A DNA stretch of 28,861 nt from a virus. Position numbers and translations under genes: made by a program. Under the pieces are notes generated by a model. That model did not search any database and was not told the origin of the DNA. It was given only the letters and a program-made list of their open reading frames with translations. The stretch spans positions 1-28,861 of the IMG/VR virus record IMGVR_UViG_3300028393_000270. One strand, written 5' to 3'. Shown here piece after piece: positions 1 to 28,861 of this stretch (within the stretch, counting starts at the first letter, position 1; each line of letters starts with the position of its first letter).

Positions 1-531
1 CCCAAGGCCAAGATATCACTCATACCGATCACGTTCTCTGATGACATGGATCGCAAATCAGTGATTAGTCAGCTTGTTTCTGCTAACGCCATAGCAAGAT
101 CTGAACTCCTCAAGCTCTACAACTTCGATTACGAAGATCAGGTACGCAAGAAAATGCAGGAAGACAGGATCACAAAAGAGATCCAGGAAGAAGAGAAAGA
201 GAAAGAAGAAATTGCTCAAAGTACACAGCAGAACCTTATGCAGATGCTTCAGGGACAGCAACAGGGAGGAGGTCAACAACCAGGAGGAGCTCCAGGTGGT
301 GGTGGTGGAGGAGGCGGGACACCTCAGGATGCTATCGAGAAAGCTCAACAGCTCGCCCAGCAGCTATTCCCTCTCGATGGTGCACAGAGAAGAGCTCAGC
401 TACAGCAGATCAAGGGACAGGACCAGGATCTGTACGCCCAAGTCAAATCGCAGCTTGAGCAGATGACTTCGCAGTCAAAGTCTCAGGGGTTATCAGGAGC
501 AAAGCAACAAGCAGCCGGAGGACAACAGTAA
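1..531 (+). CDS. Portal-like protein, C-terminal part (5' end outside window)
   Basis: The reading frame is open from base 1, so the methionine at 46 is internal. The visible 176 residues begin with a stretch (ITFSDDMDRKSVISQLVSAN) followed by a short helix ending LYNFDYEDQ, the pattern seen near the C-terminus of large phage portal proteins. Then come a charged Glu/Lys-rich helix, a low-complexity Gln/Gly/Pro linker with a run of eight glycines, and a Gln-rich helical tail. A portal forms the dodecameric DNA channel at the capsid vertex. The assignment rests on this tail and on its position before lysis genes; the core domain is not visible. The stop is followed after three bases by the next gene. 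Confidence 0.5.
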   Translation, partial: PKAKISLIPITFSDDMDRKSVISQLVSANAIARSELLKLYNFDYEDQVRKKMQEDRITKEIQEEEKEKEEIAQSTQQNLMQMLQGQQQGGGQQPGGAPGGGGGGGGTPQDAIEKAQQLAQQLFPLDGAQRRAQLQQIKGQDQDLYAQVKSQLEQMTSQSKSQGLSGAKQQAAGGQQ

Positions 532-534
532 TAT

Positions 535-915
535 ATGGCTAAAAAAGCTTATAAATGTGTTGTGAGTGGTAAACCTATCCCTAAAGAAAGGGTGGAGGCC
601 TTAAAGATGTTAGACATCCCCGAAAACAGATGGACATGTGTTGAGCATGCTTTAGATTCTCCAAGGAAAGGTATTTACCTAGGCGAGGTAGGCACCAGTC
701 AGCTTCTTATCGTGGACAAAGTGTATAACGATTCGGTAAGATCAGTATTCAGAGGAGTTTCTAAGGAAGTTAAAGAGCTTAAAGAGGGTGTAGTGAGCGT
801 AGACGAAACCCCAAACGTCGAATATGAGACGAAGGAATTAAACTACTATGTCTCTGATGAAGAGCAGGCGGATCCGGAGGAAAAAATAGAAATAATAAAG
901 CGACAATCCCTCTAG
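535..915 (+). CDS. Hypothetical protein with N-terminal Cys/His pair
   Basis: A protein of 126 residues that I do not recognise. The N-terminal 40 residues (KCVVSGKPIPKERVEAL, then TCVEHAL) recall half of a DksA/TraR zinc finger: a Cys, a GKPIP turn, an ERVEAL helix and a second Cys with a His. Only two cysteines are present, so zinc binding is doubtful. The C-terminal third is very acidic. It starts three bases after the portal-like stop and is probably co-transcribed with it. The DksA resemblance may be convergence on a short motif. Confidence 0.7.
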   Translation: MAKKAYKCVVSGKPIPKERVEALKMLDIPENRWTCVEHALDSPRKGIYLGEVGTSQLLIVDKVYNDSVRSVFRGVSKEVKELKEGVVSVDETPNVEYETKELNYYVSDEEQADPEEKIEIIKRQSL

Positions 916-928
916 TTTTTAATATAAT
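900..928 (+). promoter_or_regulatory. Candidate sigma70-type promoter before the membrane/lysis genes
   Basis: GCGACA at 900-905 (four of six match TTGACA), a 17-base spacer, then a perfect TATAAT at 923-928. The -35 lies in the last codons of the previous gene and the next gene begins at 971. This would let the lysis region be transcribed apart from the structural genes. Called by eye. Confidence 0.4.
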
Positions 929-970
929 AGAGCTATGTAATGGCATAGACTCTTTTAAATTAAAACTATT

Positions 971-1537
971 ATGTTAGACTCCTTTTCTTCTACCGACGAC
1001 GAATATTTCAAAAAACTGCAGTATAAAAGTAGCTCGCTCTCTTTCCATAACGACGTAGTTACCTCTATTTCGGATCTTGAGTCTAGTAACAAGGCTCTTG
1101 AGTCTAGTAACAAGGCTCTTGATTCCGAACTTGAGGCTATAAAACTTAAGCTGGAAAGTGTTTCTGAAGAGACACAGGAACAGCTAAAAGCTTTAGATAA
1201 ATCTCTAGTAGAGATACGTGATATGGCTAGAGATGCGAAACATATTAGTGTGGGGGTAGATGGTCGGAATGGATTAAGAGGAGCTATTCAGAATCTATCT
1301 ACTGATGTATCTAAAATAACCTCAGAGTTAAATACTTTAGGACACGCAGCTCACAGTTATAATGAGCTGCGTGTCTTTCTTTCTAAGCTATTCATAGCTT
1401 CAATTACTGCTATGGTCATTCAATTTGCAGGGGTTGTTTGGTATTTATCTGCACAGCACTCAAAGCAAGAAAGCCTAAGAACGGACCTTAACAGAGTCAT
1501 CGCCCACATAGATAAACAACAGGAAACCCGTAAATAG
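971..1537 (+). CDS. Coiled-coil protein with C-terminal membrane anchor
   Basis: A protein of 188 residues with a long predicted coiled coil (about residues 27-92, including two copies of a seven-residue repeat LESSNKA) and one hydrophobic segment at about 138-160 (LFIASITAMVIQFAGVVWYL) followed by a charged tail. No family recognised. It is first in a run of membrane and lysis genes (DUF1003, lipoprotein, holin-like, endolysin), so a role at the host inner membrane late in infection is plausible. A perfect 13-bp hairpin lies inside the gene just before the membrane segment. The next gene starts one base after the stop. Confidence 0.75.
   Translation: MLDSFSSTDDEYFKKLQYKSSSLSFHNDVVTSISDLESSNKALESSNKALDSELEAIKLKLESVSEETQEQLKALDKSLVEIRDMARDAKHISVGVDGRNGLRGAIQNLSTDVSKITSELNTLGHAAHSYNELRVFLSKLFIASITAMVIQFAGVVWYLSAQHSKQESLRTDLNRVIAHIDKQQETRK
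1076..1117 (+). repeat. Two tandem 21-bp in-frame repeats
   Basis: The 21-base unit starting cttgagtcta is present twice without change (1076-1096 and 1097-1117), and a third copy begins (cttga) before diverging. It encodes a heptad LESSNKA of the coiled coil. Perfect identity suggests recent slippage; the unit of seven residues keeps the coiled-coil register. Confidence 0.9.
1341..1384 (+). terminator. Terminator-like hairpin inside a coding region
   Basis: A perfect 13-bp stem (GACACGCAGCTCA at 1341-1353, TGAGCTGCGTGTC at 1363-1375) with a nine-base loop is followed by TTTCTTTCT. It has the shape of an intrinsic terminator but lies in the middle of the 971-1537 gene. It could attenuate transcription into the downstream lysis genes, or be only a strong RNA structure. 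The T tract is interrupted, so termination would be partial. Confidence 0.5.
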
Positions 1538-1538
1538 T

Positions 1539-1913
1539 ATGAGCCCTGTTAAAAAATATTCTTTCGGGGACAGAGTAGCGGATAAAGTGGCTCAGTTTGG
1601 TGGTAGCTGGGCAGCGATAATCTCATGCACTAGTATTATTGCAGTATGGATCGTAGTGAATTCATGTATTCTCTTAAAGCCTGCAGACCCATATCCATAC
1701 ATATTATTGAATCTTATATTGTCGTGTGTGGCAGCATTGCAGGCTCCATTTATCATCATGGCGAATGCTCGGCAGGCAATACAGGACAGGAAGTGGGCAA
1801 AAGAGGATCTGGAAGCCGGGAGGAAGACTGAATTAGAGGTTCGTGAGGTACTGGCAAAGCTGGAAGCTTTGGATAGGAAAGTCGACAGTATTAGCGCGCA
1901 GCTACGTAGCTAG
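1539..1913 (+). CDS. DUF1003 membrane protein
   Basis: A protein of 124 residues that matches the DUF1003 pattern: GDRVADKVAQFGGSW at 10-24, a first membrane helix at about 24-45, then DPYPYILLNLILSCVAALQA (50-69) leading into the second helix, then APFIIMANARQAIQDRK and a C-terminal coiled coil. DUF1003 proteins are small two-helix inner-membrane proteins of unknown function, common in bacteria and occasional in phages. Here it sits between a membrane-anchored coiled-coil gene and a lipoprotein gene ahead of the holin/endolysin pair, so it may take part in lysis or superinfection control (inference). Confidence 0.85.
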   Translation: MSPVKKYSFGDRVADKVAQFGGSWAAIISCTSIIAVWIVVNSCILLKPADPYPYILLNLILSCVAALQAPFIIMANARQAIQDRKWAKEDLEAGRKTELEVREVLAKLEALDRKVDSISAQLRS

Positions 1914-1941
1914 TTCAGGCTAGACAAAAAACTAATATAAT
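1914..1941 (+). promoter_or_regulatory. Weak candidate promoter before the lipoprotein gene
   Basis: TATAAT at 1936-1941 in the 42-base gap before the lipoprotein start at 1956. The best -35 (TTCAGG at 1914-1919, 16-base spacer) is poor. The surrounding AATATAAT resembles the -10 region at 921-928, which is the main reason for listing it. Confidence 0.25.
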
Positions 1942-1955
1942 GCTAGAGTACAACC

Positions 1956-2180
1956 ATGAAGTTGTCCTCTATATTAGCGGCTATTATAATTGCATTTACC
2001 CTATCTGGGTGTGCCGCTTCACATAGACAGCCCTTGTCTGCACCTATATCTACACCGGTCCCGGTGCATGATACTTCTTCCCTTGAGTCTAATATAAAGG
2101 ACCTCGAGAAAGCATTAGACAAGGCTTCCTCTCAAATAGAGAGAATCAAGATTCTCATAAACTCTATACCTGAGGATTAA
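1956..2180 (+). CDS. Small lipoprotein, possible outer spanin
   Basis: A protein of 74 residues with a clear lipoprotein signal peptide: MKLSSILAAIIIAFTLSGCA, lipobox LSGC, lipidated cysteine at residue 19. After a Pro-rich linker comes a short coiled coil (residues about 45-70). Small lipoproteins in phage lysis cassettes are often o-spanins, which disrupt the outer membrane of Gram-negative hosts. The size, the lipobox and the following gene with a signal or anchor and a coiled coil fit a spanin pair, but no spanin-specific motif is visible. If it is a spanin, the host has an outer membrane. Confidence 0.7.
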   Translation: MKLSSILAAIIIAFTLSGCAASHRQPLSAPISTPVPVHDTSSLESNIKDLEKALDKASSQIERIKILINSIPED

Positions 2181-2182
2181 TT

Positions 2183-2716
2183 ATGCGGGCCTACCTATTC
2201 ACAGTTTTTCTTTTATTGACGACTTCTCTACTAGCTGTAGATAAATCCCAGAGATCTTTTAATTCTGAATTAAAGAGCAAACTTTCCTATGAGCTTGGAT
2301 GCCTGGAAGTATCCATGTTTGCAGCCAAAAGCGAGATAGTTCAGCTAGAGCAAGACAAGGTCATCATAGACACAAATTTAAAGAACATGGAGCAATGGGG
2401 CAAGAACGAAGAGCAGCAGAAACAGGAGTATTACACTAGAACAGTAGAAGCCAGCCAGAAGATCGCTGATACTCAAGCGAGGGTTGATCTAGAGAAAGAA
2501 AAGGGCAAGTCTACCTTGATGCGCTATCATAGAGTTAAATCTTTATTGGGTTATATATTCGGCATTTTTTTAGCCTTTCTATACATACAGATAGGTGCAC
2601 CGGCAGTCTCTTTAATGCTGACAACCTTGGCAGGGCCTTGGGTTCTCGTCGTTAGGTTCCTAGGACCGGTAGCGGTATTCGGTATAGGCTACACTATAGT
2701 TAACGTAATATTTTAA
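2183..2716 (+). CDS. Coiled-coil membrane protein of the lysis region
   Basis: A protein of 177 residues. An N-terminal hydrophobic signal or anchor (residues 3-18) is followed by a charged coiled-coil region (about 25-118, rich in Glu/Gln/Lys) and a C-terminal block of two or three membrane helices (about 121-177). It starts two bases after the lipoprotein stop. The order lipoprotein, coiled-coil membrane protein, holin-like, endolysin suggests a lysis or envelope function. An i-spanin normally has no C-terminal membrane block, so I keep the call general. Confidence 0.7.
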   Translation: MRAYLFTVFLLLTTSLLAVDKSQRSFNSELKSKLSYELGCLEVSMFAAKSEIVQLEQDKVIIDTNLKNMEQWGKNEEQQKQEYYTRTVEASQKIADTQARVDLEKEKGKSTLMRYHRVKSLLGYIFGIFLAFLYIQIGAPAVSLMLTTLAGPWVLVVRFLGPVAVFGIGYTIVNVIF

Positions 2717-2720
2717 TCAT

Positions 2721-3149
2721 ATGTTTGCAGCCATTAAAAACCTATTAAAGACAGGAGCATCTTTCCTACAAACCGGAGTAGCTCCCCCAGGCACAGCACC
2801 AGCACAACAAGAAGAAATGGAGAATACGAATCATCTAGCTTCTAAAAAGTTCTTCATAACCTTTTCAGGGTTTATTATTCTAGGTGTATTCTATGCCTCT
2901 AGTGTAGCTGTGCTTTTTGCTCTTACAAAGAACCCTGAATTGAGTGCCACATTCTCTGTAATGTTTTCTAAAACCATTGAAGTGTTTGCTACAATCATGG
3001 CCGTGTATATAGGCGGGCAGGCTGTGGTTGACCTTAAATACAACAGCACAAGCAATGCCTCTGTAGCCGCTACTGTACAAGTTGTGGATATTACTCAAAA
3101 ACAAGTAGGTAACGATAAAGAAGACGATTACGAACTACACGACGAGTAA
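2721..3149 (+). CDS. Holin-like membrane protein
   Basis: A protein of 142 residues with two membrane helices (about 44-67 and 84-105) joined by a short loop, a Pro/Ala/Gln-rich N-terminal region and an acidic C-terminus. It ends four bases before the endolysin start, the usual place for a holin, which would form the membrane lesion that releases or activates the endolysin. The acidic rather than basic tail is not typical of class II holins, and no named holin family is recognised, so the call rests on topology and position. Confidence 0.55.
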   Translation: MFAAIKNLLKTGASFLQTGVAPPGTAPAQQEEMENTNHLASKKFFITFSGFIILGVFYASSVAVLFALTKNPELSATFSVMFSKTIEVFATIMAVYIGGQAVVDLKYNSTSNASVAATVQVVDITQKQVGNDKEDDYELHDE

Positions 3150-3153
3150 TAAT

Positions 3154-3753
3154 ATGAAACTTACACAAGAAGGAATAGACTTTATAGTCGAAGAGGAGAC
3201 TGGTGGTAAAGAGTATTATGAGAAAGTGTATAAGAGTACTTTTATCTGGCCCAAGGGCATGAGCGGACCTACAGCGATGGTAGGTATAGATATAGGCTAC
3301 TACTCAAAAGAAGAAGTAGACACTATCTTTAAGCCATTGACTACCGAGCATGAGCTCGACCTTATTCAGAACGGTAGGGGCAGAAAAGGGCTAGTAGCCG
3401 AGGCCTACACCAAGAAGCTGAAAGGTATAACTTTCACATGGGAAGAATCCTTGCAAGTATTTGAGATGTATATTTTACCTAAGTTTAGAAGATATACTCT
3501 AAACGCCTTCCCTGGTATAGAGAAGCTTTGTAGTGGAGCACAGACAGCCCTGGTATCCCTTGTATTCAACAGGGGAATGAGTATGCGTGGACCTACTAGA
3601 CGAGAGATGGCAGCTATAAAAGAACTTGTGCCTCGCAAGGAATACAAGGATATTGCAACTCAGATAAGAAGCATGAAGCGTCTTTGGGAAAAGGGCAGCG
3701 GATTGATTGGTCGAAGAGAACGTGAAGCTAAGCTGGTAGAAGGCTGCCTCTAA
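3154..3753 (+). CDS. Endolysin, pesticin/T4-lysozyme-like muramidase
   Basis: A protein of 199 residues. The catalytic-site signature of the pesticin/T4-lysozyme-like family is present: EEETGGKEYY (probable catalytic Glu15), then WPKGMSGPTAMVGIDIGY (Thr40 and Asp46 as likely partners of the triad). The family's C-terminal hallmarks follow: TALVSLVFNRG at 131-141, RREM, SMKRLW and GLIGRREREA. It would cut the glycan strands of peptidoglycan at lysis. No signal peptide is visible, so it should need a holin, and a holin-like gene lies directly upstream. Its stop overlaps the stop of the converging gene on the other strand. Confidence 0.9.
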   Translation: MKLTQEGIDFIVEEETGGKEYYEKVYKSTFIWPKGMSGPTAMVGIDIGYYSKEEVDTIFKPLTTEHELDLIQNGRGRKGLVAEAYTKKLKGITFTWEESLQVFEMYILPKFRRYTLNAFPGIEKLCSGAQTALVSLVFNRGMSMRGPTRREMAAIKELVPRKEYKDIATQIRSMKRLWEKGSGLIGRREREAKLVEGCL

Positions 3754-4073
3754 TTATCCTCAGTGTCAGCATCTTCATCGTTATCTTCATCGTCAGCATC
3801 ATCTGCCATGTCTCTGTAATGCTCTTCTTCCTCTTTTAGAGCCATATTATGCATATGCTTCATCGAGGCAGACACGTGCATATCTCCAAAATTGATAATA
3901 CCTAGCTTTATGACAGGGTTATCGTAGGCCTCATGAGCATACAGCTCTCCCTTATCGTTGCATACCAGCAACATATAACCTCGAGTATATTCTTCTAGCT
4001 GAGTTAAGAAGCTTTCAGGTATTAAAAATCCTCGTCTGTTATAATCGTCTTCCATGCTATTTATTATAGACAT
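3750..4073 (-). CDS. Hypothetical protein with long acidic tail
   Basis: A protein of 107 residues, not recognised. The middle (GYMLLVCNDKGELYAHEAYDN) looks globular, and the last 28 residues are almost all Asp/Glu. It is the last - strand gene and converges on the endolysin gene, sharing four bases of stop codons. A terminator separates it from the gene upstream, so it probably has its own promoter. The start at 4073 could instead be the internal ATG six codons later, which is preceded by an AT-rich TATAATAAATA stretch. Confidence 0.65.
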   Translation of the reverse strand: MSIINSMEDDYNRRGFLIPESFLTQLEEYTRGYMLLVCNDKGELYAHEAYDNPVIKLGIINFGDMHVSASMKHMHNMALKEEEEHYRDMADDADDEDNDEDADTEDN

Positions 4074-4083
4074 GTTGATAGCT

Positions 4084-4118
4084 AAAAAAAAGGAAAACCT
4101 GTGAGGATTTTCCTTTTT
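4084..4118 (-). terminator. Intrinsic terminator
   Basis: A hairpin GGAAAACCT / AGG-A-TTTTCC (4092-4113, three-base loop, one bulged base) is followed on the - strand by eight T residues (4091 to 4084) and flanked on the + strand by five T residues. It lies 14 bases beyond the stop of the 4132-4647 gene and should end the - strand transcript there. It could also stop + strand transcripts running on from the endolysin. Confidence 0.8.
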
Positions 4119-4131
4119 CTGTTAAGCTCCA

Positions 4132-4647
4132 TCAAAACATTCTAGAGTATTCTTCCGCTTCAGAGGCAGTCAAACACTTGAGTATTTCGTGGTCGCTTAT
4201 TTGATTATTTTCATAGTAATCCGATGTACCATACTTCTTGCGGTAGGCGTATACCCACCGTGTCTCAAGAGGCATGGCTCTATTGGTTACCTTCATAGGC
4301 GTATTCAACCTATCATATATTTCTTCCACACTAAGATGTGAGAAATTCCTATATAGTCTAGTTATACGGTTTCTCTCTTTGGGTGGAAGATCATAGTAAT
4401 AGACTTTCCTATATGCTTTGTCGGATTTAATACCGTTCATGAAATTGAATTTCATGAAATCTGCGTAATAATTCCTATTAACTACAATTTCTTCAATTAC
4501 TTTTTTTGCTATAGCGGCAGCAGCAACCGCTTTAATATACTTTTTATTTGCGTGGAGCGTAGCTGACCACGACACTTTCACTGAAGAGTTCTGGTGCTGA
4601 CTCTTTGGGTGATTCCGATCCTCCTCCGGCTGTTGCTCTCTTTTCAA
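4132..4647 (-). CDS. Hypothetical protein, start overlaps previous gene
   Basis: As called, 171 residues from a TTG at 4647 with a GGAG seven bases upstream. This start makes a 104-base out-of-frame overlap with the 4544-4933 gene. The first 31 residues read like a shadow of that gene (Glu/Gln/His/Ser-rich), while the sequence from about residue 34 on (Ala-rich helix, then a basic/aromatic region with YYYDLPPKERNRITRLYRNF) looks like real protein. The first in-frame ATG would be at 4455 (codon 65). Function unknown. It is the last gene before the terminator at 4084-4118. Confidence 0.6.
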   Translation of the reverse strand: MKREQQPEEDRNHPKSQHQNSSVKVSWSATLHANKKYIKAVAAAAIAKKVIEEIVVNRNYYADFMKFNFMNGIKSDKAYRKVYYYDLPPKERNRITRLYRNFSHLSVEEIYDRLNTPMKVTNRAMPLETRWVYAYRKKYGTSDYYENNQISDHEILKCLTASEAEEYSRMF

Positions 4648-4933
4648 TTTGATTCTCCAGGTTAATGATTAACTTCTGTTGTTCGATAGACAACTCTTCA
4701 AGATTGCAGATCTTGTTGCCAAGCATACTGATCTTTTCTCGCCACACTTCCCGGATATCTTGATTATCCTGGTTGTTATAGTTAATGGCTCCACCTACAG
4801 CCACCGCACCAAGCAATGCAACAGAGACACCTACGTACACCACTGTCAGCGTACCGTTCCCTGACACCATGACTGTTGCACCTAATACAGCCATTAACGC
4901 TGTACCTATTGTGAGAATTAATTTATTTTTCAT
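4544..4933 (-). CDS. Small membrane protein with coiled-coil tail
   Basis: A protein of 129 residues from the ATG at 4933, chosen because it overlaps the upstream stop by only 11 bases; a longer form from 4954 adds seven residues. Two hydrophobic helices (about residues 3-24 and 28-50) form a membrane hairpin, followed by a coiled coil (CNLEELSIEQQKLIINLENQ) and a Gly/Ser/Pro-rich tail. No family recognised. Function unknown. Confidence 0.65.
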   Translation of the reverse strand: MKNKLILTIGTALMAVLGATVMVSGNGTLTVVYVGVSVALLGAVAVGGAINYNNQDNQDIREVWREKISMLGNKICNLEELSIEQQKLIINLENQIEKRATAGGGSESPKESAPELFSESVVVSYAPRK

Positions 4934-5660
4934 TACGCAAGAGTCTAACCGCAATTTCGCTTTTCTTTTCTAAGCCTACGAATTCCTCTTCAAGGGATTC
5001 ACACAAACCCGACCGTATGTCACAGCCTGGAAACCAAGACACCAGGCTATGATGCTCTTTATCTATCTTAAAGGTCACATAGTTATAGTGCCTAATAATT
5101 ATCAGCTTATCGACCTCTGCAAGACTCTCACGAGTCCAGATAGGTTCCAGTTCATTCAGTACTAGGGAAATCTTCCCCTTTCCCTTCTTTCCTGGAGATT
5201 TCAAGTCTACAAATTTAATATCTTTGAAGAACCTGTCTGGAATGTGTTTTACCCTTATGAAACCCACACGGGCTTCGTAAGTGTCTGGAATTTGCGCCTT
5301 CACTACTAACAATCTTTCGTGGTCGTTGCCCCAGTAAGGAGTAACTTCCATTTTGCTTAGTCTGGATGTGAGCCTCAGCAAATCTTCTACAGTACACACC
5401 CTTTTACGGGTAGCCTTTTCGCCAAGCAACACATCAGGCTTTGTCCTGATCATTGCGTGTGGAAAATAGTCCGGAGTGTCCATGTATTCTCTACACGCAG
5501 TGTCGTGGGCTGTAATAATTGCCTGCTCTAGAAACTTAACATCCACGGAAAGATTTTCACTTGCCCCCTCTTCCATTACAGCCGCAGGAGCTTGCACCTG
5601 CATCTCCACTTCTTTACCGATTTCGATCACCATCTGCTGAATGTCTTCTGGTAGGTTCAT
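4923..5660 (-). CDS. Hypothetical protein, 245 residues
   Basis: Not recognised. Acidic N-terminal 45 residues, then a mixed alpha/beta region with no membrane segment. The region around residues 145-165 is Lys/Gly-rich (KSPGKKGKGK), possibly a nucleic-acid-facing loop. It is the first gene after the hairpin and promoter candidate at 5696-5753 and probably leads a three-gene unit ending at the terminator at 4084-4118. Confidence 0.7.
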   Translation of the reverse strand: MNLPEDIQQMVIEIGKEVEMQVQAPAAVMEEGASENLSVDVKFLEQAIITAHDTACREYMDTPDYFPHAMIRTKPDVLLGEKATRKRVCTVEDLLRLTSRLSKMEVTPYWGNDHERLLVVKAQIPDTYEARVGFIRVKHIPDRFFKDIKFVDLKSPGKKGKGKISLVLNELEPIWTRESLAEVDKLIIIRHYNYVTFKIDKEHHSLVSWFPGCDIRSGLCESLEEEFVGLEKKSEIAVRLLRNEK

Positions 5661-5695
5661 AATATATAGGTATTTTAGGTTTGGTTATGAAACAA

Positions 5696-5731
5696 GTACG
5701 CCCCCAGGATTAAAAAATTCTGGAGGCGTAC
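5696..5731 (-). promoter_or_regulatory. 12-bp RNA hairpin in a 5' leader
   Basis: The arms are 5696-5707 and 5720-5731. On the - strand the stem GTACGCCTCCAG / CTGGGGGCGTAC is complete with one G-U pair; on the + strand the same position is a C-A mismatch. The structure therefore fits a - strand transcript. No T tract follows, so it is not a standard terminator. It lies between a candidate -10 (5745-5750) and the start at 5660, and may protect the mRNA 5' end or act in regulation. Confidence 0.55.
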
Positions 5732-5744
5732 TACGCTTCAATAT

Positions 5745-5753
5745 ATTATACCA
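5745..5753 (-). promoter_or_regulatory. Candidate extended -10 promoter
   Basis: On the - strand TGGTATAAT gives an extended -10 (TGnTATAAT). No good -35 is seen. It lies just downstream of the 5762-5953 gene and upstream of the leader hairpin, as expected for a promoter of the 5660-to-4132 gene group. Confidence 0.35.
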
Positions 5754-5761
5754 CTTTTTAT

Positions 5762-5953
5762 TCAAATATTTTGCAGGAGGACTTGCTTGATTGTGGGAGC
5801 TTCTGTTCTCCTCTCCTCAGACACTTCCTCAAGCATACACTCAACGGCCAATGCAATCTTGGATAGATCGTCCTGGTTTTTGCAATTCTCTCTAATCAAA
5901 CAAATTATGAACTCTGATCTATCTGCCAACAGAGACAGCTTCAGGTTTCTCAT
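5762..5953 (-). CDS. Small hypothetical protein, 63 residues
   Basis: Not recognised. All helical, with no membrane segment. The start overlaps the stop of the upstream gene as ATGA (5950-5953), strong evidence for translational coupling. Last gene of the unit that starts with the RNA ligase at 7517. Confidence 0.65.
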   Translation of the reverse strand: MRNLKLSLLADRSEFIICLIRENCKNQDDLSKIALAVECMLEEVSEERRTEAPTIKQVLLQNI

Positions 5954-6393
5954 AATAGCTCTTCAGAGTAAACAGGGTAGTTATGTTTTAAATAATGATC
6001 GAGAGGCTCTATTACATAGCCTACAGGTGTTTTGTCTTGTTTTACAAAAATACCCCCAAGCCCTTTATATTCATCGGCGGTGTAGATTACGACCAGAGCT
6101 TTACCTGAACGGAACACTACAAAGTCAGTACGCCCGTTTTCTATCAAATTAACAGCGTCTGCATAGAGCTCTGTTTCCTCAAACTTCTTAAAGAAGAACA
6201 TACTTTTTACACCTATCGTATGCTTTGATATACCTATGGTAGCAATAAAGTCCGGTAGGTTTACTTCTATTACAGGGCTATTATCTCCTCCATTGTGTTT
6301 GATGTATTCTTCTACCTCAGCCTTCAGATCTGCTTTGCGTAGTTTGAAGTGTCGGCTTATAGCAGCACATGTGTCTACTTGTTCTATTGTCAT
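5950..6393 (-). CDS. Hypothetical protein, 147 residues
   Basis: Not recognised. Mixed alpha/beta, with an N-terminal helical region (TCAAISRHFKLRKADLKAEV) that could be a helix-turn-helix but shows no diagnostic pattern. It overlaps its neighbours by ATGA at both ends (RNA ligase upstream, 63-residue gene downstream), so the three are co-translated and it may assist the ligase. Confidence 0.7.
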   Translation of the reverse strand: MTIEQVDTCAAISRHFKLRKADLKAEVEEYIKHNGGDNSPVIEVNLPDFIATIGISKHTIGVKSMFFFKKFEETELYADAVNLIENGRTDFVVFRSGKALVVIYTADEYKGLGGIFVKQDKTPVGYVIEPLDHYLKHNYPVYSEELL

Positions 6394-7517
6394 AGGTGTA
6401 ACTCTACTAACTTTTTAAGTTGTTTATCTTGCAATGGTTGATTATTTAACATTGTGAATGCAAACTGAACCATCCCGGAAGAACCATAAGCTTCTTGAAT
6501 AACCTCAGCTGCATGCTTTCGACCATCCCTAGAGTCGCCATCCAATTGAGCTACGAACAGAGCTATATGCCGTAGCGTTTTCAAGCTTTGCATATAAGCA
6601 TCATGAGCCTGATACGCATATAGTTTTGCCTTGTCTGTACACTCAAAGTCAAAGGCAGTTTCCAGTGACTGGATAAACCTTTCAGCAGACGGATAGTCTT
6701 GATTTAGCCAAGACAGATACAAGTCCAACACATTATCAAGAGTACAGTTGCTTATGAACCTGTGGGCTGCCCGATACCAGCTGCACTTGATCTTCTTGAT
6801 ATCCTGATCGTTGTTATAGTATACGCAATAACCTTCAGCATTTCGCATATCTACCAGCGACACTTCCAGGGCACCCTGAGAAGCGAACTTGTGATGCTCA
6901 GCTACGCACACACCAAGATCCATGGCTATCTCAGGGAGATACACCTGTGGAGTATAAGAGTATGCCTCATGTTCTATGACACCAATCAATCTGATGTCAG
7001 GTTCAGCACCATAGTCTACAACAATAGGATTATTACGGGTAGTCCACTCGTATATGTATGAATGGCTGCCGTTTGATAGATAGGGATTATCAAATACCTT
7101 CGGATACTTATTCTTTAGATAAGCTATTTCATGAGCTGTAGCATCATGTTCACCTGCATCAAATGTACCTCTGGTGCGCACGATCAATTCACCGTTAGCG
7201 ATACCTCCAAATTTAGAGACAATTAGACAAGACCCATCAATCTTCTCAATAGGTATTGCTGTATGATCTTTGATTTGCTGATCAGTGAAGTCAGGAACAA
7301 TGTGATTGGCTTCTCCGTAATTGAAGAATTTCTTAAATCCTAGAGAAACTGGACGCCCATCCCAGGTCCATATGCTGCTTCTGTACTCTAGATTATCTTT
7401 GGTCCATTTAATTCCCATATGGGATGGGTATACAAGGTAGCACCTTTCATCAGCTATGATTCTTTCTCTAACGATGAATCCCTCACTCTTTAACCAATCA
7501 ATATTGAGGATTTGCAT
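6390..7517 (-). CDS. T4 Rnl1-type RNA ligase (copy A)
   Basis: 375 residues; T4 RNA ligase 1 has 374. Nucleotidyltransferase motifs in order: motif I EKIDGS (Lys92 is the expected AMP-bound lysine), RTRG at 114-117, motif IIIa YIYEWTT (Glu157), motif IV EGYCVYY (Glu228), motif V KIKCSWY (Lys242, Lys244). The C-terminal domain keeps the GRKHAAEVIQEAYGSSGM region, corresponding to the tRNA-recognition domain of T4 Rnl1. It joins 5'-phosphate and 3'-OH RNA ends using ATP; in T4 this repairs tRNA cut by a host anticodon nuclease. A second, clearly homologous ligase lies at 26966-28081. Start ATG at 7517, five bases after the upstream stop. Confidence 0.92.
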   Translation of the reverse strand: MQILNIDWLKSEGFIVRERIIADERCYLVYPSHMGIKWTKDNLEYRSSIWTWDGRPVSLGFKKFFNYGEANHIVPDFTDQQIKDHTAIPIEKIDGSCLIVSKFGGIANGELIVRTRGTFDAGEHDATAHEIAYLKNKYPKVFDNPYLSNGSHSYIYEWTTRNNPIVVDYGAEPDIRLIGVIEHEAYSYTPQVYLPEIAMDLGVCVAEHHKFASQGALEVSLVDMRNAEGYCVYYNNDQDIKKIKCSWYRAAHRFISNCTLDNVLDLYLSWLNQDYPSAERFIQSLETAFDFECTDKAKLYAYQAHDAYMQSLKTLRHIALFVAQLDGDSRDGRKHAAEVIQEAYGSSGMVQFAFTMLNNQPLQDKQLKKLVELHL

Positions 7518-7522
7518 AAGGT

Positions 7523-7804
7523 CTAATCTTTTTTACGCTGCGCTAATATAGCATCCATCCTAGTTAAAACTTCTGCCAGTTCGTCAACATCAGCAGAATT
7601 ATAAATACCGTCAAACAATAGATCTCCTGGAGATACTGAGTAACGATGTTCTGGATCTGACTTACCCTCGAAGTCGTACTCTTCTTTATCAAAACCAATT
7701 TCTTTAACTAGTTTTTTGTACAACCTATCAATTTCTTTTTGATGGTCGTTGATGATATAGTATGCGTCGGTGACTATCGCCCGCTGAATTTGTGTTAGCT
7801 TCAT
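7523..7804 (-). CDS. Small acidic hypothetical protein
   Basis: 93 residues, not recognised. N-terminal helix (YYIINDHQKEIDRLYKKLV) then an acidic region and a C-terminal helix. Its start sits in a TAATATG context, and the stop is five bases before the RNA ligase start, so the two are likely co-transcribed. Confidence 0.65.
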   Translation of the reverse strand: MKLTQIQRAIVTDAYYIINDHQKEIDRLYKKLVKEIGFDKEEYDFEGKSDPEHRYSVSPGDLLFDGIYNSADVDELAEVLTRMDAILAQRKKD

Positions 7805-7810
7805 ATTAAT

Positions 7811-8293
7811 TTAAAGAAATATGCCCATCTGCTCGTCTTCCAAGTATTCGATTCTCTTCGCAGCTTCATTCGCCAGTGACACTGCATTGTTGTCTCCAAT
7901 ACAAACACCATCAGATTCTGAACCATCAGGAAAGTAATTCTTCTGTTCAGTTTTGCAAAAAGGGTAACCTAACACTTTGCCTAAAATTTGTTCAATTTCA
8001 TGAAATTCTTCCAGCATCTTGTCTCTTTGAGAGACTGCTTTCTCTGCACCTAACTGTTCTGCAACACCTCTATAATATTCTAATTCTTCTTCTAAAATTT
8101 CTGCTTTGATCCTTTGTTTAGAGAGAAGCAATCTACCGTATTTGGTAATAGCCTCGCGCATATATTCGTCTATGTTTTCTAGGCATCCGTGAGCAACTAG
8201 ACCGCTCTCATAGAATGCCCACTCTTCTAAATCTCTTCGTTCAGCTAAAGCCTCGACACCTTCTGTTAGTTCATTCATTAGAGTGCGTTTCAT
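7811..8293 (-). CDS. Coiled-coil hypothetical protein, 160 residues
   Basis: Not recognised. Mostly helical; residues about 58-100 form a coiled coil (KQRIKAEILEEELEYYRG). The motif IKAE-x-LEEEL also occurs in the next gene upstream (8290-8562), at protein and DNA level, suggesting shared ancestry of that helix. It overlaps the upstream gene as ATGA. Confidence 0.65.
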   Translation of the reverse strand: MKRTLMNELTEGVEALAERRDLEEWAFYESGLVAHGCLENIDEYMREAITKYGRLLLSKQRIKAEILEEELEYYRGVAEQLGAEKAVSQRDKMLEEFHEIEQILGKVLGYPFCKTEQKNYFPDGSESDGVCIGDNNAVSLANEAAKRIEYLEDEQMGIFL

Positions 8294-8562
8294 AAGGTTA
8301 TTACGTCCATGTCTCCTTTTAATTGCATTAACTCTTCTTCTAAATTTTCTGCTTTGATCTGAGCTTTGTCTAGCTCTTTGGAGAGTAGATGTATTTGATT
8401 TACAAGATCATCATACTCAACTTTAAACTTATCTTCCATGATAGAAGCGACAATGTGCACATATTCGGGCAGCTCAAAGTAAGGACGGTAGCCCGACTCC
8501 TCATTAACTTCTTTAACTTTTTCTAGGACTTCCTCTTCTAGCTTGTCTCGGTCAAATTTCAT
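8290..8562 (-). CDS. Coiled-coil hypothetical protein, 90 residues
   Basis: Start placed at the ATG at 8562 (MKFDRDKLEEEV) rather than the upstream GTG at 8580. The same bases CATATTGATATGAAATT occur before the next gene (8780) with ATGAAATT as the start. Helical, ending with the IKAENLEEEL coiled-coil motif shared with the 7811-8293 gene. Function unknown. Confidence 0.6.
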   Translation of the reverse strand: MKFDRDKLEEEVLEKVKEVNEESGYRPYFELPEYVHIVASIMEDKFKVEYDDLVNQIHLLSKELDKAQIKAENLEEELMQLKGDMDVITL

Positions 8563-8576
8563 ATCAATATGAAGTT

Positions 8577-8780
8577 TCACTTGTTTTCCTTGTTAAACGA
8601 GTATCCATCAGGCATAACAATTTTATTGATTGTAAACTTATCATACATATCGTACACCTCATCAAGCGTAACATCAACACCTTCTCTAGCCATACAGGCA
8701 ACAGTTCCTTTACAAATCCAATCTCGTTTAATCGATGGATTTTGCAGCAATTCTTTTATGTTGTATCGCTTAAATTTCAT
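8577..8780 (-). CDS. Small hypothetical protein, 67 residues
   Basis: Start at the ATG at 8780 (MKFKRYNIKELL), which is one base past the stop of the upstream gene (8782-8784); the longer form begins with GTG inside that gene. Basic N-terminus, otherwise featureless. Function unknown. Confidence 0.6.
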   Translation of the reverse strand: MKFKRYNIKELLQNPSIKRDWICKGTVACMAREGVDVTLDEVYDMYDKFTINKIVMPDGYSFNKENK

Positions 8781-8781
8781 A

Positions 8782-8994
8782 TCAATATGCACTTAGTTGA
8801 TCTCCGACGTACCACACCATTGCGGTGAACTTGTTGTTATCGAATCTGCCGTTGTCTACTCCATCAGGAGTATAGTAGACATCAAGGCAGCTGTACTGTG
8901 AACAATTCTTTTCGATCTCTTCGATAATGCTGTGCGTGATATCTAGCAAAAGGCCTTTTTGTTCGTCTGTTAGTTGATAGTTTGATTTTCCCAT
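8782..8994 (-). CDS. SNY-family small protein, copy 1
   Basis: 70 residues. A local paralogous family with N-terminus MGKSNYQLTDEQK and C-terminus FDNNKFTAMVWYVGDQLSAY; the closest relative is at 12391-12585, and N-terminal relatives are at 11368-11847 and 10663-10689. The start is in a TAATATG junction, better than the upstream in-frame ATG at 9042, which would overlap the previous gene. Function unknown. The C-terminal block is the best conserved part between copies, so probably the functional core. Confidence 0.7.
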   Translation of the reverse strand: MGKSNYQLTDEQKGLLLDITHSIIEEIEKNCSQYSCLDVYYTPDGVDNGRFDNNKFTAMVWYVGDQLSAY

Positions 8995-8995
8995 A

Positions 8996-9259
8996 TTATT
9001 CTTGGTCTTCTTTACTATGATTAGTATAACCTCTGAGTTCATCTATTAGATCACCGATAACTGTATTCTTCCAGTCTTGGATTCCTTCTACCGCATCCAT
9101 TAGATCTTCAGCCATAACACGACCTTTGTTTACACTATAATGTAAAACCCAAGTTTCAAACTCATTACGAGTCCAATGTCCTGTTTTGACCCACTCATAC
9201 GCCTGTTTAGGTAGGGTGGTGAAGATGAGCTGTGGCGGAGTATCTTTATCTATATTCAT
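8996..9259 (-). CDS. Hypothetical protein, 87 residues
   Basis: Not recognised. Trp-rich middle (YEWVKTGHWTRNEFETWVLH) and acidic C-terminus. The start overlaps the 33-residue gene upstream as ATGA; the stop joins the next gene through TAATATG. Confidence 0.65.
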   Translation of the reverse strand: MNIDKDTPPQLIFTTLPKQAYEWVKTGHWTRNEFETWVLHYSVNKGRVMAEDLMDAVEGIQDWKNTVIGDLIDELRGYTNHSKEDQE

Positions 9260-9357
9260 TTGCTTTTTCTAGTGCAGTAGGTGATTTCAATTTGTTTTGC
9301 TTCCTTAACAAATGCTTCAGCAGCTTGAATGGCTTCTTTTAGTGTTTCTGGACTCAT
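9256..9357 (-). CDS. Small gene, 33 residues
   Basis: An ORF of 34 codons that fills the only gap here. It starts in a TAATATG junction after the 9359-9952 gene and ends as ATGA with the next gene. Predicted product: an amphipathic Ala/Glu/Lys helix (LKEAIQAAEAFVKEAKQIE) and a basic tail. The exact fit at both junctions supports expression; function unknown. Confidence 0.55.
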   Translation of the reverse strand: MSPETLKEAIQAAEAFVKEAKQIEITYCTRKSK

Positions 9358-9358
9358 A

Positions 9359-9952
9359 TTATTCTTCTTTCAAGTGAGGTGTTCCAAATTCAACTTCATC
9401 CATATTTGGTTTTTCTCTACCTTCTAATCTCCCCCGCATTCTATTCCATTCATCGACTCGCCGCATTTGAGCTTCTGAATCTATACGATACTGTTTAACC
9501 GCTTCGATATATTCGTAAGCGTTGTCAAAGAACACTATTTTGTTTTCGTACGGAGGTAGCCCTTTTTCCTTTTTAAACTTATTCAATCTTGCATACATCT
9601 CCTGCTCGTTCTGTGACATGAGGTCATCTGGAGTTAGCTCCCAACGAGACTGGAATATAATACCAGGGCAATGGTTGTTCACCTGTGCGAAGGCTATATC
9701 CCCGTCATCAGTCAGCGCATGGTATATACTATTACACAACGACTCAAAAACTTGAGCGTTGTCGTGGAAACCATCAAACACCTCAGACTCCAGTATCATT
9801 GCATACCTGTCCGTACTATCCACCAGGAACTTGCAAAGTATCGCAGCATCCTTGTCTTCAGGATATTTTTGAGCCTCGACATCAATCATGAACTTGAGCG
9901 AGTCCATGGCTTCTTTATGTTCAGCTTCTAGTAATTCAAAAAATTCGTGCAT
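9359..9952 (-). CDS. Hypothetical protein, 197 residues
   Basis: Not recognised. Mainly helical and acidic, soluble. The C-terminus contains RRVDEWNRMRGRLEGREKP and an acidic end. TAATATG junctions at both start and stop place it in the middle of the accessory operon. Confidence 0.7.
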   Translation of the reverse strand: MHEFFELLEAEHKEAMDSLKFMIDVEAQKYPEDKDAAILCKFLVDSTDRYAMILESEVFDGFHDNAQVFESLCNSIYHALTDDGDIAFAQVNNHCPGIIFQSRWELTPDDLMSQNEQEMYARLNKFKKEKGLPPYENKIVFFDNAYEYIEAVKQYRIDSEAQMRRVDEWNRMRGRLEGREKPNMDEVEFGTPHLKEE

Positions 9953-9953
9953 A

Positions 9954-10052
9954 TTATTTATGTCTCTTTCGTTTTAAGATGAAACCGCCTATAGCTCTAA
10001 TAAACTTCCTATAGGATAATACTTCAGTCTTAACTTTACATTTTTCAGTCAT
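9954..10052 (-). CDS. Small basic protein, 32 residues
   Basis: An ORF of 33 codons between 9952 and 10052. Very basic (Lys/Arg-rich, ending LKRKRHK) with a short hydrophobic stretch AIGGFI. It has a good ribosome site (AAGGA, five bases before the ATG) and its TAA forms the TAATATG junction of the next gene. Confidence 0.5.
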   Translation of the reverse strand: MTEKCKVKTEVLSYRKFIRAIGGFILKRKRHK

Positions 10053-10061
10053 ATTATCCTT

Positions 10062-10082
10062 CTAGATGTGTGTATTGTCCAT
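10062..10082 (-). other. Micro-ORF MDNTHI
   Basis: Six codons plus TAG. It starts in a TAATATG junction one base after the stop of the 10084-10302 gene, and ends nine bases before the next start. Too short for a protein of its own; it may pass ribosomes from one gene to the next, or be a gene remnant. Confidence 0.3.
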
Positions 10083-10083
10083 A

Positions 10084-10302
10084 TTATTTGATTTCTGCTA
10101 TAATTTCTGTCTCAACAATAATGTTTGTACAAATCAAACGAAATGTAGAATTGGGTTCGTCATTTTTCCAATTTTTAAGATCTTCTATAGCTGTACGCCA
10201 ATCTGTTCCTATTGGAAAATTAGATACAGTAAACCAAGTGTTTTTTACTTTTGCTTGAACGGCTAAACGAGAAACTTCTTCAATGTCTTCTATATTTTCC
10301 AT
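10084..10302 (-). CDS. MENIED-family small protein, copy 1
   Basis: 72 residues beginning MENIEDIEEVSR. A near copy is at 11851-12072; by hand alignment 64 of 71 residues are identical. Composition suggests a small alpha/beta fold (NTWFTVSNFPIGTDWRTAIE). The TTG at 10314 would add four residues, but the ATG at 10302 is the one in the TAATATG junction. Function unknown. Retention of two nearly identical copies 1.7 kb apart suggests a dosage benefit or a recent duplication. Confidence 0.7.
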   Translation of the reverse strand: MENIEDIEEVSRLAVQAKVKNTWFTVSNFPIGTDWRTAIEDLKNWKNDEPNSTFRLICTNIIVETEIIAEIK

Positions 10303-10303
10303 A

Positions 10304-10666
10304 TTATTTTTCAAAAATGTTTCCTACTACGTTAAAAAACTGATCATATTCAATTAGATCTTGAAATGTTTCAAATGCTTTATCTATTACAACTCCAAAA
10401 GAACCAAACTCTTTAAAATATTGAACTTCACCAACAAATTGCATACCATCATCTCTATAAGCAAACTCTAACAAGTCACCTTCATAAATTTCTTTACCAT
10501 TCTTATCTAGAAGTCCTGTGAATTGTTGAAAGATAGCTTCTTTATAAGCGCCAAGGTGCCAATTCCTCAAGTACATATAGAGTTCACCTTCTTCAGGACA
10601 CTCCATTCCATCGTTTTCACTATTACCCCAATGCTTAACGTAAACTCTATATTTTGGTATTCTCAT
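10304..10666 (-). CDS. YopX family protein
   Basis: 120 residues with the YopX signature: FTGLLDKNGKEIYEGDLLEF in the middle, a beta-rich region, and the terminal VVGNIFEK (usual form: IGNIYE). YopX proteins are small phage proteins of unknown function, frequent in Gram-positive prophages and other tailed phages. The N-terminus is longer and richer in Trp/Tyr than in the minimal family. Its start overlaps the stop of an eight-codon micro-ORF (10663-10689) as ATGA. Confidence 0.85.
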   Translation of the reverse strand: MRIPKYRVYVKHWGNSENDGMECPEEGELYMYLRNWHLGAYKEAIFQQFTGLLDKNGKEIYEGDLLEFAYRDDGMQFVGEVQYFKEFGSFGVVIDKAFETFQDLIEYDQFFNVVGNIFEK

Positions 10667-10689
10667 AGTTTGTAGTTTGAGTGTCCCAT
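10663..10689 (-). pseudogene. Micro-ORF MGHSNYKL, truncated SNY-family start
   Basis: Eight codons plus TGA. They are identical in protein to the first eight residues of the SNY-family gene at 12391-12585 and keep its TAATATG junction. The stop overlaps the YopX ATG. It looks like a gene that lost all but its start, retained perhaps because it couples YopX translation to the gene upstream. Confidence 0.6.
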
Positions 10690-10690
10690 A

Positions 10691-10918
10691 TTATAAGAGG
10701 TCATCACCATATTCCATTGTTTTAGTCTTTGGTACGATATCCCAATGCTGAGAATTCGCTGCATAGTTCCTACCTTCTATGTAAGCTTTCTCCACTAAGG
10801 ATACTAGTGAGTTAATGTGTACTTCATAGAAGTCTAGCTTATCCCCAAATCGCTGCTCGGTTGTTGAAACATATGGGACTTGCTCTTGAATAAGTTTTAA
10901 TATATCTGCTTTATTCAT
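10691..10918 (-). CDS. Hypothetical protein, 75 residues
   Basis: Not recognised. Helical, with YIEGRNYAANSQHWDIVPK in the second half. TAATATG at both ends, linking it to the micro-ORF MVTKEV upstream and to the SNY micro-ORF downstream. Confidence 0.65.
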   Translation of the reverse strand: MNKADILKLIQEQVPYVSTTEQRFGDKLDFYEVHINSLVSLVEKAYIEGRNYAANSQHWDIVPKTKTMEYGDDLL

Positions 10919-10919
10919 A

Positions 10920-10940
10920 TTATACTTCTTTTGTTACCAT
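10920..10940 (-). other. Micro-ORF MVTKEV
   Basis: Six codons plus TAA, with TAATATG at both its start and its stop. It sits exactly between the 57-residue gene upstream and the 75-residue gene downstream, so a ribosome could pass along all three. Confidence 0.35.
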
Positions 10941-10941
10941 A

Positions 10942-11115
10942 TTATTGTATATTAAGAGATTCAAAAACACTCTCTTGATAAATGTCAAAGTATACCTTCA
11001 ACACTTGTTGAACATCATATTCACTCAAACTAGTAGATTTGGAGATCTTGCTAATAATATTCTTAATGTCAGAATCTAGTTCTGGTTGTTTGTATGGGTT
11101 GTTTTTGTCTTTCAT
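10942..11115 (-). CDS. Small helical protein, 57 residues
   Basis: A 58-codon ORF filling 10942-11115. It starts as ATGA over the upstream stop and ends in a TAATATG junction. The helix pair ISKISKSTSLSEYDVQQVLK and VYFDIYQESV resembles the N-terminal helices of HU/IHF-type proteins (LS-x-x-DV-x-x-VL), but the DNA-binding arm is absent. I therefore call it only a small helical protein. Confidence 0.6.
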   Translation of the reverse strand: MKDKNNPYKQPELDSDIKNIISKISKSTSLSEYDVQQVLKVYFDIYQESVFESLNIQ

Positions 11116-11366
11116 TTTGATTTACTTCTACTATTTTCGAGTTGCTCTATCAAATCTGATGTCTCTTGAGCTTCTTTGTAGAAGTCAAAGGATTTATCCT
11201 CAGTCATAACTTTTTCATCTTCTCCGTACTCAAATACAGCAATATGAGTACTTCCCCACTCCGTGCGTAGCGCAAGATAAGCATTTTTCCCTTCATACTT
11301 TTTAGCCAATCCTGCAAGATTAACTTTCATGGAATAATCTATATTTACGGTTCCTATTTTTTTCAT
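11112..11366 (-). CDS. Hypothetical protein, 84 residues
   Basis: Not recognised. Beta-rich first half (VNIDYSMKVNLAGLAKKYEG, then YLALRTEWGSTHIAVFEYG) and a helical C-terminus. Joined to both neighbours (TAATATG at the start, ATGA at the stop). Confidence 0.65.
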   Translation of the reverse strand: MKKIGTVNIDYSMKVNLAGLAKKYEGKNAYLALRTEWGSTHIAVFEYGEDEKVMTEDKSFDFYKEAQETSDLIEQLENSRSKSK

Positions 11367-11367
11367 A

Positions 11368-11847
11368 TTATCCTAAAGCACAAACATTCCAATTGTTTAC
11401 TTTGAATGAGCTATCCCCATGAAACACCACTTGGTGACTTGGGTCTAGCTTATTTTCAATATCTAGATGCCACAGCTCGTTGTTATGCCATCCTATAGTC
11501 GTCCAAACGTCATCTACGCAATGGCGTCTAATAAACCTTTTAGTGTCTTTCCTGATAAGACTAATGGCGTCCTCTAGAAACTGCTCATAGTACAAGACTA
11601 CCATGACGGGTTTGGGTGGTTCAGCTTCCCAACTGTTGTTATCGGTGAGATAGGCTAGCAGAGCACTGATAGGCCATCCCTTGTCTGCGTACTCTCCATT
11701 TTTCCAGACTTTACAGCGCACTTTCCAACCTTTGTCTAGCTTTTCTAATATTTCATTTTTGTTTATATCTTGCATACTATTTTCATCTAACGATAATATG
11801 ACTTCGCTTTTTTGTTCTTGTGTTAGTTCGTAGTTTGATTTGTTCAT
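11368..11847 (-). CDS. SNY-type N-terminus on a larger unknown protein
   Basis: 159 residues. The first 13 (MNKSNYELTQEQK) match the SNY family, but the rest differs: a Trp-rich segment (GWKVRCKVWKNGEYADKGWP) and a mixed domain with several His/Trp. This suggests a gene whose start region was exchanged by recombination between small genes. Function unknown. It follows the MENIED copy 2 gene directly (TAA TAA ATG). Confidence 0.65.
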   Translation of the reverse strand: MNKSNYELTQEQKSEVILSLDENSMQDINKNEILEKLDKGWKVRCKVWKNGEYADKGWPISALLAYLTDNNSWEAEPPKPVMVVLYYEQFLEDAISLIRKDTKRFIRRHCVDDVWTTIGWHNNELWHLDIENKLDPSHQVVFHGDSSFKVNNWNVCALG

Positions 11848-11850
11848 TTA

Positions 11851-12072
11851 TTAAAGTTCTGCTATAATTTCTGTCTCAACAACAATGTTTGTACAAATCA
11901 AACGAAATGTAGAATTGGGTTCTTCGTTTTTCCAATTTTTAAGATCCTCTATAGCTGCACGCCAATCCGTTCCTATTGGAAAATTATGTACAGTAAACCA
12001 AGTGTTTTTTACTTTTGCTTGAATGACTAAACGAGAAACTTCTTCAATGTCTTCTATATTTTCCATATTCAT
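11851..12072 (-). CDS. MENIED-family small protein, copy 2
   Basis: 73 residues, nearly identical to the protein at 10084-10302 after the extra start MN. The DNA is also closely similar along the gene, including the stretch coding WFTV and FPIGTDWR, so the duplication is recent. The start ATG at 12072 lies in TAATATG; the ATG two codons later matches the start of copy 1. Confidence 0.7.
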   Translation of the reverse strand: MNMENIEDIEEVSRLVIQAKVKNTWFTVHNFPIGTDWRAAIEDLKNWKNEEPNSTFRLICTNIVVETEIIAEL

Positions 12073-12080
12073 ATTAATAC

Positions 12081-12389
12081 TTATTTCTGTTTATAAAAAT
12101 TGTCTAATTCTTCTTCAGTTGCAAATGAAAGAGGCTCATCTGTTTCGATGATATCAAATTCATCTAAGGAACACAGATCCCCATCAATTAGTTCGTAACC
12201 CTCTATATCCAATCTACGTCCCACGAACAATCCAGAACCCCACCCTTCGTGTTCTTTTTTGTAAGCTTCAAATTCTTCAACAGTAAACCTATGAAAAGAA
12301 TTCTGGTTGGGGTAGTTAGTGTCTATAAAAGCTTCCGTACCCTCTTTATACAATTGATATGGTTTGGCAATAAATTTAACGTATTTCAT
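12081..12389 (-). CDS. Hypothetical acidic protein, 102 residues
   Basis: Not recognised. Starts MKYVKFIAKPYQLYKEGTEA, then a mixed region and an acidic C-terminus. Its ATG is one base after the TGA of SNY copy 2, in the same ATTGATATGAAA sequence that follows SNY copy 1, so the SNY 3' end and the following gene start were duplicated together or kept under the same constraint. Confidence 0.65.
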   Translation of the reverse strand: MKYVKFIAKPYQLYKEGTEAFIDTNYPNQNSFHRFTVEEFEAYKKEHEGWGSGLFVGRRLDIEGYELIDGDLCSLDEFDIIETDEPLSFATEEELDNFYKQK

Positions 12390-12390
12390 A

Positions 12391-12585
12391 TCAATATGAT
12401 GCTAACTTATCACTAATATACCACACCATAGCAGTAAACTTGTTATTGTCAAATTCACGACCATCATATGGATCTAATATTTCATGATGAGCGCATTTAT
12501 CTTCTATATCACTTTCAAGTACTTTTGAAATTCTATCAAGCAATACCTTTTGTTCGTCTGTTAGTTTGTAGTTTGAGTGTCCCAT
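12391..12585 (-). CDS. SNY-family small protein, copy 2
   Basis: 64 residues, MGHSNYKLTDEQK at the start and FDNNKFTAMVWYISDKLASY at the end, matching copy 1 (8782-8994) at both ends with a variable middle. Start in TAATATG, three bases after a TAG. Confidence 0.7.
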   Translation of the reverse strand: MGHSNYKLTDEQKVLLDRISKVLESDIEDKCAHHEILDPYDGREFDNNKFTAMVWYISDKLASY

Positions 12586-12589
12586 ATTA

Positions 12590-12805
12590 CTATTCTTTGA
12601 TCCATTCTACAGGTACATCAACCCAACTAACTTCCTGTTTGGTAATGACATAATTACCAAAAGTGCTAATTGTTACTTGTTGTTGGAGAATTGGTTCATC
12701 GTACAATGGTTTACGACACCACCGAATCTGTCCTGTATAGGAAGTTTGAGTGTATACATTATCTTCCACCTTAAGTCTTACGTGAAACGTGCTTTCAGAT
12801 TCCAT
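12590..12805 (-). CDS. Hypothetical protein, 71 residues
   Basis: Not recognised. Beta-rich, with regular alternation and several Trp/Tyr (WCRKPLYDEP, VSWVDVPVEWIKE). Start in a TAATATG junction. Confidence 0.6.
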   Translation of the reverse strand: MESESTFHVRLKVEDNVYTQTSYTGQIRWCRKPLYDEPILQQQVTISTFGNYVITKQEVSWVDVPVEWIKE

Positions 12806-12806
12806 A

Positions 12807-13031
12807 TTATCCTCTCAAGTATCCTGCATTTTTGAGTCTTTCATACTCTTTTGTTTGGCGAAAGCAATACTCTTCTCGTTCAACTGTATTAGCATATTCA
12901 CAAGACAAAGATTCTTTTGGTTCTTTGTGTTTTTCAGCATACTCTATTTTAGCAGCTTCTTCGTTCTTGGCAAGAACTACATCATAGTAATGTTTTGAGA
13001 AAACTTTGAAGAAGTGAAGCTGATTACTCAT
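12807..13031 (-). CDS. Hypothetical basic protein, 74 residues
   Basis: Start at the ATG at 13031 (MSNQLHFFKV), which overlaps the upstream stop by eight bases; the GAAG in the preceding codons may serve as ribosome site. FFKVFSKHYYDVVLAKNEEA is a short beta-beta-helix pattern seen in many tiny phage proteins. No family assigned. Confidence 0.6.
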   Translation of the reverse strand: MSNQLHFFKVFSKHYYDVVLAKNEEAAKIEYAEKHKEPKESLSCEYANTVEREEYCFRQTKEYERLKNAGYLRG

Positions 13032-13233
13032 TTTCTTCAATCCATCCTACTCGTTTAAAATTTCGTTTAAATTCTTCAATGGAACAATGTGATGTGTCGT
13101 CATGAAGATGATGACAGTTTACAATTGTGTACCAAACTCGATTTTTATCGTACTTTGTCAAACCTCTAGCAAAGATCAACAAATTATCTTTTTCCGAATA
13201 AAATAAACTACCAAAATTAATATCGTTATTCAT
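13024..13233 (-). CDS. Hypothetical protein, 69 residues
   Basis: Not recognised. Contains NCHHLHDD, a His-rich stretch that could bind metal, in an otherwise ordinary mixed sequence. A short gap of about 50 bases precedes it with no clear promoter. Confidence 0.6.
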   Translation of the reverse strand: MNNDINFGSLFYSEKDNLLIFARGLTKYDKNRVWYTIVNCHHLHDDTSHCSIEEFKRNFKRVGWIEENE

Positions 13234-13284
13234 GATTATACTGTAGATTGGATAAAATTAAGTTATACGTTAAATCGGATATTA

Positions 13285-13485
13285 TTATGTTTCCTCACGA
13301 TCTCCAATATATTTCGCACTCAATTCAATCTCATTTCTTGCTAGAGTGTCAAGCAAACCTAGTGCTAGATCTTTGATAGCCTTTTCTCCAGCACCACCAG
13401 CTTGTTCTATTGCTTCTTTCAAAGCAAGATAATTATTATGATATAGCAGATCTCTTTTTGATTCAAAAATGTAACTCATGATCAT
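13285..13485 (-). CDS. Small helical protein, 66 residues
   Basis: Not recognised. Ala/Leu-rich helices (YLALKEAIEQAGGAGEKAIK). The start could be 13485 or the ATG two codons later (MSYIF); both follow the stop of the small membrane gene upstream. Confidence 0.6.
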   Translation of the reverse strand: MIMSYIFESKRDLLYHNNYLALKEAIEQAGGAGEKAIKDLALGLLDTLARNEIELSAKYIGDREET

Positions 13486-13489
13486 GATA

Positions 13490-13612
13490 TTATTTTACGC
13501 ACTGACAAGGAGGGCCTGCTACATACTTAATGGATTTTGCTTGTAGGTAAAATCCTAAACATATAAACGCAATGACGAAAGGGATGAAAAGGATTTTTAA
13601 TAGGTTAGTCAT
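13490..13612 (-). CDS. Small membrane protein, 40 residues
   Basis: A 41-codon ORF that overlaps the upstream gene by eight bases and ends just before the 13285-13485 gene. One membrane helix near the N-terminus (LLKILFIPFVIAFICLGFYL) and a Cys-rich end (PPCQC). The hydrophobic helix and the clean junctions support a real gene, of the kind of tiny membrane peptides phages use early in infection. Confidence 0.6.
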   Translation of the reverse strand: MTNLLKILFIPFVIAFICLGFYLQAKSIKYVAGPPCQCVK

Positions 13613-13886
13613 GTTTTAGTGTATGTGCTTTCAATTCTTCTTCAGTTGTTAATTCTTCTTCGGTTGTTAATTCTTTAACATAATTAAAGAAACTTAAAGA
13701 GAACTTATGCTCTGGAAATTCCTCTAGGATCACAGCGCACCAACTAGATGCTAATTCTAATTTGGTGATTGTGTATTCTTTGCCAACCTCTAGAAGCTCA
13801 TTAGCATCTTTGACGATGTTAACAAACCAGAACATGTGTGTACCTTTGAAGGTTACTTTACTACCGATTTTGGGCCATTGTTTCAT
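13605..13886 (-). CDS. Hypothetical protein with internal repeat, 93 residues
   Basis: Begins MKQWPKIGSKVTFKG, a beta-strand start that recurs in the fragment at 15017-15076. The C-terminus has two copies of ELTTEEELTTEEEL encoded by near-identical 21-base repeats. Probably a small beta-barrel-like domain plus acidic helix. Function unknown. Confidence 0.65.
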   Translation of the reverse strand: MKQWPKIGSKVTFKGTHMFWFVNIVKDANELLEVGKEYTITKLELASSWCAVILEEFPEHKFSLSFFNYVKELTTEEELTTEEELKAHTLKHD

Positions 13887-13888
13887 AA

Positions 13889-13933
13889 TTATTTTAAATG
13901 CTGTGCTGCTGCTGTATTAATAATTGTATTCAT
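13889..13933 (-). other. Micro-ORF of 14 codons
   Basis: MNTIINTAAAQHLK, starting in the TAATATG junction after the large 13935-14993 gene and ending two bases before the next ATG. It fills the gap exactly. Peptide or translational relay; not decidable here. Confidence 0.35.
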
Positions 13934-13934
13934 A

Positions 13935-14993
13935 TTATTGCTTGTCCAAGAACTCACCCCTCCAGAGATATCTGGTCACTCTGGGAAGTGCTGCTCTTTC
14001 TTCTTCAGTAATTGTAAATGAATCACCTCCAATGATCTGTTCTATTGTCATCATCAGATACATGAACATATCTTTTTCTTGTGCTAGTTTTGTGATTGAT
14101 TCTTTAAGCTCTTCCAGAGAATCAAATCTCATGGTTGTTGCTGCAATAGCTTTACCTCGTTGTGCAGTCAAAGGCCCGACCATGAATCCCTTGGCAAGAG
14201 AAATAATTTCTTCATCAAAAATTAAATCTTGATCAATTTTCTCAGCATGTTCCCTAATACGTTCTTCCCATTCTTCTCTGGTATAATTGATATCAGGAAT
14301 CGTAGCCTCATGATGAATTATAGGAGCAAACCTATCCGTCTTCTTTTCGAATTTTGTGGTGATTGTGCCGTCCCTATTCATGGTCAGAATCTTGTCGTAT
14401 TCTGGATGTAGATTGTCTTCTAATGCTTTCTTGAGCATCTCTCTGAATTCAGCAACGATCTCTTCATCTGTTCTTACATCAGACTTTTGAGGTTCTAAAA
14501 CTTCAAATGTTGGAATCGTTTCAGCATAAAGAGATACTTTACGCTTAATGTGACCGATTGCTCCCATCCAAAAATCAGGTTCATTCGATGCAAACTTTAG
14601 TACTTCATCGTCCAGCAATTCAACCAATTCTCGAATTGATTTGGTAATTTGGTATTCTTTATCTGAAATGTTCTGGAGCTTCAACTCCATTGCTAAGTAC
14701 TCATTAAGTTCTTCTAGAGTTTCGCAATCGGTTCCTTTAAATGAAAATGTTTCATTCCAACTAATTCTATTTTTGTAGAATTTATTAAACACATCACGAT
14801 CTACGATCTTGGCTACAAATGTTGTAGTGATATCATCGGGACCAACAGGACCATTGATTGTAAATAGAATTTGTAAACCTACATGTGTTTCATCACGGAG
14901 TTTCTTTTCGTGTCTAAAATAATGATCAAGACTTTTAAAGAATTCTGCTTTATCTTTAACTAAAATATTTGGTTTATTACTTTTGTTTTTCAT
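13935..14993 (-). CDS. Hypothetical protein, 352 residues
   Basis: The largest gene of the accessory zone; not recognised. Charged, mostly helical, no membrane segment. N-terminal third contains alternating segments ending THVGLQILFTINGPVGPDD; C-terminal third has AQRGKAIAATTMRF and ends TRYLWRGEFLDKQ. Preceded by the truncated 15017-15076 fragment with about 23 bases between. Function unknown. Confidence 0.75.
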   Translation of the reverse strand: MKNKSNKPNILVKDKAEFFKSLDHYFRHEKKLRDETHVGLQILFTINGPVGPDDITTTFVAKIVDRDVFNKFYKNRISWNETFSFKGTDCETLEELNEYLAMELKLQNISDKEYQITKSIRELVELLDDEVLKFASNEPDFWMGAIGHIKRKVSLYAETIPTFEVLEPQKSDVRTDEEIVAEFREMLKKALEDNLHPEYDKILTMNRDGTITTKFEKKTDRFAPIIHHEATIPDINYTREEWEERIREHAEKIDQDLIFDEEIISLAKGFMVGPLTAQRGKAIAATTMRFDSLEELKESITKLAQEKDMFMYLMMTIEQIIGGDSFTITEEERAALPRVTRYLWRGEFLDKQ

Positions 14994-15016
14994 TATAAAT
15001 TTTGTTTACTTTTTTT

Positions 15017-15076
15017 CTATAACCTGATCTGTTGTGCTTTGAACTTCACTTTACCGATTTTGGGCCATTGTTTCAT
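15017..15076 (-). pseudogene. Truncated copy of the 13605-13886 gene start
   Basis: A 19-codon frame MKQWPKIGKVKFKAQQIRL with TAG. Its first 25 bases are identical to the first 25 of the 13605-13886 gene; after a three-base gap the next codons are still related (KVKFK against KVTFK), then it diverges and stops. A gene remnant, or a translated leader for the 352-residue gene. Confidence 0.65.
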
Positions 15077-15077
15077 A

Positions 15078-15284
15078 TCAATCAAATCTGTTGGTGATCT
15101 CTCTGGGTTGCATGTACTTTGCTAGAATTACGAAATTATCCAAATCATATTCTTTAGCAAAATCAATTGCTTCTTTTTCTGATTTGAATGTTCTCCAAAC
15201 GGCTACAGGCTCTCCGTTTTTATATGAAGGAGTTTTTAGTTTGCCTTTTTCTGTTACTTTGCGAATGAAATATTCTTTGTTCAT
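15078..15284 (-). CDS. Hypothetical protein, 68 residues
   Basis: Start at ATG 15284 (MNKEYFIRKV) after the upstream TAG; a longer form from 15308 would overlap that gene. FKSEKEAIDFAKEYDLDN is a common alpha/beta motif of small phage proteins. Function unknown. Confidence 0.6.
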   Translation of the reverse strand: MNKEYFIRKVTEKGKLKTPSYKNGEPVAVWRTFKSEKEAIDFAKEYDLDNFVILAKYMQPREITNRFD

Positions 15285-15292
15285 AATATTTT

Positions 15293-15544
15293 CTAAAATG
15301 TTCTCCACTGTTCTAATTTTTTATCAACAACGCAATTGTTATCATTAAGAAATTTTTCTACTTTAGATGCTCTATATAACCATTGCTGTATTGAATTCTG
15401 AATGCCAAACAAGTCTTTGTCATTCTTTAAAAGACCTTGCATATACATATGTTCAAGATATTTCATACTTCGAATAACCTCATGCATGAAATGAAGTTCG
15501 GCCTTTTTTGCTTCGATGAGCTTATCTATTTTTTTAGTTTCCAT
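15293..15544 (-). CDS. Helical hypothetical protein, 83 residues
   Basis: Not recognised. Predicted all-helical, N-terminal METKKIDKLIEAKKAEL. Its start lies within the last 11 bases of the 15534-15713 gene. Confidence 0.65.
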   Translation of the reverse strand: METKKIDKLIEAKKAELHFMHEVIRSMKYLEHMYMQGLLKNDKDLFGIQNSIQQWLYRASKVEKFLNDNNCVVDKKLEQWRTF

Positions 15545-15713
15545 AGATTATTTCAAATGTATAACCATCTAATTCTTTATATATTGGATATAAAGCTTTT
15601 ACTTCACGATCAACTGCTTCTCTATCTTTACGATCAAACTCATAAGAACCACAAAGCCTTTTACCGCTTTTGGTTCTTGAATCTTTTTTGTAAATGTTAA
15701 TAATAAAAATCAT
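15534..15713 (-). CDS. Hypothetical protein, 59 residues
   Basis: A 60-codon ORF joined to both neighbours by overlap (ATGA at its start, 11 bases at its stop). Mixed charged protein: beta start MIFIINIYKK, then a helix DREAVDREVKALYPIYKEL and a final beta strand. Function unknown. Confidence 0.65.
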   Translation of the reverse strand: MIFIINIYKKDSRTKSGKRLCGSYEFDRKDREAVDREVKALYPIYKELDGYTFEIIYGN

Positions 15714-15838
15714 TTAGATAATTGCTTGCTATGAATCTTAACAGATTCTACGCTATTGTCAATCATTTTAAAAATTCCACTAAAGCCTACTGTGCTGATG
15801 ATGACTCCGACGATTACTCCGACGAAAAATGTTTTCAT
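15710..15838 (-). CDS. Small membrane protein, 42 residues
   Basis: A 43-codon ORF with one N-terminal membrane helix (FFVGVIVGVIISTVGFSGIF) and a polar tail. ATG two bases after the upstream TAA; stop overlaps the next ATG. Consistent with a tiny phage membrane protein; function unknown. Confidence 0.6.
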   Translation of the reverse strand: MKTFFVGVIVGVIISTVGFSGIFKMIDNSVESVKIHSKQLSK

Positions 15839-15840
15839 AA

Positions 15841-16053
15841 TTATATTTCTACAGTGCGATGTTCGGGTGTTCTCAAAAGTTGTGTGTATGTGTGCGTTAT
15901 TTTAGTGACTGACCATTTAAGTTTCGGACGTTCTTTTTTACAAATTTCCAACTTATCAAATGCTTCTTGTTCGCTTCGAGCTATTGAAGCAGCCCATAAC
16001 GCATCACCCAAAAGATATTCAATTAAATATTCTTCGTAATTTCGATTGTTCAT
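15841..16053 (-). CDS. Hypothetical protein, 70 residues
   Basis: Start at ATG 16053 (MNNRNYEEYL) in a TAATATG context; the longer form from 16095 overlaps the small membrane gene upstream. Contains an Ala/Glu helix (GDALWAASIARSEQEAFDKL). Function unknown. Confidence 0.6.
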   Translation of the reverse strand: MNNRNYEEYLIEYLLGDALWAASIARSEQEAFDKLEICKKERPKLKWSVTKITHTYTQLLRTPEHRTVEI

Positions 16054-16057
16054 ATTA

Positions 16058-16195
16058 CTACCATTCATTCTTGATAACTTGCTTGTGAAATGCACTCATT
16101 GCCTTGCAGCATGATGCGGGTATAGCTAACGTAGCACATACAAAAATCCAAAGCAAGCAAAATTTTAACAATTTTTCTTTCAATTCTTCGTTCAT
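16058..16195 (-). CDS. Small membrane or secreted protein, 45 residues
   Basis: A 46-codon ORF between the methyltransferase stop (TAG, two bases before its ATG) and the 15841-16053 gene. A hydrophobic helix (LLKFCLLWIFVCATLAIPAS) with a Cys pair at its end could be an anchor or a signal peptide. Third such tiny membrane gene in 3 kb. Confidence 0.55.
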   Translation of the reverse strand: MNEELKEKLLKFCLLWIFVCATLAIPASCCKAMSAFHKQVIKNEW

Positions 16196-16197
16196 AA

Positions 16198-16980
16198 CTA
16201 TTTTTTCAAAACCATCGTATAGGGTGTTAATGAATTGGCAATTTTCATTTTAGTTGTTGCTATGATTTCATATCCGATCTCTTCTACAATAATTTTCATC
16301 TCCCATTTAGAAACAGTATAAACCACTTGTCCGTAATGATAGGTTCGGGGAGCATCTATTACATACATCAAATTGAAATATCCACCATACGGTAATATTT
16401 CATATACTTGCTTCAAATATTTTATAATCTGTAATCGAGACAAATGCTGAAAAGTATTAGATGAATAGAAAAGGTTAATCTTTTCTTTATATAAATTTAC
16501 TTGGTATTGTGAAAACGTCCCATCATGACCTCCGACTTCCAAAGCTGATGAAGTACGAGCGATAATATCAAATCCTCTATAGTCTACGTCTTGGTGTTTA
16601 TTCCACTCGAAGAAGTTTTCGAAGAAAGAACCATACCCGCATCCAATTTCCGCTATCGATGCATACTTCATTATTGATTTCAATTCAGATATTAACCATT
16701 CAGTCTGAGCTACCATACCCATATTCAATGGGATTTTATAATTAGCTTTATTGGATTCCTGAATAGATAAAGTGGTATCTTTTAGGTTATTGTGATTGCA
16801 TACTGGATCTGTGGCAAAGTGTTCTTCTGCTGCTGTCCAGAATTCTCTGGGATCGACTCTATCGGGATCTAGCGCATTTAGAACCAGATGAGGTTCTGGG
16901 GACTTTAGATGATTATGATAATCCCATAAAGTATTCCATCCCGTATCTTTCCACAGTTGGATAATAGTCTTTTTGTTCAT
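16198..16980 (-). CDS. Class I SAM-dependent methyltransferase
   Basis: 260 residues. The SAM-binding motif I is at about 109-117 (IAEIGCGYG), followed by an acidic residue at the end of the next strand (RGFDII) and the late motif with NTFQHLS and the LPYGGYFNLMYV strand, the usual Rossmann methyltransferase order. An N-terminal extension of about 85 residues precedes the fold. The general shape recalls methyltransferases acting on sugars or small molecules rather than DNA, but the substrate cannot be read. Its start overlaps the sigma-factor stop as ATGA, so the two are translated together. Confidence 0.85.
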   Translation of the reverse strand: MNKKTIIQLWKDTGWNTLWDYHNHLKSPEPHLVLNALDPDRVDPREFWTAAEEHFATDPVCNHNNLKDTTLSIQESNKANYKIPLNMGMVAQTEWLISELKSIMKYASIAEIGCGYGSFFENFFEWNKHQDVDYRGFDIIARTSSALEVGGHDGTFSQYQVNLYKEKINLFYSSNTFQHLSRLQIIKYLKQVYEILPYGGYFNLMYVIDAPRTYHYGQVVYTVSKWEMKIIVEEIGYEIIATTKMKIANSLTPYTMVLKK

Positions 16981-17468
16981 GACAGCATCTTTATCAATTT
17001 CTTTTTTGCGATGTTAACTCTATTATATAAAGTTTGAGCAGGTACACCGAATTTCTCTGCTAGATCTTTTATCTGTTCTCCATTTATATAAACCTTCATG
17101 AATAGATCTTTGATATCTTCGTCTAAACTATCTAGTGCTATTTGTAAATTATCGTATCGCTCGTCTTCTTCTTTATAGTCAGTCTGATATTTTAAACATA
17201 CCACATCATACACTTCACTATCGAATGATACGGGACACCGATTAACAGATCTCCTATAATTATTAGCTTGGAATTTGGCAATTGTAGCAGCCCACGAAAA
17301 AAACGAGGTTTCTTTATTAAAGGTCTCGTATTTTTTCCACATAGTTAATGATGCCTTTTGGAAAATATCTTCAGCATCAACAGATGCTCTGATATTTTTT
17401 TTAATAAAACTAACTAATGCTGTCCTATTATTACGAATATTTTCTTCAAATTCCAATAAGCGATTCAT
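16977..17468 (-). CDS. ECF-like sigma-70 family factor A
   Basis: 163 residues from the ATG at 17468 (MNRLLEFEEN); the frame extends to 17498, but that start lies inside the upstream gene. Region 2 is visible as FIKKNIRASVDAEDIFQKAS, then FSWAATIAKFQANNYRR; region 4 as IKDLAEKFGVPAQTLYNRVN with a KKLIKML end. This combination resembles ECF sigma factors of Planctomycetota/Verrucomicrobiota. It should bind host core RNA polymerase and direct it to a chosen promoter set, perhaps phage middle or late genes. A second sigma factor of a different subtype is at 21794-22300. Confidence 0.85.
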   Translation of the reverse strand: MNRLLEFEENIRNNRTALVSFIKKNIRASVDAEDIFQKASLTMWKKYETFNKETSFFSWAATIAKFQANNYRRSVNRCPVSFDSEVYDVVCLKYQTDYKEEDERYDNLQIALDSLDEDIKDLFMKVYINGEQIKDLAEKFGVPAQTLYNRVNIAKKKLIKMLS

Positions 17469-17481
17469 GTTAATATTATAA

Positions 17482-17772
17482 TCACATATTATCATCAATG
17501 CAAGGAGAATCTGTGTAATTTTTCATATGATATTGAACCTTTTGTGTACAAACACGGATATAATTCATAGATATTTCTACTTGTTTATATGAAATATGAG
17601 ATATGAATATATCATCAATATACAATTCGTCCATATTGTTCTGTGCAGTCTCAATTATAGATTTGAGACTGTTGAGCAACTCTTTTTTATGTCCTGCTTT
17701 ATTTAGTTTTTCCATAAAGTCTGAGATACTGGGTTTTGTTCTAGAATTTGTCCCAGATTCAACGAACCTCAA
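17482..17772 (-). CDS. Hypothetical protein upstream of sigma factor A
   Basis: 96 residues from a TTG at 17772, or 77 from the ATG at 17715 (MEKLNKAGHKKEL), which I find the safer start. Helical, with a C-terminal acidic end. It lies 13 bases before the sigma ATG; an anti-sigma role is possible by position only. A 9-bp inverted repeat (17646-17654 / 17663-17671, stem CAGTCTCAA) lies in the gene. Confidence 0.5.
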   Translation of the reverse strand: MRFVESGTNSRTKPSISDFMEKLNKAGHKKELLNSLKSIIETAQNNMDELYIDDIFISHISYKQVEISMNYIRVCTQKVQYHMKNYTDSPCIDDNM

Positions 17773-17943
17773 TCATAAGGAGAAGAAAGAGTATAGCCGT
17801 CATAGTCGATTTAACTATCATTATAGAACCAAACTTCGACAAACATCCTATAATGTTTTTCTATTTTTCAATAGAAATACGGGGACTACCCGCTAGGTCA
17901 ACTAGTTTTACATCATAGACTGGATGTTTCCTTGGGGGGAAAT
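17773..17943. other. Non-coding gap between tRNA-Met and the 17772 gene
   Basis: 171 bases without a convincing gene on either strand. It holds an 8-bp hairpin (17858-17865 / 17870-17877) whose - strand form has a GAAA loop but no T tract, and a - strand TATAAT (17820-17825) lacking a good -35. It may carry the promoter of the gene pair to its left. Confidence 0.4.
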
Positions 17944-18018
17944 TGGTTGCAGGAAGAGGAATCGAACCTCTGACCTCCAGCTTATGAGACTGGTGAGCTA
18001 CCACTGCTCCATCCCGCG
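17944..18018 (-). tRNA. tRNA-Met (CAT), initiator-like
   Basis: A full cloverleaf of 75 bases including an encoded 3' CCA. Acceptor CGCGGGA / TCCTGCA leaves position 1-72 as C-A, the mismatch that marks bacterial initiator tRNA. D stem GAGC/GCTC (A11-T24, also an initiator trait), anticodon loop CTCATAA, variable loop AGGTC, T arm AGAGG-TTCGATT-CCTCT. The anticodon stem CCAGT/GCTGG lacks the three consecutive G-C pairs normally required for P-site entry, so it is an incomplete initiator. A CAT anticodon can also be tRNA-Ile2, but the 1-72 mismatch argues against that. Confidence 0.9.
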
Positions 18019-18043
18019 ATTAAAATTGATAACTCTGTAGATG

Positions 18044-18078
18044 CTATATTGGCTAGACATTACATCCAACCAATATAG
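18044..18078. repeat. 9-bp inverted repeat upstream of tRNA-Met
   Basis: CTATATTGG at 18044-18052 and CCAATATAG at 18070-18078, 17 bases apart, in the 127-base gap between the 18146-18604 gene and the tRNA. No T tract follows. Could be an operator-like site or a processing hairpin. A second small palindrome (AACTATT-AG-AATAGTT) lies further right in the same gap. Confidence 0.5.
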
Positions 18079-18145
18079 ACATCCAAGATTATTTACTCAA
18101 CTATTAGAATAGTTTAAACTAAATTTTCATTAGTGCAAGCCTTTT

Positions 18146-18604
18146 CTACAACTTTTTATTATCGTTGTTGAAATCTTCGCAGGATTTACATAAGGTAGTA
18201 ACCCATTTGCTGCCTGTTCGTGTACCACGTTCACCACAAAATTCACAAATACTAGCACTCATCTGTTCCGCCATTGCTACAACCCCATTTACATATGGGG
18301 TTGTATTATCTGAATAAATTCTTAGAGTAGAAAATTTAGATTTTACCTGACAAATAACTGGAAGTTCTGATTTGTGTTTGGCTACTTCCTTTTCAAGTTC
18401 GGCAATCAAATCTGGATTCTTATCATTTACTTTTGCATGATCCAGACTCCATAATGCTTGATTGTATCTTGAAGTTATCAAGGTAAATACATTATCTAAT
18501 AGTAGTGTCCATCCTTTCGAACATTCGATTCCAAAATGACTAATAGGCTCATTAGAATCGTCAGCAGGAAACAGATATCTATATTTTTGAAATAAATTTT
18601 TCAT
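18146..18604 (-). CDS. Conserved phage-type protein with C4 zinc finger
   Basis: 152 residues. The layout matches a family common in phages: an N-terminal FGIECSKGWTLLLDNV segment, a middle strand VICQVKSKFSTLRIY, and a C-terminal zinc finger CEFCGERGTRTGSKW followed by TLCKSC. Four cysteines in two C-x2-C pairs support zinc binding. Function unknown. Start overlaps the upstream stop (TAATG). Confidence 0.75.
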   Translation of the reverse strand: MKNLFQKYRYLFPADDSNEPISHFGIECSKGWTLLLDNVFTLITSRYNQALWSLDHAKVNDKNPDLIAELEKEVAKHKSELPVICQVKSKFSTLRIYSDNTTPYVNGVVAMAEQMSASICEFCGERGTRTGSKWVTTLCKSCEDFNNDNKKL

Positions 18605-19119
18605 TAATTATTTTTTTGCATATACTTTGTGATTTGATCCGAATTCATGGCAGCATACAATTTTGCTGATTTGATTATGCTGTGATCTAGTACAATTAAA
18701 GATAAATTAGACTCATGTGCATGACCTTCTCCCGTATTATGGTACATCAATAAATCATATTTGCCTTTATATTGATCTTCGTCTTGCTGATCTTGGTCAT
18801 ACCCCAAATCTTTTACCAGTTTTGGGTAAATCCTTTTAGGTTCAATCCTAAGCTCATGAATGTGAGCAACATCATAATCCCCTTCGTCGTTTACTTTATA
18901 ATCAGCCCTCCAAATAGCTTGGAATAAAGAACCTACATGAACTCCAAGATCAGGTCTCGATTTGATTTTATTAAGAAATGGTTCTTTTGAAGCACATGCA
19001 TGATAGGCTATAATCGTAGCAGAATTAATTAATTCTGCTGGTGTTGTATTTCTGTCTAATGCCATCATTTTGTTGACAGATTCTACATACAATTTGTTAA
19101 TATCGTCGGTAAATTTCAT
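18604..19119 (-). CDS. Hypothetical protein, 171 residues
   Basis: Not recognised. Helical N-terminus, then several His-containing stretches (AYHACASKEP, VAHIHELRIEP, YHNTGEGHAHESN) that could form a metal site, though no known motif is clear. It lies directly after tRNA-Tyr and overlaps the zinc-finger gene by one base. Confidence 0.7.
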   Translation of the reverse strand: MKFTDDINKLYVESVNKMMALDRNTTPAELINSATIIAYHACASKEPFLNKIKSRPDLGVHVGSLFQAIWRADYKVNDEGDYDVAHIHELRIEPKRIYPKLVKDLGYDQDQQDEDQYKGKYDLLMYHNTGEGHAHESNLSLIVLDHSIIKSAKLYAAMNSDQITKYMQKNN

Positions 19120-19148
19120 TATTGTAACTATTTACTATATTAAATTTA

Positions 19149-19234
19149 TGGTGGGTAGTGTGGGGATCGAGCCCACCCAGCATTGCTGCGCCAGATTTAC
19201 AGTCTGGACTGCGTCCTTAGCAGTATAACTACCC
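19149..19234 (-). tRNA. tRNA-Tyr (GTA)
   Basis: 86 bases with encoded CCA. Acceptor GGGTAGT / ACTACCC, D stem ACTGC/GCAGT, anticodon arm CCAGA-CTGTAAA-TCTGG (anticodon GTA), a long variable arm with its own short stem (CAGC/GCTG) as expected for bacterial tRNA-Tyr, and T arm GTGGG-CTCGATC-CCCAC. A TAATAT with a TG extension just upstream (about 19240-19260) may be its promoter. Confidence 0.92.
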
Positions 19235-19281
19235 ATTAAATGGATACTATATTACCACTATATAGAAAAAAAGCAAGTAAT

Positions 19282-20541
19282 TTATGCTATCAAATCTTTT
19301 ACTGGTTGTCCATTATAGACAATTGCCACCGGTCTCCCCCCAGATGCTTGTAGTTTTGCATCTGGATCGATACCTAATTGTGTATACAATGTAGCTGCAA
19401 GATTTTCAATAGTCAATGGATCAGTTTCAACATCGCTACCAGTGGCATCAGATGAACCGTATACATGACCTCGTTTGAATCCACCACCAGCGAACACAAC
19501 GGAGAATACACGGGGCCAATGATCTCGTCCAGCATCTTTGTTGATCTTTGGGGTACGACCGAATTCTGAGCTTATCATTACTATGGTGGAATCCAATAAT
19601 CCACGTTGTTCTAGATCATTAATTAATGTAGCATATGCCTGATCGAACTGTGGAAGTTGTTTGCTCATCCCATTAGCAATGCCAGTATGCATGTCCCAGC
19701 CTCCGTATGTAACAGAAACGAACCTTACACCCGCCTCTACCAGTCTTCGAGCCATAAGCAGCCGTTGACCCGCTTGATTCAATCCATAGGCTTCTTTCAT
19801 TACTTGGGGTTCTTTGTCCAAGGCAAATGCTTCTTTAGCTTTCGGTGATGAAATCAAATCATATGCCTTCTGATAGAAACTATCCATTGCTGCCAAGCTA
19901 TCGCTATTCTCTTGATACTTGAAATGGCTATCAACAGTTTCTAATATACTTCTACGTTTATCAAATCGTTCTTGACTAACGGTGGAATTTAAATCTCTTA
20001 CCTTGAATCCTGCCGCTGCTGGATCAGATCCAAGACTGAAGGGGCCAAACGCTTTTGATAGGTAACCAGCATCAGCAACATCTCCTAGCTTTTGAGGAAC
20101 GCATACATATGCTGGAAGATTTTCACGATCTCCTAATTGATTAGATACCACTGAACCAAATGATGGATACTCTAATGCAGGGGAAGGACGGTAACCAGTG
20201 AACATAGTAGATGTACCACGTTCATGTGCAGCATCACCATGCGTCATGGAATGTACTACGGTTAATTTATTAGCGATCTTAGCAGTCTTCTGTAGATACT
20301 CAGAGAACTGTAATCCATCTACTGAGGTAGGAATAGCCTTTAAAGGCCCCCGATACTCAGATGGTGCCATTGGATGTGGATCAAATGTCTCATGAGCTGA
20401 AGACCCACCCGGCAAATAAATATGAATTACCGATTTAGCCTTCGGTGTTAGATTGGATTCTGCTTGTAATTTGAGGATATCTCCCATTGATAATCCCAAT
20501 CCCCCAACAAGTCCACTATAAAGGAAGTCTCTTCGGTTCAT
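19282..20541 (-). CDS. DUF1501 protein with Tat signal (alkaline-phosphatase/sulfatase fold)
   Basis: 419 residues, normal length for DUF1501. It begins MNRRDFLYSGLVGGLGLSMG, a twin-arginine (RR) signal. Family blocks in order: IYLPGGSSAHETFDPHP at about 41-57, HGDAAHERGTSTMFTGYRP at 101-119, TYGGWDMH at 278-285, ISSEFGRTPKINKDAGRDHW at 323-342, AGGGFKRGHVYGSSD at 351-365. DUF1501 belongs to the alkaline-phosphatase-like clan and is abundant in Planctomycetota and Verrucomicrobiota, rarely elsewhere. The product should be exported. The gene is richer in G+C than its neighbours (32 of 60 bases at 19681-19740 against 17 of 60 at 18601-18660) and has its own consensus promoter, both signs of recent acquisition. 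Confidence 0.93.
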   Translation of the reverse strand: MNRRDFLYSGLVGGLGLSMGDILKLQAESNLTPKAKSVIHIYLPGGSSAHETFDPHPMAPSEYRGPLKAIPTSVDGLQFSEYLQKTAKIANKLTVVHSMTHGDAAHERGTSTMFTGYRPSPALEYPSFGSVVSNQLGDRENLPAYVCVPQKLGDVADAGYLSKAFGPFSLGSDPAAAGFKVRDLNSTVSQERFDKRRSILETVDSHFKYQENSDSLAAMDSFYQKAYDLISSPKAKEAFALDKEPQVMKEAYGLNQAGQRLLMARRLVEAGVRFVSVTYGGWDMHTGIANGMSKQLPQFDQAYATLINDLEQRGLLDSTIVMISSEFGRTPKINKDAGRDHWPRVFSVVFAGGGFKRGHVYGSSDATGSDVETDPLTIENLAATLYTQLGIDPDAKLQASGGRPVAIVYNGQPVKDLIA

Positions 20542-20558
20542 TCTAGTATTTAGATTAG

Positions 20559-20587
20559 ATTATAATATAAATGTATAAAACTGTCAA
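20559..20587 (-). promoter_or_regulatory. Perfect sigma70 promoter for the DUF1501 gene
   Basis: On the - strand TTGACA (20587-20582), a spacer of exactly 17 bases, then TATAAT (20564-20559). The ATG is at 20541, so transcription should start about ten bases before it, leaving almost no leader and little room for a ribosome site. One of only two perfect matches I found in the window. Confidence 0.8.
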
Positions 20588-20589
20588 GT

Positions 20590-21534
20590 TTATTTTTTAT
20601 AAGGATTTTTTAAATACGGTCTTCTATAAGAAGTTTGCATTGCTTCTTCTTTAGATCTTTTAAATGTACGTTTGGGTTCACCAGAAATTCTTGGTGATGC
20701 ATTCGATGCATCTAATGATTTAATATCTTTAAGTATAATCGGTCTTTCTAAGAATTTTTTAATAGTTCTATATAAGTCGGTAAATGCAACATCTGTAGGT
20801 TTTCTAAATGCTGTATTGTCAAACAATAAATAATCCGCCCCAAAAAAGTCTTCGAACTTTGGTTGATTACTTTGAAATTGCTTCCATATATCTTCTATTA
20901 CTTCTGGTTTTAAGGACCTACTTCTTTTTGCATTTCTTTTCTGACATATTTCCAGATCCGCGTTTACTGCCACCATATAGGTATCGTAACCTTGTTCGGT
21001 AAATGCTTTTATTCCTATCATAGTAGATTCATAACTTTTTCCCGTACCTGCTATTATAACTCCCAATTTCTCCTGCATATATAATTGGGATTGAGATTTC
21101 ATACCTTCGTATCCAGTATCTCCCGGCATTCCTCCGTAAGTTACTGCTGATGCCATACCTCTTATATCTTTGAAAGTTTCGTTGTCGTTTTCTGAAAAAT
21201 CAGATCCATTTATTTCACCACCCAATCTTTTCATAGAACCCTTCCTTATAGCTTCGGATCTTTCTTTTGGATCTGTTATATCAGTTACTGCCACTCCACC
21301 TTTGTTTCTAATTTCTTTCGGAGTTGCTAGACCAGCTTTAATTAAATTGTATTCGGTTGCTACGTCCATATCTAACAATTTGAGCCCAAATCCTGCTAGA
21401 TTTTCGGCAATATACGACTTTCCACATCCTGCTGGTCCTACTAAAAATAATGCCTTCTTTTGATATTTGTCGTGTATACCTTCTAATATAATTAATTGTG
21501 AGTACCACTTATCGAAAGAATTGACCGGTTTCAT
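20590..21534 (-). CDS. P-loop kinase/ATPase (zeta-toxin-like)
   Basis: 314 residues. Walker A GPAGCGKS at 33-40 after a short beta strand (KALFLV), then a DMD acidic end of the second strand. A long insertion (about residues 70-150) rich in Gly/Asp precedes a second strand IIAGTGKSYEST and a lid region with CQKRNAKRSRSLKP. This is the layout of phage zeta-toxin/AAA-like kinases. Substrate unknown; T4 polynucleotide kinase is one relative in fold, but no phosphatase domain is present. The Arg/Lys-rich tail may bind RNA. Confidence 0.75.
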   Translation of the reverse strand: MKPVNSFDKWYSQLIILEGIHDKYQKKALFLVGPAGCGKSYIAENLAGFGLKLLDMDVATEYNLIKAGLATPKEIRNKGGVAVTDITDPKERSEAIRKGSMKRLGGEINGSDFSENDNETFKDIRGMASAVTYGGMPGDTGYEGMKSQSQLYMQEKLGVIIAGTGKSYESTMIGIKAFTEQGYDTYMVAVNADLEICQKRNAKRSRSLKPEVIEDIWKQFQSNQPKFEDFFGADYLLFDNTAFRKPTDVAFTDLYRTIKKFLERPIILKDIKSLDASNASPRISGEPKRTFKRSKEEAMQTSYRRPYLKNPYKK

Positions 21535-21543
21535 TATTGATAT

Positions 21544-21789
21544 TTATATTAATTTATCAGGTTTTTCTACAAATTCTGAATATACAAATACAAAACTTAA
21601 TGCTTTTCCGACATCATCTACTCTGAAACTACTAATCTTTTCATTTTCTTTATCAAACGGACAAAGGGGATCATACACTAATCCGTGTATGATCCCCATT
21701 CTTTCGACATATTTTGACCAATTCTCGTAACTATTATCACGAGGATTGGACACTCTATGAGTTTTTTTTATGAAGATATAACTATCCAC
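21544..21789 (-). CDS. Hypothetical protein, 81 residues
   Basis: Not recognised. GTG start at 21789; no earlier in-frame ATG. Its middle contains a perfect 13-bp hairpin in the coding sequence (21666-21697). Basic N-terminus (KKTHRVSNPRDNSYENW). Confidence 0.55.
   Translation of the reverse strand: MDSYIFIKKTHRVSNPRDNSYENWSKYVERMGIIHGLVYDPLCPFDKENEKISSFRVDDVGKALSFVFVYSEFVEKPDKLI
21666..21697 (-). repeat. Perfect 13-bp inverted repeat inside a gene
   Basis: GGGGATCATACAC at 21666-21678 and GTGTATGATCCCC at 21685-21697, loop of six. On the - strand it is followed by TTTG only, so not an obvious terminator. As strong as the in-gene hairpin at 1341-1375. Confidence 0.85.
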
Positions 21790-21793
21790 ATAA

Positions 21794-22300
21794 TTATTTA
21801 GATAATTCCTTCTCCATTAAAATTCTTAGCTTATTGAGTGCACGATTCTGAAGAAAACCTACATTACCCACTGTAGCTCCGACTTTTTTTCCAGTTTGTT
21901 CGTAATTCAAATCTTGGTAGAATCTACAAATTAGTACTGATTTTTGCTTATCTGAAAGCATTTTCATCAATTCTAACATCAATCTCTTTTTTTCGTTATG
22001 TTCCAATTCTTCCGATGGATCACGGTCTTCTACCAGTGATTCATCTTCGAATGCTTCTACATATCTTTTGTTTTTTTTAAGAGTTTTTAGTGAACAATTA
22101 CGACAAACTGTGAATAGCCATGCAGACATATGTCCACTTAGTTTATCATAATCCTGCTTCCACAAGCGTGTAAACACTTCGTGTACGGTTTCTTCCGATC
22201 TTTGACGATCTTTAGTTATATTAATCGAATATGCCAATAATTTTTTATAGTACATTTCATATAAATTATTAAAACATGCGGGTGTAATCTGATTACTCAT
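21794..22300 (-). CDS. ECF-like sigma-70 family factor B
   Basis: 168 residues. Region 2: EETVHEVFTRLWKQ, then SAWLFTVCRNCSLKTLKK; linker acidic; region 4: LSDKQKSVLICRFYQDLNYE followed by TGKKVGATVGNVGFLQNRALNKLR. The NVGFLQ form of region 4 is frequent in Planctomycetota/Verrucomicrobiota ECF factors. It is a different subtype from factor A. It probably redirects host RNA polymerase. An AGGAG lies 14 bases before the ATG, and a four-codon micro-ORF (MILL) overlaps the start. Confidence 0.87.
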   Translation of the reverse strand: MSNQITPACFNNLYEMYYKKLLAYSINITKDRQRSEETVHEVFTRLWKQDYDKLSGHMSAWLFTVCRNCSLKTLKKNKRYVEAFEDESLVEDRDPSEELEHNEKKRLMLELMKMLSDKQKSVLICRFYQDLNYEQTGKKVGATVGNVGFLQNRALNKLRILMEKELSK

Positions 22301-22366
22301 AATAATATCATCGGCTCCTAGTAACTACGGTTTGTTTTTTGCATATTCAACTGACTAAGGTTATCA

Positions 22367-22579
22367 TTATTCGATATATTCTCCATATGCAATAATAAAT
22401 AAAAAAGTTTTACGTTTATCTATAACCTCGAAATGAAATGTATTCTTCCTCCATGCGGTATACATTAACCCATAATTGTATATCATTATTTTGCTGAAAT
22501 CACTAAAATCTTTGTAATAGATTTCATTATTATAATAAAATTTACTTCGTATTCTAATGTTCTGTGGGGTTTTATCCAT
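22367..22579 (-). CDS. Hypothetical protein, 70 residues
   Basis: Not recognised. Aromatic-rich, many Tyr/Phe (KFYYNNEIYYKDF). It overlaps the zinc-ribbon gene stop by eight bases, so both are read from the consensus promoter at 22756-22784. Confidence 0.6.
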   Translation of the reverse strand: MDKTPQNIRIRSKFYYNNEIYYKDFSDFSKIMIYNYGLMYTAWRKNTFHFEVIDKRKTFLFIIAYGEYIE

Positions 22580-22715
22580 CTACTTCTTCTGCTTCTTGTT
22601 TTTTACCACAATAATCACATTTGTCCACATATTCTGGATGGACTTTATCTTCTTCTATCAATTCTATCCATGCATTATCACAATCTACACAATAAAATCT
22701 ACATAATTTTTTCAT
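22572..22715 (-). CDS. Zinc-ribbon protein, 47 residues
   Basis: Start at ATG 22715 (MKKLCRFYCVDCDNAW). The longer form from 22784 would run through the promoter, so it is rejected. Two C-x2-C knuckles (CVDC and CDYCGKK) separated by about 23 residues make a rubredoxin-like zinc ribbon. Such tiny phage proteins may contact nucleic acid or host RNA polymerase. First gene after a perfect sigma70 promoter, hence likely early. Confidence 0.75.
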   Translation of the reverse strand: MKKLCRFYCVDCDNAWIELIEEDKVHPEYVDKCDYCGKKQEAEEVDG

Positions 22716-22755
22716 ATTTATATTTACGAAATGTTGTAATAGTTTGTAAGAGAGT

Positions 22756-22784
22756 ATTATACTATAATTATTGAAATATGTCAA
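22756..22784 (-). promoter_or_regulatory. Perfect sigma70 promoter for the zinc-ribbon gene
   Basis: On the - strand TTGACA (22784-22779), exactly 17 bases, TATAAT (22761-22756). The zinc-ribbon ATG is at 22715, giving a leader of about 35 bases. Confidence 0.8.
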
Positions 22785-22822
22785 TAAACTTCGAATTTGT
22801 GAAGAATATATGAAATCTATCT

Positions 22823-23065
22823 CTATATCGATTTATTAAAATGTAAATATAATCTATCATACTCACTTACGTTCATCCAATGCCTATTAATTTGAATGAA
22901 ATCTTTCATTCTTGATTCGTCCCATTCAGTATTGGAGTAATAATACTTATCGTTTTTATATTCCAAGGGATATCTAAACAAATCTTTGAATAGTGTGACT
23001 TGGTCACCTAAAGATATTTTATCCATATTATCATTTACATTCTTACATACGGTTAAGAAGTCCAT
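22823..23065 (-). CDS. Hypothetical protein, 80 residues
   Basis: Not recognised. Charged and aromatic, N-terminal MDFLTVCKNVNDNMDKISLG. Eight bases after the stop of the HExxH gene. Confidence 0.6.
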   Translation of the reverse strand: MDFLTVCKNVNDNMDKISLGDQVTLFKDLFRYPLEYKNDKYYYSNTEWDESRMKDFIQINRHWMNVSEYDRLYLHFNKSI

Positions 23066-23073
23066 GAATATAT

Positions 23074-23391
23074 TTATAGTTTTTTTATAAAAAATATCAA
23101 TAATCTAATCGCATCATCCGAAGAAATAGTGCTCATTATTCTTCTTTCTGAATATCCTACTTGAGTTTCACTCCAATCAGGTTCTAATAAGTGTATACAC
23201 TCATGTACTACTGTAGGTATCAGATCTTTTCTATAATCTATTAAAATACCATCTTCCCACTCGCAATAACCATGTACTCCTTTGAGTTTTTGAAATGTAA
23301 AAAAACTCTTTTTTTGAGTTTTTATACAAGAAATAACTCTCTCGAATAATGCTAGGCTATCTTCGTCTGATAATTTATATGTTTTTGCCAC
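23074..23391 (-). CDS. HExxH metallopeptidase-like protein
   Basis: 105 residues. The zinc motif HECIH is at 63-67, in the context LIPTVVHECIHLLEPDWSET with Glu75 as a possible third ligand. A strand DGILIDYRKD precedes it, as in small phage and bacterial HExxH proteins of the SprT-like kind. Whether it is an active protease or only keeps the fold cannot be told. Nine bases after the stop of the 23401-23919 gene. Confidence 0.7.
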   Translation of the reverse strand: MAKTYKLSDEDSLALFERVISCIKTQKKSFFTFQKLKGVHGYCEWEDGILIDYRKDLIPTVVHECIHLLEPDWSETQVGYSERRIMSTISSDDAIRLLIFFIKKL

Positions 23392-23400
23392 ATAAATTAT

Positions 23401-23919
23401 TTATACTTCTTTATACCATAATGGAATTTCTCGTTTTGTCCATGTGGCGAATGGTTTATCGTATTTATAATATAGACGATACTGATCTACTACTGGCAAA
23501 TTATCAAATCCTGCAATTTTTCTGCAATTTTTATCTTCTGCTATTGCAATGGCAAATTTCGTAATCCCGCCAATGTCCACACTAGATTTAGCAATGGAAG
23601 AGGCAACCCAGTCCACAAAAGCAAAAGAAAAATGTGGATTGTACCCACGATACAAACGCTCATTTTCCAATTCGATAGTGTGTTCAACCGCCCATTCGAG
23701 ATTACCTGTCGTTTCTCGCATCCATTTAGAAACTGGATGATTGAAGTACGAGTGCTTTCTGGTAGTGCCTTTTTGTGTTTTGGGTGCATATTGTAGGGTT
23801 TCTAAACTAAAGCAGTTTGCTGCCATTTGGCAGAACTCTAATAGGATTTTATTTACATGGGTATCACAATTATAACGTGCTGCTACTGATGGATTTTTAT
23901 CTAAAATAAACAGATTCAT
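23401..23919 (-). CDS. Conserved T4-type phage protein (MN-x-F family)
   Basis: 172 residues. N-terminus MNLFILDKNPSVAARYNCDT with HVNKILLEFCQMA, then a middle HPVSKWMRETTGNLEWAVEH and C-terminus ATWTKREIPLWYKEV. This order is that of a protein found in many T4-like and other large phages, without a proven function that I can name. The Cys-Asp and His in the first motif are strictly kept in the family as I recall it. Confidence 0.8.
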   Translation of the reverse strand: MNLFILDKNPSVAARYNCDTHVNKILLEFCQMAANCFSLETLQYAPKTQKGTTRKHSYFNHPVSKWMRETTGNLEWAVEHTIELENERLYRGYNPHFSFAFVDWVASSIAKSSVDIGGITKFAIAIAEDKNCRKIAGFDNLPVVDQYRLYYKYDKPFATWTKREIPLWYKEV

Positions 23920-24290
23920 TCTTGCTCTATCATAGTCAAAACGTCATGATATGTCAAGGGCTGAATGGTTTTTCCCATGATATCTTCGAAGCCAAAAAAT
24001 TGAATCATACTATATGCCTTATGTCGAAATGGCAGCTCCAGAAATTTATCCAGTTTTTGTCCACAATATTTCAGAAAATTATTTCTTTCATTTTCGTTAA
24101 TCCAACTTTTTAGGGTGACCAACTCTTCGATTTCCGATTCATTCAAAAATCCTAATTCGAAATTATAATCATCAATTTTATAGAAACACAAGTATTGATC
24201 GGATTTTTCATTTCTGCAAATAAATCCATGTTTATTCAAAGCAGATTTGAGGTCTTTTTCAAATCCTTGGAACCGTAGATCTTTTGACAT
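23916..24290 (-). CDS. Hypothetical protein, 124 residues
   Basis: Start at ATG 24290 (MSKDLRFQGFEKDLK) in a TAATATG junction; the longer frame runs into the upstream gene. Alpha/beta, with LFLCFY-like strands. Stop overlaps the next gene as ATGA. Function unknown. Confidence 0.65.
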   Translation of the reverse strand: MSKDLRFQGFEKDLKSALNKHGFICRNEKSDQYLCFYKIDDYNFELGFLNESEIEELVTLKSWINENERNNFLKYCGQKLDKFLELPFRHKAYSMIQFFGFEDIMGKTIQPLTYHDVLTMIEQE

Positions 24291-24291
24291 A

Positions 24292-24537
24292 TTAGGCTTT
24301 GAAAAAATTATTCCAATTACTTTCAATAAATTCTGAAATAACCATTTCCAAATTTGGATCTGATGATGTAATATGATAATTTTTATTATCATACTTTGTA
24401 GTGTAATCACATTTAATATTGAATGCTTTTTCTACATTTTTATTAATGTTAAACGCAAACGATTCTACTTGTTGCATATCTTCCGGATTTCCGAAATATT
24501 TTGGATTAATGTCAATTACTAGGTTTGTTTTGTTCAT
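24292..24537 (-). CDS. Hypothetical protein, 81 residues
   Basis: Not recognised. Asn/Phe-rich mixed sequence (FAFNINKNVEKAFNIKCDYT). First gene after the 257-base gap at 24538-24794. Confidence 0.6.
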   Translation of the reverse strand: MNKTNLVIDINPKYFGNPEDMQQVESFAFNINKNVEKAFNIKCDYTTKYDNKNYHITSSDPNLEMVISEFIESNWNNFFKA

Positions 24538-24794
24538 GTTTTTTTATTTGTCTTCTGATATTTTAATAATAACTACTAAAAATAATAAAGGAAACCATTC
24601 GAGATTTAATATATTAAGAAATTTTAATATAATGAAGGTAATTAATAAAACCATTATAATATTTAATGATTTTATTGAAATTCACCTCCCACCCTTTAGA
24701 AGGGATGGGAGGCTATACACATGACCATAGGATGTAGCGATATCCTTCTGTGCATAATTTTATTTAGTTCAAATTAGTTATGAAGTCTTATACT
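24538..24794. other. Non-coding gap with a strong GC-rich hairpin
   Basis: No gene is supported on either strand. At 24685-24712 a 12-bp stem (CCTCCCA-CCCTT / AAGGG-A-TGGGAGG, three-base loop, one bulge) stands out in AT-rich surroundings. About 30 bases further right a weaker AGGAT/ATCCT pair lies inside a larger possible fold. No T tract follows the main stem on either strand, so it is not a standard terminator. Shape and setting recall ends of IS200/IS605-type elements, but no transposase or TnpB gene is present. Confidence 0.5.
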
Positions 24795-25001
24795 TCACTT
24801 TTTTTTCTTTTTGCGGTTTATGGGAGTGATTTCCCATTTTCTGTCTCTAAAGTCTATGAAAAATGTATCTTTAAGTTCGTCGAATCCTTCGTCGATTAGA
24901 TAATCGAATAGTTTTTGTCCCTCTTCTTTATACTCTACCGAAGCGAAGAAGTCAACATCAAAACTGCCGTATTTATCTATAGGATCGATTCGAAATTTCA
25001 T
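24795..25001 (-). CDS. Small protein with Lys-rich tail, 68 residues
   Basis: Not recognised. MKFRIDPIDKYGSFDVDFFA, an alpha/beta body with two Asp/Phe-rich strands, and a tail of five lysines. Coupled to the glycosyltransferase stop through TAATATG. Confidence 0.65.
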   Translation of the reverse strand: MKFRIDPIDKYGSFDVDFFASVEYKEEGQKLFDYLIDEGFDELKDTFFIDFRDRKWEITPINRKKKKK

Positions 25002-25002
25002 A

Positions 25003-26100
25003 TTATAAATGTTTGGTTGTCCACTCGGGGATTTCTGTACAGTTGGATAATATATTAACTAATCTATCATTTACTGTATCTAATGATTTAGCTTGATATA
25101 GACTATCATTGTCTAGCAAAAAAAATAATTTATCTATTTCTGTTTGTTCTAGACTTTGCCAAATTTCTTTATTTCTTTTCAAAGTTACCTTTGAGTCTAT
25201 CATTTTTAGATGAAATGCATACAGATTATCATTTACTACTGAATCATCATAACATTTATGAAATCCGGGTCCCCATGTAGTAGGTTTAGCTGTAATATAT
25301 GTTTTAATATATGATAAATTGGAATACATTTTAGATCGTTGGGATAAAATAGGATTATTATAATTCAGTTCTAGTTCCTTGGTATAATCGTGTACAACGT
25401 CAAATGCATATTTAGGCTGAATATTTACGGATTCTTGGTATGTGGATAACATTGATTCCCAATCATTATTCTCCGAGACCATTAAGAATTCATCACAATC
25501 AGTATTGATAACCCATTTGTATTGAGTTAATAAAAACCTCTGGAATTGTCCACAATATTTAGAAATATTCCAGTGATCACATTGACCTCTTGGTATAGTT
25601 ACACAATTGACCTCTTTAGGTATCTTATTTTTAAAATCATTTGTCGAACCATGATCTATTACATATATGTTACTATAACCAAATAAACCTCCATAATATT
25701 TTATCCATAAATCCAACATATTCGTTTCGTTGTAAACATGTGTGAATGCAGATATTTTTTGAGATTTATTATAATCTATTTCATGTATAAAAGACATGGA
25801 ATCCATTTTACTATAAAATAAAGGATCCACTTTTATAGATTCCTTGATCATTATAGTATTTCTTCCCTGTAGTATTACATGATTTATATTATTAGCTATA
25901 ATATAATCATGAAGTATTTTAGGATTTTGTAAAATAGATATAACTAACGGATTCGATGAAGATATATCAAAATCGGCAGTAATACTATGTAATACGTCCG
26001 AATCTCTTAGTAATAAAATTCGTACTTCTTCTTTAATTTCTTCAGAAGATTCATCGAATTTAATGTATGATAATCCGTTTTTTATTACTAGTATAGCCAT
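25003..26100 (-). CDS. GT-A glycosyltransferase (GT2/GT92-like)
   Basis: 365 residues. The catalytic domain starts near residue 115: FTHVYNETNMLDLWIKYYGG, then YVIDHGSTNDF and the metal-binding DxD form WVINTDCDEFL at 197-206. This order is that of the Glyco_tranf_2_4/GT92-type families. The N-terminal 110 residues are an unrecognised domain. It transfers a sugar from a nucleotide donor; in phages such enzymes modify DNA, virion proteins or host surface. The target is not visible. Confidence 0.85.
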   Translation of the reverse strand: MAILVIKNGLSYIKFDESSEEIKEEVRILLLRDSDVLHSITADFDISSSNPLVISILQNPKILHDYIIANNINHVILQGRNTIMIKESIKVDPLFYSKMDSMSFIHEIDYNKSQKISAFTHVYNETNMLDLWIKYYGGLFGYSNIYVIDHGSTNDFKNKIPKEVNCVTIPRGQCDHWNISKYCGQFQRFLLTQYKWVINTDCDEFLMVSENNDWESMLSTYQESVNIQPKYAFDVVHDYTKELELNYNNPILSQRSKMYSNLSYIKTYITAKPTTWGPGFHKCYDDSVVNDNLYAFHLKMIDSKVTLKRNKEIWQSLEQTEIDKLFFLLDNDSLYQAKSLDTVNDRLVNILSNCTEIPEWTTKHL

Positions 26101-26111
26101 GCTATCTTTAC

Positions 26112-26351
26112 TTATTCATTTTCTTTAATAAGTTTTTCAAAATCATCGAAATTGAAACCATAATTTTCGGCAGTTTCGATAATCATATCAATATCAATAT
26201 GATTACCTTCTTCTTGTAGACATAGATAATAATCTACGGCATTAGTTTTGGCATTCATTTCCGATGTGGATCTATCAAAAATGATTTCAAATTTTTCAAT
26301 CATTGCACTCTGATCTTCTTCGAATAGGTTATTAAGGATTTTGTTGGACAT
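26112..26351 (-). CDS. Hypothetical acidic protein, 79 residues
   Basis: Not recognised. Helical and acidic, ending DFEKLIKENE. The start overlaps the phosphoesterase stop by 20 bases, so it is read as part of the same unit. Confidence 0.65.
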   Translation of the reverse strand: MSNKILNNLFEEDQSAMIEKFEIIFDRSTSEMNAKTNAVDYYLCLQEEGNHIDIDMIIETAENYGFNFDDFEKLIKENE

Positions 26352-26964
26352 GATGTAATGGGTTAATATCTTTCGTGGACATGATAGCTTCTATCTCCTG
26401 CATAGTCAAGGGTTTTTCGTGGATATCCCACCCACAATCTAGAATTTTATAGGTCTTATCTTCTGGAGTAGAAAGTGTATTATGACCGTGAGAATGTCCA
26501 CACAAATGCATAGAACCTTCATTCATACCTTCCCAAATTTGGATCGGGTAATGAAAACATACAAATTCTTTTTTACTTTTTCTGAAAGTATGATAATGAC
26601 CAAGATACTTAATGAAGATACCTTGATTCCAAGCACAGATTTGCTCTCTAGTGCCTCCATAAGTCTTTTGGATGGGATTGTTGTGATTTCCCCACAACAT
26701 CCAAATTTCTTTGATTTTCAATCTACGTAAAATGTTATGATATTCTTCATATGTTGTATTAAGACAGAAATCTCCCAAATGTAGAAGAATCCCATCCTCT
26801 CCTACAATACTATTAATAGTTTCTATCATATCCGTAGTCATATCCTGCGGAGTTTCATACCCCCTTCTTTTATAAAGAAATTCTTTATTATGATTAAAGT
26901 GTGTATCAGAGGTGACGTATAGTTTATCGTAAACTTCGTCTGTAAGTTTTTGTATTACTTGCAT
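26332..26964 (-). CDS. Calcineurin-like metallophosphoesterase
   Basis: 210 residues with all five phosphoesterase blocks: YVTSDTHFNH (Asp20, His22), LLHLGDF (Asp65), WGNHNN (Asn93, His94), VCFHYP (His138) and GHSHGH (His157, His159). Cytoplasmic by sequence. The family hydrolyses phosphomono- or diesters; phage members of this subtype have no assigned substrate. It begins one base after the stop of RNA ligase B (TAATATG), so a role in preparing RNA ends for ligation is a reasonable hypothesis, not shown. Confidence 0.88.
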   Translation of the reverse strand: MQVIQKLTDEVYDKLYVTSDTHFNHNKEFLYKRRGYETPQDMTTDMIETINSIVGEDGILLHLGDFCLNTTYEEYHNILRRLKIKEIWMLWGNHNNPIQKTYGGTREQICAWNQGIFIKYLGHYHTFRKSKKEFVCFHYPIQIWEGMNEGSMHLCGHSHGHNTLSTPEDKTYKILDCGWDIHEKPLTMQEIEAIMSTKDINPLHHVQQNP

Positions 26965-26965
26965 A

Positions 26966-28081
26966 TTATTTAAGCGTCTCCCAAAGTTTGTGAGGAGGAA
27001 TCTTTTTGTTATCTAGTAAATCAAAAGCAATGCCAGAGTCATTAGGGAACTGCTGAAGAATCTTTTGAGCTTTTTCTTTACGGTCTAAAGCTATAAAATC
27101 TGAATTATTTAAATATACATTTATTTGCATTAACTTATACGTAATCAATCTAATCTTATTATATAGCTCATCCATTAAAGGAGTCAAAGCAGTCACCAGC
27201 TCCCAATCAAAATTAGTAGCTAATAGAGCTTCGAAATTTTCTCTATGGGTACATCCATATTCTACATACAGATCAAACAGATGATCAACAGTCTTCACTC
27301 CAGTAAAGACTCGATGCATATACAGATAACGAGGGGTCTTGACCTTCTTAAGAGTCTGACCGTTGTTACTATAGATAACCACCCCTTCGATAGTATCTTT
27401 ATCTTTTAGATACTCGGATACATTTAAAAGATTTAGTTCATATCTTTCCGGACGAGGTACTTCCATAAAGATAGCCTGTTGATCTAATTGAAATTGCGTA
27501 AAGTATTTGTAAGAAAAATGAGTGGCACCCATAAACATCATAAAAGCATCATCTGATGCTTTTATGTGAGACACAATTCCAATTAACCATAAAGTTGGTT
27601 CTTCACTTTCTTGGAGAACAATTCTATTCGTTGGTGTAGTCCACTCGAATAGTAAACTATAATTTTCAGACTGAAGCCACAAATTATCGAATGCTTTAGG
27701 ATACTTCTCTTTTAGAACAGCTATCTCATGCCCGTTAGATAGCTGTGTAGCATCTGTAGTACCTCTAGTTCTTACGATGAGTTCTCCTTTGTAAGAACTT
27801 ACTATCAAACAACTTCCATCCATTTTTCTGACGAACTCTAAATCTGTATGATCATCATTAGGTTCGAATAGTGGCTTCTCCCCCAGATTGGTAAATTTTT
27901 TAAATCCCAAACTGATGGGACGCATGTCTGATTTACGCCAGATAGAAGAACGAAATATCTTATTATCGTCGTTCCATTCTACTTCCATGCCCTTTGGAGT
28001 TACAAGGATACATTCATCTCCTGCGATAATGCAGTCTTTAATATTAAATTGAGAGGGATCTGGTAAATTCGGATAGTTCAT
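26966..28081 (-). CDS. T4 Rnl1-type RNA ligase (copy B)
   Basis: 371 residues from the ATG at 28081 (MNYPNLPDPS); a TTG at 28117 would add 12. The chosen start aligns with the start of copy A. Motif I RKMDGS (Lys86), RTRG at 104-107, motif IIIa LLFEWTTPTNRIV (Glu146), motif IV IEGVVIY (Glu232), motif V KKVKTPRY (Lys246, Lys248). Clearly homologous to copy A (6390-7517), including SLGFKKF and the HEIA-x-LK-x-KYPK region, but well diverged. It seals RNA ends with ATP. Two ligases in one phage suggest different substrates. Confidence 0.92.
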   Translation of the reverse strand: MNYPNLPDPSQFNIKDCIIAGDECILVTPKGMEVEWNDDNKIFRSSIWRKSDMRPISLGFKKFTNLGEKPLFEPNDDHTDLEFVRKMDGSCLIVSSYKGELIVRTRGTTDATQLSNGHEIAVLKEKYPKAFDNLWLQSENYSLLFEWTTPTNRIVLQESEEPTLWLIGIVSHIKASDDAFMMFMGATHFSYKYFTQFQLDQQAIFMEVPRPERYELNLLNVSEYLKDKDTIEGVVIYSNNGQTLKKVKTPRYLYMHRVFTGVKTVDHLFDLYVEYGCTHRENFEALLATNFDWELVTALTPLMDELYNKIRLITYKLMQINVYLNNSDFIALDRKEKAQKILQQFPNDSGIAFDLLDNKKIPPHKLWETLK

Positions 28082-28120
28082 ACGGCAAAGTATACTATCA
28101 GACTTACCATAAATCAAGAA

Positions 28121-28468
28121 CTATTTAGATTTTACTACTCTTTTTCTTCTTACTGGTTTTTTCTTCGAATTATCCATCTTATACTTAAACTGCTCAAACT
28201 GCCACCAAGACAACCAAAAGAAAGTAAGAGATATACCACAATTCAATAATATCTCTGTTGTGGCTGGAGTATTAAGAGTTAATGCATTCGATATAGAACC
28301 ACATATAGTAACAGTTAATCCCACTTTTGCCAACCATGCCTTTATTTTATTATCCCAAATAGAATTGGTGGGATCCCCAAATATATGCACCAATAATGCT
28401 ATTGCTGATATGGCTGTAGTGCAATTCGCTAAGGCATTTATAATAGTAAATGGATTTGATGAATTCAT
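28121..28468 (-). CDS. Three-helix membrane protein with basic tail (holin-like)
   Basis: 115 residues, about three membrane helices (residues 13-30, 45-62, 70-90) and a Lys/Arg-rich C-terminus (KKKPVRRKRVVKSK). Size and topology resemble small holins. It is paired with a second 115-residue membrane protein (28473-28820) four bases upstream. Both end in very basic tails, so the two may form a holin/antiholin pair or an early membrane system. They lie far from the endolysin. Confidence 0.55.
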   Translation of the reverse strand: MNSSNPFTIINALANCTTAISAIALLVHIFGDPTNSIWDNKIKAWLAKVGLTVTICGSISNALTLNTPATTEILLNCGISLTFFWLSWWQFEQFKYKMDNSKKKPVRRKRVVKSK

Positions 28469-28472
28469 AATA

Positions 28473-28820
28473 TTATTTATGTTTTCTTACTGTAGGTTTA
28501 CGTTTTCTAGGATGAATATGTAATTCATCTATATGATCCGGTAGTACTTTACTACTAAAATACTCTACTCCTTTCAGCCCTAAAAATCCCAATAAGAAAG
28601 CAATACTATAATGAAAATGCTCATTATCTAATTTAGTAATACTGATTATTACCGGAGTTATATAATTTGCACTAGCTGCTCCACCTACTAAACTAGAAAA
28701 TGTTCTCCCCATATTCACAGCAGAACCTTTAGAAGTGAGAAGTATAGCACCGAACAATCCACTAATTAATAAACCTATATCAATCCCATATTGTTTTAGA
28801 TTAAAAGGAATATTATCCAT
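28473..28820 (-). CDS. Three-helix membrane protein with basic tail (holin-like)
   Basis: 115 residues, hydrophobic segments about 14-30, 42-60 and 71-88, then a His/Arg/Lys-rich tail (HPRKRKPTVRKHK). The GGAASANYITPVI segment recalls a loop seen in some phage holins. Starts with an AAGGA about 11 bases upstream. No sequence similarity to its partner at 28121-28468 beyond topology and tail. The remaining 41 bases to the window edge are non-coding, possibly a promoter region. Confidence 0.55.
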   Translation of the reverse strand: MDNIPFNLKQYGIDIGLLISGLFGAILLTSKGSAVNMGRTFSSLVGGAASANYITPVIISITKLDNEHFHYSIAFLLGFLGLKGVEYFSSKVLPDHIDELHIHPRKRKPTVRKHK

Positions 28821-28861
28821 ATAATATATTTATCCTTCGTAACCTCTTAATATTGTAATAT

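Follow-up and report, generated by a model that had tools for sequence, protein, structure and literature searches.

Micro-ORFs in a shuffled gene array of a freshwater phage fragment: probable by-products of gene deletion and start swapping

Several described systems offer points of comparison for the locus reported here. The hyperplastic regions of T4-type phages reportedly contain mobile regulatory cassettes that consist of promoter/stem-loop elements. In the cyanophage S-PM2, small uncharacterised genes of the ORFanage were lost from one locus by a single large spontaneous deletion (PMC4503421). Termination-reinitiation coupling is known between full genes whose junctions measure -4 or +1 nt (PMC6728339, PMC10666635), and in E. 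coli and Haloferax volcanii it nearly vanishes beyond ~20 nt, the last 15 nt of the upstream gene being sufficient (PMC10666635). In the axe-txe system, a minigene of only two codons raises the expression of txe in cis (PMC8708949).

The DNA analysed here, which we call the window, is a whole virus contig of 28,861 nt and represents a fragment of a freshwater phage. It contains a dense array of genes in which one member belongs to the YopX family (PF09643) and the remaining genes are mostly unassigned. As in the T4-type hyperplastic regions, the genes are small and mostly uncharacterised and are shuffled among relatives, and short conserved promoter-like blocks recur before different genes. 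The repeats described below, however, lie at coding starts, unlike the promoter/stem-loop elements said to form the T4-type cassettes. With the S-PM2 ORFanage the array has in common that a single locus apparently lost small phage genes of uncharacterised function, although the putative deletions are of single-gene scale and would leave stubs behind. It shares the -4 and +1 nt junction geometry with coupled genes, whereas the putative upstream partner would here be a stub of eight codons instead of a full gene. Finally, a very short ORF precedes a gene as in axe-txe, where the cis effect was shown experimentally and possibly acts via mRNA stability. The features relevant to the analysis are as follows.

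7523-16980, minus strand: dense array of small genes, with gene order shuffled among relatives
8782-8994, minus strand: second full-length SNY paralogue, 70 aa
10062-10082, minus strand: MDNTHI and stop, probable 5' stub of an array gene of the MDNTHVNIRIKYW type
10304-10666, minus strand: YopX-family gene (PF09643), the next gene after the MGHSNYKL stub
10663-10689, minus strand: MGHSNYKL and stop, 5' stub of an SNY-family gene
10691-10918, minus strand: array gene of 75 aa, between MVTKEV and MGHSNYKL
10920-10940, minus strand: MVTKEV and stop, with TAATATG at both sides
11368-11847, minus strand: chimeric gene, 159 aa, with a start composed of MNK and SNYELTQEQK and a body unlike SNY bodies
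12391-12585, minus strand: SNY gene of full length, 64 aa, of the type from which the MGHSNYKL stub derives
13605-13886, minus strand: WPK gene of full length, 93 aa, of the type from which the MKQWPKIG stub derives
13889-13933, minus strand: MNTIINTAAAQHLK and stop (the 14-codon ORF)
13935-14993, minus strand: gene of 352 aa, between the two WPK starts
15017-15076, minus strand: MKQWPKIGKVKFKAQQIRL and stop (the MKQWPKIG stub), 5' stub of a WPK-family gene by homology
15078-15284, minus strand: gene of 68 aa, upstream of the WPK stub

The original prediction placed five micro-ORFs in the array, and all of them are present at the expected positions on the minus strand. It had also stated that most keep a TAATATG junction, which is correct for the starts of four of the five (MKQWPKIG begins with TGATATG); at the ends the motif is found only in MVTKEV. 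The 14-codon ORF ends in the junction TAATTATG, the TGA stop of MGHSNYKL overlaps the start of the YopX gene as ATGA, and the stops of MDNTHI and MKQWPKIG fall 9 nt and 23 nt short of the next start, respectively. Start and stop are both within about 10 nt of the neighbouring genes, the placement that reinitiation would need, for MGHSNYKL, MVTKEV and the 14-codon ORF; MDNTHI is marginal in this respect and MKQWPKIG does not fit.

A search with window positions 9000-16500 against cultured phages gave zero matches, so that annotated relatives could not be used for comparison. The relatives were instead 15 IMG/VR contigs of 22-227 kb (G001-G015) obtained from scans of IMG/VR. They were read as 20-kb pieces, from which a custom small gene caller extracted about 2,240 genes; this caller overlooked some genes, and the contigs, being metagenomic, are possibly fragments. 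Array families recur in varying orders and combinations in eight of the contigs (G001, G002, G005-G008, G014 and G015). One contig, G011, differs from the window at 4 positions in 11,110 nt (99.96% identity over the shared 11 kb) and is the only relative that carries the same stubs. The MNKADIL gene, which has a micro-ORF on each side, likewise found its sole relative in the near-identical contig, and bacterial and archaeal genomes, when searched, contained no member of the SNY family.

MGHSNYKL had been predicted to equal the start of the SNY gene at 12391-12585, and the two share 28 nt exactly; TAATATGGGACACTCAAACTACAA is found at 10670-10693 and 12566-12589 only. SNY-type starts occur four times in the window (8994, 10689, 11847 and 12585). 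In the contig G002 (198 kb), the gene immediately upstream of YopX is a complete SNY gene, MGHSNYKLSDEQKK...; the junction from this gene (MGHSNYKLSDEQKKEL...) to YopX is TAATATG, and its start is the same as the MGHSNYKL stub with its stop at 30 of 31 nt. A full-length gene at this place in a related phage was what the original prediction had named as the mark of decay, and G002 provides it. In G014, SNY likewise lies upstream of YopX, with a single gene between the two. If TATCAGA, which covers SNY codons 8-10, were joined to TATGAGA at the YopX start in a G002-like parent, ~178 nt would be lost between these short imperfect repeats and the AAACTATGAGA junction of the window would result. 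The arrangement of SNY and YopX in G002 is observed, and from it we infer the ~178-nt deletion. These comparisons make it well supported that MGHSNYKL represents the remnant of a deleted SNY gene. The SNY-YopX order in G002 could nevertheless reflect a coincidental reshuffling, because the YopX proteins of G002 and the window share only 47% identity. The nearest YopX protein, at 85% identity, belongs to G008, which has a different micro-ORF, MSIQVYAE, and no SNY gene upstream of it.

The proposed identity of MKQWPKIG with the start of the 13605-13886 gene was borne out by an exact repeat of 26 nt (15052-15077 versus 13862-13887); the stub aligns at 86% over 44 nt and is divergent beyond. By our own estimate, about 1e-6 exact repeats of 26 nt are expected by chance in 29 kb, and the SNY and WPK start matches are not due to chance. 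None of G001-G015 carries a complete WPK gene at position 15076, and in G001 a counterpart of the 68-aa gene upstream of the stub is directly followed by a different gene. There is good evidence from homology that MKQWPKIG is a 5' remnant, one without a positional counterpart. The 352-aa gene that lies between the two WPK starts retrieved no relatives when used as tblastn bait against viral contigs; its sole relatives are partial and C-terminal, the last ~100 aa being common to G007-G009.

The remaining three micro-ORFs gave less uniform results. An array gene of G005 (L060:1825-1971), with 48 codons, a TAATATG start and a protein that begins MDNTHVNIRIKYW..., matches MDNTHI at 21 of 25 nt. 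By nucleotide count alone, MVTKEV has a random match that is just as good; the greater strength of the MDNTHI match lies in frame and context, MDNTH(I/V) agreeing in frame with a gene start of the same array. The match is suggestive, and MDNTHI is a probable stub of a gene of the G005 type. A gene of G001 with an exact 17-nt match was also considered as its parent and set aside in favour of the G005 gene, because it lies outside the array and the match is probably a coincidence. A comparison with some 52,600 ATGs from the contigs of the relatives gave no parent for MVTKEV, whose best match (21 of 25 nt) is not convincing and lies outside the array, or for MNTIINTAAAQHLK. Where the window has the 14-codon ORF, G007-G009 have a 69-aa gene between relatives of its two neighbours, which indicates that a gene was lost or replaced at this place in the window. 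MVTKEV and the 14-codon ORF could represent stubs of greater age, or they could have arisen by chance. The earlier description of all five as genes reduced to a start and a stop thus holds for MGHSNYKL by virtue of the G002 gene, for MKQWPKIG by sequence and probably for MDNTHI, and it lacks a parent gene for the other two.

Taken together, we consider it quite probable that the micro-ORFs arose as by-products when deletions and recombination that swaps starts remodelled a hypervariable array. In the mechanism that we propose, a polycistronic array of small, dispensable and mostly uncharacterised genes would undergo turnover, with short-homology deletions and swaps of 5' modules at gene junctions adding, fusing and removing genes. 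A deletion from inside one gene to the ATG of the next would leave a start and a few codons as a stub.

The mobility of 5' modules is apparent in several genes. The chimeric gene at 11368-11847 begins MNKSNYELTQEQK; the MENIEDI gene, the TAA spacer and the MNK start that precede its body match G007, where they lead to MNKIEIL... instead. Conversely, G001 (L045:9696) has an SNY body with a different start, MEPTIKLTDEQK. Among genes with non-homologous bodies, shared starts exceeded shared ends by 5 to 0 pairs at 22/27 nt and by 31 to 21 at 20/27. Where the residue is the same, the codon is identical in 84% of cases in SNY starts, compared to 58% at the starts of other genes and about 45-52% within gene bodies; this synonymous conservation of the SNY starts could mean that starts were exchanged recently or that their sequence is under constraint. 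The swapped starts and the conserved codons, together with the absence of a full WPK gene at 15076 from every relative, would also speak for an origin by template switching, in which short stretches copied from SNY and WPK starts came to lie between genes at places where a full gene never existed. We regard this insertion as unlikely, since G002 has the full-length SNY gene at the place of MGHSNYKL and a simple deletion explains the junction. A different possibility concerns MVTKEV, the 14-codon ORF and possibly MDNTHI, which may be meaningless ORFs in AT-rich gaps, a reading compatible with the deletion and start-swapping explanation for the other two micro-ORFs. Across the group, tiled micro-ORFs are about as frequent as chance predicts, and the unconvincing match of MVTKEV outside the array agrees with this possibility; on the other side stand the excess of tight tiling in the window and the in-frame match of MDNTH(I/V) to a gene start of the same array. 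We judge the prospects of this reading to be evenly balanced.

The original prediction had further suggested that the micro-ORFs are perhaps kept because they hand ribosomes on to the next gene. As a translational relay of this kind, the stubs would use termination-reinitiation to bring ribosomes from one stop codon to the following start, in a phage that shows no Shine-Dalgarno signal. Indeed, the Shine-Dalgarno motif is not enriched (5-16% of starts, depending on the junction class, versus 10% of all ATGs), and the commonest junctions are +1 nt (TAATATG) and -4 nt. The published range of coupling and the two-codon minigene acting in cis (PMC10666635, PMC8708949) also fit a relay, as do the frames of MGHSNYKL, MVTKEV and the 14-codon ORF, which fill their gaps to within a few nt. 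Three tightly tiled micro-ORFs, with both ends near the adjacent genes, were found in 13 gaps of 12-90 nt in the window, where 0.16 were expected, a local excess in a window that was picked after the fact. In the de-duplicated group, 4 were observed versus 4.9 under a Markov null or 3.6 under a rotation null, with three of the four in the window and only one outside, and we rejected a group-wide excess, the 4 observed being set against 4.9 expected. At a looser tolerance, 14 were found versus 8.3 under the rotation null (P 0.025) and 10.2 under the Markov null (P 0.145), so a weak effect in the group is possible. A census of 497 gaps, in which automatic flags were read by eye and a reversed control gave 3 hits, yielded three clean 3' remnants (G002, G006 and G007) and three clean 5' remnants (two in the window and one in G001). 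A 5' bias among remnants was rejected on these equal numbers, the raw '5start' count being inflated by genes that the gene caller had missed. The 5' remnant of G001 persists although its ATG was lost. The ATGA overlap of MGHSNYKL is expected from frame alone in ~1/3 of deletions that end at the next ATG, MDNTHI stops 9 nt before the next ATG, and the 23 nt between the MKQWPKIG stop and the next start are too far for efficient reinitiation. The relay is therefore unsupported by the group tiling, by the equal numbers of 3' and 5' remnants, by the remnant without an ATG and by the 23-nt gap; it stands unproven and disfavoured, and we consider it quite improbable. About as improbable, in our judgement, is the general form of the idea, that in phages without Shine-Dalgarno signals and with reinitiation-dependent operons start-to-stop stubs survive preferentially as relays of a few codons. 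Decay alone is nonetheless not a full explanation, given the excess of tight tiling in the window and the two micro-ORFs without a parent.

The evidence favours ordinary gene decay, and the window illustrates clearly, though in no unusual way, how genes turn over in a hypervariable phage array. If the relay were true, it would account for some phage gaps that hold ORFs too short to encode a protein. Under deletion and start-swapping recombination, the loss of an array gene becomes visible at the level of a single gene, G002 showing a state like that before the loss and the window the state after it, and our data suggest that breakage, fusion and swapping of array genes take place at gene junctions and starts.

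The conservation of synonymous sites in the SNY gene (window 12391-12585) and its relatives reached 84% at the gene starts, against about 50% in the bodies of these genes and 58% at the starts of other genes. In the related virus contig G008, the gene of the YopX family (PF09643) is preceded by the micro-ORF MSIQVYAE with its stop codon (L029:5506-5536), which takes the position occupied in the window by a different micro-ORF, the SNY stub MGHSNYKL.

Two genes of the array that begin with MENIEDI (window 10084-10302 and 11851-12072) are near-duplicates, with 91% identity over 240 nt. The copy at 11851 is nearer to a gene of another related contig, G007 (97.8%), than to the second copy within the window, and this suggests, from the sequence comparison, that it was recently imported rather than duplicated locally.

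Outside this array, two proteins similar to the T4 Rnl1-type RNA ligase are encoded in the same 29-kb contig (window 6390-7517 and 26966-28117). Positions 19282-20541 encode a protein of 419 aa without a match in PHROGs, which we take to resemble a DUF1501/TAT-type protein of planctomycete-like bacteria; such a protein is unusual for a phage and is a possible clue to the host. One tRNA gene was located in the window; in G008, at least six tRNA genes are clustered near L029:17823-20000.

Window 17947-18018, minus strand: tRNA gene

Two promoter-like blocks were found, the first being the conserved CGTATAACTTAATTTTATCCAATCTAcaGTATAAT and the second having TTGAC (or TCGAC), CCACAGGAAAC and TAATAT spaced out in this order.

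Window 13234-13284: block 1
L023:3862-3971 (G007): block 1
L029:5067-5112 (G008): block 1
L023:1321 (G007): block 2
L029:5138 (G008): block 2
L096:17203 (G006, a further related contig): block 2

The G007 gap at L023:1287-1511 (225 nt) contains complementary GC-rich stretches, and no Rfam family matched it. Block 2 lies upstream of three different genes in G007, G008 and G006, its G008 copy overlapping YopX at the 3' end of that gene. The gene that follows block 1 is shared between the window and G007, and in G008 another gene follows; judging from these sequences, this block is possibly a regulatory cassette that is mobile.

Follow-up and report, generated by a model that had tools for sequence, protein, structure and literature searches.

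Large tailed viruses that probably infect Verrucomicrobiota and Planctomycetota carry genes of the DUF1501 family, and phages seem to have acquired, on repeated occasions, a component of PVC-bacterial cell-envelope machinery whose function is unexplained. The case described here is an intact DUF1501 gene in a stretch of 28,861 bases with 63 ORFs, which is a whole IMG/VR record (the window). Together with the PSCyt/DUF1549/DUF1553 proteins, DUF1501 is among the largest unexplained families of Planctomycetota and Verrucomicrobiota, and phages with one to four DUF1501 genes, versus dozens in bacteria, offer a small set to test. Phage auxiliary genes as a kind and DUF1501 as a family are both already known. 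The literature searched, which takes in only a minority of subscription papers and preprints, contains no link between DUF1501 and phage biology and, it appears, no description of PVC phages repeatedly capturing DUF1501 sets and haem-c PSCyt partners.

The gene and the phage fragment that carries it

The gene and its neighbours are arranged as follows.

16977-17498, minus strand: second ECF-type sigma factor (phrog_1740)
17944-18018, minus strand: tRNA-Met (CAT)
18604-19119, minus strand: 171-aa neighbour of DUF1501, with a single close viral relative, in phage contig G001
19282-20541, minus strand: DUF1501 (PF07394) gene, 419 aa, type 1 ('IHIYLPGG') subfamily, assigned by Pfam match and phage-clade support of 100/100
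20590-21534, minus strand: 314-aa P-loop kinase-like protein (AAA_33), upstream neighbour of DUF1501
21794-22300, minus strand: ECF-type sigma factor, phage type (phrog_1740)

The DUF1501 ORF begins with ATG and contains no internal stops. Its product matches PF07394 from end to end (375 bits, cut-off 27; E 5e-112; model positions 1-390 all covered), as expected of the full DUF1501 gene proposed in the first-pass annotation. The surroundings described there, with tRNA, sigma-factor and RNA-ligase genes, were also recovered: one tRNA-Met near the gene, both ECF sigma factors listed above and, at 6390-7517 and 26966-28117, two RNA ligases of the T4 type. A close viral relative of the 314-aa kinase-like protein was searched for and none was found. 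PADLOC gave no match between the DUF1501 gene and its anti-phage defence models, and a reading as a defence or anti-defence family was set aside on that result; neither PHROGs nor NCBIfam holds a model for the gene. Elsewhere in the window, two pairs of closely similar small genes (10084-10314 with 11851-12072; 8782-9042 with 12391-12585) suggest duplication within the fragment.

The claim that this is a phage gene stands, since each of four long phage contigs, G001 (236 kb), G010 (227 kb), G456 (190 kb) and G012 (184 kb), has 17-24 of the 63 window ORFs in common. Among 13 long related contigs, eight have a large terminase and four a tail sheath, a baseplate gene is present among the related contigs, and G035 (158 kb) has an end repeat of 122 bases. 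The terminase, sheath and baseplate genes indicate that the relatives are tailed phages, several of them contractile-tailed; by its gene content the window is part of a tailed-phage genome. Measured against jumbo phages (>200 kb), it is a 28.9-kb fragment, while the G001 and G010 contigs reach 236 and 227 kb. That DUF1501 is the sole gene common to the 13 long contigs is a selection effect of contig choice and was dropped as evidence. One 160-kb phage contig carries two large-terminase ORFs (G485:C1:12119-14140 and 153732-155765).

Along its length the window changes affiliation. The first 7.5 kb are collinear with G456/G012 and the stretch from 9.3 to 28 kb with G001; positions 1-7517 track the G456/G012 group and 9359-28117 the G001/G010/G460 group. 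This switch represents recombination or an assembly join, and any assembly join would have linked two phage sequences. Compared with G001, the cassette made up of the DUF1501 gene and the 171-aa gene next to it is displaced: its counterparts lie at 0.85-8.4 kb versus 211.8-230.0 kb for the collinear block. An assembly chimera or bacterial contamination, with the DUF1501 stretch misjoined to phage sequence, would fit this displacement and the different phage group of the first 7.5 kb. It is nevertheless very unlikely, because the two genes are close together in G001 too (the relative of the 171-aa protein lies 5.8 kb, thus <8 kb, from a DUF1501 of 84% identity), the nearest relatives of the gene (67-84% identity) are spread over numerous separate viral contigs that also have phage genes, and its third-position G+C is phage-like. 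The earlier worry about a chimera is thus justified in part: the gene is surely phage-borne on other contigs, but this fragment is mosaic.

Distribution, origin and selection of phage DUF1501 genes

A phage copy of DUF1501 had been expected to be uncommon. A first IMG/VR scan recovered 101 viral stretches, with identities of 53-84% for the best 80 of the 101, and a profile of all phage types recovered about 395, which does not agree with that expectation. Among the 50,697 phage records of INPHARED there was one weak match only, so the sequenced phages held there have hardly shown DUF1501; BFVD contains one uncultured Caudovirales protein of that name. The 'DUF1501' of Pseudomonas phage ZC03 (PMC5418858) was set aside, being merely a 61-aa ORF with a weak hit.

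In phylogenetic trees the phage copies are nested among host copies, in line with the proposed derivation from Verrucomicrobiota and Planctomycetota. In the subtype tree, the clade of the window (15 rows; support 100/100 in the type-1 tree) has Chthoniobacterales and allied Verrucomicrobiota as its sister group, a second phage clade, of marine type (51 rows), is nested in Planctomycetota, and L019, L053 and L063 are separate from both phage clades. Constraining the type-1 phage rows to one clade is rejected (AU p 3.9e-36), which excludes one phage origin of type-1 DUF1501; on these alignments, the window's subtype entered phages several times. A tree had been suggested as a means of naming the host, and the sister position points to Chthoniobacterales as the likely host group. 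The window protein reaches 67% identity with Chthoniobacterales copies, and the host of the window phage would be a member of Verrucomicrobiota, from Chthoniobacterales or a relative.

Many of these phages carry sets of DUF1501 genes. Contigs found with the type-1 query hold 2-4 copies, often in tandem, in 48 of 50 cases, the other two being single-copy fragments of ~30 kb. The statement that all such phages have 2-4 copies holds for these contigs only, since 23 of the 30 contigs found via other types have one. A second copy lies 47 kb off in G001, the closest relative of the window, and may be missing from the window only because the window is a fragment. In the all-type tree, 12 label changes are required to account for the phage rows, well-supported branches forcing 11 of them, and the bacterial sister group differs from type to type (for 2a Verrucomicrobiota, including Chthoniobacter flavus; for 2b and 4 Planctomycetota). 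The phage sets have thus been gathered by separate captures, and an origin of the paralogs by duplication inside phages is unsupported.

The gene is richer in G+C than its neighbours, as had been noted (42.5% versus 33.3% in 18 same-strand neighbours), but this does not mark a transfer. The excess lies at codon positions 1 and 2, while third-position G+C (0.290) is like that of the neighbours (0.269; range 0.15-0.41). The higher G+C is therefore a matter of amino-acid content and leaves the transfer undated; a recent transfer read from G+C was rejected. With a mean G+C of 58% in bacterial relatives, the gene has evidently long been adapted to an A+T-rich carrier. The phage copies share the full-length domain, the Tat signal and all invariant residues with the DUF1501 (PF07394/COG4102) proteins of PVC bacteria, and differ from them in their A+T-rich codon usage and in number, 1-4 copies instead of the 43-106 in each of four host-phylum genomes checked. 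They are under strong purifying selection, with dN/dS of 0.036-0.059 in pairs whose dS does not exceed about 1. The phoA and psbA genes of cyanophages are host-derived, selected auxiliary metabolic genes with an exported or membrane-directed function. DUF1501 is likewise host-derived, selected and exported, but is present as several different family members per genome and was acquired independently by phage groups only distantly related to one another.

Export signal, predicted fold and conserved residues

The N-terminus (MNRRDFLYSGLVGGLGLSMGDILKLQAES) confirms the twin-arginine signal reported in the first-pass annotation. The signal and the invariant motifs are located as follows.

20458-20541, minus strand: Tat (twin-arginine) signal, residues 1-28, MNRRDFLYSGLVGGLGLSMGDILKLQAE, assigned from sequence
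20224-20226, minus strand: codon of invariant His106, at a helix start, which falls on the sulfatase formylglycine Cys in the alignment
19687-19695, minus strand: D283-M284-H285, in the invariant GGWDxH metal-ligand-like motif
19555-19566, minus strand: E326-F327-G328-R329, the invariant EFGR, aligning with sulfatase SDNG/SDHG
19519-19527, minus strand: R339-D340-H341, the invariant RDH motif

R3, R4 and F6 are invariant in 11 phage DUF1501s that cover all types, and among 189 phage proteins 179 show RRx[FLIVM] no later than residue 75; in most of the remaining ten the start was called too far upstream. Judged by these motifs, the Tat signal of phage DUF1501 is nearly universal. H106, D283, H285, E326, R329, R339, D340 and H341 are present in 64/64 phage representatives and in nearly all of 144 bacterial rows.

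An AlphaFold2 model from a 134-row alignment (pLDDT 92.4, pTM 0.90) superseded an earlier one built on a narrower alignment (pLDDT 80). Foldseek searches of the PDB gave 221 matches at E<=1e-3, the lowest E being 2e-7, but TM-scores were only about 0.4; the best among the matches listed were sulfatases, LtaS/LtaP and phosphonate monoester hydrolases. HHalign against planctomycete sulfatases gave about 94%, with SEFG opposite SDNG, and a search by sequence found no solved homologue. The predicted fold is alkaline-phosphatase/sulfatase-like. With S1-type sulfatases and other AP-superfamily hydrolases the protein has this fold and an alignable C-terminal half in common. It differs in having LPGG where sulfatases have the N-terminal metal-binding DD and in the formylglycine motif (C-x-P/A-S-R), which is missing. 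A formylglycine sulfatase (PF00884) was accordingly rejected, as the C/S-x-P/A-S-R nucleophile motif is replaced by His106. A sulfatase-like fold with invariant residues of its own marks the protein as a member of the superfamily with its own presumed active site, rather than a sulfatase. The literature searched contained no biochemistry on any DUF1501.

Partner genes and a proposed role in infection

The DUF1501 genetic module of PVC bacteria is attributed to Kamneva 2012, as cited in PMC4452313 and PMC4960237. PSCyt/PSD genes are treated in PMC5615132, where PSCyt genes of freshwater Verrucomicrobia are reported near sulfatases. In bacterial type-1 loci the gene that follows encodes an ~800-aa PPC-domain protein in 68 of 75 cases, and the loci without it all belong to Spartobacteria/Verrucomicrobiaceae, among the closest bacterial relatives of the window clade (L082, L085, L087, L088, L089, L090 and L096); these genes are possibly phage-to-host or orphan copies. 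Phage type 1 differs from the bacterial type in that the PPC-domain partner was found in none of the viral loci examined, the window included. Type 2 genes adjoin PSCyt-DUF1549-DUF1553 proteins.

Some phages carry this second kind of partner. A targeted IMG/VR scan found 82 viral PSD1 stretches, some on contigs that could be misclassified bacterial DNA; several PSCyt-bearing viral contigs have a terminase, sheath or baseplate gene that identifies them as phage. A co-directional DUF1501 lies at most 1.5 kb from 70 of the 73 viral PSCyt2/PSD1-type ORFs, with a median gap of 2 bases. Phage examples with PSCyt1, DUF1549 and DUF1553 keep the gene order of the host operons, and in two contigs the gene overlaps the end of the DUF1501 gene.

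L410:9358-12342 (G456): PSCyt1 (haem c)-DUF1549-DUF1553 gene, ~990 aa, two CxxCH motifs
L418:9361-12333 (G460): PSCyt1 (haem c)-DUF1549-DUF1553 gene, ~990 aa, two CxxCH motifs

The PVC module thus recurs in the same order on tailed phages, but most type-1 phages show the DUF1501 half only: of 50 type-1 phage contigs, 49 have no PSD1, and in the window no PSCyt/DUF1549/DUF1553 protein adjoins DUF1501.

We propose, with slightly less than even confidence, that the phage took this auxiliary gene from a host and that it adds an exported hydrolase-like subunit to the host DUF1501/PSCyt machinery during infection. While infecting, the phage would make a folded, Tat-exported protein with an alkaline-phosphatase/sulfatase fold, whose active set would be its own invariant His/Asp/Glu/Arg residues in place of the sulfatase formylglycine. 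Once in the periplasm of the host, it would supplement or replace a subunit of the DUF1501-PSCyt machinery (haem c, DUF1549, DUF1553), which probably acts on charged (sulfated or phosphorylated) polymers. The phage would gain from keeping this machinery running or redirecting it (periplasmic polymer breakdown). Some phages, with a PSCyt1/DUF1549/DUF1553 gene in addition to DUF1501, would supply the complete pair; most, the window's included, supply DUF1501 alone and would rely on host partners. That the protein may join host partners to the benefit of the phage is suggested by the pairing on other phages and by the PSCyt-sulfatase neighbourhood (PMC5615132); the latter is the one point from which the charged-polysaccharide idea is drawn. 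The usual type-1 PPC partner, unseen in the viral loci examined, counts against the proposal, as do the low TM-scores to solved structures.

An exported hydrolase might also act without the PSCyt machinery, by altering charged groups on surface polymer or LPS so that rival phages fail to adsorb or progeny are not stuck to debris. Such envelope remodelling or superinfection exclusion is in keeping with export, with an AP-superfamily fold near the envelope enzymes LtaS/LtaP, with the absence of a partner (PSD1 above all) in most phages and with several distinct paralogs per phage, which could suit different surface groups. We regard it as unlikely, because about 70 viral contigs pair DUF1501 with a cytochrome-type partner for which a hydrolase acting simply at the surface would have no use, and no conserved glycan-modifying neighbour was confirmed; a glycosyltransferase-like neighbour in G010 was dropped as it has no Pfam match. 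The haem-c pairing is also unexpected for a phosphatase and the conserved residues are unlike those of known phosphatases. Nutrient scavenging, in which an exported phosphoesterase would release phosphate for phage DNA synthesis, is therefore distinctly improbable, despite the AP-superfamily fold, a phage paralog that weakly matches the PF01663 phosphodiesterase and the phoA genes that cyanophages carry. A PhoH-type gene, identified by eye, is among the most-shared genes of the 13 long contigs, but such genes are widespread in phages generally. In some marine phages DUF1501 lies amid structural-looking genes (by eye), which could indicate a particle-borne protein acting on host polymer at entry; the nearly universal Tat signal and the usual neighbours of phage DUF1501, nucleotide-metabolism or small exported-protein genes, make a virion component highly improbable. 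A chance-acquired passenger without function is scarcely credible, given dN/dS of 0.04-0.06 in unsaturated pairs, intact invariant residues and repeated captures.

Returning to the proposed contribution to the host DUF1501/PSCyt machinery, phages keep few needless genes, and the separate captures and strong selection point to a process worth controlling in infection. It is conceivable, if rather doubtful, that large PVC phages commonly carry an exported redox/hydrolase module controlling periplasmic polymer breakdown or envelope state. The module would consist of Tat-exported DUF1501s with the haem-c PSCyt1-DUF1549-DUF1553 protein, or of DUF1501 subunits plugging into a host module, and if true would be phage-encoded periplasmic electron-transfer/hydrolase machinery, a class not described before.

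Other exported-looking genes occur beside phage DUF1501s. In G035, a DUF1559/SBP_bac_10 pseudopilin with an N-methylation motif, a planctomycete hallmark (L193:2676-3656), has as neighbours two DUF1501s and an exported protease of the trypsin type. Small exported-looking proteins, some proline-rich, some Cys-rich and one with a Tat-like start, recur beside DUF1501 in marine loci of Planctomycetota-type phages (L199:4179-4565; clusters c20, c32 and c33).
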